This document shows positions 1 to 64,000 of a stretch of 64,000 bases of DNA, piece by piece (positions within the stretch are counted from its first letter, which is position 1; the number at the start of each line of letters is the position of its first letter). The stretch is from the NCBI GenBank assembly GCA_019359155.1, contig JAHHHV010000070.1, positions 1-64,000 of the forward strand, written 5' to 3'. The notes beneath the pieces are model-generated. The model was not told where the DNA came from, did no database searches, and saw only the letters and a list, made by a program, of their open reading frames with translations. Both the position numbers and the translations under genes were made by a program. Origin of the DNA: Pegethrix bostrychoides GSE-TBD4-15B. GTDB taxonomy: Bacteria > Cyanobacteriota > Cyanobacteriia > Elainellales > Elainellaceae.

Positions 1-3
1 ATA

Positions 4-42
4 CAGCGGATTCCAGGTTTATAGGGGACAATAACAGCAGTG
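4..42 (+). repeat. IS630 terminal inverted repeat, left
   Basis: Begins CAGCGGATT. Shares the blocks CAGCGGATT, GGACAATA and GCAGTG, in the same order and near-identical spacing, with the reverse complement of 982-1019. Confidence 0.85.
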
Positions 43-965
43 AGCAAACCAGTTCCGTAAATGGTTGGGATCGATTAAATCCAGCGCTGTTGCAATCAAC
101 GTATCTACCCTTTGCGAGGTTGTTGGCGAGAACTGCCTCAAGAATGCCTTCAACTGCGACCACCAATGCTCTATGGGGTTGAACTCCGGAGAGTAAGCAG
201 ACATGTACAACACCTTCGCCCCAACTGCCTCAATCAGCGGCGCAATCGCTGCGACTTTGTGGGCAGGCAGATTGTCCATCACCACCACAGCACCTGGCCA
301 GAGTTGAGGTACCAGAAACTTTGAGACATAGACCTCAAAGCCAGCAGCATCCATCGAACCATCCATCGTCATCACAGCCAGCACCTTTGAAACTGTTATC
401 GCACCTATGACGCTGACTTTGGAGCCCCGGTAAAAGGGCTTGAAGTCGTAAGCACGGACTCCAGGCATAGCACGCGCATGAGTTCTCATCAGTCCCAGCA
501 GAACGCCCATCTCGTCGATAAAGACCAAGTCTTCAAGCTCTACCTGCTTCACTTGAGTCCAATACTCTTGTCGCAAAAGCTGGACTCGTTCGCTTTGGGC
601 TTGGCTGGCGCGGAGCGTTTTTTTTTGCGGGGTAAGTTTAGCCGCTGGAATGTTCGACACATAGTGCTTTGGCTGACCCATAGACCAGTTTCATCGAAGA
701 GTAGCTCACAGTATTCGGCCAGGGTGGCATCAGCTTGTTTTTCGATGATTGCCATGAGTTGGTCTTGGTATTGCATCAGAGTGCTGACCATCGCACCGCC
801 TTGCTGGCGAGGGGCTAGATGGCCTTCTGTGCGTTTTTGAATAATCAATCTCTCAACGGAGTTTTTACTCACACTGAAGCGTTGAGCTATTTTTCTGATA
901 GAGCTATCGCCCTGCTCGACGGCGTTGATAATCCTCTGTCGCAAATCCATGGAGAGTGGCTTCAT
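19..965 (-). CDS. IS630 family transposase, made by -1 frameshifting
   Basis: DDE transposase for the surrounding element. The upstream frame (965 down to 549) starts MKPLSMDLRQRI and holds the helix-turn-helix DNA-binding part (residues about 15-45). The downstream frame (681 down to 19) holds the catalytic core with the three acidic motifs VFIDEMG, VVMDNLPAHK and PEFNPIEHWW. The two frames overlap at a run of nine A on the coding strand (618-626). A one-base backward slip there joins LNLPRKKK to TLRASQAQ and gives a continuous protein of normal IS630 length (about 310 residues). Slippery A-runs at this place are known in IS630 elements, so this looks like programmed frameshifting rather than decay. 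All catalytic residues are present, so the element may be active. Confidence 0.85.
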
Positions 966-981
966 TTGTGACCTACTTTTG

Positions 982-1019
982 CACTGCTCTATTGTCCTCT
1001 ATCTAACTGCAATCCGCTG
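982..1019 (-). repeat. IS630 terminal inverted repeat, right
   Basis: The reverse complement begins CAGCGGATTGCAG and ends GAGCAGTG, mirroring the left end at 4-42 with scattered mismatches. The adjacent TA (1020-1021) is the presumed target duplication. Confidence 0.85.
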
Positions 1020-1284
1020 TATCATGTCTAGGGAGTTCAATGAACTGCTGCCGGAGTCGCTTGGCCATCAGGCGCAGATTTGGATAGTTGGCACAAGAGA
1101 GCAGGTCAACCACATCATCAGCGAAATGTACGTTAAGGAGATGATTACTGATCGAGGGCAATTCTCGCTGTTGGTTCCTGCACCCTTTGCTCAGGGCAAA
1201 TTCATGAGCGTCCTGCTCAGATAGAAAACGCCAGCCATCTCCTGCTCCAGTCTTCAGCCTCATCTTCAGATTGGGGCAGGACAC
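1003..1284 (-). pseudogene. Unrecognised ORF probably truncated by the IS
   Basis: A 93-codon frame that starts at 1284 and runs into the right end of the IS, so its last four or so codons come from the element. I do not recognise the product; the segment GDGWRFLSEQDAHEFAL looks protein-like but matches no family I know. The simplest reading is a small chromosomal gene whose 3' end was cut off by the IS. A chance open frame is equally possible. Confidence 0.25.
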
Positions 1285-1584
1285 AAACCATATCCACAGC
1301 CAGCCCTACCCGGCAGCACCAAACTCAGAAACTCAGAGAGTGGCATTGAGTGAGGTACATTGATAGGCAAGTGATGGGAAGTCAATGCCAGTCGAACAGC
1401 TGCACGACTGGCAGGCTGTCCAGCATCAGGAAATTCTGCTCCAGCACTTCCTGATGCTGCAAGCCCCACAGCGCCTCAGACTGCTGATTCCAGATCTGGA
1501 CAGATCGCTGTTCACCACAACAACTCCGCCCTTCAGGCTGATTAAAATCGACTCCAGAAAAGAATCCGACTGGTACGGTTCCAA
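1285..1584. other. Intergenic region with two strong hairpins
   Basis: No convincing gene. Two adjacent perfect inverted repeats stand out. The first is 7 bp (CCAGTCG, 1388-1394, with CGACTGG, 1405-1411), and its 10-nt loop contains CAGCTG. The second is 12 bp (CAGCATCAGGAA, 1421-1432, with TTCCTGATGCTG, 1448-1459) around a 15-nt loop. Neither is followed by a T-run on either strand, so they are not obvious terminators. They could be remnants of a repeat element or a structured RNA. Confidence 0.5.
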
Positions 1585-2613
1585 CTATTTCTGGTTCAAC
1601 TGCTTTTGAACTTGCCGCAGGCTTTGGTACATCTCCGGTAGGCGGTTGAAGACGGCGGTAGCTTTCACAAACAGCCGATGCGGAATCGCCGGAACGCCTG
1701 TGACGATTGTACCTGCCGCCACATCGCTATGTACGCCCGCCTTAGCCGAAGCAATCGACCCATCGCCCATTTTGACGTGATCGACGATGCCCGCCTGCCC
1801 TGCCAAAATCACCCGATTGCCCAGATGCACCGCGCCCGACAGTCCGGCCTGCCCCGCCATGACGCAATGCTCGCCTACCTGACAGCCGTGGCCAATATGC
1901 ACTAAGTTGTCGATTTTTGTGCCTCGCCCGATGCGGGTATCGCCCAGTGCCGGACGGTCAATCGTCGAGTTGCAGCCCACCTCAACCTCGGCTTCCAGGA
2001 TCACGTAGCCCGACTGCGGCATCTTCAGCCAGCCTTCCGGGACGGGCACAAAGCCAAAGCCCTCCGCGCCAATCACCGCGCCGCTGTGGATCACGCAGTC
2101 TGCGCCAATCTGGGTTCGTTCGTGAATTGTGCAGTTGGCATGCAGGATGCTGCGATTGCCAATCTGCGCTTCCGGATAAACCACCGCGTTGGCGTAAATG
2201 CAGACCTGATCGCCGAGCCGGACGTTGGCCTCAATCACGACATGCGCCCCAATCGTCAGGTCTTTGCCAAGCTTTGCCGTCGGATCAATCACCGCCGTCG
2301 GGTGGATGCCGGGTGCGGGGCGAGCAGGCTGGTAGAACAGGGCAATGGCTTGGGCAAAAACTCGACGCGGCTGAGCGTCCGCTATCCAGGCCAATCCGGC
2401 GGCAGTCGCAGCAGCTTGCAGGTCAGCATCTGGCGGTAGAATCAGAGCGCTAGCGGTGGTGCTGGCAATGCGTGCCGCAAATTTCTGGCCTTCGATGTAG
2501 CTGAGGGTTTGCGGCTGGGTCGCTTCGATCGGCGTGACGGCAATGATTTCTGGATCAGAGCCGCGCTCAACCTGAGTTGCGCCGAGCTGCTGGACGAGTT
2601 CGCTAAATTTCAT
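1585..2613 (-). CDS. lpxD: UDP-3-O-acylglucosamine N-acyltransferase LpxD (paralogue 1)
   Basis: Third enzyme of lipid A synthesis: transfers a 3-hydroxyacyl chain from acyl-carrier protein to the 2-amino group of UDP-3-O-acylglucosamine, in the cytosol. At 342 residues it matches the usual LpxD length. The N-terminal uridine-binding domain (residues about 1-95) is followed by a left-handed beta-helix of hexapeptide repeats (about 100-310) and a C-terminal helix. The catalytic-base histidine sits in LVHIGHGC and the second conserved active-site histidine in GIVDHVKMG, exactly 37 residues later, as in the E. coli enzyme (His239/His276). It lies 15 bp downstream of a second lpxD and is probably co-transcribed with it. 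Its start codon falls inside a 13-bp triple repeat. This copy looks fully competent. Confidence 0.93.
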   Translation of the reverse strand: MKFSELVQQLGATQVERGSDPEIIAVTPIEATQPQTLSYIEGQKFAARIASTTASALILPPDADLQAAATAAGLAWIADAQPRRVFAQAIALFYQPARPAPGIHPTAVIDPTAKLGKDLTIGAHVVIEANVRLGDQVCIYANAVVYPEAQIGNRSILHANCTIHERTQIGADCVIHSGAVIGAEGFGFVPVPEGWLKMPQSGYVILEAEVEVGCNSTIDRPALGDTRIGRGTKIDNLVHIGHGCQVGEHCVMAGQAGLSGAVHLGNRVILAGQAGIVDHVKMGDGSIASAKAGVHSDVAAGTIVTGVPAIPHRLFVKATAVFNRLPEMYQSLRQVQKQLNQK

Positions 2614-2640
2614 GGCTAGATTTCATGGCTAGATTTCATG
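2602..2640. repeat. 13-bp tandem repeat x3 at the lpxD-lpxD junction
   Basis: Units GCTAAATTTCATG, GCTAGATTTCATG, GCTAGATTTCATG, plus a partial fourth copy. Read on the minus strand, each unit carries a copy of the ATGAAATTTAGC start context. The stop codon of the upstream lpxD (2629-2631) and the start of the downstream one (2611-2613) both lie within the array. Confidence 0.9.
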
Positions 2641-3741
2641 GTTAGTTTCTGGCTGAGCCGCTGCTTCGAGGGCTTGAATCTGCTGCTGAAGTTCGGCCAT
2701 TTGCTGCTGCATCTGACGTAACGACTGGTGCAGCTCCGGCAGACGGTTGTAGAGGGCAGAAGCCTTGAGAAAGGTGCGGTAGGGGCTGGCCGGATTGCCC
2801 ATCATGATGCTGCCAGGGGCAATTTTGCCATGCAGACCTGCTTTGGCGCCCGCCTGCACCCGCTCGCCAATCTCAGTTTGGTTCGCCACGCCTGTCTGTC
2901 CGCCCAAAATCACCCAGCCACCAGCCTTAGCGCCGCCCGCCATCCCGACCTGCGCCGCCAAAATGCAGTTAGGGCTAATCTGGCAGTTATGTCCCACATG
3001 CACCAGGTTATCGAGCTTAGAGCCAGCGCCGATCCGAGTCTCGCCCACTGCCGGACGATCCACCGTGGCGTTGCAGCCTACCTCGACCCGATCTTCCAGC
3101 ACCGCTCTACCCGACTGCTCCAGCTTCACCCAGCTCTCGGCAGCAGGCACAAAGCCAAAGCCCTCTGCGCCAATCACTGCGCCGCTGTGGATCACGCAGT
3201 CTGCGCCAATCTGCGTCCGCTCATGGATCACCGCGCCCGAATGCAGCAGCGTTCGCTCGCCAATGCTCACATCAGGATAGATCACCACCTGCGGATGCAG
3301 ACAGACCCGCTCGCCCAGCGTCACGTTAGCCTGAATCACGCAGTATGCACCAATCGAGACATCACTGCCCAGCGTCGCGGTCGGGTGAATAATCGCAGTG
3401 GGGTGAACGCCGGGTGCGGGCTGAAACGGCTGATAGAACTGACGCACCGCTTTGGCAAACAGCAGCTTCGGGGTGGGCGAGCTGATCCAGGCAATCTGGC
3501 GCTGGCTGGCCTGATTTTGCAGCTTGGCATCCACCGGCAAAATCACGGCGCTGGCTGCGGTAGTCTGGATCTGGCTGGCAAACCTGCCGCCTTCAATGTA
3601 GCTAAGCGTCCCAGATGCCGCCTCTTCAATCGCGGATAACCCCAGCAGCTCCGGATCGCAGCTCGGATGCTCCAGCAGGCTGTGCTGCTCCTGAATTTCT
3701 ACCTCAAGCTCTAACTGTTGCAGCAATTCACTAAACTTCAT
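2629..3741 (-). CDS. lpxD: LpxD paralogue 2, lacking one active-site histidine
   Basis: 370 residues from ATG at 3741 (MKFSELLQ, aligned with the start of the downstream paralogue; an in-frame ATG at 3762 would add seven unconserved residues). It has the LpxD N-terminal domain, hexapeptide beta-helix and a C-terminal helix with a Gln-rich coiled extension (QMQQQMAELQQQ). The catalytic-base histidine is kept (LVHVGHNC). At the position 37 residues downstream, where LpxD enzymes and paralogue 1 carry histidine, this protein has glutamine (GVANQTEIG). It may have altered activity, a different acyl donor, or act as a partner in mixed trimers; this is inference. First gene of an lpxD-lpxD unit. 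Confidence 0.87.
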   Translation of the reverse strand: MKFSELLQQLELEVEIQEQHSLLEHPSCDPELLGLSAIEEAASGTLSYIEGGRFASQIQTTAASAVILPVDAKLQNQASQRQIAWISSPTPKLLFAKAVRQFYQPFQPAPGVHPTAIIHPTATLGSDVSIGAYCVIQANVTLGERVCLHPQVVIYPDVSIGERTLLHSGAVIHERTQIGADCVIHSGAVIGAEGFGFVPAAESWVKLEQSGRAVLEDRVEVGCNATVDRPAVGETRIGAGSKLDNLVHVGHNCQISPNCILAAQVGMAGGAKAGGWVILGGQTGVANQTEIGERVQAGAKAGLHGKIAPGSIMMGNPASPYRTFLKASALYNRLPELHQSLRQMQQQMAELQQQIQALEAAAQPETNHEI

Positions 3742-3792
3742 GATCCCAGGCTCAGAAATCAAGCTGATTGTAGGGCGGAATGGGGCGTTTGA

Positions 3793-4263
3793 TCAAAAAC
3801 AGCGACCATCTTTGTGCGTTAAAGCCCATTTACCATTCGGCAATTGTGTTGCTTTGAGATCATCATTTGGGTATCTAACCTGATCTCCTTCAGTCCGATC
3901 GCCAATCTCAAGATAGGTCACATTTTGCTCAGATTGATTAATTAGTTGATGGGCAATACCTGTGCCTGCTTTGAATCCGTAGCAATCACCGGGATGTAGA
4001 ATGAATTCTTCTTCATCCAATCTCAGCGTCGGGCTACCTTCCAGTACCAAGATAAATTCTTCTTGCTTTGAGTGGCTGTGAGCAAGAGCAGAAACTGCGC
4101 CAGGTAAAAGATGGGTTAGATTAACTCCAAAATGCGTCAGCCCAAAATACTCGCCCAGCTTGCGCTTTTGTCGTCCCTTGACAAGGGCAGCATAAGGCTC
4201 TGGATAAATCGTCTGACCGAACGATGCTGAGATCAGTTTAGATGCAGTTGGGGATTGCTTCAC
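3793..4263 (-). CDS. Cupin-domain protein
   Basis: 156 residues with a single cupin barrel in the middle. Metal-ligand motif 1 is visible as HSHSKQEEF (HxH followed by an acidic residue) and motif 2 as GIAHQ. The family binds a metal and covers enzymes and small-molecule binding proteins; the substrate here is unknown. It starts at GTG (4263) and overlaps the stop of the preceding NTF2-like gene as GTGA, so the two are translationally coupled. The unit is divergent from a MarR regulator, which probably controls it. Confidence 0.8.
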   Translation of the reverse strand: MKQSPTASKLISASFGQTIYPEPYAALVKGRQKRKLGEYFGLTHFGVNLTHLLPGAVSALAHSHSKQEEFILVLEGSPTLRLDEEEFILHPGDCYGFKAGTGIAHQLINQSEQNVTYLEIGDRTEGDQVRYPNDDLKATQLPNGKWALTHKDGRCF

Positions 4264-4646
4264 AACCCATCCTCCCTTGTGATGCTAATGGCGTAACAAG
4301 CAGCAGCTTTCTTTACCTTTCCACTGCCATCAAACCATAGCACTTCAGCTACCATGCCCCGATGACCTCGGTAATAGAGCGTGAGGCTATCTACACCCGT
4401 TAGCACCTCTTTGAGCTCAAAATGAAGGTCAGGGATTTGCGCTAGTCCCTTCTTCCAGTAAACTCTCACATCCGCCTTGCCATGTAGAATGCCACTAGAT
4501 TCTCCAGCAATAGAGGGGATTAAAGGGGAAGCCAACTCGAAGTCATCTGCGTAGTGTTTCAGAACAGCATCAACATCATGTTGATTCCAGCCCTCGATCC
4601 AACTGCGGGCAAAACTTAATGCAAAATCTGCGTTGAGGATCGGCAT
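4260..4646 (-). CDS. NTF2/SnoaL-like small protein
   Basis: 128 residues with the cone-shaped NTF2/SnoaL pattern: N-terminal helix with FARSWIEGWNQHDVDAVLKHY, then a beta-rich half containing LHGKADVRVYWKKGL and LHFELKEVL. Members include polyketide cyclases, dehydratases and many binding proteins, so no reaction can be assigned. First gene of a two-gene unit with the cupin gene. Its promoter must lie in the 66-bp space shared with the divergent MarR gene. Confidence 0.75.
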   Translation of the reverse strand: MPILNADFALSFARSWIEGWNQHDVDAVLKHYADDFELASPLIPSIAGESSGILHGKADVRVYWKKGLAQIPDLHFELKEVLTGVDSLTLYYRGHRGMVAEVLWFDGSGKVKKAAACYAISITREDGL

Positions 4647-4658
4647 GACGACAAGATT

Positions 4659-4724
4659 AGGTCATATAGATTGACATATTCAAATTAACCGGACATCAGT
4701 TAATGTGTCAATATGACTGACCTA
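4659..4724. promoter_or_regulatory. Probable MarR operator (nested inverted repeats)
   Basis: The divergent promoter region contains three nested inverted repeats with a common centre: AGGTCA (4659-4664) with TGACCT (from 4719), TTGACATATT (4671-4680) with AATGTGTCAA (4702-4711, one mismatch), and ATTAAC (4684-4689) with GTTAAT (4699-4704). Such symmetry is typical of sites for dimeric MarR proteins. The right arm covers the MarR start codon, so autorepression is likely. Confidence 0.6.
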
Positions 4725-5171
4725 AGTAGTTTGCCAAGCGAGCGGGAAAGAGAACTTAATGAGGCTCTAGAAGCGCTGCACTTTGCTTTTCGCGCAGTTG
4801 TTGCAAAGCCAGATGCCATACTTGCCGAGCGTGGACTCTCGCGTGTCCATCACCGAATTCTGTATTTTATTGGTCGCAAGCCAGGATTAAGCGTCAACGA
4901 GTTACTGGCCACTCTCGGAGTCAGCAAACAGTCTTTGAATAGTCCATTACGGCAGCTGACGGAATTAGAGCTAGTCGAATCTAATTTTGACACCACTGAT
5001 CGCCGAATCAAACGCCTCGTTCTTACACCATCAGGCTTACGTTTAGAGCGTCAGCTATCCGGGGATCAACGACAACGGTTTGCGCGGGTGTTTGAAGCTG
5101 TCGGACTAGAAGGGGAGACTGCATGGCGTCAGGTTATGCATCTACTGGCAGAAGATACATTCACCGGGTAA
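4713..5171 (+). CDS. MarR-family transcriptional regulator
   Basis: 152 residues with a central winged helix-turn-helix: RVHHRILYFIGRKPGLSVNELLATL (helices 2-3), then GVSKQSLNSPLRQL as the recognition helix and the wing TDRRIKRLVLTPSG. Terminal helices form the dimer interface. MarR proteins usually repress a divergent operon and release DNA on binding a small molecule or after oxidation. The neighbouring NTF2-cupin unit is the likely target. No cysteine is obvious, which argues against a thiol-based switch. Confidence 0.88.
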   Translation: MTDLSSLPSERERELNEALEALHFAFRAVVAKPDAILAERGLSRVHHRILYFIGRKPGLSVNELLATLGVSKQSLNSPLRQLTELELVESNFDTTDRRIKRLVLTPSGLRLERQLSGDQRQRFARVFEAVGLEGETAWRQVMHLLAEDTFTG

Positions 5172-5186
5172 CAAACCGGGTAACAA
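5163..5186. repeat. 12-bp tandem duplication across the marR stop codon
   Basis: ACCGGGTAACAA occurs twice in direct tandem. The first copy supplies the stop codon TAA (5169-5171); the second repeats it in frame four codons later. Confidence 0.9.
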
Positions 5187-5929
5187 ACTATCGCTTTTTT
5201 AATCAACTTTCATACAGGCTGCGGGTCGCTTGACGCGCTGAGATGATCCAAATTCTAACAAAGCCATCTCACAAGAAAGAGACCCAGAAAGCTCTGCGTC
5301 TCAAACATCACTGTGATGATCTGACTAGCCGAAGCTAGCCATTTTGCATATATAAGACTAGCGCTACTTTAATCTTTTGGCACAAATTTTTTGGAGTACG
5401 GATTCGTGACCACCAGCTCAAATTCCCATCCCGGCTCCTGCTCAATCAGCGTCGTCATCCGGCGCAGATCTTTCAGAGATGGTGTCGCTGTCGGGCACAG
5501 TGTCTTCGTAGCCCGGTACGGCATCATGGTGACGATCACGCGCACCGAATCGCCCACTGGCTGGCCTGGGTTCCAGGCGGTTTCGGCAGCGGCTCAGACT
5601 TCGAGCTTCCAGTCTTGTAGCAGAAATAGCCTATCGGAAATCAGTCAGAAATGAGTTGGTCAGAAGTACAGCTGAACGATGAATCGAGGACGCAAGACTG
5701 ATGGCCGACTCAGTGGACATTCAGTGGCCATGTTGCTCAACATTATACTTAAGAGTAGCTCTGTTCTACTGAACTGTGCAAAAGGGCTGGCTTGAAGCAA
5801 ATCAAGCCCTGCAAAACGAGCCTAGCATCAGCGGCGATCCTGCGCTCGCCAGGTTCCGACCCATCACTGCCTCAATGATGACATTTACTTTGTTCACCGC
5901 AAAATCTAACTGAACTTGAGGAAAAGCCC
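5187..5929. other. Long spacer with only a degraded ORF
   Basis: About 740 bases between the MarR gene and the next clear gene. Apart from the possible gene remnant at 5369-5557 I see no gene, RNA or clear terminator. The last 150 bases should hold the promoter of the gene at 5930, but no convincing -35/-10 pair was found. Confidence 0.4.
5369..5557 (-). pseudogene. Probable remnant of an AHJR-like endonuclease-fold gene
   Basis: The last 35 codons read LKDLRRMTTLIEQEPGWEFE, then LVVTNPYS. This resembles the C-terminal end of the small cyanobacterial 'REase_AHJR-like' proteins of the restriction-endonuclease fold, where a helix is followed by a GWRFELVVTNP-type strand. The upstream catalytic part expected in that family is absent: the frame upstream of the ATG is interrupted by a stop and has no recognisable sequence. 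I read it as the 3' remnant of a decayed gene. The family link is from memory and moderate. Confidence 0.35.
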
Positions 5930-6238
5930 ATGGCATCTGCTGCAAAATCAATTGGTCAGCGGCTTGAACAATACAGCCTGAAGCGTCCGCAGGAAGTGCT
6001 GCTGATCAGTGCCCAAATTGCGGGTGAGGCTGACCAAATTACGGTATTTAAAGGCTTTTCTAGCTCGCTGGTGCGCCCTACAGCGTTTGACCCTGACGTG
6101 CCGATGCTGCCCGAAACCGCAGAGATCCTGGCCATCGATCGCTTGCAGGCTCCCTACAATCCCGATGCACCTCTCTATATTCAGCAGGGGCTGACGCGAG
6201 ACGAAATGCTGAATCTGCTTGATCAGTCCGGAGTTTGA
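5930..6238 (+). CDS. Conserved cyanobacterial/plastid protein (DUF7734-like)
   Basis: 102 residues, acidic, with no signal peptide or membrane segment. Conserved-looking features are RPQEVLLISAQIAGEADQ, the turn LVRPTAFDPDVPMLP, and an acidic C-terminal helix. It matches my memory of a small family shared by cyanobacteria and chloroplasts (now DUF7734) whose function is unknown. It stands alone, 136 bp upstream of glmM on the same strand. Confidence 0.7.
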   Translation: MASAAKSIGQRLEQYSLKRPQEVLLISAQIAGEADQITVFKGFSSSLVRPTAFDPDVPMLPETAEILAIDRLQAPYNPDAPLYIQQGLTRDEMLNLLDQSGV

Positions 6239-6374
6239 ACCGGATTTCTAGCTCAAGTTTTGCAAATGTATCCAAACGCAGTTGCCAAAATTGGAGGCCA
6301 CTAGTTAAATGTACCTAATGCGGAGAACTGTGCTATCCTCCGCTGTGAGTGTGGTGTTTGGAGTGAAAGACAAT

Positions 6375-7817
6375 ATGGTTCTATCTTCTGATGCTTCGAG
6401 TCGGATGGCTCAGGGTTTGGGTTCGAGCTGGGGAACGCTTGAGCTGCCTGCCTCTAAGCTATTTGGCACAGACGGCATTCGCGGTAAGGCGGGCGAGCTG
6501 CTGACGGCTCCTTTGGCTTTGCAGATTGGCTATTGGGCGGGACAGGTACTCAGTCGTCAAGCTCCCACCAGCAGCCCCACCATCATTTTGGGGCAAGACT
6601 CGCGCAACTCTAGCCATATGCTGGCTTCAGCGCTCTCAGCCGGATTGACCGCCGCCGGACTCGAAGTTTGGAATCTGGGACTCTGCCCCACACCCACCGT
6701 GGCTTTTTTAACGCACAGCACCGACGCTGTCGGTGGCGTAATGATTTCGGCTAGCCACAATCCGCCCGAAGACAACGGCATCAAGTTTTTTGGCGCAGCA
6801 GGCAACAAGCTGGCGAGCACAGTCCAAGCCGAAATCGAGGCCGGAATTCGCGGGCATCTGAACGATCAATCGGCTGAAACTCCCGCCAGAAGCTGGGGGC
6901 AGCACTACTGTCGCCCTGAACTGGTGCAGCTCTACGCCGAGTCGCTCTATCAGCCGCTCCTGCCCAACGTCAGCCTAGATGGCCTGAAGGTGGTGCTGGA
7001 TCTGGCTTGGGGGGCGGCGGCTCAGGTTGCTCCGGGCGTATTTGAGCAGATGGGAGCTGAGGTGATCTGTCTGCATGACTATGCCGATGGCGACCGGATC
7101 AACGTCAACTGTGGTTCGACGCATCTAGAGCCGCTGAAGGCCGCAGTCCGTAACCACGCAGCCGATTTGGGCTTTGCCTTTGATGGCGATGCCGACCGGG
7201 TAATGGCAATCGACGCGCAGGGGCGAGTGGTAGATGGCGACTATATTCTCTATCTCTGGGGGCAGGCATTGCGCCAAACCGGCAAGCTGCCCGACAGCCT
7301 GATTGTCTCCACCGTCATGGCCAACCTCGGTTTTGAGCGGGCTTGGCAGCAGCTCGGCGGCTCGCTGATTCGCACGGCGGTAGGCGATCAGTATGTCCAT
7401 GCCGAGATGCAAAAGCAGGGAGCCAAGCTGGGCGGCGAGCAGTCGGGGCATATTCTCTGTCCGCACTATGGCGTTTCGGGAGATGGCCTGCTGACGGCTT
7501 TGCATCTGGCGACTCTGGTACAGCAGTCGGGCAGCTCGCTGGTGGAGCTGGTTGACCAGAGCTTTCAGACCTATCCGCAGATTCTTAAAAACGTGCGGGT
7601 CGAAGACCGGGAGCGGCGACTCAACTGGCAGCAGGATGATCCATTGCAGCAGGCCATCGCGCAGGCTGAGCAAGCAATGGGCAATCAGGGGCGGATTTTG
7701 GTGCGGGCATCTGGCACCGAACCCGTGATTCGCGTCATGGTGGAAGCCGCCAGCGACGAGTTGACTCAGCTCTGGACGGCGAAGCTGGTGGCCGCAGTGC
7801 AGGTTTACGCCAGCTAG
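6375..7817 (+). CDS. glmM: Phosphoglucosamine mutase GlmM
   Basis: Converts glucosamine-6-phosphate to glucosamine-1-phosphate, the precursor of UDP-GlcNAc for peptidoglycan and lipid A; cytosolic. 480 residues from ATG 6375, which is preceded by GAGTGAAAG and fits the family length; an upstream in-frame ATG (6309) would add 22 unconserved residues. All signature sites are present: N-terminal LFGTDGIRG, phosphoserine loop [12 protein letters not shown], magnesium loop FDGDADR, sugar-specificity loop GGEQSGH, and C-terminal phosphate-binding [10 protein letters not shown]. It feeds the same envelope pathways as the lpxD genes upstream. Confidence 0.95.
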
Positions 7818-7909
7818 TTGCTAGAGATTGATTCAGGAGAACCGGGCGCGGATCGAGTACAATCATCCATCAGGCTTGCTTGTTCTAGAACTCCTCACAA
7901 TCTCCAAGT

Positions 7910-8929
7910 ATGAATCAGCTCAATAACGCGCTGACGCTGTTTTTTAGCCTGCTGGTGGAGGCGCTGCCGTTTTTAATCATCGGCGTGCTGTTCTCCAGCG
8001 CCCTGCTGCTGTTTGTGGATGAGCGCAAGCTGATTGCCGTAGTGCCCAAGCAGGCGTTCTTAGCAGCGCTGGCAGGGAGCTTGATCGGCTTTCTGTTTCC
8101 GGTCTGCGAATGCGGCAACGTGCCCGTAGCGCGACGGCTGATCACGCAGGGCGCACCCTCAGCCATGGCGATCGGTTTTTTGCTGGCAGCTCCAGTCGTG
8201 AATCCGGTCGTGTTTTGGGCGACCTGGATTGCCTTCCGCGATCAGCCAGAAATTGTGTTTCTGCGAATTGGCGGCTCGCTGCTAATTGCCACCATCATTG
8301 GCTACGTGTTCAGCACCCAGGCCGATCTGCGCCCGATGCTTCAGCCGACAGTCGCGCGAGCCATGCTGCTGCCGCGCCGCTCAGGACAGGCCAAATTGGG
8401 CAGACCAGAGCTTGCGCCGCTGCTTCAGTCGGGCACGTTTTTTCTAGGCCAGTCTGAGCAGCCCATCCAGCTTGACGCGCTAGGGGCAGCAGTTGTCAAC
8501 CCCGACCTAGCGCGACCGATTCCCGAACGGCTGCGGCTGATGCTCGACAACGTGGTGCAGGAGCTGCGTGAGCTAGGCGGCATTCTAGTCATTGGCTCCG
8601 CGATTGCCGCAATTGTGCAGACTTCCATTCCGCGTGAGGTGATTCTGGGTCTGGGTCAGGGGCCAGTCACCTCAATTCTGGCAATGATGATTCTGGCCGT
8701 TGTTGTGTCGATCTGCTCGACGGTGGATGCTTTCTTCGCGCTGTCGTTTGCCGCCGTCTTCACCACCGGATCGCTGCTGGCTTTCCTGGTGCTGGGACCC
8801 ATGGTCGATCTTAAAAACATTGCGCTGCTGCTAACGGTATTTCGAGGGCGGGCAATTTTCTATCTGTTTGCACTGGCAGGCCAACTCACTTTTCTCTTGG
8901 CACTGTTAATCAACTTTTACGTCAGCTAA
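7910..8929 (+). CDS. Permease of the DUF318 / COG0701 family
   Basis: 339 residues with about eight hydrophobic segments in two halves separated by a soluble loop (residues about 150-205). Conserved motif FPVCECGNVPVARRL follows membrane segment 2, and the second half carries SICSTVDAFFALSF; both are signatures of the COG0701 permeases. Family members are linked to metal, sulfide or organic-ion export in other bacteria, but the substrate here is unknown. It is 4 bp upstream of a TIGR03943 gene, and the two form a conserved pair. Confidence 0.85.
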   Translation: MNQLNNALTLFFSLLVEALPFLIIGVLFSSALLLFVDERKLIAVVPKQAFLAALAGSLIGFLFPVCECGNVPVARRLITQGAPSAMAIGFLLAAPVVNPVVFWATWIAFRDQPEIVFLRIGGSLLIATIIGYVFSTQADLRPMLQPTVARAMLLPRRSGQAKLGRPELAPLLQSGTFFLGQSEQPIQLDALGAAVVNPDLARPIPERLRLMLDNVVQELRELGGILVIGSAIAAIVQTSIPREVILGLGQGPVTSILAMMILAVVVSICSTVDAFFALSFAAVFTTGSLLAFLVLGPMVDLKNIALLLTVFRGRAIFYLFALAGQLTFLLALLINFYVS

Positions 8930-8933
8930 TTTT

Positions 8934-9704
8934 ATGAACGCAAGTTTTCGTCCTTTTAAAGGGTTTAGCCGACTGCAATGGCTGCTAGACATGGCCGCGA
9001 TTCTGGCCTGGGGCTGGCTGCTGGTGCAATACTGGCTGAACGGCAAGATGAATTTGCTGCTGCATCCCAACTATATTTGGCTAGCCTATTCGGCAGGTTT
9101 TTTCCTGCTAGCGCTGGGCGCGATCAAGCTGCTGCAAAGCCTACGCCGTTCACGTCCTCCCGCCGAGCAGCTTCAGCATATGGCGCTGTTTCCGTCCGGA
9201 TTGAGCAGCTTGATTTTACTAGCCACAGCGCTGTTTGGGCTGCAGTTTACGCCGCAGCCGTTCGCCAGCGAAATGGCGCTGAATCGAGGCGTGGGCGAAA
9301 CGCTGACGCTAACTCGCTCGCAGCCGCAGGCGTTTCGCGCGGCCATTAAGCCAGAGAGTCGCTCGCTGACTGACTGGATCAAGACGCTGAATGTGTATCC
9401 AGAGCCAGATGCCTATACCGGACAGAAAGTGAGCGTAGAAGGCTTTACGATTCATCTGCCGAATCTGCCAGAAAGCCATTTAGGAATTGCCCGGTTTGTG
9501 ATCACCTGCTGCGCGGCGGATGCCTATCCGGTGGGGCTACCCGTGAAATTACCCGATGGCGATCGGACTGCCTACCCGCCAGACAAATGGTTTCGGGTGG
9601 AGGGTGAAATGATTACCGAAACGCTGGACAATCGGCGGCAGCTCGTGATTCAGGCTAAGAGCCTCACCGATATTCCAACGCCCAAGAATCCCTATGCGTC
9701 GTGA
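8934..9704 (+). CDS. TIGR03943 / DUF1980 protein, permease partner
   Basis: 256 residues: an N-terminal segment with about three membrane helices (residues about 12-110) and a C-terminal periplasmic-type domain. The latter contains the conserved FVITCCAADAYPVGLPV motif with a Cys pair. Proteins of this family are almost always encoded next to a COG0701 permease (compare B. subtilis YcgQ/YcgR) and are thought to form a complex with it. The 4-bp gap here supports that. Substrate unknown. Confidence 0.85.
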   Translation: MNASFRPFKGFSRLQWLLDMAAILAWGWLLVQYWLNGKMNLLLHPNYIWLAYSAGFFLLALGAIKLLQSLRRSRPPAEQLQHMALFPSGLSSLILLATALFGLQFTPQPFASEMALNRGVGETLTLTRSQPQAFRAAIKPESRSLTDWIKTLNVYPEPDAYTGQKVSVEGFTIHLPNLPESHLGIARFVITCCAADAYPVGLPVKLPDGDRTAYPPDKWFRVEGEMITETLDNRRQLVIQAKSLTDIPTPKNPYAS

Positions 9705-9708
9705 GAAT

Positions 9709-9726
9709 TCAGAATAGTCAGAATAG
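9709..9726. repeat. 9-bp tandem duplication after the permease unit
   Basis: TCAGAATAG twice in tandem, 4 bp after the stop codon at 9702-9704. Confidence 0.75.
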
Positions 9727-9734
9727 CCGACAAA

Positions 9735-9758
9735 AAAGCCTGCGCTAAGGCAGGCTTT
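9735..9758 (-). terminator. Rho-independent terminator of sigA
   Basis: Perfect 9-bp stem AAAGCCTGC / GCAGGCTTT around the 6-nt loop GCTAAG. On the minus strand it is followed by a T-rich stretch (complement of 9732-9737). It lies 40 bases beyond the sigA stop and may also stop readthrough from the convergent permease genes. Confidence 0.85.
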
Positions 9759-9799
9759 ACAACTAACGAAATAACTAACGAATTTTTGAAAGGAGTATA

Positions 9800-10954
9800 T
9801 TAGCGGATATATTCTTTCAAGACACTGTTCCGGTTCGGGTGACGCAGCTTGCGGAGCGCTTTGGCTTCAATCTGGCGAATTCGCTCTCGCGTTACGTTGA
9901 AAATCTGGCCGATTTCTTCCAGCGTTTTCATCCGGCCATCATCTAAACCATACCGCAGGCGTAGCACGTCGCGTTCACGCGGGCTTAGCGTTCCTAACAC
10001 GCTTTCCAGGTCTTCGCGCAGTAGATTCTTAGAAACCTGATCCTCAGGCGTTTCGCCGTCGGATTCAATGAAGTCTCCCAGGCGAGAGTCCTCTTCTTTA
10101 CCAATTGGCGTTTCCAGCGAGATCGGCAGCTGAGCTGACTTGGCGATAAACCGCAGCTTCTCAATCGTCATCTCCATCCGCGTTGCAATCTCTTCCTCGG
10201 TGGGTTTGCGCCCCATTTCCTGAGAGAGCAGCTTCGTGGTTTTTTTGATCCGCGAAATCGTCTCGTAAAGATGCACAGGCAGGCGGATGGTGCGCGACTG
10301 ATCGGCAATAGCGCGGGTGATGGCCTGACGAATCCACCAGGTAGCATAGGTCGAAAACTTGTAGCCCTTTTCGTGGTCAAACTTCTCAGCCGCCCGAATC
10401 AAGCCCAAGCTGCCTTCCTGGATCAAATCCTGGAACGACAGACCCCGATTCATATACTTCTTCGCAATCGAGACGACTAAGCGCAAGTTAGACTGCACCA
10501 TTTTCTCTTTGGCACGTCGCCCTTCATGCAGCCGCCGCCGGAACTTAGGCAGCGTTTGATTGACCTCATTGGCCCAGGTTTCCAGGTTGAGTTCAAAATC
10601 CTGCGGGCTTTGCTCCAACCGTTCACAGAGCTTGTCTCGAATGCGTTCAAGCTCAAGCAAATCAGCAATCTTGCGCGCTAGCTCAATTTCCTCATCGGCT
10701 CTGAGCAGCCGGATTCGGCCAATCTCCTGTAAATAGAGCCGAATCGAATCTTCTGTATAGTGCTTCTTCTTGGCTGGGGTTCGACGGCGAGCTGCACCTT
10801 TAGTGGTTTTGCTGCTGCCGCTCTCTTCCTCAGATGCATCCTCAGACGAACCTTCAAATACATCATCTCGCTCATCGCCCTCTTCAACCAACAGTGCATC
10901 CAAATTGCTCTGGGATGGTTCAAGGGTTTCGAGTACGTCATTAGCCTGGGTCAT
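9800..10954 (-). CDS. sigA: Principal sigma factor SigA (RpoD, group 1)
   Basis: Housekeeping sigma-70 factor. 384 residues with an acidic, poorly conserved N-terminus (residues 1-65, rich in Asp, Glu and Ser). Region 1.2 is [17 protein letters not shown]. Regions 2.1-2.4 include [20 protein letters not shown] and the -10 recognition helix [18 protein letters not shown]. Regions 3 and 4 include [19 protein letters not shown] and the -35 helix [18 protein letters not shown]. Length and the intact region 1.2 to 4 fit the group-1 factor of cyanobacteria. Monocistronic, with a clear terminator. Confidence 0.94.
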
Positions 10955-11556
10955 GCCGCGCTCCTCATGCTCCTTACATCAAATTGAAAGTCAGTCACGC
11001 TAGGGCAGATGAGCCGCTAGCAGTTGAGCTGTTTGTGAACTGAGTTGTAGTTAGGTTTCTAGAACTGTAGGTTTCCAGAATTACAACCAGTCTGCTGATA
11101 GCTAACCCAAAGGCAAACGCTTGTCCTCAGCAAATGCCGAGAGTCAGCACCAAAACGGGAATCAATGCCTGCGGTTTTCGCTGAAGCCTCTCCGATTGTA
11201 ACTTTTCTCACAAAAGTTGCACGCTTTTTTAGACATTTCGCTGAGATGATTTGCTGAGATGAACTGAAATTCAAACTGTCTAAGACTGCGCCCGTTTTTA
11301 AGCTACAAAGTCAAGATAAACGCTCAGCAAAACTCCTTAGACTTGCTAATCGAACATGTTATGAGCCGCTACAGATGTACTCCTGAGTTGAATAAATCAT
11401 GCAGATGCTGCTGGAGAAATTGTTATGAATTCAGCATAACCGAACATTTGTGAACCGGCAGTAGAAATGAGTTCAAAAGTGGCTGTTTAACCCACTTTTA
11501 TGGTGCTCAATATGATTACTTTTTGTTACAAATAGAATATTACAGCAACAATAAAT
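10955..11556. other. Non-coding region upstream of sigA
   Basis: About 600 bases with no convincing gene; it must hold the sigA promoter (minus strand). A perfect 8-bp hairpin AAAAGTGG / CCACTTTT (11475-11499, 9-nt loop) lies in the middle. No T-run follows it on either strand, so it is not an evident terminator. Confidence 0.5.
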
Positions 11557-11594
11557 CCGGCTTGGCTGGCTGGCGAGTCAGCTAGCTAAGCCGG
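11557..11594 (+). promoter_or_regulatory. 15-bp hairpin before the Trp-rich gene
   Basis: CCGGCTTGGCTGGCT (11557-11571) pairs with AGCTAGCTAAGCCGG (11580-11594) over 15 positions with two G-U pairs as RNA, around an 8-nt loop. It ends 51 bases before the ATG of the Trp-rich protein, and no T-run follows. It may be a 5' leader structure controlling that gene. Confidence 0.5.
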
Positions 11595-11645
11595 TGAGAG
11601 ATCAGTTTGAGCCACTTAGCTTCAACCACCCATGATCAGGACGCG

Positions 11646-11903
11646 ATGCCCAAGAAACAAAAGTTTCCCTATCTAGTTGGATCCAAATGGACTTCGCAGC
11701 AAACCACCTGGGGCTGGCGGCATTTTCAGGTGGTCAACCGCAAAAACGAAGGTCGCTGGATATTTGCCGAGATGATTGCCGCCTGTGATCCCAGCGTCCG
11801 GTTTTGGCTCAACGCTCAGCAGCTTAAGGACAGCAATCTCTGGCAGGCAGGCTGGCAAATGCTGCAGGAGATTACGGCAGAGTCAGAGGCGAGTGAGACT
11901 TGA
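11646..11903 (+). CDS. TIGR02450 small Trp-rich protein
   Basis: 85 residues from ATG 11646, which has AGGA just upstream; an in-frame TTG at 11607 is less likely. The sequence follows the TIGR02450 pattern closely: PYLVGSKWTSQQ, then GWRHFQVVNRKNEGRW, then CDPSVRFWLNAQQLKD, then LWQAGW. It contains seven tryptophans. The family is found mainly in cyanobacteria and marine proteobacteria; function unknown. Convergent with the aldehyde dehydrogenase gene, 16 bp apart. Confidence 0.88.
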   Translation: MPKKQKFPYLVGSKWTSQQTTWGWRHFQVVNRKNEGRWIFAEMIAACDPSVRFWLNAQQLKDSNLWQAGWQMLQEITAESEASET

Positions 11904-11919
11904 GCGAGAGGCGAGCGAT

Positions 11920-13392
11920 TTAACCATCAAACACGACCGAATGCCAAGCTTTCTTTGCTTCGCCTGTCAGCTCCAGCATCACATGCTTCACGACAGTATA
12001 TTCTTCTAGCGCGTAGTACGACATATCTTTGCCAAAGCCGCTCTGCTTGAAGCCGCCGTGGGGCTGCTCGCTGGCAATCGGCAGATGGTCGTTGACCCAA
12101 ACCGTACCGCAATCCATCGCCGCCACCATCCGCATGGCGCATTGGACATTGCGCGTCCAGACGCTACCCGCTAAACCATAGGGCGTATCGTTGGCTAGCT
12201 TGACGGCTTCTGCCTCATCTGCAAAGCGATTCACCACGACCACCGGGCCGAAGATCTCTGCTTGGACGCAGCTAGCCGCTTGCGGGGCATCGACTAATAC
12301 AGTGGGTGGGTAGTAAAAGCCGGCGCCTTCAGGCAAAATGCCGCCCGTGACCACTTTCACGCCCTGCTGCCGCGCCTCTTCCACCATGCCATGCACCTTC
12401 AGCCGATGCGCTTCGCTGCTGAGCGGGCCAATATCGGTAGCTTCGTCAAACGGATCGCCGACTCGAATGCTGCGGCTCAGCTCGGTGAAGCGCGCCAAAA
12501 ACTGGTCGAACACCCCATCCTGCACATAGATGCGGGTGGCCGCCGTGCAGTCCTGCCCAGAGTTCATGTAGGCTGCCGGGATTGCGCCTCTGGCTGCGGC
12601 CTCAATATCGGCATCGGCAAACACCACAAACGGCGCTTTGCCGCCCAGCTCCAGGGTCACCCGCTTTACCATGGGACAGGCTAGCTCGGCGATGCGTTTG
12701 CCGGTGCGCGTGCTGCCGGTAAAGCTGATCATCCGGATATCGGGGTGGGTGCAGATGGCCTCACCCACTTCTGCTCCGCCCGTCACGACGTTGATCAAGC
12801 CTGCTGGAAAGCCGCAGTCTAAGGCAGTTTTGGCGAGTTCAATAGTGGTGATCGGCGTGTTGGGCGCGGGCTTAATCACCACGGCGTTTCCGGCGGCTAG
12901 CGCTGGCCCCAGCTTCCAAATCGCCATCATAAACGGATAGTTCCAGGGGGTAATCGCTCCTACTACGCCAATTGGCTCGCGGCGCGTCATGCTGGTATAG
13001 CCGCCGACATATTCGCCCGCAGCCGAGCCTTCCTGCCGCCGGACAGCCGCCGCAAAATAGCGCAGGTTGTCAATCGCAAACGGAATGTCGCCGCCGAGGC
13101 TCAGCTTGGTTGGTTTGCCCGCATTGCGGCTCTCCAGATGCGCTAGTTCTTCACTCTTGGCTTCCAGCGCGTCGGCGAGTAGCATCATGGCCGCGCTGCG
13201 TTCGCCATACGAGAGCGCCGCCCAGCTGCTTTGGGCTGTCTTGGCCACAGATACGGCCTGCTCTACATCCGCTTTTGAACCCAGTGCGACAGTGGCGAAG
13301 GGCTGGCCAGTGGCTGGCTCGATCAGGTCTTCGCTGCCGGTCGTCACCAGTGCTTTGCCAATCACCATCGGATAATGAGGTAGCTTGTCCAT
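11920..13392 (-). CDS. NAD(P)-dependent aldehyde dehydrogenase, aminobutyraldehyde type
   Basis: 490 residues, full-length ALDH fold. NAD-binding and catalytic features: ITPWNYPFMMAIWKLGPALA, the FTGSTRTGKRI Rossmann loop, the general-base glutamate in VTLELGGKAP, and the nucleophilic cysteine in SGQDCTAATR. The closest subfamily by appearance is gamma-aminobutyraldehyde/betaine-aldehyde dehydrogenase, which oxidises amino-aldehydes from polyamine breakdown. The exact substrate cannot be read from sequence. Single gene with a GAGG ribosome site. Confidence 0.87.
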   Translation of the reverse strand: MDKLPHYPMVIGKALVTTGSEDLIEPATGQPFATVALGSKADVEQAVSVAKTAQSSWAALSYGERSAAMMLLADALEAKSEELAHLESRNAGKPTKLSLGGDIPFAIDNLRYFAAAVRRQEGSAAGEYVGGYTSMTRREPIGVVGAITPWNYPFMMAIWKLGPALAAGNAVVIKPAPNTPITTIELAKTALDCGFPAGLINVVTGGAEVGEAICTHPDIRMISFTGSTRTGKRIAELACPMVKRVTLELGGKAPFVVFADADIEAAARGAIPAAYMNSGQDCTAATRIYVQDGVFDQFLARFTELSRSIRVGDPFDEATDIGPLSSEAHRLKVHGMVEEARQQGVKVVTGGILPEGAGFYYPPTVLVDAPQAASCVQAEIFGPVVVVNRFADEAEAVKLANDTPYGLAGSVWTRNVQCAMRMVAAMDCGTVWVNDHLPIASEQPHGGFKQSGFGKDMSYYALEEYTVVKHVMLELTGEAKKAWHSVVFDG

Positions 13393-13686
13393 AGGAGTGC
13401 CTCTTGAAATCGCTATAGTCCAACTCTATATATAAGTTCAATCTCTACAGACTGGGAACAAGTTGCTGAGGCACGATATCATCTATCAACAGATGGTTTA
13501 AACCTACTCTTGGGTGTGAGATTAGAGCAGGCTCGAAAAACCAGCGTAAACCAGCATATTGATGTTCGACTTCATGTTCGACTGCTTTTGCTCAGGCTTA
13601 TTGATGAAGAATCAGAGCTTCAACATCTGTGATTGGAGGTTTAATAGAGACTTAGCCGAGATTCGGGCGGTTGCTAGCGTATTGCC

Positions 13687-15606
13687 GTGGGAGCTTCTTC
13701 TGTGCAGAAACTGACTCAAACTGATGTTCAAACTGATGCTCAAACTGACAGACTGGATCGCCAGACCAATCGTCACGCCGACTGTGAGCCTGTCCCACCT
13801 GCCAAAGCTCGGTTGCAGCTGCTGACGGGGCTAAGCTTACCCTGGGTTGGCGCAGCGCTGGCGCTAGCCGGATTGGGAATGCCAGCCCAAGCGCAGAATA
13901 TTCCGCTTGAGCCTCAGCTTGACGTGGGCGTTGTGCAGCGATTTGGCAGCAGTCCGCAAGATGAAGTCATTCTCAAACCGACGGCAGGAGATAGCCTGAC
14001 CGTGAAATTTGAGCTGCAAGACCAGCCTCAAACGCTGACCACAACGGGCGATGTCAAGCTGAAGCTAGAGATGCAGCAGCAGTCAGATCCCAAAGTCACC
14101 GAGCGGGTGATCCTGAGCACGCACCGCAGCTTTGAGAGCGCCGAAGATAGCGCCAGTCAGTGGAAAAACCAGGGTATTGAAGTCGAGGTGGCGCAGCCCC
14201 GGCAGTGGCAGGTCTGGGCTAAGCGCGACACCTACAAAACGCCGCTGCTGCGCCGTCTGCTCATGCAGAATCTCCAGTCAAACGGTTCCCGCACAGCTTT
14301 CATTGACACGCAGGTGCAGACGCAGATTCCCAAAGCGGCAGTCGTGATCAACGGCACTAGCTACCAGCAGGATCAGCTAGAGTTTGGCTCAACCAGCAAT
14401 CGCATCGAGGTGACATTTAACCGCGAAGAGCAGGGGACACGCAGCTATGCTGGCAGTCTCAAGCTCCAGCCCAATGCCTATGGGACTTATACCCTGGTGA
14501 ATCAGGTGCCGCTCGAAACCTACCTGCGCGGTGTCGTGCCCCACGAAATTGGCTCAGGCGCACCGCCTACGACCGTAGAAGCGCAGGCGGTGCTGGCCCG
14601 CACCTATGCGCTCCGCAACCTGCGCCGATTTGCGATCGACAACTATCAGATCTGTGCCGACACGCAGTGTCAGGTCTATTGGGGGCTAGGAGGCGCGACC
14701 CCTGAGGCCGATCGGGCAATTACGGCGACCAAAGGCAAAGTTTTGACCTACAGCAACGAGCTAATCGACGCGCTCTACTCCTCAACCACAGGCGGCGTAA
14801 CAGCTCCGTTTAGCAATGTCTGGAACGGCCCTGATCGGCCTTACCTGCGGGCAGTGGTCGATTCGGTGCAGAACATCTGGAGCCTGCCACAGCGCAGCCT
14901 CTCAGAAGAGGCAAACTTCCGCAGCTTTATCAGCCTAAAGCAGGGCTTTAACGAAGACGGCTGGGATATGTTTCGCTGGCGAGTTGAAAGCCCGCTGAGC
15001 GAGATTGCCAAGGATCTGCGCGCTTATTTGCAGAGTAAGCAACATCCGCTGGCCAACTTTACCCAGGTCAACGATCTGCGGATTGTGGAACGTTCGCCAG
15101 CAGGTCGAGTCCAAAAAATGGAGGTGACCACTGACCGAGGCTTGGTACAGCTTGAAAAAGACGAGATCTTGCGAGCGCTCTATGCGCCCAACAGCACGCT
15201 GTTTTATCTCGATCCGGTCTACGAAACCCCAGCGGCCAAAACCAACGTCGCGAAGCCAGATGCTCAGGCTGGTGCTCAAGCTAGCGATCAGGTTGACAGC
15301 TCGAATGCTGCCAATCAGGACGCGAAACCAGATGACCTGACGGCTCAAGTTAGCCCTAGTCCCAATCCGACAGCTCCAGAGACTAGCCCAGCCCCCAAGG
15401 TTCTGAAAGGCTTTACCTTCGTGGGCGGCGGCTTAGGACACGGTGTCGGCATGAGCCAAACTGGAGCCTATCGACTGGGTAAGTTGGGCTGGTCCCATGA
15501 GCAGATTCTTAGCTTCTACTATCCCAATACGCAGCTTCAGCCGTTGAACCCAACTATTACCTTCTGGAAAGAGCCGGAAGATGCCAAGGAACCAGAGGCT
15601 CAGTAG
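13687..15606 (+). CDS. SpoIID/LytB-domain protein, exported
   Basis: 639 residues from GTG 13687 (no nearby ATG). A Thr/Gln/Asp-rich leader contains three tandem 12-bp repeats (QTDV QTDA QTDR). It is followed by a hydrophobic segment ending in GLGMPAQAQN, probably a signal peptide or membrane anchor. The SpoIID domain (about 255-600) shows PLETYLRGVVPHEIG with the key glutamate, AVLARTYALRN, YSSTTGG, and C-terminal GHGVGMSQTGAYRLG. A Pro/Ala/Asp-rich insert interrupts it at about 515-575. SpoIID in Bacillus is a lytic transglycosylase acting on glycan strands without stem peptides; cyanobacterial homologues presumably act on cell wall. Confidence 0.85.
   Translation: MGASSVQKLTQTDVQTDAQTDRLDRQTNRHADCEPVPPAKARLQLLTGLSLPWVGAALALAGLGMPAQAQNIPLEPQLDVGVVQRFGSSPQDEVILKPTAGDSLTVKFELQDQPQTLTTTGDVKLKLEMQQQSDPKVTERVILSTHRSFESAEDSASQWKNQGIEVEVAQPRQWQVWAKRDTYKTPLLRRLLMQNLQSNGSRTAFIDTQVQTQIPKAAVVINGTSYQQDQLEFGSTSNRIEVTFNREEQGTRSYAGSLKLQPNAYGTYTLVNQVPLETYLRGVVPHEIGSGAPPTTVEAQAVLARTYALRNLRRFAIDNYQICADTQCQVYWGLGGATPEADRAITATKGKVLTYSNELIDALYSSTTGGVTAPFSNVWNGPDRPYLRAVVDSVQNIWSLPQRSLSEEANFRSFISLKQGFNEDGWDMFRWRVESPLSEIAKDLRAYLQSKQHPLANFTQVNDLRIVERSPAGRVQKMEVTTDRGLVQLEKDEILRALYAPNSTLFYLDPVYETPAAKTNVAKPDAQAGAQASDQVDSSNAANQDAKPDDLTAQVSPSPNPTAPETSPAPKVLKGFTFVGGGLGHGVGMSQTGAYRLGKLGWSHEQILSFYYPNTQLQPLNPTITFWKEPEDAKEPEAQ
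13717..13752 (+). repeat. 12-bp tandem repeat x3 near the spoIID-like start
   Basis: CAAACTGATGTT, CAAACTGATGCT, CAAACTGACAGA, in frame, encoding Gln-Thr-Asp-X three times in the N-terminal leader. Confidence 0.85.
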
Positions 15607-15638
15607 CAGCAGGCTTGCCGCGAGTACAAATCCTCAGA

Positions 15639-15660
15639 GCAAATTACAAGCAAATTACAA
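15639..15660. repeat. 11-bp tandem duplication after the spoIID-like gene
   Basis: GCAAATTACAA twice in tandem, about 33 bp after the stop codon. Confidence 0.8.
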
Positions 15661-15662
15661 AG

Positions 15663-15693
15663 AAGGATAGAGCGTTGATACTGCTCTATCCTT
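15663..15693. terminator. Bidirectional terminator between spoIID-like gene and ferredoxin
   Basis: Perfect 11-bp stem AAGGATAGAGC / GCTCTATCCTT with a 9-nt loop, between two convergent genes. A T-rich tail (CTTCTTTG) follows on the minus strand, so it best fits the ferredoxin transcript; the plus-strand tail is weak. Confidence 0.75.
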
Positions 15694-15766
15694 TACTCAA
15701 TCTTGTACTCAGTGTTGAATCACAGTATTCATTGCGCCATACGATTCATGGCATCACAGGGGACGC

Positions 15767-16096
<330 letters not shown>

Positions 16097-16264
16097 TCAT
16101 TTTTTATGCAATGCCCAGCTCAACAATTCTTTGTCAAACTGCCTCTGGGCAAACTTCTCTTTCTGATACTACGGGAAAACCCCCGCGCTGTAACGTCAGT
16201 TCAGCCCTTTAGATGAACGGGATTCGTAATGAAAACGGCTGAATTTGGCCTGAATTACTTATAC

Positions 16265-16286
16265 GTAAAGGCAAAGTAAAGGCAAA
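16265..16286. repeat. 11-bp tandem duplication
   Basis: GTAAAGGCAAA twice in tandem, between the ferredoxin gene and the second SpoIID-like gene. Confidence 0.75.
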
Positions 16287-16337
16287 TTAGCTGTAGATCA
16301 GCCCAATGCGCCTAGGCAATGCGCCGAGCCAGATCCC

Positions 16338-17507
16338 CTACTGCTGGTCGCTGACAAACTTGCCCAGCCCTGTACCGGGATAGTAGCCGCCTAAAATCTG
16401 CTGGTAGCCGTAGCCCTGTTCAGCCAGACTTAGCGCTCCCAGCTGGCTCATGCCATGCCCGTGAAATGCCTCGGCCACAATATCATCTGAGGCCGCATAG
16501 AGCGATTCGACGATGCCGCCTCGGTAGCTGACGAATTCGCCCGCCGTGGCATCTACTGCCTGACTGGTGGCTGCTGCCTCCCGACCAATGCCGCTGTAGA
16601 CCTGGTAATATTCGGTCGCGCCGAGGTGAAACAGCGAACTCATCGGCTTGAAGTAATAGGTAAGCGCATAGGAGCGAGCAGCCACAGACTGCGCCTTGAG
16701 CGCCTCTTGCGGCCAGCTTGGCGAAACTTCGCTGGCAACGACGCTATGTAGATAGCTGCGGAGATTCACCAAATTCACTGCCCAAAGCTTGCCGCCATCG
16801 TTGACCAGCATCAGATTACCGCGATAGGTGCGCTCGCCCAAGTTGAAGGTCGCATCGTTAGCTGGCTCGATTAGCACAGCCGCAGGCAGCTCCGAGCCAT
16901 TGAGCGTGATGCCGTTGGCGCTGGGCTGCACCGTATAGCTGACTCCGGCAGCCATGCTGTTGAGCGGCTGGCGATCTTGTGTCATCACAATTAGCTCAGA
17001 TGCGCCGCTGATCGTGGCTGTGGGCACACCCTCGGCAATCGCCACGCGCATCTCAATTAGACTATCGACCGAGCTGGCAGCGTTCGCAAACGACTGCTTG
17101 TACTGCTCGTTTAAGCGCTGCTGTTCGGCAGTGAGTTTGGGGGCAGCTGGAGCGGACTGAGCAGGGGCGACCTGAGCTGGGCCGGCTGAGCTGGCGGCGC
17201 TCGACGGGCTGGACTTGGCAGGTAATGATTTGGTGGCTGATTTGGTGGCTGATTTAGCGCCTGTTTGGGCTGAAGCGGCAGGCGGCGAGACAGCCTGCGG
17301 CGCAGAGATGGCCGCCGTAGTTGCCCCCGTAGCAGCCGCATTATTCACCATTGCTGCGTTGCTAGCCGCGTCGGGAGCCGAGAATCTGCTAATTAGCAAC
17401 ACCCCAGCCAGCTGTAGCCCAGCCAGCAGCGACAGTAGGAGCCAAGGATACTGTTTGAAGAGCTGAGCTACTGGCTGAGCTGCTGATTTAAATCGAGTTT
17501 TGAGCAT
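16338..17507 (-). CDS. Second SpoIID/LytB-domain protein, membrane-anchored
   Basis: 389 residues from ATG 17507; upstream in-frame starts add a poorly conserved segment. One membrane helix (WLLLSLLAGLQLAGVLLI, residues about 23-40) is followed by an Ala/Ser/Pro-rich linker to about residue 125. The SpoIID domain shows LRSYLHSVVASEVSPSWP with the key glutamate, AQSVAARSYALTYYF and C-terminal HGHGMSQLGALSLA. It is shorter than the paralogue at 13.7 kb. The usual Ser/Thr-Gly-Gly after the LY strand reads SLYAASDDI instead. Probably a peptidoglycan-acting enzyme of the periplasm. Confidence 0.8.
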   Translation of the reverse strand: MLKTRFKSAAQPVAQLFKQYPWLLLSLLAGLQLAGVLLISRFSAPDAASNAAMVNNAAATGATTAAISAPQAVSPPAASAQTGAKSATKSATKSLPAKSSPSSAASSAGPAQVAPAQSAPAAPKLTAEQQRLNEQYKQSFANAASSVDSLIEMRVAIAEGVPTATISGASELIVMTQDRQPLNSMAAGVSYTVQPSANGITLNGSELPAAVLIEPANDATFNLGERTYRGNLMLVNDGGKLWAVNLVNLRSYLHSVVASEVSPSWPQEALKAQSVAARSYALTYYFKPMSSLFHLGATEYYQVYSGIGREAAATSQAVDATAGEFVSYRGGIVESLYAASDDIVAEAFHGHGMSQLGALSLAEQGYGYQQILGGYYPGTGLGKFVSDQQ

Positions 17508-17609
17508 GAGGCAATTCAGCGGGAGATTCAATTCAGTTGATTCAAACCATAGTTTATCCAAGCTCCACCCGTTTTTTCATACTTCCAAGCGATCCAGACC
17601 TTTCCCCGG

Positions 17610-17638
17610 TCGAAATGTAACAGATTGCAACATATAAT
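17610..17638 (+). promoter_or_regulatory. Probable sigma-70 promoter of crtP
   Basis: TATAAT at 17633-17638 with TCGAAA at 17610-17615 (4 of 6 matches to TTGACA) and 17-bp spacing; the ATG of crtP is 39 bases downstream of the -10. Confidence 0.6.
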
Positions 17639-17667
17639 GTGAGAGTCAAGCAGCACACTCAAGGTAG

Positions 17668-19089
<1,422 letters not shown>

Positions 19090-19420
19090 CAATCAGCGCT
19101 GCTCTGAGAGATGCTAATGAGGTGCCCACACCATCAAGAGAGGGCTGCAATATAAATTGTCTGGAGTAAACTGCTGTTTTAATTGCATCTTCGTAGGAGA
19201 ATAGCTGATATCCAATTTGTCGGATTGATTTTAGATTTGCGGTTTTAAGCTGATTTTCGCCAAGCTAATTTTCGTCGAGCAGACGGAGCGTCCAGGCTTG
19301 AAACCGCTTTTGAGCAGCTAGCGTTGACCTGACTGGCTCTCTTTTGCGGGTCAAAATTCAAAATTCAAACTCTAAAATTCAAACTCTCAAGTTTTTAGTC
19401 AACCCTCAGCTTGCGATCTG
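19090..19420. other. crtP-crtB spacer with short repeats
   Basis: 331 bases with no gene. Near its end (19353-19387) an AT-rich heptamer-like array occurs: AAAATTC, then AAAATTCAAACTCT twice in tandem. This resembles the short tandemly repeated sequences known from cyanobacterial intergenic DNA. The spacer is long enough for crtB to have its own promoter. Confidence 0.6.
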
Positions 19421-20350
19421 ATGCTGCAATTGCCTGAATCCCCTCCTGTGACGACATTGGTTCCTTTAGAAACTGCCTACGAACTCTGCCGCCAAATCAC
19501 GGCAGAATATTCCAAGACGTTTTACCTCGGCACCCTGCTGATGCCGCCAGAAAAGCGTCGGGCAGTCTGGGCAATCTACGTCTGGTGCCGTCGAACCGAT
19601 GAGCTGGTGGATGGACCGCGCTCGGAGCAAACCACCAACGCTACGCTGGACGAGTGGGAGCAACAGCTCGAATCGCTGTTTGCTGGACGGCCACTGGATG
19701 ACATGGACGTGGCGCTGGTCGATAGCCTAGAGCGTTTTCCGATCAGCATTCAGCCATTCCGCGACATGATCGCCGGACAGCGGATGGATCTCTACCGCAG
19801 TCGCTACGAAACCTTTGAAGAGCTTCAGCTCTACTGCTATCGCGTCGCAGGCACAGTCGGGCTGATGACAACTCCCGTAATGGGCGTGGATACCAGCAAC
19901 CAGCGCACGCCTTGGGCAAAAGCGCAGGAGTCCAAACAGCCCGAGCCGAAAGCCGTGGCGCTGGGCATTGCCAACCAGCTCACCAATATTTTGCGAGATG
20001 TCGGCGAAGATGCGCGGCGCGGACGCATCTATCTGCCGCTGGAAGACCTAGAGCGCTTCCAGTACAGCGAAAAAGATTTGCTCAATGGCGTCATCGACGA
20101 GCGCTGGCGTGACCTGATGCAGTTTCAGATTGCCAGAGCGCGTCAATTTTTTACAGAAGCTGAGCAGGGCGTCAGCCTCCTGAGTTCTGATGCTCGCTTC
20201 CCAGTTTGGGCGGCGCTGATGCTCTATCGCGGCATCTTAGAAGTGATCGAAAAAAATCAGTACGACGTGTTTAATCAGCGAGCTTACGTGCCAAGCTGGC
20301 GTAAAATGTTCTACCTGCCGCTGGCCAAGCTGCGGGCTGAAGTGATTTGA
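19421..20350 (+). CDS. crtB: 15-cis-phytoene synthase CrtB
   Basis: Condenses two geranylgeranyl diphosphates to phytoene, the first committed carotenoid step. 309 residues, normal length. The first Asp-rich substrate/magnesium motif is RRTDELVDGP and the second is ANQLTNILRDVGEDARRGR; YSKTFYLGTLLMP and RVAGTVGLM are also typical. Follows crtP; overlaps by one base (TGA/ATG) with the downstream LD-carboxypeptidase gene, so these two are coupled. Confidence 0.96.
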   Translation: MLQLPESPPVTTLVPLETAYELCRQITAEYSKTFYLGTLLMPPEKRRAVWAIYVWCRRTDELVDGPRSEQTTNATLDEWEQQLESLFAGRPLDDMDVALVDSLERFPISIQPFRDMIAGQRMDLYRSRYETFEELQLYCYRVAGTVGLMTTPVMGVDTSNQRTPWAKAQESKQPEPKAVALGIANQLTNILRDVGEDARRGRIYLPLEDLERFQYSEKDLLNGVIDERWRDLMQFQIARARQFFTEAEQGVSLLSSDARFPVWAALMLYRGILEVIEKNQYDVFNQRAYVPSWRKMFYLPLAKLRAEVI

Positions 20351-21246
20351 TGCAGTGCCAGATGCCGCCGCCGTTGCGTCCCGGCGCTCTAATTTCGGTG
20401 ATTGCACCCAGCGGCGCGCTGCGTGAACGCGATGCCCTCGAAAAAGGCACGCAGATCTGGCAATCACGCGGCTATCGGCTCCAGTTGGGAGCGGGCTACG
20501 ACGATCGCTGGGGCTATCTAGCGGGTACAGATCAGGCGCGGCGAGCACAGCTCACAGCCGCCCTGCAAGACCCAGACTGCAAGGCACTGCTTTGTCTTAG
20601 AGGTGGCTACGGTGGGGCGCGGCTCTTGGAAGACTGGCAGTGGCCCCCTGAAACCGGCGTTCAACCTAAATGGCTGATTGGCTTTTCGGATATTACTAGC
20701 CTGCTCTGGGGGCTGGCTGGTGAGGGAATAGCCGGGCTACATGCACCATTGCTCACCACCATCCATGCTGAGCCGGATTGGTCAGTGCAGCGGCTGTTTG
20801 ACTGTCTCGAAGGCCGCAGCCTAAAGCCTTTGCAGGGAACAGGCTGGGGCGGCGGCAAAGCCAGCGGCATCTTGCTGCCTGCGAATCTGACTGTGGCGAC
20901 GCATCTGCTCGGTACGGCAGCTCAGCCCGATCTCACCGACACGATTTTGGCCTTTGAAGATGTCTCTGAAGCACCCTACCGGATCGATCGAATGCTGACC
21001 CAGTGGCGGATGCTGGGTGCATTTCGGGGAGTCAAAGGCGTCGTCACCGGACGCTTTAGCCAGTGCGAACCTACGCCCAATATTCCCAGCTTCACGGTGG
21101 CAGAAGTGCTGCGCGACCGCTTGGGTGACCTGGGACTCCCGATTATTTCTGATTTACCGTTTGGACATGAGGGCGTGAATGCCGCTTTGCCAGTGGGTGT
21201 CCCCGTCGAGCTAGATAGCGATCTGGGTCAGCTCAGCTTTATCTAG
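20350..21246 (+). CDS. LD-carboxypeptidase, peptidase family S66
   Basis: 298 residues from ATG 20350. Family S66 enzymes cut the L,D bond that releases the terminal D-alanine of murein tetrapeptides during cell-wall recycling (LdcA type); microcin-resistance MccF is a relative. The serine nucleophile is in LIGFSDITSLLW, the catalytic glutamate in AFEDVSEAPYRIDRML, and the histidine in LPFGHEGVNAALPVG. LRGGYGGARLL is also conserved. Coupled to crtB by the TGATG overlap. Its 3' end overlaps the 3' end of the convergent cheA-like gene by 8 bp. Confidence 0.9.
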   Translation: MQCQMPPPLRPGALISVIAPSGALRERDALEKGTQIWQSRGYRLQLGAGYDDRWGYLAGTDQARRAQLTAALQDPDCKALLCLRGGYGGARLLEDWQWPPETGVQPKWLIGFSDITSLLWGLAGEGIAGLHAPLLTTIHAEPDWSVQRLFDCLEGRSLKPLQGTGWGGGKASGILLPANLTVATHLLGTAAQPDLTDTILAFEDVSEAPYRIDRMLTQWRMLGAFRGVKGVVTGRFSQCEPTPNIPSFTVAEVLRDRLGDLGLPIISDLPFGHEGVNAALPVGVPVELDSDLGQLSFI

Positions 21247-24073
21247 AACCAGAATCTAGAGCCAGACAGCTCTCTAGCGTCCGCAGCAGCTCTTTGTCGA
21301 GATAGGGTTTGGTCAGATAGGCGGATGCTCCCAGCTGCTGAGCCATCTGGCGGTACTTTTCGCTACTGCGGTAGGTGAGCATAATCACCGGGCATGTCAT
21401 TCCCTGCTGACGACAGCGGCTCAGAAACTCCAGACCGTTCATGCGCGGCATTTCAATATCGCAAATTACCGCTGCAATGCTGGAGCGCAGCCGCAGCTGG
21501 GCAATTGCCTCCCAGCCGTCTTTAGCCTGGAGCACCGGGTAACCCGCCTTGGCCAGCGTCGTGGACAGCGCGTGGCGAATCGTCAGCGAGTCATCCACCA
21601 CCAGCACCGTTGGAATGCTGGTGGTAGACAGCTTTTCGGGAGGCGGAGCCGAGATGGAGCAGATGGATTCGCCCTGGGAAAATTGCAGCCATTTTTCGAT
21701 TAGGGCTGGACCGTCCAGCACTGGAGCCAAGCGGCCATCGGCTAAAATCGTGCAGCCCGCGAGTCCAATGGGCGGAGCCACTGCATCGTTAAACGGCTTG
21801 ATCATCAGATCTTGCTCCAGCACAATCTGCTCCACCTTCAGTGCAATCACCTCTTCGCCATGTGAGATCAGCAGCAGCGGAAATTTCGTCGGCTTCTGCC
21901 AGGATTCACGCTGGCTGGTCATCTCCTGGTTCTCCAGCGCCTCCATGGCGCGGGGATAGTTGTAGCTCAGCAGCAGCGCTTCTGGATAGATCGGCACAAA
22001 TCGCCCCTGCCAGCGATAAAACTGCTGATCTTGATCCGCCTGAAGCTGCTGCTGGGCAGCCACCGTGATCGCCTCCAGCATATCTACCGGAATCGCCAGC
22101 AAATTGCCCTGAATGCTGAAGACCAGCAGCTTAGTAATCATTAGGGTCAGCGGCAGTCGCAGCGTGAAGGTTGTGCCGCGTCCCAGCTTAGAATCCAGCG
22201 TCACCACGCCCTTGAGCGCATTCACCTGAAACTGCACCGCATAGAGTCCCATGCCTCGCCCCGACAGGCTGCTGACTTCTCTCGCGGTTGAAAATCCTGG
22301 CGAGAACAGATAGTCGTAGAGCCTTTGCGGCGAGAGCGTTTCGGCCTCAGCAGTCGGCATGAGTCCTTGCTCAACGACCGCCGCCCGGATCTGCTCGGGG
22401 TCAATGCCCTGGCCGTCGTCCTGCACTTCTAAATAGGTTTGGTTACCGCGATGCCAAGCCTGGATTGTGATCTTGCCCTGAGCCGGTTTGCCAATCGCCT
22501 GCCGCAGTTCGGGTGACTCAATGCCGTGGTCAAAGGCGTTCCGCAGCAGATGCACCAGCGGATCGTAGAGCTTTTCTAAAATTGCTTTGTCCACCAACGT
22601 CTGGCTGCCGCGCAGGTCGAGCGTCACCTGCTTGCCCTCAGCAATTGCCAGATCGCGCACCATCCGCGGAAACTGATTGAACAGCTCGCTGACGGGCAGC
22701 ATCTGCGCCTGAAACAGATTGTTCTGCACCTGCTTCAGCGTTTTTTGCTTTTGCTTATCAAGGTGCTGCATCCGCTGGTCGAGCAGCAGCAGATCTTGAA
22801 TGGCCTCGCCCAGCTGCGCCATCTCTTCCACCACAGCCTGAGCGGTGGTTTGCAGGTATTCCTGGCTGCGGCTGCGGCTGCTGAGGCGACGCAGTCGCTT
22901 GGTGCTAATGGATCTGGCTGGCGGCTGGGAGGTAGGCAGCGGGCTGAGCGATGGGGTCAGCGGCACTAGCGGCGGCGACCACTGCTGCGACCAGCGGTTG
23001 AGACTGACGGTAAGCTGTCGAACGCGATTAAAGCACTGCGCCATCGATTCAATCGTCTCGACCTGCTGCTCATGCTGAGAGCGAAAGCGGTTGTCCTGGG
23101 TGGCCAGCTCGCTGACTAAGTTACTGAGCAGCTCTAGCCTTGTCCCGTCCGACCGCACATTCAGCGAGCGTTGAGCAGCAGGCAGCAGCGCCTGGGTCAG
23201 TGAAGAGACTAGTCCCGCATCGATTGGCTCTGGAGTATTGCCTATCAAGCTTTCGCTGGCCTGATACTGATTGGCCTGATACTGATTGGCCTGATACTGA
23301 TTGGCCTGATACTGGCTAGCCTGGTATTCATCCCACCATTCCGCAACGGCAGAGTCTAGCTCATCTGCCACGGGGATTTGGGGATCAAGCTGGGGATCAA
23401 GCTGGGCGGCATAGAGAGAACGCAGCTCTGCCAGCGCCGATTCGCCAATGGTTCGCGGCTGATCTGGAGTCTGCTGGAGTGCCGTGAGGCTACGCTCGCT
23501 GCTAGCGACGAAATTAGGGAGCTGAGCCAGTTCGCCTAACCCCCTAAAAATCTGGAGCTGCGCTTTGAGGGCAATCAAAATATCGGCATCGGCAGGCTGA
23601 GCCAGAATCGTCTCTAGCCGCTGCAACCCTTTCTCAATATCGACAGCGAATAGGAAATTGCTGCTCTGCCGGGGCGAGAGCTTTACCTCCAGCTCTCGCC
23701 AAATCGGATTGGTTACCGCCGCCTGGGCAATATCATCGCTGCTGCCCATATGAATCTCTTCCATCAGGGGCGTTTTGAGGCAGTCGAAAGCTTGCAACAT
23801 CAGACTTTCTAGCTCCAGATCCACGCTGAGCGAGGCACGCGAGCAGGTTTTGAGCACGGTTTCTAGGCTGTGTGCCAAGGTTTGAATCTGGCTCAGCCCA
23901 ACGCAGGCCGCGCCGCCTTTAATCGAATGCGCGGCTCGCATCAGGCTGTGCATTTTGGTGGGGCTATGGTCTTGCTGCAAGTCCAGCAGCCCTGCCTCCA
24001 GGGTTTGCAGCAGCTCCGGCACTTCTTGCAAAAAGAACTGATAGGACTCATGCGGACGAAAATCAGATACCAT
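21239..24073 (-). CDS. CheA-type hybrid histidine kinase with receiver (PixL-like)
   Basis: 944 residues. Order: Hpt domain with phospho-histidine His49 (RAAHSIKGGAAC), a long linker, a dimerisation/HATPase domain (N-box LLRNAFDHGIESPE, VQDDGQGID, GRGMGLYAV), a CheW-like domain, and a C-terminal receiver (VLVVDDSLTIRHAL, phospho-aspartate in VICDIEMPRMNG, lysine in YLTKPYL). This is the PixL/CheA layout of cyanobacterial phototaxis. The linker contains a 15-bp tandem repeat giving repeated QYQAN units (about residues 253-272). Last gene of the cheW-receptor-cheA unit. No separate CheY gene is in the cluster, so the fused receiver or a receiver elsewhere must act as output. Confidence 0.9.
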   Translation of the reverse strand: MVSDFRPHESYQFFLQEVPELLQTLEAGLLDLQQDHSPTKMHSLMRAAHSIKGGAACVGLSQIQTLAHSLETVLKTCSRASLSVDLELESLMLQAFDCLKTPLMEEIHMGSSDDIAQAAVTNPIWRELEVKLSPRQSSNFLFAVDIEKGLQRLETILAQPADADILIALKAQLQIFRGLGELAQLPNFVASSERSLTALQQTPDQPRTIGESALAELRSLYAAQLDPQLDPQIPVADELDSAVAEWWDEYQASQYQANQYQANQYQANQYQASESLIGNTPEPIDAGLVSSLTQALLPAAQRSLNVRSDGTRLELLSNLVSELATQDNRFRSQHEQQVETIESMAQCFNRVRQLTVSLNRWSQQWSPPLVPLTPSLSPLPTSQPPARSISTKRLRRLSSRSRSQEYLQTTAQAVVEEMAQLGEAIQDLLLLDQRMQHLDKQKQKTLKQVQNNLFQAQMLPVSELFNQFPRMVRDLAIAEGKQVTLDLRGSQTLVDKAILEKLYDPLVHLLRNAFDHGIESPELRQAIGKPAQGKITIQAWHRGNQTYLEVQDDGQGIDPEQIRAAVVEQGLMPTAEAETLSPQRLYDYLFSPGFSTAREVSSLSGRGMGLYAVQFQVNALKGVVTLDSKLGRGTTFTLRLPLTLMITKLLVFSIQGNLLAIPVDMLEAITVAAQQQLQADQDQQFYRWQGRFVPIYPEALLLSYNYPRAMEALENQEMTSQRESWQKPTKFPLLLISHGEEVIALKVEQIVLEQDLMIKPFNDAVAPPIGLAGCTILADGRLAPVLDGPALIEKWLQFSQGESICSISAPPPEKLSTTSIPTVLVVDDSLTIRHALSTTLAKAGYPVLQAKDGWEAIAQLRLRSSIAAVICDIEMPRMNGLEFLSRCRQQGMTCPVIMLTYRSSEKYRQMAQQLGASAYLTKPYLDKELLRTLESCLALDSGSR
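23258..23317 (-). repeat. 15-bp tandem repeat x4 inside the cheA-like gene
   Basis: Unit GGCCTGATACTGATT, four copies (the last diverged at its end) plus a degenerate fifth to 23332. In frame it encodes repeated Gln-Tyr-Gln-Ala-Asn in the Hpt-to-kinase linker. Confidence 0.9.
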
Positions 24074-24108
24074 GTCGCGGCCTCGCTTTTAGCTCACTGC
24101 ACCTTTGG

Positions 24109-27100
24109 CTATTGCACCTTGAACTGCGTGACGCTCTCCTGCAACGTCTCCGCCACGCCCAAGAGCTTTTTGAACGAAGCCGAGACATGCAGCGACTGCT
24201 CAGAAGTGCTGCGAGCAATCGCCTCCACGTCCTGTACCGTGCTAGAGACCGAGGCTGAAGCTTTGGTTTGGGCGTTGGCCGACTGAGCAATTTCTTCGAC
24301 GAGCTGCCGGATTTCACCGCTGACTGTGGCAATCGAAGTCAGCTTTTGGCGCGTCGTTTCTACCAGCTCAGTCCCGGAAACCACCTGTTCCAAGCCCGCC
24401 TCCATTGCCGTCACCACCTGATTGGTCTCCGACTGGATCTCTTCAACGATCTGCTCAATCTCGCGGGTGGCGGCGCTAGAACGTTCGGCCAGCGACCGGA
24501 CTTCTTCGGCCACCACCACAAAGCCTTGACCTTCGCTGAGCGGCCCGTTTGCCTCAATCGAGGCATTCAGCGCCAGCACATGCGTCTGGTTGGCCAAATC
24601 GCGGATCAGGCTGACGACGCGCGAAATTTTCTGCGAGGCTTCGCCCAAGCGCTTCACCTTCTGTGCCGTTTCGCCCACGGTTTCTTGGATCGCCAGGATG
24701 CCGTCTACGGTACGGTTCATCGCTGCATCGCCATCATGCAGCGTCTGGTCGGCCTGCTGGACTTTGTGCTGGGCGGCTTGGGCATTCGCGGCTACGCTCT
24801 GCATCGAGTCGGCCATCGCCTGAATCTGCCCCAGCGCCAGCGTAATTGACTCAGCCTGCCGCCTTGCCCCGGTCGAGAGCGTGCTGATCTCAGCTTCACT
24901 ACTCTGAGCGGTTTGGGAGACGGCTTCGGCAGAGGACTGTACCTGCCAAACCAGGCGCTGCAAGTTTTCAATCGTAGCGTTGAGGAACTGCGCCACCGTG
25001 CCAATCTCGCCGTCTAGGCTGCGGGCGCGCACAGTCAAATTGCCCTGGAACGCTTCGCCCATGTCGCTCAGCAGGGCTTCAAGCTGCCCCTGGATTGCCT
25101 CTTTCTGGTGGCGCTGCTCCTGCGAAGCTAGCTCAGCCTGCTGTCGGGCTTGATCCAGCTTCTCAATAAAGCTGATGTGGTCGAGTGCATATTCCATCTG
25201 GGTGGCCAGCTCCGAGAAAAAGTCTAGCTCTGGTTTTTGCCAAACACGTGCCTTAGAGCAATGATGGGCAATCAGCAGCCCCCAGAGCTGGTTGTCTTTG
25301 CGGATGGGCGCGACCAGATTGGCCTTCACGTCATATTGCTCCAGCGTCCGGATATGGCAGTCCGACAGCCCCGGCTCTTGATAGATATCGTTGATTGCCC
25401 GGACTCGTCCGTTGCGATACAGCTCAACATAGCGCCCCCGGAAGCAGGGATCGTCAATTTTGGCCTCTAAGACGCGCGGAAAACCGGGCATCACGGATTC
25501 GGCCACCATCGTACCGCCCCAGTTGGCATCAAACTGATAGACCATCACCCGATCGGTTTTCAGGGTTCGCAGCCCGCCCTGAGTCACGGTTTTGAGGATA
25601 TCCTCACGGCTAAGCGACTGGCGCGCCCGGAAGGCAATATCGCCAAACAGTCTGGCTCTGGTAGCGCTGGCCTGACTTTTCTCCAGAAAGCTGAGATGAT
25701 CCATCGCATATTCAATTTGGGTGGCTGCCTGCGCGAAGAAGTCGATCTCCGACTTTTGCCAGTTGCGCGGGCTGCTGCACTGATGGGCAATCAGTAGCCC
25801 AACTAGCTCGTTGTTTTGACGCAGCGGCGCGACCAGATTGGCCTTGACACTATATTTCTCCAGCGTCCGAATATGGCAGTCGGTGAGGCCGGGTTCCTGA
25901 CGAATATTGCTGATTGCCCGCACCCGTCCAGCTTTATATAGCTCGACATAGCGCCCCCGGAAGCAGGGATCGTCAATTTTTTCGTCCAGCACTCTGGGAT
26001 ATTCCGCCAGCACTGACTCGGCCACCATTGTGCCGCTCCAGTCTGCGTCAAATCGGTAGACCAACACCCGGTCAGCGCTGAGAATCTGTCGGGTTCCCTG
26101 AGCTGCCAGCCGCAGCAGATCGTTCAGATCATGCGACTGCCGTGCCCGGAAGGAGATCTCGCCAAAAAACCAGGCGCGCTGGGTGGCAGCTTCCTGCTGC
26201 TGAGCGGCAGTGATAAAGTCAAGGCTGTCTTCGGTTTCGGCGGCGAGCTGCGACATGAAATCAATGTCAGCCTGCGTCCAGATGCGCGCCGCAAGACACT
26301 GATGAGCAATCAGCAAGCCCCAGAGCTGCTCGTCTTGGCGGATTGGCACGACCAGATTGGCTCGGACGCGATATTGCTCCAGCAGCCGCACATAGCAGTC
26401 CGTCATCCCCGGCTCCTGGTAGATGTCGTTGATGGCTCGCATCCGGCCATTTTGATATTGGCTGACATACTTCTGCCGAAAGCAGGGATCGCCAATTGTC
26501 TCGTTGAGCACGGCAGGCAGTCCGTCGGCAATCGATTCGGCCACCATCGTGCCGCTCCAGTCGGGGTTGAAGCGGTAGACCACTACCCGGTCAGCGCCCA
26601 GATACTGCCGCGCCCCCTGCACCACCGTTTCATATAGGATCTCCAGCTTGGGCGACTGCCGGGTGCGCGCTGACAAACTGCTAAATAGCTGCCGCTGCTG
26701 AGCCTGCCGCTGCTGAGCCTGCCGCATTACCTGCATTTGGCTAGAGAGCTGCTTCAGGCGGTCTTCCAGCTGCAACAGTTCATTGCCCTCTGAGCCAAGT
26801 GGCACCAGCCTGCCCAATCGCGTCATCGCGGCATTGGCGTTCTCGATTGGCCGCAGCAAGCGCTGGCTCAGGAGGTTGGCTACCGCCACTGCTGCCACCG
26901 CGCTCAACATGCCGCCAAACAGCAGCGTCCCAGAACTAGGAAACAGATAGTTTGCCCCGCCAACTAGCAGAAGCGGCAACACACTAAATCCGACCGCCAT
27001 AATGGCCACCTGCTGCTTCAAGCCCCAATCCTGCCACCCGTGGGGTGACTTGGGGGATGTTGGTAGTACGGTAGCGAGTTCAGGCGCTGGGGCTGCTGAG

Positions 27101-27327
27101 GCTGCTGGGGCTGCTGTTGAGGCTGCTGGGACTGTCGCGAGCGGCGGCTCAGCAGCATGATCTAAGGGCAGCTCGATCGGGCTAGCATTGCCATTGAGCT
27201 GGATATCAAGGCTGCTGTCAAATCTGGGGAGATTGCTAAAGCTGCTCTTGACCTCTAGAACTGGCGCAGCTTCAAATTGATTGGGATAAGACTGATTGGG
27301 AAACGGGTCGGAGAAAGTTTCAGTCAC
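24109..27327 (-). CDS. Methyl-accepting photoreceptor with three DXCF cyanobacteriochrome GAF domains
   Basis: 1072 residues from GTG 27327. Order: Ala/Pro-rich N-terminus, two membrane helices (about 106-124 and 134-152), a HAMP-like linker, three tandem GAF domains (about 220-375, 395-545, 565-720), a coiled coil, and an MCP signalling domain (about 790-1072). Each GAF carries both cysteines of the DXCF bilin-binding class. The DPCF cysteines are C282, C455 and C628. The canonical chromophore cysteines are C311 (TDCY), C484 (TDCH) and C657 (SDCH). This is the PixJ layout with one more GAF than Synechocystis PixJ1, so it is probably a blue/green-type phototaxis receptor. GAF1 has Tyr instead of His after the canonical Cys. 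The MCP tip reads EANGPLSEGQGF where EAARAGE-type sequence is usual. Confidence 0.85.
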   Translation of the reverse strand: MTETFSDPFPNQSYPNQFEAAPVLEVKSSFSNLPRFDSSLDIQLNGNASPIELPLDHAAEPPLATVPAASTAAPAASAAPAPELATVLPTSPKSPHGWQDWGLKQQVAIMAVGFSVLPLLLVGGANYLFPSSGTLLFGGMLSAVAAVAVANLLSQRLLRPIENANAAMTRLGRLVPLGSEGNELLQLEDRLKQLSSQMQVMRQAQQRQAQQRQLFSSLSARTRQSPKLEILYETVVQGARQYLGADRVVVYRFNPDWSGTMVAESIADGLPAVLNETIGDPCFRQKYVSQYQNGRMRAINDIYQEPGMTDCYVRLLEQYRVRANLVVPIRQDEQLWGLLIAHQCLAARIWTQADIDFMSQLAAETEDSLDFITAAQQQEAATQRAWFFGEISFRARQSHDLNDLLRLAAQGTRQILSADRVLVYRFDADWSGTMVAESVLAEYPRVLDEKIDDPCFRGRYVELYKAGRVRAISNIRQEPGLTDCHIRTLEKYSVKANLVAPLRQNNELVGLLIAHQCSSPRNWQKSEIDFFAQAATQIEYAMDHLSFLEKSQASATRARLFGDIAFRARQSLSREDILKTVTQGGLRTLKTDRVMVYQFDANWGGTMVAESVMPGFPRVLEAKIDDPCFRGRYVELYRNGRVRAINDIYQEPGLSDCHIRTLEQYDVKANLVAPIRKDNQLWGLLIAHHCSKARVWQKPELDFFSELATQMEYALDHISFIEKLDQARQQAELASQEQRHQKEAIQGQLEALLSDMGEAFQGNLTVRARSLDGEIGTVAQFLNATIENLQRLVWQVQSSAEAVSQTAQSSEAEISTLSTGARRQAESITLALGQIQAMADSMQSVAANAQAAQHKVQQADQTLHDGDAAMNRTVDGILAIQETVGETAQKVKRLGEASQKISRVVSLIRDLANQTHVLALNASIEANGPLSEGQGFVVVAEEVRSLAERSSAATREIEQIVEEIQSETNQVVTAMEAGLEQVVSGTELVETTRQKLTSIATVSGEIRQLVEEIAQSANAQTKASASVSSTVQDVEAIARSTSEQSLHVSASFKKLLGVAETLQESVTQFKVQ

Positions 27328-27339
27328 GGATACCTGCCT

Positions 27340-27852
27340 CTAGTCTGCTTTTAATAGATCGAGAATTTTCGCTCCGTCCAGCACCAGTAAGGTCTTCTGA
27401 TCGGAGTTTTGGTACAGTCCCTTGAGGCAAAACGCCAGCTTGGGCGTCAGATCAATCGCCGACAGCGGCAGCGGCTGAATTTTGCTGGCCGCACAGAAAA
27501 TCAGCTGCCCCACCTGCTGCACTGCCATGCCGACATGCGACTGCATCCGGTGAATCACCATGACGCTCAGGTGCTGACGGCAGTTTTGGGCGAACAGCGT
27601 TTCTAGCCCTAAGAGCGCCGCTAAGTCAACAATCCATAACACTTCACCCCGATGGTTGCAGATGCCCATGACGGCCTTAGGCTGGTCAAAAATGGGCACT
27701 ATTTGGCTAGCTTCCAGGCTAAGTACCTCGCCTAGCTCTGCGGTCAAAATCAGCGCTTGCAGAGTCGGCGTGAGCTGGAAGCTGAGGAATTGGTAGCTTT
27801 TGTCAGCGGGTGCAGCTGGGTCTGAAGCCACGGAATATCTAAACTCACGCAC
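27340..27852 (-). CDS. CheW-like adaptor protein (PixI-like)
   Basis: 170 residues with one CheW fold: YQFLSFQLTPTLQALILTAE at the start, the conserved turn VMGICNHRGEVLWIVDLAALLG in the middle, and a C-terminal KTLLVLDGAKIL. CheW couples the receptor to the CheA kinase. GTG start with AGGAG upstream. First gene of the unit, 12 bp before the receptor gene. Its leader region (27853 onward) must carry the operon promoter. Confidence 0.88.
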   Translation of the reverse strand: MREFRYSVASDPAAPADKSYQFLSFQLTPTLQALILTAELGEVLSLEASQIVPIFDQPKAVMGICNHRGEVLWIVDLAALLGLETLFAQNCRQHLSVMVIHRMQSHVGMAVQQVGQLIFCAASKIQPLPLSAIDLTPKLAFCLKGLYQNSDQKTLLVLDGAKILDLLKAD

Positions 27853-28539
27853 GTAGGTTGCTCCTGGTCTGAGGCGCTGAGTAGCCTGACATACCTAACA
27901 AGTCCTAGCCAAGCCATAGCCAAGCTGAACTGATGCATTCCCTCACTCAGCGTCAAGCCAACCGCCGAGCATGAAGTAAGCATAAGGGTCGCAGGCTATT
28001 TTTCAGGTGATGCAAGGAGGGTCACTGGCTTTAGTACCCTGTATTTTAGCTTTAGAATTTCAGCTTTAGATTAAGTTGGATCAGTAATTAAAAGGATAAT
28101 AGAGGTGTTTTTTCTAACTGTCACAGCCGGAAAGGTAGAGTTGGACTGCTGCTCTAACCGCGACTTGCACTGAAAAAACAGCTCTGACTTGCGGCTTCTC
28201 TAAAGCTAATCCCGTTTACCATTTGAGCTAGGCTGAGATTAGACATCCATCAGGAAAGCTTATTGTTGAAGATATATTTTTATTAGGGACACAGTTCAAC
28301 ACAGTTTATTTAGGAAGACAGTTTGTTGGAGACATAGTTTGTTTAGGGATAAGGTTTGTTGGGGATAAAGTGGTTAGATATACGGTTAATCTAGCTAGAT
28401 TGAGCTAATTCCCTGCTGCTTTCCGTCTGCTTTCTATCTCTGTCTATCGCCACTAGGAATGCTTCCCCCTATATTAAAAATACTTCGCCTAGACCGCCAG
28501 TTTAACTCAAATTAACATCGCCCCAAGGCGCTACCTGCC
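27853..28539. other. Spacer between divergent cheW and WD40-kinase genes
   Basis: 687 bases with no gene. It must carry promoters in both directions. A stretch at 28281-28375 is a degenerate direct repeat of about 17 bp built on A(C/T)AGTTTGTT-TAGGGAT-like units (at least five imperfect copies). Unlike the other repeats in the window, it lies 165 bases from the nearest gene. Confidence 0.5.
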
Positions 28540-30537
28540 ATGATCTGTTGCCTTAATCCGCAGTGCCAGAAACCCGTCAATCCTGATGATGCGAAGGTTT
28601 GTCAAAACTGCGGTACGGCATTGACGCTGCTGAGAGGGCGATATCAGGCTACTCAGCTTTTAGGACAGGGCGGCTTTGGTCGCACCTATCTAGCGCTCGA
28701 TGCAGACCGACTCAACTCTGAATGCGTGATTAAGCAGTTTTCGCCACAGGTGCAGGGGACAAAATCGCTGGAAAAAGCGGTGCAGCTGTTCAATCAAGAG
28801 GCCGTGCGGCTGCATGAGCTGGGCGAACATGCCCAAATCCCGGCGCTGCTGGCCTATTTTGAGCAAGAGGGCTATCTCTACCTGGTGCAGCAATTTATTG
28901 AAGGGCAAAGCCTGCTGCAAGAAATGAAGCAGCATGGGGCTTTCAATGAACGTCAGATCCGAGATGTGTTTGCTGACGTGCTGCCGATTTTGCGGTTTGT
29001 GCATCGGCATCAGGTGATCCACCGCGATATTACGCCGATGAATATTCTGCGGCGGCAGTCGGACGATCGGCTGATGCTGATTGACTTTGGCGTGGCTAAA
29101 CAGCTGAGCGAAGAAACGCCGGGTGAGGCGGGCACCCGCATCGGTACTGAGGGCTACGCGCCGATGGAGCAGTTTCGCGGCGGCAAAGCCTACCCAGCTA
29201 GCGACCTCTACAGCTTGGGCGCAACCTGCCTGCATCTGATGACCGAGGCACGCCCGGACAGCCTTTATGATCCGCTAAACGGCCAGTGGTTCTGGCGCGA
29301 ATATTTGCAGCAAAAAAAAGGCACCACGGTCAGCGATCAGCTGGCGCATATCCTCGACTATCTACTCAAAGATCTCGTCAACGAGCGCTACCAGTCAGCC
29401 GATGAGGTGATGCGAGACTTAAACGCTGACTCGTTTCTGCCCGCGACACGTCCAACTATCTCACCGCCCGCTCCGCCCGCCCCGCCGCCCGCCTCTGACC
29501 CTCGATCTCGATCTGCGCCCCCCAATTCCAGACCCCCCAATTCCAGACCCCCAACTTCTAGCCCGCCCTCGCGTCCCCCTGCTTCCCGTCCCCCTGTCGC
29601 TCGACCCGCTTCAGATAGCGCGCCTGCTAGGACATCTGGAACGCCGCGCGGCTCACGCTGCCTGCAAGTTCTGACAGGGCACTCGTCTTGGGTGACCTGC
29701 GTTGTGCCTAGCCCCAATGCACCCACGTTTGCCAGCAGCAGCCTAGATGACACAATTCGTGTCTGGAATCTGCATACGGGCGAGCCGCTATTGACGATGA
29801 CCGGACATAACCGGGGCGTGAATACGATCGCCATTAGCCCGGATGGCAGAACGCTAGTTAGCGGCAGCGATGACTATACGGTGCGGGTTTGGAGCTTCCT
29901 GAACGGGTCACTGCTGGGCGCTCTCACTGGGCACAGCCGCGATGTCAATGCGGTGGCAATTAGCCCAGACGGCAAGCTGTTGGTCAGCGGCGGCGAAGAT
30001 CGCACCATCCGGCTCTGGAGCACCAATACAGGTGCTTTGCTCAAAACCCTGGCCGAAGTGGCTGGCATGATCAAAACCGTGGCGATCAGTCCAGACGGCA
30101 AGTTTTTGGCTAGCGGTGGCCTAGACAACAAAACCAAGCTCTGGAGCCTGAGAACCGGCGAATATCTCCAGACTTTCATCGGTCATATCAACCCGGTTCA
30201 TGCCATTCTCTTCACGCCCGACGGCCAGACTCTGATTACGGCCAGCAAAGATAAAACTATCCGCCTCTGGAATGTGCAAACTGGCGAGCTAATCCGCACC
30301 CTGAGTGACCATATCCGCGATGTCAATGCCCTCGCTCTTACCGCCAACGGTAGAATCCTCGTCAGCGGCAGCTCAGACAACACCATCAAGTTCTGGGATC
30401 TGGCCGCAGGTAAAGTCCTGATGACTTGGAGCGAGCATAGCGATACAGTCAACTCCCTTGCGCTCAGTCCGGACGGCAAGCTTTTGCTCAGCGGCAGCTC
30501 AGATAAGACGATTCGGATTTGGCAGATGCCAACTTAG
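28540..30537 (+). CDS. Serine/threonine kinase with zinc ribbon and seven WD40 repeats
   Basis: 665 residues. N-terminal zinc ribbon (CLNPQCQKP with CQNCGTAL), then a protein kinase domain (about 33-295): glycine loop LGQGGFGRTYL, VAIK-type lysine in CVIKQF, catalytic loop HRDITPMN, DFG in LIDFGVAK, and APE-like YAPMEQF. A Pro/Ser/Arg-rich linker with short PPNSRPP repeats spans about 310-370. Seven WD40 units follow and should close into one propeller. Odd point: the catalytic-loop lysine usual in Ser/Thr kinases (HRDxKxxN) is threonine here. Cytosolic; the propeller probably recruits substrates or partners. Confidence 0.9.
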   Translation: MICCLNPQCQKPVNPDDAKVCQNCGTALTLLRGRYQATQLLGQGGFGRTYLALDADRLNSECVIKQFSPQVQGTKSLEKAVQLFNQEAVRLHELGEHAQIPALLAYFEQEGYLYLVQQFIEGQSLLQEMKQHGAFNERQIRDVFADVLPILRFVHRHQVIHRDITPMNILRRQSDDRLMLIDFGVAKQLSEETPGEAGTRIGTEGYAPMEQFRGGKAYPASDLYSLGATCLHLMTEARPDSLYDPLNGQWFWREYLQQKKGTTVSDQLAHILDYLLKDLVNERYQSADEVMRDLNADSFLPATRPTISPPAPPAPPPASDPRSRSAPPNSRPPNSRPPTSSPPSRPPASRPPVARPASDSAPARTSGTPRGSRCLQVLTGHSSWVTCVVPSPNAPTFASSSLDDTIRVWNLHTGEPLLTMTGHNRGVNTIAISPDGRTLVSGSDDYTVRVWSFLNGSLLGALTGHSRDVNAVAISPDGKLLVSGGEDRTIRLWSTNTGALLKTLAEVAGMIKTVAISPDGKFLASGGLDNKTKLWSLRTGEYLQTFIGHINPVHAILFTPDGQTLITASKDKTIRLWNVQTGELIRTLSDHIRDVNALALTANGRILVSGSSDNTIKFWDLAAGKVLMTWSEHSDTVNSLALSPDGKLLLSGSSDKTIRIWQMPT

Positions 30538-30546
30538 CTAGCCTTA

Positions 30547-30582
30547 GCCTAAGTTCAAGCCCGAGTTCAACTCTAAGTTCAG
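30547..30582. repeat. 12-bp tandem repeat x3 after the WD40-kinase gene
   Basis: Units GCCTAAGTTCAA, GCCCGAGTTCAA, CTCTAAGTTCAG, starting 9 bp after the stop codon (30535-30537). Confidence 0.8.
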
Positions 30583-30614
30583 CCCAAGCTGCATCTCAAA
30601 TCGAATTCTGGACA

Positions 30615-30620
30615 TATAAT
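30615..30620 (+). promoter_or_regulatory. Candidate -10 box for the pentad-repeat gene
   Basis: TATAAT, 31 bases before the ATG at 30651. No good -35 hexamer at the proper distance. Confidence 0.4.
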
Positions 30621-30650
30621 TACGGCTAGAGAATTTCTCAGGCTGAAGCT

Positions 30651-31265
30651 ATGCGCTGGATTAATCGGTTCGTCTATCTGGAGGCTGTCTGTGTTGAGAT
30701 GGCTCTGCTGGGATCAATTCTAGGATCAGTGTTGGTCAGCCAGACTGCGGCCATGGCTCAGACCACAACTGAAGTGCCAGTCCCGACTGTGCCAGATGTC
30801 GTCGTGCCCATTGTCAATACCGATCAGCTGTTTCAGCCCATTCCTGATCCATCCACCGTTGCCGTCCCCGAAGTGCCAGAAGTCACCAATGTCGTATCGC
30901 CTCAGATCCCGACCGCTGTTTTCCCCGAAACTAATCTAGGCACTGTCAATCTAGAAACGCCGACCTTCCCAGACAGCCCGTTTGTAGGGCCAACGCTTAC
31001 GGCTCCCCAGCTTTCCCGCCCTAACCTGGCGGCTCCGGCGCTCGCAGCACCCGCATTGGTGGCTCCGGCTTTCATCGGCTTCCAGGGCAGTGCGCCCCAG
31101 TTTGATGTCCCTGACTTGGCCGCTCCTGCCTTCGCTGCGCCCAACCTGGCTGCTCCAGCACTGTCCGCCCCAACGCTGAACTTTCTCTCAGCGCCTGAAG
31201 CAGCTAGTCAGATTCAGTCGCCGACTCTGCCGGATGTTCAGATCCCTGAAACAGTGCTTCCCTAA
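30651..31265 (+). CDS. Secreted Pro/Ala-rich protein with pentad repeats
   Basis: 204 residues, not recognised as any known family. The N-terminus has a signal-peptide pattern: a few charged residues, hydrophobic LLGSILGSVLV, then a likely cleavage at TAAMAQ-TT. The first half of the mature chain is rich in Val-Pro. From about residue 115 the sequence falls into strict five-residue units of the form [L/F]-x-x-P-x: LTAPQ, LSRPN, LAAPA, LAAPA, LVAPA, then after two off-pattern units FDVPD, LAAPA, FAAPN, LAAPA, LSAPT. The spacing recalls pentapeptide-repeat proteins, but with proline at a fixed place. A periplasmic or surface structural role is a guess. Confidence 0.7.
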   Translation: MRWINRFVYLEAVCVEMALLGSILGSVLVSQTAAMAQTTTEVPVPTVPDVVVPIVNTDQLFQPIPDPSTVAVPEVPEVTNVVSPQIPTAVFPETNLGTVNLETPTFPDSPFVGPTLTAPQLSRPNLAAPALAAPALVAPAFIGFQGSAPQFDVPDLAAPAFAAPNLAAPALSAPTLNFLSAPEAASQIQSPTLPDVQIPETVLP

Positions 31266-31432
31266 AGCTCGCCCAAAGCTTGCCTAAGACTATATTTGGG
31301 CAACTGCTGCCGCTTACGCCTCAAGTTTGAGGCAGATAGTCTTCAAATTTTCTAGAATCTTAGAATACAAAAGCTGTTGACGAAACTGTTCTCACAGCAT
31401 TTTCTAGCATTCGCTAGATGGGAGATTGACTG

Positions 31433-32413
31433 ATGGCAAAATCTGCGGTTAAAGCGTCTCAGAAAACGCCTGCAAAGCAAGCCGCTCAAAAGCCAGAAGC
31501 GCAGGCAGAGCAGCGGGTAGAGGTGCAGCCAGTTCCCTCAGCGATGGCGGCATCGCTGACGCTAGGCGACTATGCGCTGACGCTGATTACTAAGCAGTAT
31601 CACCGTTTGGTCAAGCAGGAGGCTGGGGTTTTAGAAGATGCTGACCCAGAATATCTGCATCAGATGCGCGTCAATAGCCGCCGCCTGCGGACTGCTCTGC
31701 AAGTGTTTGAGCCTGTTGTCAAGCTGCCCAAATCGGCTCAGGCCAAGCGAATTCAGGCATTGGCTAAAACTCTAGGCAGCCTGCGCGATCTAGACGTGCA
31801 GATTGAGGCCCTCCGTGAACAGTATCGCCCACTCATTTCAGCCGCCGAACATCCTGCTACTGACCAGGCCATCGAACGTCTGCAAGCTCGGCGCAAGAAA
31901 GCTTTTAAGCGGGTTGAGCAAACGTTAGCCGATGCTAAATACTGTGACCTGAAGGCCGCTTACAAAGACTGGTTGGCGCAGCCCCTTTACCAACCGCTGG
32001 CTCAGATATCTTTGGCAGCAGCCCTACCCGATTTGCTGTCGCCCCTGCTTTCAGAGTTGCTGCTGCATCCGGGCTGGTGGGCTGAGCCTGAGGACGAAGA
32101 GACGCTGCATGAGCTCCGCAAAACCTGCAAGCATGCCCGCTATCAGGCCGAGTTTTTTGCTGATTTCTATGGCGCTGACTTTCAGGGCTGGGTGAGTGAG
32201 CTAAAGCAGTTACAGTCAGATTTAGGCGCGGTACAGGATGCTCATGTCCTACTGGGGCTGCTGGATCTCGATCCCAAGCGTTCGCCCGATCTGCTTCAGG
32301 TGATTCAAAATCAGCGGCAGACTGCCCTGCTGGGTTGGAATAGTCTTAAAGCCAAATACACAGATGCCGCATTTCGCTATTCGCTCTACCAAATGATGTT
32401 GACTCCTGCCTAG
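31433..32413 (+). CDS. CHAD-domain protein
   Basis: 326 residues. A Lys/Ala/Gln-rich N-terminus (1-40) precedes a CHAD domain, a helical fold with conserved histidines and basic residues: PEYLHQMRVNSRRLRTALQ, TLGSLRDLDVQIEALREQY, and in the second half LHELRKTCKHARYQAEFF and LQSDLGAVQDAHVLLGL. CHAD domains bind inorganic polyphosphate, often at polyphosphate granules. No CYTH (triphosphatase) domain is attached, so this is the stand-alone form. Convergent with rsgA, 18 bp apart. Confidence 0.88.
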   Translation: MAKSAVKASQKTPAKQAAQKPEAQAEQRVEVQPVPSAMAASLTLGDYALTLITKQYHRLVKQEAGVLEDADPEYLHQMRVNSRRLRTALQVFEPVVKLPKSAQAKRIQALAKTLGSLRDLDVQIEALREQYRPLISAAEHPATDQAIERLQARRKKAFKRVEQTLADAKYCDLKAAYKDWLAQPLYQPLAQISLAAALPDLLSPLLSELLLHPGWWAEPEDEETLHELRKTCKHARYQAEFFADFYGADFQGWVSELKQLQSDLGAVQDAHVLLGLLDLDPKRSPDLLQVIQNQRQTALLGWNSLKAKYTDAAFRYSLYQMMLTPA

Positions 32414-32431
32414 CCGTCACTCTGGATCAGG

Positions 32432-32467
32432 TTACTGTTCGTCGTACTGCTCGTCGCACTGTTCGTC
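32432..32467 (-). repeat. 12-bp tandem repeat x3 at the rsgA stop codon
   Basis: Units TTACTGTTCGTC, GTACTGCTCGTC, GCACTGTTCGTC. The first unit contains the stop codon (32432-32434, minus strand); the period keeps the frame. Confidence 0.9.
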
Positions 32468-33532
32468 GGAATAGAGTTGACGCAGCAGCTGCTTTTCAGT
32501 TTTGCGAGACACCTGACGATAGGCCGCAGCCAGTCTCGGTTCGTCCTTGACAACTCCGGCTGACTTACTTTTGGCTTTGGTCATAGCTTCGCCGTCACCG
32601 CGCTGATCGATGTCTCGCTGATGCGCCACAACCTCTGCGAGGAAAGTCAGATAGAGCGGGTAGCGCTCCCAGTCGCCGCGCACCATGCAGTTAGGTTCAT
32701 CACGGTGCAGACAGTTATTAAACTGACAGGCTCCTGCTGTGCGCCGCTGCCGAATCTCCGGGAAATAGTCGGCGAGCTGAGCAGGCCGGCAGATCAAATC
32801 AGGTTGGTTAAAGCCGGGGGTGTCCGCCAGCAGTCCGCCAGTAGGCAGCTCAAACAGCTCAACATGCCGAGTGGTATGTCGCCCGCGCCCCAGCTTGCCC
32901 GAAACCAGGCCAGTCCGCAGCTTCACCTGGGGAATCAGCCGATTGATCAGGCTCGATTTGCCGACTCCAGAAGGCCCAGACAGGACAGTAATTTTTTGAT
33001 CCAGTAGATTGTAGAGCTGGCCAGAGCCTTCGTCTTGCCACAAGCTGAGCAGAATTGGGTCATAGCCCCACTGCCTCAGCCGAGTCGTCCAATGCCGCTG
33101 TTCGGCCTCTGAAGCAAGATCGCTTTTGTTGAGGCAAAGCTGGGTTGAAATGCCAGTCGATTCAGCTTTGACAAGAAACCGACTCAGCTGAGTTGAATCT
33201 AGGGTCGGCTCTGAGAGCGCAAAGACTAGCAAGATCTGATCGACATTGGCAATGGGTGGCCGCTCGATCTGGCTGCGACGCACAAACACCTCGGCCACAG
33301 CGCCGCGTTGCTCTATCCAATCGGGTTCTTCGACCCGGACGCGATCTCCCACCATCACCTGCTGACCAAATTTTTTCAGGCGAGCGCGGCTTGTGCAAAG
33401 CAGCGGCTCTGCCTGCTGGTTCAGCTTCACCCAATAGTAGTTGGCCTGAGCTGCCAAAACTGTTCCCGTGAGCGACTTGAGCTGATCGTCAGCTAGAGCT
33501 TCGGGGAGCGCTGAGGGCTTTGGCTCAGACAT
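32432..33532 (-). CDS. rsgA: Small ribosomal subunit biogenesis GTPase RsgA
   Basis: 366 residues. An OB fold at the N-terminus is followed by a circularly permuted GTPase with motifs in the order G4 (LNKSDL), G1 (GPSGVGKSSLIN), G3 (DTPGFNQPDL). The C-terminal zinc site is CQFNNCLHRDEPNC. RsgA helps late 30S assembly and is released by GTP hydrolysis. It is the last gene of the grpE-dnaK-dnaJ-tusA-rsgA run, 2 bp after the TusA-like gene. The last codons form a 12-bp triple repeat that encodes DEQC-DEQY-DEQ and ends on the stop codon. Confidence 0.94.
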   Translation of the reverse strand: MSEPKPSALPEALADDQLKSLTGTVLAAQANYYWVKLNQQAEPLLCTSRARLKKFGQQVMVGDRVRVEEPDWIEQRGAVAEVFVRRSQIERPPIANVDQILLVFALSEPTLDSTQLSRFLVKAESTGISTQLCLNKSDLASEAEQRHWTTRLRQWGYDPILLSLWQDEGSGQLYNLLDQKITVLSGPSGVGKSSLINRLIPQVKLRTGLVSGKLGRGRHTTRHVELFELPTGGLLADTPGFNQPDLICRPAQLADYFPEIRQRRTAGACQFNNCLHRDEPNCMVRGDWERYPLYLTFLAEVVAHQRDIDQRGDGEAMTKAKSKSAGVVKDEPRLAAAYRQVSRKTEKQLLRQLYSDEQCDEQYDEQ

Positions 33533-33534
33533 AC

Positions 33535-33786
33535 TCAGCTTCCTGACATTGGACAGCGCACCTGCAAAGCAAAAAACTCCGAGCGATCTTCAAGTTGCTC
33601 AATGCTGTAGCCCGACATCCGCAAACTGTCGGGCACCTGCTCAATCGGCTCACCCGGATCGAGCCAGACTTCCAGCAGCGAACCGGGCAGCATTTTTTCG
33701 AGGCGCAGCTTGGCTCGCACGAAGTTGAGCGGGCAGGGCGTGCCGCGCAAATCGAGCTGAGCATCAGGCGATGAAATTTGGGTCAT
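33535..33786 (-). CDS. TusA/SirA-like sulfur-carrier family protein
   Basis: 83 residues, two-layered TusA fold with the signature GTPCPLNFVRAKLRLEKM (active-site cysteine in CPxN), LEVWLDPGEPIEQVP and a C-terminal YSIEQLEDR. TusA moves persulfide sulfur for tRNA thiolation and cofactor synthesis; family members lacking the rest of the relay also exist. It sits between dnaJ and rsgA, only 2 bp before rsgA, an arrangement I associate with cyanobacteria. Whether it is a true sulfur carrier here is not known. Confidence 0.87.
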   Translation of the reverse strand: MTQISSPDAQLDLRGTPCPLNFVRAKLRLEKMLPGSLLEVWLDPGEPIEQVPDSLRMSGYSIEQLEDRSEFFALQVRCPMSGS

Positions 33787-33796
33787 GCAAGACTAG

Positions 33797-33834
33797 CCTT
33801 TGAATCTACCCCTTGAACCTACCCTTTGAACAAG
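33797..33834. repeat. 13-bp tandem repeat x3 across the dnaJ stop codon
   Basis: Units CCTTTGAATCTAC, CCCTTGAACCTAC, CCTTTGAACAAG. The dnaJ stop (33819-33821) lies at the junction of copies two and three. Confidence 0.85.
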
Positions 33835-34958
33835 TTGCCTAAAAATCCTTCAATCCCACCGCTCTTGCTGAGCCGCTCACCGCGGATTTTGACCAGCTTA
33901 TCGAGTAGCTCCCGCTCTTCGGTGTTGACTTTGCCTGGGATCTCGATCTGCACCGTCAGCAGATGATCGCCTCGGCTAGCCGAATTTCCTAAGCGCGGCA
34001 CACCGCGATGCTCTAAGGTGATCACGGTATTCGGCTGAGTCCCGGGCGCAATCGTCACCTCGACTGAGCCATCAACGGTTTCTACTTCAATTTTGTCGCC
34101 TAGAATTGCCTGTAGATAGCTAATTTTCACCTCTGAAAGAATGTTGATGCCATCTCGTCTAAACTTGGTATCCTCATTCACAAACAGATAGACATAGAGA
34201 TCGCCAGCCGGACCGCCGCGTTGACCCGCATCACCCTCGCTCGAAACCCGCAGCCTTGTGCCATTGTCTACCCCAGCCGGGATCGCAATCTCTAGCTTCT
34301 TAGCTTCCTGCTTTTGACCTGCACCACCGCAGGACTCGCACTTATCTTCAATCACCTGCCCGCTGCCGTTACAGGTCGGGCAGGCTGAAACCTGCGTGAA
34401 GCTGCCAAACGGGGTGCGGGTAGCGCGGCGTACCTGGCCAGCTCCACTGCAAGTTGGGCAGACGCGGGGCTGAGTTCCCGGCTTCGCGCCACTGCCTCTA
34501 CAGACGGTGCAGGTTTCGAGATGGCTGATTTTGATTTCTTTTTTGCCGCCGAATACCGCCTCGCGGAAGTCTAGCTTCAGATCCAGCCGCAGGTCTTCAC
34601 CGCGCGTCGGGCCTGCCCGCCGCCGCCCGCCGCCCTGCTGGCCACCCATCCCGGTCGAGAAACCACTGAAAAAGCTCTCAAAAATATCGGCAAAGCCGCC
34701 CATGTCGCCCATATCCTCGAATCCAGAGCTGGCGGCAGTCCCGACCCCGGCTTCGCCAAATCGGTCGTAGCGAGCCTTCACCTCTGGATCAGAGAGAACT
34801 TCATAGGCGCGATTGATTTCTTTGAATCGATCTTCGGCACTCGGCTCTTTGTTCACGTCAGGGTGATATTTGCGAGCCTGCTTGCGATAAGCTCGCTTAA
34901 TTTCCTCCTTGTCAGCATCCCGCGAAACGCCTAAGATTTCGTAGTAATCACCTGCCAT
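33819..34958 (-). CDS. dnaJ: Chaperone protein DnaJ (type I)
   Basis: 379 residues. J-domain with the HPD tripeptide ([10 protein letters not shown]), a Gly/Phe-rich linker (about 75-125), four zinc-finger repeats ([32 protein letters not shown]) and two C-terminal substrate-binding beta domains. It stimulates DnaK ATPase and delivers unfolded clients. Lies 225 bp downstream of dnaK on the same strand. Confidence 0.95.
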
Positions 34959-35029
34959 AGAGCGCTAGTTCAAATAAGAATTAAGAATGGGGATAATAAA
35001 AGTGCAGTAAGTCGCTGAGGGCTATCATA

Positions 35030-35051
35030 CCTGATTCGCGCCTGATTCGCG
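35030..35051. repeat. 11-bp tandem duplication between dnaK and dnaJ
   Basis: CCTGATTCGCG twice in tandem within the dnaK-dnaJ spacer. Confidence 0.8.
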
Positions 35052-35162
35052 GCTTTGCTTCACTCCATCCTAAACGAATCCTGCTGGAACGGGGGGCTGA
35101 GAAACCGGTGATTGGGACGCAGCAGCAGATGGCTCTCGCGAGTTCAGGGCACTCGCGTTTAA

Positions 35163-35207
35163 GGCCTCCTAGTCTGCGGCCTCCTAGTCTACGGCCTCAT
35201 AGTCGGC
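35163..35207 (-). repeat. 15-bp tandem repeat x3 across the dnaK stop codon
   Basis: Units GGCCTCCTAGTCTGC, GGCCTCCTAGTCTAC, GGCCTCATAGTCGGC. Read on the minus strand, the dnaK end GAC-TAT-GAG-GCC is repeated with TAT changed to TAG. The stop codon (35184-35186) therefore recurs in frame 15 bases later. Confidence 0.92.
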
Positions 35208-37160
35208 GGTGATGGTTTCGTCCTCTGCAAACTCTTCTTCGCTGTATTCTTCAAACGGATTGGAGTCAGGCGAGACTTGAGCGTTCTGCCAGGGCGCAGC
35301 CTCTGTCGGATCTTGATAGTCTTCAGTCTGATGGGCTGCTGTGGGCTGCTGTGCCTTTAAATAGACAGCCTCGCCGATGGCAAGCAGGGTCTGCTGGAGA
35401 CCGTCAATCCGAGATTGGATCACGTCAATTGAGCTGCTGCGGTCGGCTAATGCCCCCCGCAGTTCAGCGACTTTTTGGGTAGCCTGAGCGCGCATTTCGT
35501 CAGTAATAAACTCAGCGTTGTCGCGCAGGGTGGTTTCGTAGCTGTAGAGCAACGTGTCGGCCTGGTTGCGGAGCGCCACCAGCTGTTTGCGCTGTTCATC
35601 ATCTTCGGCATATAGCTCAGCCTCTTGCCGCATCCGCTCAACTTCTGCGTCGCTGAGGCCGCCCGTGCTGGTAATGCTGATGCTTTGCTCGCGGCCTGTG
35701 CCTTTGTCGCGAGCCGCCACGCGCAGAATGCCGTTCGCGTCAATTTCAAAGGCGACTTCAATTTGAGGCACGCCTCTAGGCGCAGGCGGAATGCCGGTGA
35801 GCTGGAATTTGCCTAGGCTCTTGTTATCGCGCACCATCGCTCGCTCGCCTTGCAGCACGTGAATCTCCACCGAAGCTTGAGCGTCCGTGGCGGTAGAAAA
35901 TACCTGCGACTTGCTAGTGGGAATGGTGGTGTTGCGGTCAATAATTTTGGTGAAAACTTCGCCCAGAGTTTCAATTCCTAGCGACAGCGGCGTCACGTCA
36001 AGCAGCAGCAAATCTTTGACTTCGCCGCCCAATACGCCTGCCTGAATTGCGGCACCCAGCGCCACAGCCTCATCTGGGTTGACCGAGCGGTCGGGCGTTT
36101 TGCCGTCAAAGTAGCTGGAAATCGCTTCTTGAACTGCCGGAACGCGAGTCGAGCCGCCGACCAAAATAATCCGGTCGATCTGGTCGGGGGTCAGGTCGCA
36201 ATCTTTGAGCGCCTGCGTCACAGGGTCAATCGTGGCCTGCACCAACGCCTTAGTCAGCTCGTCAAATTTAGCGCGAGTCAGCTCCATTTCCAGATGCTTA
36301 GGACCCGTATCGTCAGCGGTGATAAAAGGCAGGTTGACGGTGGTGTTGAGCATACTGGATAGCTCAATCTTGGCTTTTTCAGCCGCCTCGCGCAGCCGCT
36401 GAAGCGCCATTTTGTCAGTGGACAGATCAATGCCCTCCTGCTCGCGGAAGTTGTCCATCATCCAGCGCACCAGCAGATTGTCGAAGTCGTCGCCGCCAAG
36501 CTGGTTGTTGCCGGAGGTGGCCTTGACTTCAAATACGCCGTCGCCGAGTTGCAGCACCGAAACGTCAAACGTGCCGCCACCGAGGTCAAACACCAGCACG
36601 GTCTGGTCTTGATCCTGCTTTTCGAGTCCGTAAGAGAGCGCAGCAGCTGTTGGCTCGTTGATAATGCGGAGCACTTCGAGTCCGGCAATCGTGCCTGCGT
36701 CTTTGGTAGCTTGGCGCTGCGCGTCGGTGAAATAGGCGGGAACCGTGATCACGGCTTGAGAGACAGTTTCACCCAGATAGTTTTCGGCATCCTGCTTCAT
36801 TTTTTGCAAGATCATTGCCGAGATTTCTTGGGTGGTGTAGCTTTTTCCCCGAATTTGCACATCCACCGTATCGTCTTTGCCATGGACGCAAACGTAGGTG
36901 ACTCGACCCCGCTCGTCTTCGGTGTCATGCCAACGACGGCCAATGAACCGCTTGATGCTGAAGACGGTATTTTCGGCGTTGGTGACGGCCTGACGCTTAG
37001 CCAACTGCCCAATCAGCCGCCCGCCTGTTTTGCCAAACCCGACGATGCTGGGCGTGGTGCGTCCGCCTTCCGAGTTGGAGATTACAACTGGCTTGCCGCC
37101 TTCCAGAACGGCGACGCAGCTATTTGTAGTGCCTAGGTCGATGCCAATAACTTTTCCCAT
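35184..37160 (-). CDS. dnaK: Chaperone protein DnaK (Hsp70)
   Basis: 658 residues. Nucleotide-binding domain (1-385) with [35 protein letters not shown] and [14 protein letters not shown]; linker [13 protein letters not shown]; substrate-binding domain and helical lid; acidic C-terminal tail (residues about 625-658) rich in Glu and Asp. Cyanobacteria have several DnaK proteins. The neighbours grpE and dnaJ suggest this is the main housekeeping/heat-shock one (DnaK2 type). The C-terminus ends in ADYEAVD rather than a typical EEVD. Confidence 0.96.
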
Positions 37161-37456
37161 AACTCGCGCTCACGACATGTGTTCAGTGAATAGCTGCATT
37201 GCTTCGGTGCAAATTCGATGCAGTTGAGATGAATGCAATCGAGATAAATACAGAGATTGCTTGCGTTCGATTCGGCTTTTTCGGCTTTAGCACTCATCTT
37301 CAGCCCAGTATTCCGCAATTTTTCGGGAATATGATCAATTTATGATCAAGTACAGGCGAAATGTTCATGAGCTTTGGTAGAAATCTCGTGATTTATGCAG
37401 ATGCAGTCCGGGATTAACTCAACACAGGATTGACCTAACCCATCTAAACCCAAGCC

Positions 37457-38179
37457 TTAGTCTTCAGCCGCTTCGGGCGGAGCAGCGACCTTTACCATCG
37501 CGTGGCGCAAGACGCGCTCGCCCAGCACATAGCCGCGCACTAGCTCTTCCAACACCGTACCTTCAGGTTGATCGGCAGTAGGTTCGCGCATCACGGCTTC
37601 ATGCAGGTTCGGATCGAACTCTTTGCCTTCGGAGCGCATTGGCGATACCCCAATCCGCTTTAGCGAGTCAACGAGCTGTTTGTAGACGCTCTGATAGCTT
37701 TTGTGAATATTCATCTCGCCATCGTCTTGCGGCTTGATCTGCGAGCGGGCGCGCTCAAAGTTATCGACCACCGACAGCAGCTCTTTAATGGTGCTGCATT
37801 TCACTTTCTCCTCTAGCTCTTCTTTCTCTTTTTGAGTACGCTTACGGAAGTTCTCAAAGTCAGCCGCGATCCGCATATATTGGCTGGTGCGGTCTTCTAG
37901 CTGCACCTTGAGATCTTCTATATCTTGCGTCAGAGCGCTGATTACCTGAGATGAGCCTAGGTCGGGCTGACTCAGCGGGATGTCGGGCGCATCGGTTACC
38001 TGGGCATCTAGCACTTGGGCATCCGGCTCAGGATCTAGAGTGAACGGCTCGGCTTCTGGGTCAAACGCGAATTCTGCATTTGGCTCAGCAGCGCTGTCAG
38101 CGGCATGATTGGCCGATGCTTCTGGGATTGATGTTTCCGGGGTTGATGTTTCGGGATCGGGTAGGTTTTCGACAGACAT
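37457..38179 (-). CDS. grpE: Nucleotide-exchange factor GrpE
   Basis: 240 residues from ATG 38179, which follows GGAAAG; a GTG five codons upstream (38194) overlaps that ribosome site and is less likely. A long acidic, Pro/Ala-rich N-terminus (about 1-85) precedes the dimerising coiled coil ([20 protein letters not shown]). The C-terminal beta domain shows [22 protein letters not shown] and [19 protein letters not shown]. It drives ADP release from DnaK. First gene of the chaperone cluster, 296 bp before dnaK. Confidence 0.94.
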
Positions 38180-38409
38180 TGGCTCACTTTCCACTTGCTC
38201 AACAGCTTAGAGATAACGCTCTCTATCAAATCAAGTTCATCAATTCAGGACGCTAGCTATTTTCTTGCATCCATAGCTCAATATTCTGCCCTAAATTTAG
38301 ACAGTCCCTATCGCTGCTTTATGAATGGCGTAAAAAATAGTCTGATCCGTTCTGATTGTAACGCTCTCAAAACTTCTGCTGCTCTTAAATCCTTTCAGGT
38401 CGCTGGTCT

Positions 38410-39528
38410 ATGATGCTTCAGTCTGCTGCTCAATCGTCGCTGAAACTGCTGCTAATCTCAACGCCTGTGGGAGCGCTGGGGTCAGGGCTGGGGGGCGGCG
38501 TGGAGCTAACCTTGCAAAATCTGGCCGAGGCCATGTGGCAACGGGGCTATCAGGTGCAGGTCTTGGCTCCAGCCGGTTCACGGCTCACGGGTGCAGCCGC
38601 ACAGATTCCGGTGATTCCGGTCGATGGAACGCTCCAGCCAACGGCACAGACGCAGGGGCGGGAGTCGCCGATTCTGCTGCCCAAAGATGCAGTGCTAGCG
38701 GCTATGTGGGATCAGGCGCGGCAGATGGAGCCGGAATTTGATCTGTTGCTGAATTTTGCCTACGACTGGCTGCCGTTTTACCTGAGCGGATTTTTGCAGC
38801 GTCCGGTGGCGCATCTGGTCAGCATGGGTTCACTCACAGACGCGATGGATCAAATCATTGAGCAAACTTTGGATCGCTTTCCAAAAACCATCGGTGTCCA
38901 CAGCCGAGCGCAGGCCGAGACATTTAGCTTTGGCGATCGCTGCCGTCCGCTGGGGAACGGCCTGGATCTGTCACTCTACCAGCCAGTCTACGAAGTCGCA
39001 GCTGAACCTTATCTGGCCTGGGTGGGTCGAATTGCCCCCGAAAAAGGGATCGAAGACGCGATTGCAGCAGCGCAGGCTAGCGGCTTGCTCTTAAAAATCT
39101 GGGGTGCCATGCCAGATCAGTCTTACTGGCAGGCAATTTGCCAGCGCTTCCCAGAGGGCGGCTTTCGCTATCAGGGCTTTCGCTCGACTCAGCAGCTTCA
39201 GCAAGGCTTAAGGCAGGCGCGGGCGCTGGTAATGACTCCCAAATGGATTGAAGCCTTTGGCAATGTGGCGATTGAGGCGCTGGCCTGTGGTGTTCCGGTG
39301 CTGGCCTATCAGCGAGGTGGCCCTGCTGAAATCGTCGAGTCCGGGAAAACAGGCTGGCTAGTTGAGCCGGATAGCGTTGATGAGCTGGTGGCGGCCATTG
39401 GCAAACTTGATCAGATCGATCGGCGCATCTGTCGGCAGCAGGCTGAGGCGCGGTTTTCGATGCAGGCGATGGGTGAGCGGGTGGAAGCCTGGTTTGCGGA
39501 GATTCTGGCTAGCGAGGCTGATGGGTGA
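38410..39528 (+). CDS. GT4 glycosyltransferase, possibly pteridine glucosyltransferase
   Basis: 372 residues, GT-B fold of family GT4. The N-terminal segment LLISTPVGALGSGLGGGVEL is the UDP-sugar loop region, and the C-terminal half has WVGRIAPEKGIEDAI and the retaining-enzyme motif WIEAFGNVAIEALACGVPVLAYQRGGPAEIV. The N-terminus strongly recalls the UDP-glucose:tetrahydrobiopterin alpha-glucosyltransferase of Synechococcus PCC 7942, which makes glucosylated pterins; that assignment is from memory. Another acceptor is possible. Single gene, facing away from grpE. Confidence 0.7.
   Translation: MMLQSAAQSSLKLLLISTPVGALGSGLGGGVELTLQNLAEAMWQRGYQVQVLAPAGSRLTGAAAQIPVIPVDGTLQPTAQTQGRESPILLPKDAVLAAMWDQARQMEPEFDLLLNFAYDWLPFYLSGFLQRPVAHLVSMGSLTDAMDQIIEQTLDRFPKTIGVHSRAQAETFSFGDRCRPLGNGLDLSLYQPVYEVAAEPYLAWVGRIAPEKGIEDAIAAAQASGLLLKIWGAMPDQSYWQAICQRFPEGGFRYQGFRSTQQLQQGLRQARALVMTPKWIEAFGNVAIEALACGVPVLAYQRGGPAEIVESGKTGWLVEPDSVDELVAAIGKLDQIDRRICRQQAEARFSMQAMGERVEAWFAEILASEADG
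38933..38940. other. HIP1 palindrome GCGATCGC
   Basis: One of only two copies of this cyanobacterial repeat noticed in the window; the other is at 41032-41039. Confidence 0.9.
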
Positions 39529-39565
39529 AGCGGATTGCTGAGGCGGATTGCTGAGGCGGATTCGC
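39527..39565. repeat. 13-bp tandem repeat x3 at the GT4 gene stop codon
   Basis: Units GAAGCGGATTGCT, GAGGCGGATTGCT, GAGGCGGATTCGC; the first begins inside the TGA stop codon (39526-39528). Confidence 0.9.
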
Positions 39566-39611
39566 GCTGGGTTCGCTGGGCATCCTGAAATTAGAATCAT
39601 GAGGTGCCAAG

Positions 39612-41051
39612 ATGCCCGCGACTCAACCCATTATTCAGCCAGCAATTCAAAAGATTGCGGCCAAGCTCCAGCAGGTCTGGGGATATTCCAGCTTTCGTCC
39701 ACCGCAGGGCGAGATTGTGCAGGCCTTGCTGGCTCGGCAAGATACGCTGGTAGTAATGCCAACGGGCGGCGGCAAGTCGATTTGCTTTCAGCTGCCGGCT
39801 TTGCTAGAAACTGGCCTGACGCTGGTGGTTTCGCCATTGGTAGCGCTGATGGAAAACCAGGTGCAGGAACTCCAGCAGCGACGGCTGCCCGTGGCGTTGC
39901 TGCATAGCGAGCTGTCGAGTCAGCAGACCCGCAAAACACTGTGGCTACTAGAAACCCAGAAGCTGCGTCTGCTCTATCTCTCACCCGAAACGTTGCTGAG
40001 CCGCGCGGTTTGGGAGCGCCTCTGTCGGCCTGAACTGGTGATCAACGGCCTGATTTTGGACGAGGCGCATTGCTTGGTGCAGTGGGGCGATAGCTTTCGT
40101 CCGGCCTATCGTCGCTTGGGGGCGGTGCGTCCGGCCTTGCTGGCACAAAAGCCAGCGGGTAGCCAAATCGCGATTGCCGCCTTTACCGCCACGGCTGATC
40201 CGCAGGCTCAGCGCATCATTCAGCAGGTGTTGGGGCTGGAGTCGCCGCAGGTGTTTCTGCACAGCCCCTATCGCCCGAATCTGCATCTGGGGGCGCAGAT
40301 TGCCTGGTCGTCTAGAGGCCGTAAACAACAGCTCTGGCAGTTTATTCAGCAGCATTCCGGCACAGGATTGGTCTATGTCCGCACCCGCGCGGCTAGTGAA
40401 GAATTGGCCGCATGGCTAACGCAGCAGGGCTACAAAACTGCCGCCTATCACGCCGGACTCAGCCCGGAAGCACGTCGTCAGCTTGAGGCTGACTGGCTGA
40501 GCGGCAGCCTGCCCTGCGTGATCTGCACCTCAGCATTTGGCATGGGGATCAATAAGCCGGACGTGCGCTGGGTGATGCATTTTCACCTGCCGCTGCTACT
40601 TTCAGAGTATGTGCAGGAAGTGGGGCGTGCCGGACGAGACGGCCAACCTGCCAAAGCGCTAGCGCTGGTCAGCGAACCGACGGGCTGGCTAGATTCCGAA
40701 GACAATCAGCGGCAGCAGTTCTTCCAGTCCCAAATGCGGAAACAGCAGCAAACCGCTCAGGCGCTGATTCGGCAGATTCCGGCGACAGGCGAGGTAGTTG
40801 CAGTGTCGCGGCAGTTTCGGCAGGCTGAGATGGCGCTGGCGCTGCTGCATAGCGCTGGGCAGTTGACTTGGCTCGACCCGTTTCACTATCAAATTGCGCC
40901 CAACGCCAAAGTTCCCGTGGCTGAATCTACTGCCGCCAAGCAAATGCAGCGCTATCTGCACAGCCGCACCTGTCGCTGGGACAGCCTGCTGAGCGCCTTT
41001 GGATTTAGCGCAGGATTTCGCTGCGGCCACTGCGATCGCTGCAAGCCTTAA
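39612..41051 (+). CDS. recQ: RecQ-family DNA helicase, short form
   Basis: 479 residues. Superfamily-2 helicase motifs: I MPTGGGKSICFQLP, II LILDEAHCL, III FTATADP, V and VI CTSAFGMGINKPDVRWV and QEVGRAGRDGQPAKAL. The RecQ zinc-binding cysteines are at the end (RTCRWDSLLSAFG, then CGHCDRCKP). The protein stops right after the zinc site, so the winged-helix (RQC) and HRDC domains of full RecQ are missing. This shorter type may differ in DNA substrate choice. Single gene, with GAGGTG before the start. Confidence 0.9.
   Translation: MPATQPIIQPAIQKIAAKLQQVWGYSSFRPPQGEIVQALLARQDTLVVMPTGGGKSICFQLPALLETGLTLVVSPLVALMENQVQELQQRRLPVALLHSELSSQQTRKTLWLLETQKLRLLYLSPETLLSRAVWERLCRPELVINGLILDEAHCLVQWGDSFRPAYRRLGAVRPALLAQKPAGSQIAIAAFTATADPQAQRIIQQVLGLESPQVFLHSPYRPNLHLGAQIAWSSRGRKQQLWQFIQQHSGTGLVYVRTRAASEELAAWLTQQGYKTAAYHAGLSPEARRQLEADWLSGSLPCVICTSAFGMGINKPDVRWVMHFHLPLLLSEYVQEVGRAGRDGQPAKALALVSEPTGWLDSEDNQRQQFFQSQMRKQQQTAQALIRQIPATGEVVAVSRQFRQAEMALALLHSAGQLTWLDPFHYQIAPNAKVPVAESTAAKQMQRYLHSRTCRWDSLLSAFGFSAGFRCGHCDRCKP
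41032..41039. other. HIP1 palindrome GCGATCGC
   Basis: Second of the two copies noticed; located in the last codons of the recQ-like gene. Confidence 0.9.
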
Positions 41052-41053
41052 AG

Positions 41054-41554
41054 CTAGGCCAGAACCGTCATGCCGCTGAAATAGTCCTGAAGCTGGCGGT
41101 CGTGATCGTGGGACAGCTCGCCCTGCGGGATTTCCTGGCGAGTAAAGGCGCGAATGTTGGAGATCTCTAGGGTGTCCTGCACCTGCATTTCGCCCTCTAC
41201 GCTGGCCTCCACCAGAATGCAAATTGAGTGAAAGCGAGGATCGCGTTCTGGATCAGAGTAAACCCCGACTAGGCGATTAATTTTGACCAGATCCAAGCCC
41301 GTTTCTTCAGCTAGCTCGCGCTTCGTGGAGCTAGGGATATCTTCGCCCCAGTCCACGATGCCGCCGGGGAGGCTCCAGCGGCCGTTGTCGCGCCGCTGCA
41401 CTAGCACAATCCGTCCGTCGGGCAGGATGGGGATGATGCTGGTGCCAGTGATCGGGTGGCGAAAGACCAGGCCGACTGCGGTTTGCAGCAGTCGCCAGAT
41501 CTGGGAGAGCGGATGGGGCTGATCACGGGGAACTGAGTCTAAATTTTGGGTCAT
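41054..41554 (-). CDS. Nudix hydrolase
   Basis: 166 residues with a complete Nudix box: GGIVDWGEDIPSSTKRELAE, continuing ETG (GX5EX7REUXEEXGU). Preceded by the strand IVLVQRRDNGRWSLP. Nudix enzymes cut nucleoside diphosphates linked to another moiety; the substrate cannot be told. Its stop lies 3 bp from the end of the convergent recQ-like gene. Confidence 0.87.
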   Translation of the reverse strand: MTQNLDSVPRDQPHPLSQIWRLLQTAVGLVFRHPITGTSIIPILPDGRIVLVQRRDNGRWSLPGGIVDWGEDIPSSTKRELAEETGLDLVKINRLVGVYSDPERDPRFHSICILVEASVEGEMQVQDTLEISNIRAFTRQEIPQGELSHDHDRQLQDYFSGMTVLA

Positions 41555-41614
41555 ATCGGCTGAGCGGCAACTGTTAAGGAAGGGCGATGCTCAATTCAAG
41601 GGGTTTAATCTAGT

Positions 41615-41636
41615 CTGCTTAAATCCTGCTTAAATC
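41615..41636 (-). repeat. 11-bp tandem duplication at the peroxiredoxin stop codon
   Basis: CTGCTTAAATC twice in tandem; the first copy contains the stop codon of the peroxiredoxin gene (41619-41621). Confidence 0.85.
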
Positions 41637-42083
41637 GCTCAAGATAGTGGCGGCATGAGCTTCGGGCTTGACTTTGAGATAGATTTTTTCGATTTTGCCG
41701 ACTGGATCAATCACGAACGTATTGCGGCTGATGCCCATGTACTCTTTGCCCATGAACTTTTTCAGCCCATAGCTTTCATACAGCGTCGCGACCTGTCCAT
41801 CCGCATCAGAGAGCAGCAAAAACGGCAGGTCAAACTTCTGGCTAAACTTGCTGTGAGATCTGGCATCGTCGGTGCTGACCCCCAGCACCATTATGTCTTG
41901 CGCCTGAAACTGCTCAAACAGATCTCGAAAGCCACAGGCTTCTTTAGTGCATCCCGGCGTGTTGTCGCGCGGATAGAAATAGAGCACAACGCGCTTGCCT
42001 TGAAAGTCAGTCAGCTTGACTAAGTTTCCGTTTGTATCAGGCAGGCAGAAATCGGGGGCGGTATCTCCCGGTTTTAATTGCAT
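41619..42083 (-). CDS. Thioredoxin-dependent peroxiredoxin Q (Bcp family)
   Basis: 154 residues from ATG 42083 ([12 protein letters not shown]); upstream in-frame starts would add 48 residues unlike the family and overlap the divergent gene. The peroxidatic cysteine and the resolving cysteine five residues later lie in [15 protein letters not shown], the PrxQ arrangement. Typical [12 protein letters not shown] follows. It reduces hydrogen peroxide and alkyl hydroperoxides using thioredoxin; soluble. Divergent from the 5-formyl-THF cyclo-ligase gene. Confidence 0.92.
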
Positions 42084-42198
42084 ATCGTTGCACGAGATAA
42101 TCAGCCTGATCGGCTTCAAAGAATAGTTCGCAGGCGGCTTTATCTTTTCGATTGTAGGCCGAATCGTCGAGAATGCCCAACGCTCAGCCATAGGCAAC

Positions 42199-42786
42199 AT
42201 GCAGAAAATAGACCCATCTAGCCCCAAAGCTCAGCTTCGCAAGTCGCTGCTCCAGACTCGTCAAGCGATGTCACCCGCAGTCTGGCAGCAGAAAAGCCAG
42301 CAGATCTGTGCTCAGCTCCAGCAGTCAGGCTGGCTGAATCAGGCGCGGACGATTTTGGCTTACTCCAGCCTGCGCCAAGAGCCAGACTTGAGCAAGCTGC
42401 TGAACGCAAACGCGGCTCGCTGGGGACTACCGCGCTGCGTCGAAAAATCTCTATCCTGGCATCTCTGGAACCCTGAATTTCCCTTGCAGGCTGGTCGCTA
42501 CGGCCTTTTAGAACCGCGTCCAGATGCGCCCCAAATTACAGCTGCTGAGGTGGATTTAATCTTAGTACCAGCCGTGGCCTGTGACCGCAGCGGCTATCGC
42601 TTGGGGTATGGCGGCGGCTTCTACGATCGGCTGCTGAGTCAGCCAGACTGGCGCAAGATTCCGACCGTTGGAGTTGTTTTCGAGTTTGCACTGCTGCCGG
42701 AGCTGCCGACTGAAGCCTGGGACTGGCCGTTGCAGGCGATTTGCACCGAGTCTGGCCTGTTTGAGCCGCCGCACCATCTCGCCTAA
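42199..42786 (+). CDS. 5-formyltetrahydrofolate cyclo-ligase
   Basis: 195 residues. Converts 5-formyl-THF to 5,10-methenyl-THF with ATP. N-terminal helix [15 protein letters not shown] with the substrate-binding lysine and arginine, the strand [20 protein letters not shown], and the nucleotide loop [11 protein letters not shown] are all present. Length is normal. Its 3' end overlaps the convergent ABC ATPase gene by 4 bp. Confidence 0.92.
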
Positions 42787-43634
42787 TCCAGGTTGCGGCC
42801 CGTGAGCTCGACAAAAATATCTTCGAGGTTGGAAGGGCGTAGCATCATGCCAGTTTTGTCGGGCTGCTGCTCTAGATAGTCTTTGGCAACTTCCATCGTC
42901 GGGAAAAACTGGTAGTCCCAGCGCTCGCCGTTTTGCCGCATCACCAGCCCTTCGCCATGCTGCCGCCGCAGTTCTTCAAAGCTACCCAGCGCAATCAGCT
43001 TGCCGCCGTCCAGAATGCCGATGCGGTTGCAAAGATACTCAACTTCATCCATATAGTGCGTCGTCAGCAAAATCGTCATGCCCTGCTGGTTGAGGCTTTT
43101 GATAATTTCCCAGAGCCGCCGCCGCGTCTGCGGATCCAGCCCTACGGTGGGTTCATCCAAAAACAAGATCTGCGGCTGGTGCAGCAAAGCTCTGGCAATC
43201 TGCAAGCGCCGCTTCATGCCGCCAGAGAGCGTTTTGGCTAGATCGGCCTTGCGCTCGCTCAGATCCACATAGTCCAGGCAGCGGTCGATTTCAGCCTGAC
43301 GCCGCGAGGCCGGAACATGGTGCATCCGCCCGTGATACTCCATGTTTTCCCAGACGGTCAAATCCGCGTCTACGCTGGTCTGCTGCAACACCACGCCAAT
43401 TTGCTGCTTCACGCCAAACGGCTGGCGCACCACGTCATAGCCCGCCACGACAATATCGCCCTGCGTGGGGCGAGTCAGCGTCGTCAGCATCCGAATGGTG
43501 GTTGACTTTCCGGCTCCGTTAGGGCCTAGCAGACCAAAGATTTCGCCCGGTTCGATTCGCAGCGACAGATTATCGACAACCGAGACATCGTTGTAGACTT
43601 TGTGGACGTTTTGCAGGCAGACAGCGGCTGGCAT
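42783..43634 (-). CDS. ABC transporter ATP-binding protein, DrrA type
   Basis: 283 residues. Walker A GLLGPNGAGKSTT, Q-loop VVLQQTSVDADLTV, signature TLSGGMKRRLQIA, Walker B ILFLDEPTVGLD and switch histidine TTHYMDEVEYL. The DrrA-like C-terminal extension ends [15 protein letters not shown]. Such ATPases work with an ABC-2 membrane partner to export lipids, drugs or polysaccharides, but no permease gene is adjacent, so the partner is encoded elsewhere. Confidence 0.9.
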   Translation of the reverse strand: MPAAVCLQNVHKVYNDVSVVDNLSLRIEPGEIFGLLGPNGAGKSTTIRMLTTLTRPTQGDIVVAGYDVVRQPFGVKQQIGVVLQQTSVDADLTVWENMEYHGRMHHVPASRRQAEIDRCLDYVDLSERKADLAKTLSGGMKRRLQIARALLHQPQILFLDEPTVGLDPQTRRRLWEIIKSLNQQGMTILLTTHYMDEVEYLCNRIGILDGGKLIALGSFEELRRQHGEGLVMRQNGERWDYQFFPTMEVAKDYLEQQPDKTGMMLRPSNLEDIFVELTGRNLD

Positions 43635-43683
43635 GGGCGTTTCGTGAACCTCAGTAGCTGGGTGGACTGGCTCTAGTAATAGC

Positions 43684-45675
43684 TCAGGGCAAGTTTTCGA
43701 TCACGACGGGCGGCAAGGCATCGGCGAGTTCAAAGCCAAACACTCTGGCGTAGAAGTAGAGTTCGCTGTCTAATGCCCGCTTAATATTTTCGGCTTTGCG
43801 GAAGCCGTGCTGCTCGCCTTCAAACAGAATATAGGCTACCGGCAGCCCCTTTTGCCGCAAAATATCGACCATCATCTCGGCTTGGTTCGGCGGCACGATC
43901 TTGTCCTCGTCGCCCTGGAAAAAAATCAGCGGACAATCCAACTGGCTCGCGGCAGCAATCGGCGAGCGCTGCTGGTAAATTGCCTGCGCCTCTGGATATT
44001 TGCCAATCAGCCCGTCCAGATAGCGTGACTCAAACTTGTGCGTATCTCGCGCCAAGGCTTCCAAATCACTCACGCCGTAGTAGCTAGCTCCTGCCTTAAA
44101 CGTGTCTCGAAAGGTGAGCGCCGCCAGCGTCGTGTAGCCGCCCGCACTGCCGCCATCAATGCAGAGCCGATCTGGATCGGCCAAGCCTTGCGCCACCAAA
44201 TATTTTGCGCCATTTACGCAGTCGTCCACGTCCACAATGCCCCAGCGCCCCTTCAGACGTTCGCGGTAGTCGCGGCCATAGCCCGTGCTGCCGCCGTAGT
44301 TCACGTCCAGGATGGCAATGCCGCGACTCGTCCAATACTGAATACTGGGATTAAACGAAGCTGAGGTTGCCGCCGTGGGGCCGCCATGACTTTTGACCAG
44401 CAGCGGTGGCGTTTCGCTCTCTGGAGCGCTGTAGTCCTGGTTTTGGGGAGCGTAGTAAAAGCCGTAAGCCATCAAACCGTCGGCGGTAGGAAACTCAATC
44501 GCGGCTGGAGCGGAAATGTAGCCTGGATCAATTTCTAGCCTGCTGGAGTAGCGCAGCGTCTCAATTTCGCCAGTTTGCAGATCGAGCCGCACCAGAGCGC
44601 TGGGGCTGGTTGGCATCCCGCCAATAAAAACCGCCCGCCCTGCTGCCACCTTCAGTCCGCTGATCGCTGAAAACGGCGTGGCGATTTCGGCAAGTTCCAG
44701 CGTGGTGGTGTTGAGGCGAGCTAGATGCTGGACTCCAGCTTCGACATAGGTGCAGATTAAGCTGTGGGCTGACTCGAAGCCATAGGTCGTCATGTCAAAC
44801 ACCCAGAGCGGCAGCCCAAATTCGGCAGCTTTAGGGCAGAGTGGCTCGATTTGTCCAGCTTCGGCGCTCCAGCGGTAGAGATTCCACCAGTTGGTGCGGT
44901 CGCTGATGAAGTAGAGCTGGCCATTGGGCGACCATTCAGGCTGAAAGATCGATTCGCTGAGGCCGCCTGCAATTTTCTGCGGTTCGCCTAGCTTGCCTGC
45001 CGCATCGACTGAGGCCACCCAGAGTTCGGTGCCATCCCAGGGCATGTTGGGGTGATTCCAGCTCAGCCAGCAGAGAAACTTGCCGTCTGGACTGAGGCGG
45101 GGGGCAGCGTAAAAATCTTGACCGGATACCAGAACTTCACCTGCGTTTAGATCAGCAAGACTGACGGCCACAATCGTATTCACCGGCTCCGACGGTGCTA
45201 GCTGCTGCCCTGGCTGCTGATAAGCACCGTGATCTTCCCGAATGCAGATCAACCTGTTTCGATCCTGATCAACTGCGATATCTGCATAGCGACAGCCTTC
45301 GGGAGTCAGCGCTTCTGGGCTTTGGTCTGGAAATTGATCTGGGCTGTGATCTGGACTGGAAACCTGAGCCGTCTGCCGATAGAGCCGCTGATCAGTGAAG
45401 TTAGAGAAATAGATTTGGCCTGCGGCCACCTGATAAGCGCCACCACCATACTCATGCACCCGCGTCCGCACGTTGAACGGAGCCAGCACCATGTCGGTTT
45501 CCTGTCCAACCGCCCAGCGTACCAGCACCGTGCGTCCGCCTTCAGTGGGTCGGCCTTCGCTCCAATAGACATCAGCGCCATCCAGCTTGATCTCACCGAG
45601 CCGAATACTGCCCGCCACAATCAGATCTGAGGTGATTGGCGATTTCCAAGAGCCGTAGGGCGCGAGTCTGGGCAT
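43684..45675 (-). CDS. S9-family peptidase (acylaminoacyl/prolyl oligopeptidase type)
   Basis: 663 residues: an N-terminal beta-propeller (to about 400) and a C-terminal alpha/beta-hydrolase domain. Catalytic triad: serine in [14 protein letters not shown], aspartate in [11 protein letters not shown], histidine in [18 protein letters not shown] is the oxyanion region. No signal peptide, so cytosolic. The family degrades oligopeptides and N-acylated peptides. A small in-frame repeat ([15 protein letters not shown]) interrupts the propeller at about residue 107. Confidence 0.9.
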
Positions 45676-45709
45676 GGCGATCTTGAGCTGAGCAGCTTTT
45701 TAAGTTTAT

Positions 45710-45754
45710 CGCCCAAGTCTACCGCAGCCCAAGTCTACCGCAGCCCAAGTTTAC
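45710..45754. repeat. 16-bp tandem repeat upstream of the S9 peptidase gene
   Basis: CGCAGCCCAAGTCTAC and CGCAGCCCAAGTTTAC, preceded by a 13-base partial copy; it begins 35 bases before the start codon (minus strand). Confidence 0.85.
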
Positions 45755-45779
45755 TCCAGCCGAAACCTGCGGGTTAGAC

Positions 45780-46271
45780 CTAAGCCACTCTCAGCTGGAA
45801 CTGCTCAAACCCATGACGACGCGGCGGCGGTGCAGACTGCGAGGTCGCTTTCAGCAGCAGCGGAATTTCAGCGCTGTTGTAGACCCGAAATTCGGTTTCC
45901 AGATTGGCTCCCGCTGCCCGAACCGCCTGATTCAACACCAGCGAACCGTCGGGATCAGAGACAGAGCGGTGGAACGTGCCGGGGGGAATCCGCAGAATAT
46001 CGCCGTTCGCCTGCAAGCGCACCATATGAAACGGCTGCTTCCAGCTAAGATTGACCAGATAAAACGTGCGGCCACCGCTGAGCGCCAGCAGGTTGTCTTC
46101 TTGGTGAGCATGCATATAAAACTGCCAGCAGCCTTCCGAGCCATTGTTGGGACTGGTGGCAGCGCCATCGTGAAACACCAGATCGCGAGCGTTAGAATTG
46201 GCGATCGTGATGTCAAAAAACCGAACGCTGGGCGTATCACGAAACTTTTCGTACGGTATCAGTTGAAACAT
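45780..46271 (-). CDS. Cupin-like protein, unrecognised subfamily
   Basis: 163 residues from ATG 46271 (MFQLIPYEKF); an upstream TTG is less likely. The cupin pattern is seen in FYMHAHQEDNLLALSGGRTF (HxH motif followed by an acidic residue) and, 40-50 residues on, ILRIPPGTFHRSVSDPDG. Function unknown. It is divergent from a LysR gene, which is a common sign that the regulator controls it. Confidence 0.65.
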   Translation of the reverse strand: MFQLIPYEKFRDTPSVRFFDITIANSNARDLVFHDGAATSPNNGSEGCWQFYMHAHQEDNLLALSGGRTFYLVNLSWKQPFHMVRLQANGDILRIPPGTFHRSVSDPDGSLVLNQAVRAAGANLETEFRVYNSAEIPLLLKATSQSAPPPRRHGFEQFQLRVA

Positions 46272-46419
46272 AACGCTAAGGCTGTCAGCGGTGAGACAGT
46301 TCAAAAAACAGTGAATAACTTAAGATCTTGCAAAACTTAATTTGCTGATTACAGGCTAACGTTCCCAGTAATCGGGATCAAAAGCGATATCGACTCACCG
46401 CTATGCAGTAACCGGATGG

Positions 46420-47331
46420 ATGCATCCAATGAACCTAGAGCATCTGCGAATTTTACGGACGATCGTAGCCTGTGGCAGTTTTTCGACCGCCGCTCTCAAG
46501 TTAGATATTTCGCAGTCTGCCGTCAGTCGAGCGGTGGCGGCACTCGAAGCTGAGCTAGGCGTTTCGTTGCTGACCAGAGGCCGATTTGGGGCGCATCCGA
46601 CGCGCGTGGGCGAACGAGTGCTGCATCACGCCGAAACCATGCTGGAGCTGCGCGAGCGAATCGACCATGAGGTGAATCTTGCCAAAGGCTTGCAGGGCGG
46701 ACGGGTACGGATTGCCTCGTTTCGCAGTGCCGCGACTCATCTGCTGCCACCTTTGCTGGCTCAATTCCGGCAGCGCTTCCCAGATATTGAGGTAGCCATT
46801 ACCGAAGATGAACCCGTTGAAATTGAGCAGGCGCTACGTGAAGGGCGGGTTGATATTGGGCTGATTGCGCTGCCCCGTGCCAGCGATGAGTTTGATACCT
46901 GGGAGATTGCCCGCGACGAATTTGTGGTGTTGCTGCCGGCTTCACCCATCCTGCAGCCAATTCCGACGCAGCTTACCTGGGATATGCTGGCCAACTACTC
47001 GTTTATTCTCTATAACTACGCCGAATGTACGGTCGTAGTGCTGAATCACTGGGCGCAGTGGGGGCAGTCGCCGCAGGTCGCCTACGAAATTAAAGAAGAC
47101 TCCACGATTGTCAGCATGGTGGCGCAGGGGCTAGGCGCAGCAATTTTGCCCCGATTGGCAGCTCTGCCGATTCCTAATGAAATTCAAGTGCGCTCGCTGC
47201 CTGTGCCGCTAGAGCGAATTATTGGGGCGGCTATCGTGTCCAATATTTTGCAGCCGCCTGCTGTCTTTGCTTTTCTAGATTTAATGCGCGGCACAGGGCT
47301 GTTTGCGCCCAACCAAAAAGGCAACGGCTGA
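46420..47331 (+). CDS. LysR-family transcriptional regulator
   Basis: 303 residues from ATG 46420 (or 300 from ATG 46429, MNLEHLRI). N-terminal winged helix-turn-helix with FSTAALKLDISQSAVSRAVA, then EAELGVSLLTR. The C-terminal effector-binding domain begins with GGRVRIASFRSAATHLLPPL. LysR proteins usually activate a divergent gene with a small-molecule co-inducer. The divergent cupin gene is the natural candidate target. The 148-bp gap must contain both promoters. Confidence 0.9.
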   Translation: MHPMNLEHLRILRTIVACGSFSTAALKLDISQSAVSRAVAALEAELGVSLLTRGRFGAHPTRVGERVLHHAETMLELRERIDHEVNLAKGLQGGRVRIASFRSAATHLLPPLLAQFRQRFPDIEVAITEDEPVEIEQALREGRVDIGLIALPRASDEFDTWEIARDEFVVLLPASPILQPIPTQLTWDMLANYSFILYNYAECTVVVLNHWAQWGQSPQVAYEIKEDSTIVSMVAQGLGAAILPRLAALPIPNEIQVRSLPVPLERIIGAAIVSNILQPPAVFAFLDLMRGTGLFAPNQKGNG

Positions 47332-47338
47332 TGGCGCT

Positions 47339-47380
47339 ATTCTGGCTTGATTATTTTGGCTTGATTATTCTGGCTTCACC
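47339..47380 (-). repeat. 14-bp tandem repeat x3 across the RodZ-like stop codon
   Basis: Units ATTCTGGCTTGATT, ATTTTGGCTTGATT, ATTCTGGCTTCACC. The stop codon (47365-47367, minus strand) spans the junction between copies two and three. Confidence 0.9.
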
Positions 47381-48309
47381 GTCAGCTCAGTCACAGCACC
47401 GGGCACACCCATCACCTTTGCTGTGCCGCCGTTTGCCGCCACCGAAACCGCGCCCGCATTGCCCGAAACAATTGTAATCTGCTGCCTGCCTGACCAAGAT
47501 TGGCGTGTGCCTTTGGGTAATACAGCCTCTGCCTTTACAACTCCATCGACTGTTACCTGCACCCAGGCCCTGTCCGTGAGCTGCATCTCGACGCTGACGG
47601 CAGCATTGGGGTCAGCCACAGCAGACGGGCTGAGGCGTGGACTGGGCGAGAGTCTGGGCGAAGCTGAAGGTGAAACTGAAGGTGAACGTGAGGGCGAGAT
47701 GGAAGGCAGCGCCGCAGCAGGCGAGATCGAGGGCGTAACCGCAGGTAGCGGCGAAGCTGAGGGCAGGCTGACCGAGCTGCGCGGCGGAGACGGCTGTTCG
47801 GGTAAGACCAGCGCTGAGTCAGGGCGGTTGGCAGGCCGCGAGGAAATGGCGCGCACGACCGCCAGCCCAATGCCTCCGAGAGCCAGCAGCGCCGCCGCCG
47901 CAATATACGGCAGGTAAGAGGCTGAACCGGGCGAGTGAGACCGCCTGGGCAGCTCTTGATCCTCCAGGGATGGACTCAAGCGGCTTGGCTCAGCCAGCGG
48001 TCGCGACCTAGATTCAGGACTCGGAAGCGGGGTTGTGGGCAATGGTGTCACCTGCACCGGAAATTTCTGCGCTAGCTCTACGCCATCGAGACCTAGCAAG
48101 TCGGCATAGCGGCGGATGAAGCCCTGCACAAACACTGGCTCAGGCAGGGGCTGCTCCTGCCCAGACTCAATTGCCTTGAGCAACCGCAGCGGAATATATG
48201 TTTTGGCTGCAATCTCTTCCAGCGAACGCGCCTGTTCCTGGCGAACCTGGTTGAGATAGGTGCCAATTGCCCTAAGCTGCTCTTGCTGTACTATGTCCAA
48301 AGTGCTCAC
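47365..48309 (-). CDS. RodZ-like cell-shape protein
   Basis: 314 residues from GTG 48309. N-terminal helix-turn-helix of RodZ type (LNQVRQEQARSLEEIAAKTY, RLLKAIESG), one membrane helix (LPYIAAAALLALGGIGLAVV, about 135-155), a long Ser/Pro/Arg linker, and a C-terminal periplasmic DUF4115 beta domain (VEMQLTDRAWVQVTVDGVVK). RodZ ties MreB filaments to the membrane and the wall-elongation machinery. The Ser-Pro linker (about 175-225) is low-complexity. No mre or ispG gene is in view. Confidence 0.85.
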   Translation of the reverse strand: MSTLDIVQQEQLRAIGTYLNQVRQEQARSLEEIAAKTYIPLRLLKAIESGQEQPLPEPVFVQGFIRRYADLLGLDGVELAQKFPVQVTPLPTTPLPSPESRSRPLAEPSRLSPSLEDQELPRRSHSPGSASYLPYIAAAALLALGGIGLAVVRAISSRPANRPDSALVLPEQPSPPRSSVSLPSASPLPAVTPSISPAAALPSISPSRSPSVSPSASPRLSPSPRLSPSAVADPNAAVSVEMQLTDRAWVQVTVDGVVKAEAVLPKGTRQSWSGRQQITIVSGNAGAVSVAANGGTAKVMGVPGAVTELTVKPE

Positions 48310-48940
48310 CTGTTTCTCCCTACGCTACCTGCGCTCCTAAATCCCCCACAGGCTTAGCTGTTTTGGGGACTCAAGATATTTACTAGTCGATTTGCCTGGT
48401 CGATCTGCGACTCTGTGATTTGACTCTAGAACACAACTTTAGGATATGTTGACTCTCAACAAAATTACTGTAGAGCCGCTGCCTTTTCAACCCACAAGGC
48501 TTAAGATTCAGACCTGATGCTGGTCTTTAGGGATAGCTACTGCCCAGCAGTCTGCCAGCAGTTGACAGAATCTGTAGATTTCATTAAATTTACTGTTGAG
48601 TTATTTAATATGCATTAAGCAAATATTTCTGACCTGATAGGATTTAGTTGAGTAGGATCTGAGTGAGTTGTACCTGTCTACTCAATCAGCCTGCTCAATG
48701 CCATCAGGTAGAAGCTGAAGGGTCAGGAGTCTGGGAAGCTGCTAGTAAAACTCGTGAACTACTCTGCGGTCTGCTTCACGATAATCCTATTGCCTGTTTG
48801 TCTAAAATTTTATTTACCTAAGATCGCGTCAATGACGAAGACCAGTGTGAGCCGTTCTTAGGGTCTACTAACGACCCAGCAAATGCTCTCATTGCTTGGA
48901 TTGCAGACCTGAGCAAGCTGACTTTGGAGTTCTGAAGCAC
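48310..48940. other. Spacer, no gene seen
   Basis: About 630 bases between the RodZ-like gene and the divergent response regulator. No hairpin, repeat or open frame stands out; AT-richer than its surroundings. Confidence 0.4.
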
Positions 48941-49378
48941 ATGATCACTTCTCAATCTAGGCTCAATAACCTGAGTCAACTGCAAGCTGGCGTCTCGTCG
49001 CCGCTGGTGCTAGCAATAGATGACCAAGAGGATAGCTTATTTCTGTTGAGCTGTGTTCTAGAGTCGTTTAGCTGCAAATTTGTGGGCAAAGCGACGGCAG
49101 AGGCAGCATTAGAATTTGTTAAGCTGCACCAGCCCAGTCTAATCCTGCTCGATCTACTTTTGCCTGACATGCATGGAGCTGAGCTAGTGACACTGCTGCG
49201 ACAACAGCGAAACCTTAGCAACGTTCCCATTATTGCTACGACTGGTCTTGCCATCTTCGGAGATCGAGAACAGCTATTGGCAGCAGGCTTTTCTGACTAT
49301 CTCGGCAAGCCCTATCTGCTCGAAGATTTAGAAATTCTGGTGCAGCGCTGGGGAATACCAAACTGGAAAGCCAGCTAG
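48941..49378 (+). CDS. Single-domain response regulator (CheY-like)
   Basis: 145 residues from ATG 48941. Receiver fold: acidic pair in VLAIDDQEDSLFLL, phospho-acceptor aspartate in LILLDLLLPDMHG, threonine in IIATTG, and lysine in DYLGKPYLL. No output domain, so it acts by protein contact. No kinase gene is adjacent; partner unknown. Confidence 0.87.
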   Translation: MITSQSRLNNLSQLQAGVSSPLVLAIDDQEDSLFLLSCVLESFSCKFVGKATAEAALEFVKLHQPSLILLDLLLPDMHGAELVTLLRQQRNLSNVPIIATTGLAIFGDREQLLAAGFSDYLGKPYLLEDLEILVQRWGIPNWKAS

Positions 49379-49413
49379 ATCGATTCGCTTCGGATTGGTT
49401 TGAGGCGATGAGT

Positions 49414-49860
49414 CTAAGTTAGCTCATGACTCGGCTCACTGCTTGGCTCTGACTGAGACAGCTTTTGCTTGGGCATCCTTTGACTCTCAGCCGAGATCCG
49501 CATTTTAGGGATGGCATCTAGAATTGCAATCAGGCCAGTCCGGTCTGTGACCAGCGTAGCCTCACCCAAAAGATCGAGCACGTTGACGCTCAGCACTTGC
49601 TCAATCAGCAGCTTAATTTGAGGACGAATAGCGCTGTTGAGACAGGTACAGAGTTGCTCAGCTAGAGAAACCTGACCTTCATTGGCCAGCAGCTTCTCAG
49701 GCTGAGTCGCAGAGTTCTCAATCACAATCGTCAGCTTTTCATCAACAAGCTGACAGGTAACTTTGCCCGTTTGATGCCCTAGCAAATTCCGGTAGAGCGC
49801 CTGAATATTTTGAGAGAGGGTTCGCTCAAGTTGCCCCCGAGTTAGGATCTGAAATGACAT
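49414..49860 (-). CDS. DUF2294 family protein
   Basis: 148 residues. The sequence follows the DUF2294 pattern well: LTRGQLERTLSQNIQALYRN, LLGHQTGKVTCQLVDEKLTI, and VNVLDLLGEATLVTDRTGLI. Small soluble alpha/beta protein; function not established. Its tail is rich in Ser, Glu and Pro. Convergent with the response regulator. Confidence 0.82.
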   Translation of the reverse strand: MSFQILTRGQLERTLSQNIQALYRNLLGHQTGKVTCQLVDEKLTIVIENSATQPEKLLANEGQVSLAEQLCTCLNSAIRPQIKLLIEQVLSVNVLDLLGEATLVTDRTGLIAILDAIPKMRISAESQRMPKQKLSQSEPSSEPSHELT

Positions 49861-50510
49861 AGCTCAAACGATGTTCAAATATTTGAGAAGAGGAAATCTT
49901 ACGGGGATTTAGCAGCAGCCCAATCAACCATTCAACAGCCATTCAACAGACTGGCTCGAAAGCCTCATTTCTCGGCAACTGATGGGGGACTGATGAGAAG
50001 TTCTAAGCCAAGCCCTCTGTTTGAGCCATCTGTAGATATAATCTTTCAAGAATTAAAATTTCCTGTGTGATGCTCGCTAGGCTGCTTGCTGTGCGAAATG
50101 AGTCTGCTGTACAAAGCTAAGTGCGAAACGCTAAGTGCAAAACTACACTGCCGACCTCGTGTAGCAAAACGCTCCATAGACTAAAAACTACAGACATGTC
50201 AAGCAGCATGGATGATGGAGATGTAGCCAATCGTCAGCGGTCGATAGAGCTGTGCTTTATTTAGCTATCTCCTAAACAGGATAGGAAACGTAGCGCTGAA
50301 TAAGTGGCTGTCAAAAGATAGATTCTGGCTAGGTTAAGGTTCTGACTTGAGACGGAAGATGCAGCTATATTTGCTAAGCTGCCAGTGGAAATACGGAAAA
50401 AATAAATCAAATTTGCATCTTTTAGCGCAATCATTTACCGGACTGGGAATGACTGATTCAATGCGACATCAGGGCATACTACGCATGTCAAAACTATGGG
50501 GTAATGCAGG
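49861..50510. other. Spacer before the ELWxxDGT gene
   Basis: 650 bases with no supported gene. Holds a 14-bp tandem duplication (GCTAAGTGCGAAAC and GCTAAGTGCAAAAC, 50116-50143) next to a 6-bp hairpin CTACAC/GTGTAG (50143-50164). The promoter of the 915-residue gene should lie here. Confidence 0.45.
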
Positions 50511-53258
50511 ATGGCCAGAGACGCAGATAAGAACAATCAGCTCAAAGGGCTGAAACAAAGTACAATCGACGGCTCGCTGCGAATACGGGGCAAGCTGCCT
50601 AGAAATGATTTTGAGGATTTATTTCGGCTGAATGTTAGCCAGAGTAGTAATCTCGACATCAACGTCACGAAAATTGCCAAGCGCAATAACGTCAATGTTG
50701 AAGTTTATACCTACAAAAAGCCTTTCAACCAAGTCGTCAAGCAAATTGGCAAAATCGATTTCCGCAGCCTGAAATCGAAGCAGAAGAACGCCAACCTTCA
50801 GCGGATCGCGGCGGGTACAAACGGCGGCAACAGCAATGAGAGCGTCAGCACGACCGTTGAAAGCGGTGAGGTGCTGCTGCGCTTCTTCCGAAAATCTGGT
50901 AGCGGCACCAACTTCACGGCTGACTTAACGACTACGCCAATCGCCGTCCCTAATCCCACACCGACTCCTGGCCCCACACCGATTCCTGGCCCCACACCGA
51001 TTCCTGGCCCCACGCCGATTCCTGGCCCCACGCCGACTCCTGGCCCTGTCCCCATTCCCGTTACACCTCTCCCTGCTAGCAACAGCACCACAGGTCAGCT
51101 TGAGGTGGGCACTGCTGAGAAACGCTACTTAGCTACCATTGGCGCTGCTGGCGACTATCAGTTCAATTTGTCGGGTCTGAACGCCAACGCTGACTTACAG
51201 ATTTTGGCGGCAGATAACGCGACGGTTCTCAAGAGCCTCACAGCTAGCGGTACAGCCTCAGAGCGAGTGATTCTGCCCAACTTGGCGGCAGGTAACTACG
51301 TTTTACGGGTGCTGCGCGGCTCAGACAATGCAGCGACTGCCACCAATTTTGGCCTGAATGCCGTACTGCTCACAGATACAGCTCCCGATGCCCAAGTCAC
51401 TAGCCTTGGCGCGCTCGGCTCCAGCCTCAACCGCTCCAACTACGTGGTGGCAGGCGGTCTGTCCCAAACAGATTTCTTCAGCTTCACCACTGGCAGCTCA
51501 CGCGGCTTTGCTCGGTTTGACCTGACAGGGCCGCTCTCTGGCGGAGCTAACAGCCTTGCCACTGGACTGTTTGGTGACTTGGATATTGACCTATATGACC
51601 CGGCTACCCAGACTCCAGAGACTGGATCAACGTCGAACAGCTCTGGCTTCGCCTCAGAGGTGTTTAGCGGCACGCTTGCACCCAACACGACCTACAACGT
51701 GCGGATTCGTCCCAAAACTGGCACCACAGACGGTTCGGCCTACAACCTGAAGATTAGCTTCTCGGCGCGCGACAACCAGCCCAGCATCGTCCGCGACATT
51801 ATTCAAGGCGGCAGCAGCTCGAACGCGGGGAACTTCACAGCAGCAGGCAATCTGTCTTACTTTACTGCCGACACGCTCAGCGCCCAAGGTGGCCAGCAGG
51901 TGTCGCTCTGGCTGTCGAGTGGCGGGACGCTCAACAGCACCATCCGCCTCGCAGACTTTGCCCAAGACGCGAATTTGCAGCAGTTTACGGCAGTCGGTAG
52001 TCAGCTCTACTTCACTGCCAAAACTGAATTGGGCACCGAGCTGTGGACGAGCGACGGCACGAAAGCAGGCACCAAGATCGTCCAAGATCTGAACCCGGGT
52101 GAACTCAGCTCCAACCCTACCGGACTAACTGCGGTCGGCAGCAACCTGTTCTTCTACACGAATATTTCTTCGACCGGAGGCGGTGGTACGACTCAGAAGC
52201 TCTACAGCCTCAAGTCTGGGATCAATGACCTTCAGCTTGTGACCAGCTCAGTGGCAGCAGAAGCAACAGGCATCGTGAAGCAGGTTAAGCAGTTCACTGC
52301 CAATACGCTGACCGAAGTGGGGGATAACTCGCTCTACTTTGGCGGACAGGACGCTGAGAATGAAAACCAGCTGTTCCGGGTGCTACTTGACGGCACAGGC
52401 AACGTCACCAGCACGGGCAAAATGCTGCTCAACGCCAGCGGCGCGGGCTCTAATCCCTCTGAGCTTTTAGAGGTAACGAATGGCGGCACCTCCACGCTCT
52501 ATCTGGTTGCAGATGTGGGCTTGGGTGATGAAGAAGTCGTGCGGATTAACGAGTTCTTTGACGAGGGGGGCATTGGGGCTTTTGATGGCTCCAAGCTTAC
52601 GGTCTTCAACCTAAACGGTACAGGTGATGCGCTGGCTTCGCAGCTCACCTACGTGAGCCAGACTCAGCAGCTCTTCTTCTCGGCTGAAGCAGGCTCTGGC
52701 CAAGAGCTGTACCGGATTGATACGGCAGCAGCGCCCAGCGGCACGAATCCTGTGCTAGTCAGTGATATCAACCCTGGGGTAACTGGCTCAACCCCCACAA
52801 AGCTGACCAACGTCAATGGCCGCTTGGTCTTCTTGGCGAGCGACGGCACGAGCAGTTCTAGCACGCCTGACAGTCTCAGCCTCTGGATGGCAGACAGCAC
52901 GGGAGCATACAAGCTCTCTACGCTCAACTCAACCAACGGTCGTCCGCTGTTTGATGGCGATCCCAACACGCCGTTTGTCACCAACATTGCCGAAACTGGA
53001 GACACAACGCCGTTTGCAGTGGTGGGAGACAGCTTCTTCTTCGCAGGCACCAATGCTGCGATTGGCTCGGAGCTGCGGAAGATTACGCTGACCGGTACAG
53101 GTGCAGCAACGACAACGACCTTCACGAGCTACGACATCCTGACTGGAGCCACAGGTTCTGTGCCTAGAGACTTGACGGCTGTAGGATCGCTCGTCTACTT
53201 CGTCGCCAACAACGGTGATACGGCCAACGGCAACGAACCCTGGAGCATCCTCGGCTAG
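50511..53258 (+). CDS. Large PPC-domain / ELWxxDGT-repeat protein
   Basis: 915 residues; ATG 50511 is the first start after an in-frame stop. No signal peptide. An N-terminal segment with a basic first third (1-150) leads to a Pro-Thr-Gly linker of 18-bp repeats (about 149-184). At least two PPC-type beta domains follow (SSTTGQ-like start at about 190, and one at about 300-420). The C-terminal half consists of ELWxxDGT-type propeller repeats: GTELWTSDGTKAGTKIVQDL, then related units with LTAVGSNLFF and LTNVNGRLVF. Such proteins are usually surface-exposed or secreted. The function is unknown. A terminator follows directly. Confidence 0.75.
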   Translation: MARDADKNNQLKGLKQSTIDGSLRIRGKLPRNDFEDLFRLNVSQSSNLDINVTKIAKRNNVNVEVYTYKKPFNQVVKQIGKIDFRSLKSKQKNANLQRIAAGTNGGNSNESVSTTVESGEVLLRFFRKSGSGTNFTADLTTTPIAVPNPTPTPGPTPIPGPTPIPGPTPIPGPTPTPGPVPIPVTPLPASNSTTGQLEVGTAEKRYLATIGAAGDYQFNLSGLNANADLQILAADNATVLKSLTASGTASERVILPNLAAGNYVLRVLRGSDNAATATNFGLNAVLLTDTAPDAQVTSLGALGSSLNRSNYVVAGGLSQTDFFSFTTGSSRGFARFDLTGPLSGGANSLATGLFGDLDIDLYDPATQTPETGSTSNSSGFASEVFSGTLAPNTTYNVRIRPKTGTTDGSAYNLKISFSARDNQPSIVRDIIQGGSSSNAGNFTAAGNLSYFTADTLSAQGGQQVSLWLSSGGTLNSTIRLADFAQDANLQQFTAVGSQLYFTAKTELGTELWTSDGTKAGTKIVQDLNPGELSSNPTGLTAVGSNLFFYTNISSTGGGGTTQKLYSLKSGINDLQLVTSSVAAEATGIVKQVKQFTANTLTEVGDNSLYFGGQDAENENQLFRVLLDGTGNVTSTGKMLLNASGAGSNPSELLEVTNGGTSTLYLVADVGLGDEEVVRINEFFDEGGIGAFDGSKLTVFNLNGTGDALASQLTYVSQTQQLFFSAEAGSGQELYRIDTAAAPSGTNPVLVSDINPGVTGSTPTKLTNVNGRLVFLASDGTSSSSTPDSLSLWMADSTGAYKLSTLNSTNGRPLFDGDPNTPFVTNIAETGDTTPFAVVGDSFFFAGTNAAIGSELRKITLTGTGAATTTTFTSYDILTGATGSVPRDLTAVGSLVYFVANNGDTANGNEPWSILG
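50955..51060 (+). repeat. 18-bp tandem repeat x5 encoding Pro-rich linker
   Basis: Unit CCCACACCGATTCCTGGC with minor changes, five full copies and a degenerate sixth. Encodes Pro-Thr-Pro-(Ile/Thr)-Pro-Gly repeats. Confidence 0.9.
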
Positions 53259-53636
53259 TCCCGGCCAATGTATCCCCTTTCTCACCCCAGTTAATTGACA
53301 GCTGCCTCCCGCAAGGGGGGCTTTTTTTATTGTCTCGCTGCCATTAACTCCACCCTCTCCCAAAATCAGCCTGACTCGGCTCTAAAGCTATGAGTATTAA
53401 AAATTACATTAACTTTCACAGCCTTTTTAAGAAATATTTCACATTCTGAGCGAATTAGTTCTTCTAAAGCTGATTTTTCCCTGGCTAAAGCGCTTCAGCA
53501 TTGCTTCGCATTTTTCAAGCTTTTTAGTGTTAATACGTACTTAAATGAATTTTGTGTCTGAATTTAGACAGATCTACCGAACGTTTCTCCCCGTATCCTG
53601 GCCAGACTAAGCCTGCCGAATTGATTGAGCTAGGCT
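53259..53636. other. Spacer between two PPC-protein genes
   Basis: 378 bases. Contains the terminator at 53304-53328, then an AT-rich stretch that probably holds the promoter of the CAP-domain gene. No other feature seen. Confidence 0.5.
53304..53328 (+). terminator. Rho-independent terminator of the ELWxxDGT gene
   Basis: Stem GCCTCCC / GGGGGGC (one G-U pair) around a GCAA tetraloop, followed by seven T. Lies 46 bases after the stop codon. Confidence 0.9.
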
Positions 53637-54428
53637 ATGCGTTCTACAACTTCGCGGGCGGTGCGTACCGTCAACCTCAACTCGCAGTCTGGGACAGACC
53701 GCTACCGAGGTGCTTTAGGTGCAACAACGCCAACCCAGTCCTACAAGCTACAGCTCGCCCAGCGCAGCAGCCTCAATCTGGAGTTGTCCAAGCTCAAAGC
53801 CAACGCTGATCTATCGCTGGTGAACCACAGCGGTAGAGTGATTGAGCGTTCAAGTAGCAAGGGACGAAACAATGAATCCATTACCCAAACGCTAAACTCC
53901 GGCACCTACTATGTCCGGGTTGACCGCCAGCAGGGTAAAACTCGCTATCAGCTCAATATCGCGCTGGCTGAACCTGCACGAGACTCATCGACCTCATCCG
54001 CTCCAACTGCCGCATCTGTCAGTCTGTCTCATCAGGTTTTGACGCTGGTCAACCAAGAGCGGCGAGCAGCTGGAGTCAAACCACTTCGCCTCAACGCCCA
54101 GCTCACAGCCTCAGCTGAAGCCCACAGCCAAGACATGGCGCTCAACGACTACTTCGCTCACAACGGACTCGATGGGCGCAGCCCAGAAGCCCGCATTGTG
54201 GCAACTGGCTACGACGCATTCATCGCCACCGAAAATATTGCAGCTGGATTTGCGACTCCAGAGGCAGTCGTTCAGGCTTGGATGGAGAGCCCCGGCCACC
54301 GCGCCAATCTGTTAAGCAGCAGCATCACAGAGATGGGGGTAGGCTTCTACTTCTTAGATAACGATCTGGGCAGCACCAACTACCGCTACTACTGGACGCA
54401 AGACTTTGGAGAGCCAATGTTTGGTTAG
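53637..54428 (+). CDS. PPC-domain plus CAP (SCP/PR1) domain protein
   Basis: 263 residues from ATG 53637; an in-frame stop lies one codon upstream, so the start cannot be earlier. An N-terminal PPC-like beta domain (about 1-110, SLNLELSKLKANADLSLVNH) is followed by a CAP domain (about 135-263). That domain has VLTLVNQERRAAGVKPL, AHSQDMALNDYFAHNG with the conserved His, ENIAAGF, and WMESPGHRANLL with the second His. Bacterial CAP proteins are mostly secreted, but no signal peptide is seen; nor is one in the upstream PPC protein. Confidence 0.82.
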   Translation: MRSTTSRAVRTVNLNSQSGTDRYRGALGATTPTQSYKLQLAQRSSLNLELSKLKANADLSLVNHSGRVIERSSSKGRNNESITQTLNSGTYYVRVDRQQGKTRYQLNIALAEPARDSSTSSAPTAASVSLSHQVLTLVNQERRAAGVKPLRLNAQLTASAEAHSQDMALNDYFAHNGLDGRSPEARIVATGYDAFIATENIAAGFATPEAVVQAWMESPGHRANLLSSSITEMGVGFYFLDNDLGSTNYRYYWTQDFGEPMFG

Positions 54429-54444
54429 GCTCATGCTTGGCGAG

Positions 54445-56370
54445 CTAGCTAGGCTGATTGACCTGCTGATTCACTTTGGGAAAGCTGGGCAGATCGACCA
54501 TAGCCAGAGACTGCCGCTTCTTCACAGGACGCAGCGGATAGACCACGGGCGAAGGCCAGCTAGAGGTGGTCAGGCTAGCGACTTCGGCTTCATCGAGGTC
54601 AGGCTGCTCGGCTCGCTCGGCAAGATTAGCCGTCTGAGTCTGGCTGAGGCGACGCAGCAACGGCGCAGCGCTGACCGGAGCGGCAGGCGCAATCGGAGCG
54701 CTCAGACTTGTTGAGTTTGTCGGGACAGGCGGCAGATCATCAGAGGCCAAGCTAGGAGCTAAGCTGCGCTCTGATAGATCACCAGTCTGCGGCTCGTTGA
54801 TGGCTTGTAGCGTCGTAAAGTCAAGCGTTTCAAAGGCCGCCAAATCACCAGAGAGACTCGCCTTCACCACATCCTCAGCTGAGACATCAATCAAGCGCGC
54901 CAGATCTTGCCAGAGCGCATCTTCCGCATCAGCCATCACTGCCGCCAGCAGCTGATCGGCAGACTTCTCATCTGCTGTCGTAGGTTCAGCCGCAGGTTCA
55001 GCGGCGGCTAGATCTGCGGCTGAGGCTGAGGCAGGCCAAGTAGCAGACGACTGACCGGGCTGAACCGCAGCTTCCGGCTGAGTCTGAGCTTCGTTGAGCA
55101 GCGCCTCCGCCAGCAGGTCAGCCAGCGGTTTGACGGCTGCATCGAGCTGCTGTTTCAAGGCTGGATCAGGCTCAGCATCAGCCAAGTCAGATAGGCCAGA
55201 GAGCTGATCAGGCGTGAGCGACAGCGGTGAACCAAACGAGGGCAGATCAAGTTGAGCGGCAGCAGGACGCTTGGGTTGCAAGACTAGCTCAGCTGCTTCT
55301 GTAGTTCTCTCTAGGGTGTTGTGCTCTGGATGATCTGGCTCTGGCTCTGGGTGTCTAAGCGAGCCGGCTGCCAGGCCTGCCGCAATTGGCTGGTTCTGGA
55401 ACTTCATCCAGGGCAATTTGCTCAGCGGCTGCGCTTGAGAGGCATGGCCTTGAGCTGACCAGGGCTGAATTTGCTTAGCCTTGGGCAAAAACAGCACTTC
55501 TGAAGCCGTTTCGATTACGGCTGGCTCTGGGATGAGTCCCAGATCGTATTGAGGCGTGGGCACCTCCAGGCTCTTTTCTAAAGCCGCCTTAAATTGCAGC
55601 GTGTAGCGCTGCTGACGCTGAAGCCGCGACTGTAAATCTCGGCTGGTCTGCTCCGACTTGGCTAAAAGCTGGCTCTGTTCGTTGTAACGCTGCTGCACCA
55701 AGGCCGCCTCTCGCTCTAGCTCAGCTACCCGCTCCTGGCTGCTTTCAAGCTGTCCGGTGACCGTTTCAATCAAAATCTGCTGACGCTGATTGGTCTGGTG
55801 AGCAAACTCCAGCTGGTTGAACAGATTCGTCACCTGCTCTTGGACAGCCGCCCAGTCTTGTTCACTGTCGCCTTGTGCCCGACCCACTTCATCTTGCAGC
55901 GCGGTTTGGCTATGCTCTAAGGCATCTTCAAGCTGTGAAACCCGAGCCATCAGCAGGCCGTTGCACTGGTTTAGCTCCTGAATCAGGTTGACTAGCTCGG
56001 CTAAATTCGGCGTTTCGGTAAGCCCTGCTTCAGCGGATTCTGAGAGATCTGCTACCGATTGAGGCTCATTAATTGGCTCCTGCAACCAGGTTGTAATCGA
56101 CGAACGGTTGGCCGCTTGAGGGGCTTCAAAGGTCAGGTCTTCCAGTTCGCTGGCATCAAAAATCTGGCTGATATCGAAAACGTCTGCGGTGTCTGCCAGA
56201 TCAGCTGCCAAATCAGCTGCTAGTTCAGCTTTTGACTCAGAGACTTGGTTGACTATTGGGTCGGGCGTAAAGCCACCCCCTTTCAAGGCTGTGGATTCCG
56301 CTGGCCAGTCTGAATCTGCCGATGCGGAAGACGGATCCTGTGGATTGAAAGGGACGTTGGCTTCACTCAT
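54445..56370 (-). CDS. Cyanobacterial coiled-coil protein of unknown function
   Basis: 641 residues, acidic and Ala/Gln/Leu-rich. A disordered N-terminus (1-120) precedes a long coiled coil (about 120-285; LIQELNQCNGLLMARVSQLE, and later RYNEQSQLLAKSEQTSRDLQ). A low-complexity C-terminal part ends in a basic PLRPVKKRQSLAMVDLPSFP motif. No membrane segment. I believe coiled-coil proteins with the NQCNGLLMARVSQLE segment are conserved in cyanobacteria, but I cannot name a family. A scaffolding role is only a guess. Convergent with the CAP-domain gene, 16 bp apart. Confidence 0.7.
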   Translation of the reverse strand: MSEANVPFNPQDPSSASADSDWPAESTALKGGGFTPDPIVNQVSESKAELAADLAADLADTADVFDISQIFDASELEDLTFEAPQAANRSSITTWLQEPINEPQSVADLSESAEAGLTETPNLAELVNLIQELNQCNGLLMARVSQLEDALEHSQTALQDEVGRAQGDSEQDWAAVQEQVTNLFNQLEFAHQTNQRQQILIETVTGQLESSQERVAELEREAALVQQRYNEQSQLLAKSEQTSRDLQSRLQRQQRYTLQFKAALEKSLEVPTPQYDLGLIPEPAVIETASEVLFLPKAKQIQPWSAQGHASQAQPLSKLPWMKFQNQPIAAGLAAGSLRHPEPEPDHPEHNTLERTTEAAELVLQPKRPAAAQLDLPSFGSPLSLTPDQLSGLSDLADAEPDPALKQQLDAAVKPLADLLAEALLNEAQTQPEAAVQPGQSSATWPASASAADLAAAEPAAEPTTADEKSADQLLAAVMADAEDALWQDLARLIDVSAEDVVKASLSGDLAAFETLDFTTLQAINEPQTGDLSERSLAPSLASDDLPPVPTNSTSLSAPIAPAAPVSAAPLLRRLSQTQTANLAERAEQPDLDEAEVASLTTSSWPSPVVYPLRPVKKRQSLAMVDLPSFPKVNQQVNQPS

Positions 56371-56656
56371 AGCTTTTACTCAAGGGCGTACAAATAGGTC
56401 TTGGAAACTCAGGTCTCGGAAACGGGGTCACTGAAACGGGCGGGTTCCGCAGCTGATCGATGATATCACCAGACTCGCAGATGCCCAGATTGATCAAGAA
56501 ATCTCAACTATCCCTCTAACCATTTCTGCTGCTGCGCTGCCTGACACTGCTTGGAGAGCTCTCTCCGGGCTGTCTGGAACAACTAACTTGGTAACATAGA
56601 TTATCAAGTCGGCATCAAATTGCAATCGCGTTGAGCTTTACGTTAATTGTATAAAA
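56371..56656. other. Spacer before the coiled-coil gene
   Basis: No gene seen. It lies between csaB and the coiled-coil gene, both on the minus strand, and should contain the promoter of the latter. Confidence 0.4.
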
Positions 56657-56679
56657 CTCTCTAAAGAGAATTTAGAGAG
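56657..56679 (-). terminator. Probable terminator of csaB
   Basis: Perfect 9-bp stem CTCTCTAAA / TTTAGAGAG with a 5-nt loop, directly after the csaB stop codon. On the minus strand it is followed by GTTTTAT, a short T-run. The stem is AT-rich, so it may be weak. Confidence 0.6.
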
Positions 56680-56680
56680 A

Positions 56681-57721
56681 TTAACCAATTAATACCGATT
56701 GGAGAAAATCTTGGTGCAGGCGAGCTCGATCGATAACAGCAGAAATCTGAGGCGCAGAGAGCGGGTCGCCATTGGCATATTGCTCCAGCCAGATCTGCGA
56801 GAGCTGAGCCGAGTCGAGCGGAATTTCCGGCAGTTCTAGACCGGGCAGATCGAAATCCTGCATCAGCTGGCTGACTTTGGGGTCATAGCTAATTGCAAAG
56901 CAGCGACAGCCCGCCGCCGCCGCCATAATCAGCGCGTGCAGCCGCATGGCAATCGTCATTTCAACGCCCTGAAACAAGCCTCTGAGCTGCTGGGGATCAC
57001 TGAGCGACAGGATTTGGCTAGCCTGGGGGATCTGCGCCTGAATTGCGGCGGCAATCGCCAGATCTTGGGCGGGCTGAAACGGGATCAGCAATAGGTAAGT
57101 CTGGGTTGCGGTTTGAAAGCTGACCAAGGCGCTGATCAAACGCTCTAGGCGCTCTGGCGTGAGCTGCGGGTGGCCGCGTAGCGCAACAGCAACTCTGGGC
57201 GCGGGCAAATTCCAGAGTCCCGGTACAGGCTCTCCGGCCAAAGCCCAGACCGGATCGGGGGCAAGCGTCAAGGGGATTCCCCAGCCTGAGAGCAGTTTGG
57301 CAGAACCCACATCTCTGAGGCTAATGGCGCTGCATCCGGCAAAGGCGCGTCGCGCCAGTGTTTTCGTCCAGCTGCGGCTGAGCGGCCCCACGCCCTGCGC
57401 CCAGGCAATTGTTTTGAGTCCGAGCTGCTGTGCGGCCAGCATCAGACCGCCGTAGTAGAGCGGACTGGCGGCTCCGGTCACGTCCTGCATCAGACTACCG
57501 CCGCCCCAGATAAAGGCATCTGAATGGCGTAGGGCTTGCAGGACAGACGGTAGCGCCATGCGGTCACAGGCTTCGACCCCGTAGCGAGTGGCGGTTTCGC
57601 TGGGGTTGCCGGAGAGCACGAGTGGCGTGACCTGGGGCGGCAGCATTTGCAGCAGCGTTGCCAAGAGCGCTTCATCGCCGCCGTTGCCTTTGCCATAGTA
57701 GCCACATAAAACTGCTCGCAT
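56681..57721 (-). CDS. csaB: Polysaccharide pyruvyl transferase CsaB
   Basis: 346 residues, two Rossmann-like halves. CsaB transfers pyruvyl groups from phosphoenolpyruvate to cell-wall polysaccharide, making ketal-pyruvate that anchors S-layer (SLH) proteins. Features: CGYYGKGNGGDEALLATLLQ at the start, IWGGGSLMQDVTGAASPLYY, AWAQGVGPLSRSWTK, and TIAMRLHALIMAAAAGCRCF (histidine region). Normal length; single gene, followed by a hairpin terminator. Confidence 0.92.
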   Translation of the reverse strand: MRAVLCGYYGKGNGGDEALLATLLQMLPPQVTPLVLSGNPSETATRYGVEACDRMALPSVLQALRHSDAFIWGGGSLMQDVTGAASPLYYGGLMLAAQQLGLKTIAWAQGVGPLSRSWTKTLARRAFAGCSAISLRDVGSAKLLSGWGIPLTLAPDPVWALAGEPVPGLWNLPAPRVAVALRGHPQLTPERLERLISALVSFQTATQTYLLLIPFQPAQDLAIAAAIQAQIPQASQILSLSDPQQLRGLFQGVEMTIAMRLHALIMAAAAGCRCFAISYDPKVSQLMQDFDLPGLELPEIPLDSAQLSQIWLEQYANGDPLSAPQISAVIDRARLHQDFLQSVLIG

Positions 57722-57907
57722 TGCGGTTCCTGATTATTCTGATTTATGAGGGTTTCCTCATCATCCCACCAGATAGCTGCGACTATGGCAGAGTCTTGTC
57801 CTACTTGCGTTTCCCCAGCCGATGCTGGACACTAAGGGCCCATAGGCTGTATATCTCTCTCAATATCTCCTCTGGGCAGCGCCCGAGTTCGTGAGACTTT
57901 AATACCC

Positions 57908-58204
57908 ATGCAAGCGCTTTCAATTCCAACCTGGATTATTCATGTCTCTAGTGTGATCGAATGGGGAGTTGCTATCTGGCTGATCTGGACGTATAGCGAA
58001 GTGAGCCGCAATCCGGCCTGGCGAATACTGTCGCTGGCGATGCTCCCGGCACTGGTGAGCGCGATGTGTGCCTGCACCTGGCATCTGTTCAACAATCCGG
58101 CTTCGCTAGAGTGGCTGGTCACGGTGCAGGCGTTGATGACGCTGGTGGGTAACATCGCGCTCTGGGGCGCGGCTTGGTGGATCTGGCGTTCGTCTCAGTC
58201 ATAA
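57908..58204 (+). CDS. DUF2499 membrane protein
   Basis: 98 residues with three hydrophobic segments. The family signature is clear: IPTWIIHVSSVIEWGVAIWL, then LPALVSAMCACTWHLFNN, then a C-terminal tryptophan-rich helix. The family is restricted to cyanobacteria and plastids and is always small. Function not established as far as I know. Followed by a DUF3593 gene on the same strand, a pairing conserved in cyanobacteria. Confidence 0.88.
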   Translation: MQALSIPTWIIHVSSVIEWGVAIWLIWTYSEVSRNPAWRILSLAMLPALVSAMCACTWHLFNNPASLEWLVTVQALMTLVGNIALWGAAWWIWRSSQS

Positions 58205-58205
58205 T

Positions 58206-58226
58206 CAGCTGTACTTCAGCTGTACT
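58206..58226. repeat. 11-bp tandem duplication after the DUF2499 gene
   Basis: CAGCTGTACTT and CAGCTGTACTA in tandem, starting 1 bp after the stop codon (58202-58204). Confidence 0.85.
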
Positions 58227-58346
58227 AGCGGTTGATTCAGCTACTCATGCAGCAATTGATCATAGTGTCAGTCTGAGTCGGTAGCCGTTTTGTTTAACCT
58301 CGCTTTTTGCTCAAGCTTGCTTCGTCAACCTGAAGGATTGTCACAT

Positions 58347-58706
58347 ATGCCCAACCTGCCGATTTTCTCCTTACTTAATTTAATTGCCACAGATCTCCCT
58401 GCCCTGCTGTTTGCCAAAGAGAGCCTGTTTGCAATGTCGCTGTTTCCCTACTTGGGCTTTCTCTGGTTTCTAACTCACTCTGGCCAAACGCCACGGCTAG
58501 CGCTGATTGGTTTCTATATGACGCTGCTGTTTGTGGGTGTGACCATCCCAGCCGGTCTCTATGCTCAGTCGGCTTACGGCAAGTCGCTGGCGGATGTAGA
58601 TTTGCTGCATGGCGGTGCAGAGGTATTTCTGACGCTGGCTAACGTGCTGGTTGTGCTGGGTTTTCGGCAGGCTATTGTTTCTCATCCCCAATCGCGCTCA
58701 AGATAG
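58347..58706 (+). CDS. DUF3593 membrane protein
   Basis: 119 residues from ATG 58347 with AAGGA upstream; an earlier in-frame TTG is less likely. Three to four membrane helices. Family signatures: LFAMSLFPYLGFLWFLTHSG, LALIGFYMTLLFVGVTIPAG, and DLLHGGAEVFLTLANVLVVL. Found in cyanobacteria and plastids next to or with DUF2499. The pair probably acts together in the membrane; the role is unknown. Confidence 0.88.
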   Translation: MPNLPIFSLLNLIATDLPALLFAKESLFAMSLFPYLGFLWFLTHSGQTPRLALIGFYMTLLFVGVTIPAGLYAQSAYGKSLADVDLLHGGAEVFLTLANVLVVLGFRQAIVSHPQSRSR

Positions 58707-59022
58707 CGTTAGGGTTAGGTCAGCTTAGCCCAAGCTGAAGCCGAGTCTAGTATAATTTCTTACAGTGTCTTCTTGTGATGTTTCCGAACCGTGGATGATC
58801 AGCGCTAGATCAAGTCGGAATCGCCACCGCCGCAAGCTCTTAGCAAACCATAGTCCCCATAGACCGAACTGAGACTCGATAAATCGCTCTGACTGTGCGA
58901 TTTGCAACAAGGTTTTTTGACAAACTCTGTTAATTTTACGAAAAGTTGTGACAGCTTCGTTAGCCTGAGAGGAGGTTATATGAGGTGTTCATACTGCATC
59001 CCTCTTTTTTCTGTCGGTTTAT
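58707..59022. other. Spacer before the GGDEF-EAL gene
   Basis: 316 bases, no gene recognised. I looked for a cyclic-di-GMP riboswitch because of the downstream gene and found no GEMM-type core. Confidence 0.4.
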
Positions 59023-61266
59023 ATGACTATCCAAGTCCCTGAAAACACGGATTTACTTAGTAGTAATTTATATCGAAGCAAATCCAAGCAGGTCGGAGAA
59101 GGCCGGATGGTCGATCTGATTCGGGCTAACGCAGAGCTACGGCAGCAGATTAGTAGGCGGGTGCGGGCTGAGCAGGTTTTGCTCGAAACGAAGCGACGAC
59201 TGCGGCGACTGCTGGCCTTCAGCCCAATCGTGATTTACAGCAGCCAGCCGAGTGGCGACTACGGCATCACCTTCGTGAGCGAGAGTATTTTTAAGCTGGG
59301 CTATGAGCCACAGCAGTTTTTAGAAAATTCCTGGTTCTGGCAGCAGTGCGTTCACCCCGACGATCTGCAGCAGGTGCTAGCCGAGCTATCGCGTTTGAAC
59401 GAGCAAGGGCAGCGGCTGTTTGAATATCGGTTTTTGCATCAGGCGGGTCACTATTGCTGGATCCAAGACCAGCGCAAGCTGATTCGCGACGAAACTGGCA
59501 ACCCGATTGAGACAATCGGCTCCTGGCAGGATATTACGGAGCGCAAGCAGATGGAGCAGGCGCTGTTCCAAGAAAAAGAGCTGGCTCAGATCACGCTGGA
59601 GTCGATTGGTGATGCTGTGATCACCACCGACGCGGCAGGGCTGATCGAATACCTCAATCCTATGGCCGAGCAGATCACGGGCTGGCGAGCCACGCAGGCC
59701 AAAGGAATGCCGCTGGCCGAAGTCTTCAAAACCCTGAATGAAACCACTCGTCAGCCCGGAGAAAATCTGATTGAGCGGGTCAGAAGCTCTGGACGGGTGA
59801 TGGGGCTGGCCTACCCAACGCTGCTCGTGGCCAGAGACGGCACCGAATATGCCATCGACAACTCCGCCGCCCCAATCTGCGACCGCGAGAGCCGGATGAT
59901 TGGCACGGTGATTGTGTTTCGCGACGTGACGCAGCATCACTTTTTGGCGCGGAAGCTTGCCTGGCAGGCTGGCCATGACTCGCTGACCGGATTGGTGAAC
60001 CGACGCGGCTTTGAACAGCGGCTTACCGAAGCGATTGCCAGCGCTCAAGAGCCTGGGCAGCAGCATATGCTCTGCTATCTCGATCTCGATCAGTTCAAGG
60101 TGGTGAACGACACCTGCGGCCATATGGCGGGCGATGAGCTGCTGCGACAGCTGGCGGCACGACTGCAAAACCTGGTGCGGGCTTCTGATTTGCTGGCGCG
60201 GCTGGGCGGCGATGAGTTTGGGGTGATTTTGCACCAGTGCCCGTTGGAGGCCGCTAAACATGTTGCCAACAACATTCAGGAAACGATTCGCGACTTTCCG
60301 TTTGTCTGGGAGGACAAGACCTTTGCGATTCGAGCCAGCATTGGGCTAGTGGCGATCACCAGCGATAGCGGCGATCTCAACAGCGTCCTCAGCGCGGCGG
60401 ACTCAGCCTGCTATGCCGCTAAAGACAGCGGACGCGACCGGATTCATGTCTACCAGGCCGATGACCGCGAGTTGGCTCAGCAGCGGGGCGAGCGGCAGTG
60501 GGTGACGCGGATTCTCAAAGCGCTGGATGAGAACCGCCTCTGTCTCTACCACCAGGCGATTGTGCCAATTGTTGATCCGACGCTGCCCTCGCCGCCTGCC
60601 ATGCCGATGATGGGGCATTCCGAAATCCTGCTGCGGATGATCTCCGAAACCGGGGAACTCGTGCCGCCGATGGCCTTCATTCCAGCAGCCGAGCGCTATG
60701 GCCTGATGCCCGCCCTCGACCGCTGGGTAATTCGCACTTTCTTTGCCAGCTACAGCCGTCACGTCCAGGAGCATCTGCCGCCAGTGACGCCGCACCTCTA
60801 CACCATCAACCTGTCAGGAGCCAGCATCAACGATGAGCAGTTTTTGCCGTTTTTGAAAGAGCAGCTGGAGCTGCACCAAGTCTCCCCCCAGACCATCTGC
60901 TTTGAGATTACCGAAACCGCCGCTATCACGAACCTCAGCCGCGCTGCGCAGCTAATCAATGAGCTGAAGGCGCTGGGCTGCTACTTTGCGCTCGATGATT
61001 TTGGCAGCGGCATGAGTTCGTTTGCCTATCTGAAAAATCTGCCGGTAGACTACCTCAAAATCGACGGCAATTTTGTCAAAGATATTGTTAGCGATCCGAT
61101 TGACAGCGCTATGGTGGACTGCATCAACCGAATTGGGCATGTGATCGGGATTCGCACGATTGCGGAATTTGTCGAGAACGAGGTGATCTTGGCAAAGCTG
61201 CTGGAGCTAGGCGTAGATTTTGCTCAAGGCTACGGCATTTCCCAACCGCGCGCGCTACGGCTCTAG
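59023..61266 (+). CDS. PAS-PAS-GGDEF-EAL cyclic-di-GMP protein
   Basis: 747 residues, no membrane helix. A short N-terminal coiled coil, two PAS domains (about 60-180 and 190-310), a GGDEF domain (about 320-480) and an EAL domain (about 490-745). The GGDEF motif is intact (RLGGDEFGVIL), with the product-inhibition site RASD five residues upstream. The EAL motif reads EILLRM, and downstream catalytic residues are present (CFEITETA, LDDFGSGMSS, DYLKIDGNF). Both synthesis and breakdown of c-di-GMP are therefore possible. The adjacent response regulator may work with it. Confidence 0.92.
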   Translation: MTIQVPENTDLLSSNLYRSKSKQVGEGRMVDLIRANAELRQQISRRVRAEQVLLETKRRLRRLLAFSPIVIYSSQPSGDYGITFVSESIFKLGYEPQQFLENSWFWQQCVHPDDLQQVLAELSRLNEQGQRLFEYRFLHQAGHYCWIQDQRKLIRDETGNPIETIGSWQDITERKQMEQALFQEKELAQITLESIGDAVITTDAAGLIEYLNPMAEQITGWRATQAKGMPLAEVFKTLNETTRQPGENLIERVRSSGRVMGLAYPTLLVARDGTEYAIDNSAAPICDRESRMIGTVIVFRDVTQHHFLARKLAWQAGHDSLTGLVNRRGFEQRLTEAIASAQEPGQQHMLCYLDLDQFKVVNDTCGHMAGDELLRQLAARLQNLVRASDLLARLGGDEFGVILHQCPLEAAKHVANNIQETIRDFPFVWEDKTFAIRASIGLVAITSDSGDLNSVLSAADSACYAAKDSGRDRIHVYQADDRELAQQRGERQWVTRILKALDENRLCLYHQAIVPIVDPTLPSPPAMPMMGHSEILLRMISETGELVPPMAFIPAAERYGLMPALDRWVIRTFFASYSRHVQEHLPPVTPHLYTINLSGASINDEQFLPFLKEQLELHQVSPQTICFEITETAAITNLSRAAQLINELKALGCYFALDDFGSGMSSFAYLKNLPVDYLKIDGNFVKDIVSDPIDSAMVDCINRIGHVIGIRTIAEFVENEVILAKLLELGVDFAQGYGISQPRALRL

Positions 61267-61270
61267 TTAG

Positions 61271-61318
61271 GCTGTAATCAGGGCTGTAATCAGGGCTGTA
61301 ATCAGGGCTGTGATCGGG
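61271..61318. repeat. 12-bp tandem repeat x4 after the GGDEF-EAL gene
   Basis: GCTGTAATCAGG three times exactly, then GCTGTGATCGGG; starts 4 bp after the stop codon (61264-61266). Confidence 0.93.
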
Positions 61319-61390
61319 CAAACTATGATTGAGACTGCACGTATTCCAGAGAAAATCTAGAGAATTCGGTATCCAGAGAGTCAGTTGGCG

Positions 61391-62140
61391 ATGACCAAGA
61401 TTTTAGTAATTGAAGATGAACGCGCCACCCGCACCAATATCATCAATTTCCTGGAGGCGGAGGGCTTTGATACCTTGGTGGCTGAAAATGGCAGGCTGGG
61501 CATCCAGCTGGCGCAGTCGCATTTACCCGATCTGATTATCTGCGACATTTTGATGCCAGAACTAGACGGCTACGATGTGCTAACAACCCTGCAAGAGGAA
61601 ACCCAAACTGCCTCGATTCCGTTTATTTTTCTCACCGTCACGGCAACCGAAGCCGGGTTTCAGCAAAGCCTGGATCTGGGTGCTGACGACTACCTCAGCA
61701 AGCCGATTACCAGCGAGCAGCTCCGCAAGGCCATTGCCGTTCAGCTCCAGAAACAGGCCGAGCAGCTTGACTATCCGGAGACAGACATGGCTACCGACTC
61801 GCTTAGCCAGCCAGCCAGCCCTGAACTGCAATTGCTCAAGGCCAAAGATCAGCTGTTCAATCAGCTTGCGCAGGGCGTGAAGCCGCATCTGGCCAAGATT
61901 AGCCGTGCGGCACAGGCGCTAAAGCAAAAGACGGCTCGTGAAGCCAATCGTGAAGCCAATAATCGTGAAGCCAGTCACGAAACCCACCAGCATCTGCAAG
62001 AGCTGCAAGAGGGCACAGCTCGCGTCTTAGCGCTGGTGAACGAAATCACGGCGCTGCACAACATGCTAACCCCCGAAAATGCTGACCTGCTGCTGGAGCA
62101 GTTTAACCTCGCCGATGAGTCGGAGCGCCATTCGCTCTAG
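61391..62140 (+). CDS. Response regulator with helical C-terminal part
   Basis: 249 residues from ATG 61391. Receiver domain at the N-terminus (1-125): ILVIEDERATRTNI, phospho-aspartate in ICDILMPELDGYD, threonine in FLTVTATE, lysine in DYLSKPITSE. The rest is helical with heptad-like leucines and a small REAN-REANN-REAS repeat (about 184-197). The helical part recalls a histidine-kinase dimerisation segment but shows no phospho-histidine motif or ATPase. Probably co-expressed with the GGDEF-EAL gene 124 bp upstream. Confidence 0.85.
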   Translation: MTKILVIEDERATRTNIINFLEAEGFDTLVAENGRLGIQLAQSHLPDLIICDILMPELDGYDVLTTLQEETQTASIPFIFLTVTATEAGFQQSLDLGADDYLSKPITSEQLRKAIAVQLQKQAEQLDYPETDMATDSLSQPASPELQLLKAKDQLFNQLAQGVKPHLAKISRAAQALKQKTAREANREANNREASHETHQHLQELQEGTARVLALVNEITALHNMLTPENADLLLEQFNLADESERHSL

Positions 62141-62161
62141 ATTTCGGCTCGCTATTCTGGC

Positions 62162-62842
62162 TCAAAATTCATGCCCTTGCTCAGTCAGCCGCTTCAGCGC
62201 GATGCTGGCCGCTGCTGCTACATTGGGATGGCCATCTTTTTCGAGGTATTGCAGGGCAGAGATGCTCTTAGGGCTGGGCAGATTGCCCAAGGCTTCGGCC
62301 AGCCTTTGGCGCACCAGCCAGTCTTCAGCCTGAGCAAATCGCAGAATCGAATCCACGGCGCTGAGATCTTTGATTTCGCCCAGTGCCGAAATTGCCGCCT
62401 GATGCAGCACCACTTCTTCGCTGTCTAGCGCCTGAATCAGCAAGTCGTGGGCACGCGGATCTTTGAGGTTGCCCAGAGAGACTGCCGCACTAAACCGCAC
62501 CAGCCAGTCCGTATCTTCATAGAAGGCCCGGGAGAGTGGCTCAAAGGCGCGCGGATCTTCGAGGTAGCCCAGCGCACCTGCTGCATCGGCTCGAATGCCG
62601 TAGTCAGGATCGCTCTCCAGCAGATTGACCAAGATTGGATAGCAGTCAGCAGTTGGCTTGATGCCCAGTGCGAAGACCGCCATGGAGCGAATTTGCAGGT
62701 TTTCGTCTTTTAAAACTTTTTTAATCAGCGGCACGGCTTCCTCAGCCGGAATATTTCGCAGGGATGCCAGCGCTAGCATCCGATCTTTTGAGTTTTCGCT
62801 GTCAAGCTGACTTGAAATTTGCTCTAGGCTGGGCTGACTCAT
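62162..62842 (-). CDS. HEAT-repeat protein (NblB-like family)
   Basis: 226 residues made of about six HEAT repeats, for example ENLQIRSMAVFALGI, DYGIRADAAGALGYLEDPRA, DWLVRFSAAVSLGNLKDPRA and VLHQAAISALGEIKD. In cyanobacteria, proteins of this type include phycobilin lyase-like repeats and the phycobilisome-degradation protein NblB. The sequence fits a conserved cyanobacterial HEAT protein of similar length. Whether it acts in bilin metabolism cannot be told. Convergent with the response regulator. Confidence 0.82.
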   Translation of the reverse strand: MSQPSLEQISSQLDSENSKDRMLALASLRNIPAEEAVPLIKKVLKDENLQIRSMAVFALGIKPTADCYPILVNLLESDPDYGIRADAAGALGYLEDPRAFEPLSRAFYEDTDWLVRFSAAVSLGNLKDPRAHDLLIQALDSEEVVLHQAAISALGEIKDLSAVDSILRFAQAEDWLVRQRLAEALGNLPSPKSISALQYLEKDGHPNVAAAASIALKRLTEQGHEF

Positions 62843-63233
62843 GGGTTCACCGAATGCGCTTATTTGCTATTGCCGCTTTTTGCTGTTGCTGCTGTTGCTT
62901 AATTATAGAGCCGCTGCGCTAAGTTTATAGTCCAGCGCTATAGTCGCTGATCGAGTTGCTAATCGAGTTGCTAATCGCGCTTCGATCAACTCTCTTCGAT
63001 ACTAGATTCTCTTCAAATGTTGATCTAAGCATCTACCTTATGTTGTATATTTTTGCATTCTCAAACTCGACTAACTTGTCGTCACCCTGTACTGTTCTAC
63101 CGATTCTCTATTCCTTTGAACGATTCCTGCAAGAGTAGACCTGGCTTAAAAAAGCGGTAAACTGCTGCTGCTGAACTTCGAGAACGATCCAAGATCTGCT
63201 AGGGTTTTAAGATTGTTCACCCCCTATCCAGCG
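62843..63233. other. Spacer between divergent HEAT and argF genes
   Basis: 391 bases; no gene supported. It carries a 12-bp tandem repeat at 62946-62981 and an AT-rich stretch (63020-63060) that may include the argF promoter. Confidence 0.45.
62946..62981. repeat. 12-bp tandem repeat x3
   Basis: GCTGATCGAGTT, GCTAATCGAGTT, GCTAATCGCGCT, 104 bases upstream of the HEAT gene start. Confidence 0.88.
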
Positions 63234-64000
63234 ATGAGCGTAGCATCCCTCAAAGGTCGAGATCTGCTCAGCATGGCAGACCTCAACCCTGCCGAACTCC
63301 AGGAGCTGCTGGCACTTGCCGCAGACCTAAAATCAGGTAAGGCGCAGCCAACCTGCAAAAACAAGGTGCTAGGGCTGGTGTTCAGTAAGGCTTCGACCCG
63401 AACCAGGGTCAGCTTTTCGGTGGCAATGTGTCACCTGGGCGGACAGGTACTCGACCTCAACGCTGGCGTGACACAGGTGGGGCGGGGCGAACCGACGGTA
63501 GATACGGCTCGCGTGCTCGATCGCTATCTCGACGTGCTGGCGATTCGCACCTTTGAGCAGAGCGAGCTAGAGACATTCGCGCATTTCGCTAAAATTCCCG
63601 TAATCAACGCGCTGACTGATTTGGAGCATCCCTGTCAGGTGCTGGCCGATTTGCAGACCGTGCAGGAGGAGTTTGGGACGCTGGCGGGGCTGACGCTCAC
63701 CTATGTTGGCGATGGCAACAACATGGCCAACTCAATTTTGCTGGGCTGCGCGCTGGCTGGAATGCATGTGCGGATTGCCTGCCCAGATGGCTATGCGCCC
63801 GATGCGAGCATTATCGAAAAGACCCAGGCAATCGCCGCCGAGAAAACCGAAGTGCTGATCACCGCCGATCCAGCGCTGGCGGCCAAAGGAGCGCAGGTGC
63901 TCTACACCGACGTTTGGGCGAGCATGGGACAAGAATCAGAGGCTGAAAGCCGCACGCCGCTGTTTCAGCCCTATCAAATTAACGATCAGCTGCTGAGCCT
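63234..64000 (+). CDS. argF: Ornithine carbamoyltransferase ArgF (5' part)
   Basis: Makes citrulline from ornithine and carbamoyl phosphate in arginine synthesis. The open frame runs from ATG 63234 to the window end (255 codons seen of about 305). The carbamoyl-phosphate loop FSKASTRTRVSF is intact, followed by the HPCQ motif (LEHPCQVLADL) and the ornithine-domain stretch VGDGNNMANSILLG. The 3' end with the HCLP motif lies beyond the window. Divergent from the HEAT gene. Confidence 0.93.
   Translation, partial: MSVASLKGRDLLSMADLNPAELQELLALAADLKSGKAQPTCKNKVLGLVFSKASTRTRVSFSVAMCHLGGQVLDLNAGVTQVGRGEPTVDTARVLDRYLDVLAIRTFEQSELETFAHFAKIPVINALTDLEHPCQVLADLQTVQEEFGTLAGLTLTYVGDGNNMANSILLGCALAGMHVRIACPDGYAPDASIIEKTQAIAAEKTEVLITADPALAAKGAQVLYTDVWASMGQESEAESRTPLFQPYQINDQLLS

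Follow-up and report, generated by a model that had tools for sequence, protein, structure and literature searches.

A PixJ-like receptor of Pegethrix bostrychoides with three DXCF-type GAF domains, an altered MCP tip, and a candidate response regulator outside its pixIJL cluster

INTRODUCTION

Synechocystis PixJ1 contains two GAF domains, as an earlier note on the DNA analyzed here had stated, and bilin is bound by the second only; the seven GAF domains of PtxD (NpF2164) from Nostoc punctiforme include at least six that bind bilin, with six colors (both according to the available portion of PMC5812497). In Escherichia coli receptors, trimer contacts and determinants for CheA and CheW lie near the hairpin tip, as far as the accessible part of PMC4692393 describes. 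Here we describe a pixJ variant in the window (i.e., the whole 64,000-nucleotide stretch of Pegethrix bostrychoides GSE-TBD4-15B contig JAHHHV010000070.1 that was analyzed), which may signal through a response regulator encoded elsewhere in the window and perhaps onward to c-di-GMP. The genomes and receptor loci of our survey carry G and L numbers, respectively.

RESULTS

Receptor gene and pixI-pixJ-pixL cluster

Pfam searches divided the receptor into three GAF stretches and one MCP signaling domain (Table 1). Its hydrophobic stretches probably form a membrane hairpin without a periplasmic domain, and conservation of the N-terminal 95 residues is loose (dN, 0.75 to 0.86 for the window versus L021 or L022). 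The genome G002 shares its genus with the window genome, and the G002 receptor is identical to that of the Elainella sp. Prado103 record.

Table 1. Features of the receptor, its neighbors, and the distant gene pair in the window
Feature	Position	Strand	Remark
PixJ-like receptor, 1,072 aa	24109..27327	-	ORF; GTG start
Receptor organization: loosely conserved N-terminus, two predicted membrane helices, three DXCF GAF domains, MCP signaling domain	24109..27327	-	
Two hydrophobic stretches, about residues 103-155	26863..27021	-	Hydropathy
GAF1, residues 206-372	26212..26712	-	DPCF C282; C311-Tyr
GAF2, residues 379-545	25693..26193	-	DPCF C455; C484-His
GAF3, residues 552-718	25174..25674	-	DPCF C628; C657-His
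MCP signaling domain, residues 881-1037	24217..24687	-	Pfam stretch
Hairpin tip NGPLSEGQ, residues 927-934	24526..24549	-	Replaces usual ARAGExGR type
PixI-like CheW protein	27340..27852	-	12 nt upstream of receptor gene
PixL-like CheA: Hpt, HATPase, CheW-like, C-terminal receiver	21239..24073	-	Catalytic motifs present
PAS-PAS-GGDEF-EAL protein	59023..61266	+	Directly before response regulator gene
Response regulator: receiver and a C-terminal helical hairpin descended from HisKA	61391..62140	+	

Because gaps of 12 and 35 nt separate them on the same strand (with pixL downstream of the receptor gene), pixI, pixJ, and pixL constitute one probable operon, and we infer that they are cotranscribed. 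PixL retains the Hpt histidine motif, the N and G boxes, and the receiver residues. The cluster resembles pix/tax1 in that genes for a membrane cyanobacteriochrome MCP, a CheW, and a CheA stand side by side, but genes for a PATAN-receiver protein (PixG) and a CheY-like protein (PixH) are missing beside the window pixIJL. When phmmer was run with the receiver of PixL and the two receiver proteins of L059, the only receiver-type matches in the window were pixL and two distant genes. Neither pixG nor pixH was found in the 16-kb stretches of G002 and G017 (L076 and L077) or in the flanks of L052, L053, L055, L104, and L105; the flanks of L054 and L056 are short. Elsewhere in the window genome, three complete clusters contain genes for a DUF4388-receiver protein, a CheY-like protein, CheW, MCP, and CheA, and a fourth has no CheA in the stretch read. 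We take DUF4388 to be the Pfam name of PATAN.

Among the ten loci with receptors of the window kind, pixL adjoins the receptor gene in all ten (in pieces in L104) and pixI lies beside it in seven. L054 is cut at that point; L055 and L056, which encode relatives with two GAF domains, have a CheA without a receiver, and neither pixI nor a window-type regulator was found in the flank read.

Three GAF domains with DXCF-type bilin sites

Each GAF domain carries a DPCF motif and a canonical cysteine at exactly the residues that the earlier note had named. The canonical cysteine lies within TDCY in GAF1 (the Tyr had also been pointed out), TDCH in GAF2, and SDCH in GAF3. The receptor contains nine cysteines in all (i.e., 282, 311, 344, 455, 484, 517, 628, 657, and 690), and the third one of each domain falls within AHQC/AHHC, a feature also present in TePixJ entry 3vv4. 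At the DNA level, the domains appear as three 297-nt direct repeats with a spacing of 519 nt. The description of the domains as near-identical was too strong, as their pairwise identities are 53%, 56%, and 65%.

Identity to the solved blue/green domain of TePixJ is 47% for GAF1 and GAF2 and 48% for GAF3. GAF3 was aligned by phmmer with TePixJ entries 3vv4, 4fof, and 2m7u through both cysteine motifs, and all three domains were aligned with TePixJ by a common profile. A GAF1 model (pLDDT, 90.8; GAF1 alignment of 36 chosen domains) fitted TePixJ 4glq with an rmsd of 1.1 and a TM score of 0.92 by target length; the lowest E values were obtained with a dual sensor histidine kinase (6ob8 and 6oap). 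Alignment with this characterized DXCF domain, the check that the earlier note had proposed, places the second (DXCF) cysteine and the canonical cysteine of all three domains at bilin-pocket positions, not away from the pocket.

Judged by their sequences, the three GAFs are DXCF cyanobacteriochrome domains of one class, and the claim that a membrane MCP from a pix-like operon has three complete sites of the DXCF type is supported. By analogy with TePixJ, which also guides our expectation of bilin binding and color, each domain most likely holds phycoviolobilin, doubly linked in the dark, and switches between blue and green. No checkable sequence sign of color-class differences was found among GAF1 to GAF3. 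The proposal of more than one absorbance band is not supported: each of the three belongs to the DXCF type, and their identities to TePixJ are about the same (47 to 48%). Several copies of one sensor class may provide more photon capture or a steeper switch.

History and spread of the receptor

In a tree of 86 GAF domains from 25 chosen loci (domains of >130 aa only; quick search with SH-aLRT support only), 28 domains from ten loci formed one group (support, 98). All 28 keep DPCF and the canonical cysteine; this retention and the 297-nt repeats place the triple sites beyond chance. In receptors with three or four GAFs, GAF1, GAF2, and GAF3 each cluster with their positional counterparts from other species (support, 99, 89, and 82, respectively), and on this topology the window GAFs are old, mostly position-specific paralogues. 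We rejected a recent origin of the window triplet by tandem duplication, as well as gene conversion within it, because its domains group with those of the same position elsewhere. As exceptions in the tree, GAF1 and GAF2 of L081 are sisters, and the two GAFs of L055/L056 belong to a group apart. In each GAF, dN is 0.13 to 0.17 and dS is at or near saturation (window versus L021 or L022); by these estimates, each domain is under purifying selection.

Tyr follows the canonical cysteine in 3 of the 28 clade domains (window GAF1, L080 GAF1, and L053 GAF3), and two close relatives have His at that position of GAF1. On this comparison, the Tyr is no stable feature of GAF1, and tuning of GAF1 by it is possible.

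With a threshold of >1,000 bits, 5 of 388 genomes of the class encode the receptor (3 of 36 in its own family and 2 of 63 in the family of G355), and a contig scan of genomes added L052 to L056. L022/L050 and L021/L051 encode the same proteins, and each was counted once. The number of DXCF GAFs in receptors of the window kind varies from two to four, with L054 and L056 incomplete (cut or gapped) at their start. Uniqueness of the three dual-cysteine sites was rejected, as at least four DXCF motifs occur in L029, L057, L059, L066, L088, L096, L097, and L101 to L103, and also in L081, which is of the window kind. A fixed site number was discarded as a norm as well; the surveyed loci range from none to five DXCF motifs. 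Three dual-cysteine sites are a variation on a known theme. In a literature search with most subscription papers outside its reach, the receptor architecture was not named in any listing.

Altered MCP hairpin tip

The usual tip reads EA-x-[RH]-A-[GS], and [RH]A[GS] is kept in 65 of 76 MCP domains. The 11 exceptions are L070 and the ten loci of the window kind. The tips of these ten read NGPLSEGQ, NGSAGEGQ, NSSSEGQ (one residue shorter), NGSDKEGQ, NGSWQEGQ, SDSAKEGQ, KGAGIEGE (twice), NSSGDRTQ, and NSSGDQSQ; the RAG core is gone from all of them. Conservation of tip versus flank columns is 0.63 versus 0.88 in the ten and 0.78 versus 0.79 in the others. The window tip is also unlike the tips of the receptors that the three complete clusters elsewhere in this genome encode.

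In a tree of 76 distinct MCP domains of >300 aa (tip columns left out; quick search, SH-aLRT only), the ten receptors do not form one branch: eight are together (support, 91), and L055 and L056 group with 5-GAF receptors (support, 84). At L107, which holds the receptor of L023, the tip is of the usual type, yet pixG and pixH are absent from 16 kb. Their loss is therefore not unique to receptors of the window kind, and an altered tip and the absence of pixG/pixH are not strictly coupled.

A distant response regulator and its PAS-GGDEF-EAL neighbor

The window regulator gene lies 33.5 kb from pixI. The C-terminal half of the protein is predicted to form a long helical hairpin, and HisKA is matched by 15 of the 21 members of its family, the window protein not being among these. 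This half looks like a degenerate dimerization domain without an output enzyme, and no GGDEF was found in the regulator. The GGDEF and PAS parts of the enzyme encoded before it match NCBIfam domain models, and the GGDEF, EIL, and DDFGSG motifs are present.

A regulator with this distinct C-terminal half adjoins pixIJL in four other genomes, i.e., G385 (L104), G355 (L105), G392 (L052), and G393 (L053). Between 92 and 150 candidates were scored in each of these genomes, and in all four that pixIJL neighbor matched the window regulator better than any other candidate of the genome. When the G355 and L053 regulators served in turn as queries, the window gene ranked first in its own genome (G000), as did its orthologues in G002 and G017, where regulator and pixIJL are on different contigs. 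A PAS-GGDEF-EAL gene immediately precedes the regulator gene in the window, G002, G017, G001, G004, G355, and G385, but only in G385 and G355 is an orthologue of the window enzyme part of the run of genes around pixIJL. In G355, genes for GGDEF-EAL, the regulator, a protein designated X, pixI, pixJ, and pixL follow one another on one strand with short gaps. Gene X occupies the place between regulator and pixI in both G385 and G355 (50% identity between the two); it had no Pfam match and no match in the window, and the L105 copy had none in the ORFs of L050 to L056, L076, and L077.

At an E value of 0.001, the C-terminal half occurs in 21 of 388 class genomes, among which kin genomes are not independent: it was found in 5 of 5 genomes with the receptor and in 16 of 383 without it. 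G016 and G030 encode full-length relatives of the regulator (45 to 46%), and the receptor is absent from them; G001 and G004 (77% complete), of the same genus, possess the regulator and GGDEF-EAL pair and no such receptor. The regulator alignment comprises the window protein and 20 of 30 stretches; the other ten were the copy from the window, five repeats or near-repeats, one stretch without an ATG, and three receiver-only matches.

The GGDEF-EAL protein encoded beside pixIJL in L052 is 26% identical to the window enzyme over 393 positions and was not accepted as its orthologue, and the L056 regulator, a receiver-only match with a C-terminus that looks AraC-like by eye, was set aside from the family. 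In G385, the window enzyme finds its single longest match in a different protein, C232 (591 bits); the enzyme encoded in the pix run there aligns in two parts, of 545 and 356 bits, at a higher identity than C232. No GGDEF-EAL protein was noticed in the ORFs flanking L053, one of which was Pfam scanned, and at an E value of 1e-120 the window enzyme had no match in G392, G393, or G394. G395 and G396 match its GGDEF-EAL part at 62 to 63%.

DISCUSSION

We favor, with modest confidence, the reading that a three-DXCF membrane chemoreceptor signals through its own PixI and PixL to the receiver-plus-HisKA-like regulator rather than to an adjacent PixG/PixH pair. Light would switch three like bilin domains in series on one membrane receptor, and the light state would run down the MCP helix bundle to PixI (CheW) and PixL (CheA with a receiver). 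The PixL phosphate would most likely pass to the regulator at 61391-62140, not to an adjacent PixG/PixH pair, which is absent, and the end point could be the pilus, c-di-GMP, or both. Complex formation, the partner in phosphotransfer, and an influence on motility or c-di-GMP are all predicted, and the link between regulator and kinase is suggested by synteny. Speaking against this reading are the 33.5 kb between regulator and pixI in the window, their separate contigs in G002 and G017, the occurrence of the regulator family in genomes without the receptor, the L055 and L056 loci, in which the flank read showed no such regulator, and the altered tip, which could mean weak coupling to CheA. Since PixG/PixH are not adjacent and the best-linked regulator differs, the label "phototaxis receptor" in the earlier note describes a presumed role; that regulator suggests a different or additional output. 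We tentatively extend the reading to a possible, though not probable, light-gated c-di-GMP pathway, in which the triple receptor would act through its own CheA and the receiver-pseudoHisKA regulator on the PAS-GGDEF-EAL enzyme, while the tip change would insulate the receptor from other receptors of the cell, including the pilus-linked pix arrays. The c-di-GMP step is the weakest of this extended reading.

The locus could also encode an ordinary PixJ phototaxis receptor whose PixL phosphorylates PixG/PixH of other clusters, with type IV pili as the output; we regard this as possible but doubtful. PixJ1 and PtxD are phototaxis receptors, according to the available part of PMC5812497. Two receiver genes of PixG/PixH size precede pixI in 10 of 12 related 5-GAF loci, and the three complete clusters of the window genome, together with the fourth in which no CheA was seen, make a supply in trans conceivable; their PixG/PixH could serve PixL, which counts against our favored reading. 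However, pixG and pixH stand beside no relative with readable flanks, the same other regulator adjoins in four, and the tip is unlike those of the receptors in the three complete clusters.

Two further explanations concern the receptor itself. It is unlikely that the three sites are tuned to different colors for a band comparison like that of PtxD, with Tyr312 of GAF1 as one tuning change. The residue after the canonical cysteine does differ in GAF1, and the three domains have been distinct since before the species split; yet all three combine DPCF with the canonical cysteine and are equally close to TePixJ, and the Tyr is not conserved in GAF1 of relatives. A decaying receptor, which the altered tip would have uncoupled from CheA and whose light sensors would persist without an output, would be in keeping with the low conservation of tip relative to flank columns that is peculiar to the ten receptors, and with L055 and L056, where no pixI was detected and CheA is without a receiver. 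Such decay is nevertheless very improbable in view of the long open reading frames in several genomes, the low dN against near-saturated dS in the GAFs and MCP domain, the 28 of 28 cysteine pairs kept, and the presence of pixL in 10 of 10 loci and of pixI in 7 of 10.

The window genome contains at least four further chemotaxis-like clusters, and the question raised is how signals are separated among such clusters. The locus offers a testable case, i.e., a light receptor with a deviant tip, its own kinase, no adjacent PATAN regulator, and a candidate regulator linked to a c-di-GMP enzyme. If the link is false, the locus still shows clearly that a single receptor can retain three photosensors of like type.

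Comparison with known systems

Several dual-cysteine sites on one receptor are already known: as many as five turned up in our survey, and at least six bilin sites are given for PtxD in the available text of PMC5812497. Less ordinary are the lack of adjacent pixG/pixH, the altered tip, and the proximity of relatives of the regulator to pixIJL in four other genomes. The window GAFs share the DXCF GAF fold and both cysteines with TePixJ, and the locus shares with PixJ1 a membrane MCP accompanied by CheW and CheA genes. In contrast to PixJ1, which has one bilin site in its two GAFs, the window receptor has three sites, and it differs from both TePixJ and PixJ1 in that its cluster is without pixG/pixH and its tip is altered. 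It resembles PtxD in having several bilin-type GAFs on one MCP in a chemotaxis-like cluster, whereas PtxD combines seven GAFs and six colors and the window receptor three GAFs of one class (PixJ1 and PtxD features from the accessible part of PMC5812497).

The 5-GAF pixJ group (L057 to L068; Okeania, Lyngbya, Trichodesmium, and kin) is near the window kind in the MCP tree and shares with it the pixI-pixJ-pixL order, where readable, with two to four DXCF GAFs in each receptor. This group differs in its separate GAF expansion, a fifth GAF without the full DXCF motif, the PixG/PixH-sized receiver genes noted above, and a tip that keeps RA[GS]. In L059, the one 5-GAF locus that was Pfam scanned, a receiver was found and DUF4388 was not.

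A further comparison is with Wsp. WspE carries a receiver, and a CheA with a receiver is what defines it; PixL is likewise a CheA with a receiver domain. No cognate receiver-GGDEF protein is encoded in the window pixIJL cluster. WspR combines receiver and cyclase in one protein, whereas the window regulator and GGDEF-EAL enzyme are products of separate genes; the input of the window pathway would be light, unlike that of Wsp, and its regulator is tied to the kinase by synteny only. In Wsp of Pseudomonas, an MCP-type receptor and a CheA-like kinase act on a receiver tied to c-di-GMP enzymes (from the available portion of PMC8846402), and a similar course is proposed here. If the proposed link is true, light would reach c-di-GMP by a CheA phosphorelay and not by an enzyme-fused sensor of the SesA/Cph2 type (described in the accessible part of PMC5812497), and the pathway would be a photosensory counterpart of Wsp.

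GAF arrays of related receptors

The 1,614-aa receptor encoded at locus L078 carries the DPCF motif and Cys-His in five of its six GAF domains (as read in L029), and its cluster includes pixG-, pixH-, pixI- and pixL-like genes. Among the five-GAF receptors related to PixJ, those of Trichodesmium (L064) and of a Microcoleaceae MAG (L068) each contain one GAF domain in which both cysteines are missing, with the neighboring domains retaining theirs; we interpret this single cysteine-less domain as sensor decay within the array. A receptor with four DXCF motifs adjoins the two-Hpt CheA of L109. A contig filed under Myxococcota (MO_167.B22; L054) holds a CheA gene and a cyanobacterial-type receptor of the window kind, a filing that is most likely a binning error.

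Coordinates of receptor, CheA and neighboring genes
Feature	Locus (genome)	Positions	Remark
1,614-aa receptor	L078 (G035)	7842-12683	six consecutive GAF matches
CheA	L109 (G094)	3403-7011	two Hpt matches
Gene between regulator and pixI	L104 (G385)	5986-7155	no Pfam match
Gene between regulator and pixI	L105 (G355)	5617-6699	no Pfam match
Protein resembling serine/threonine kinase with WD40-type repeats	window	28540-30537	judged by eye

Genes adjoining pixI

The two copies of the gene between the regulator (i.e., the receiver/HisKA-like hairpin protein) and pixI are 50% identical, and a Pfam scan returned no match for this gene. Both the regulator and pixL of G385 are broken into pieces that lie in differing frames (L104, 5233-6014 and 10842-13596), which reflects either real damage or an assembly error. 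In the window, pixI and the kinase-like gene are arranged head to head; upstream of pixI in L050 and L051 lie genes whose protein start resembles that of the kinase-like gene.
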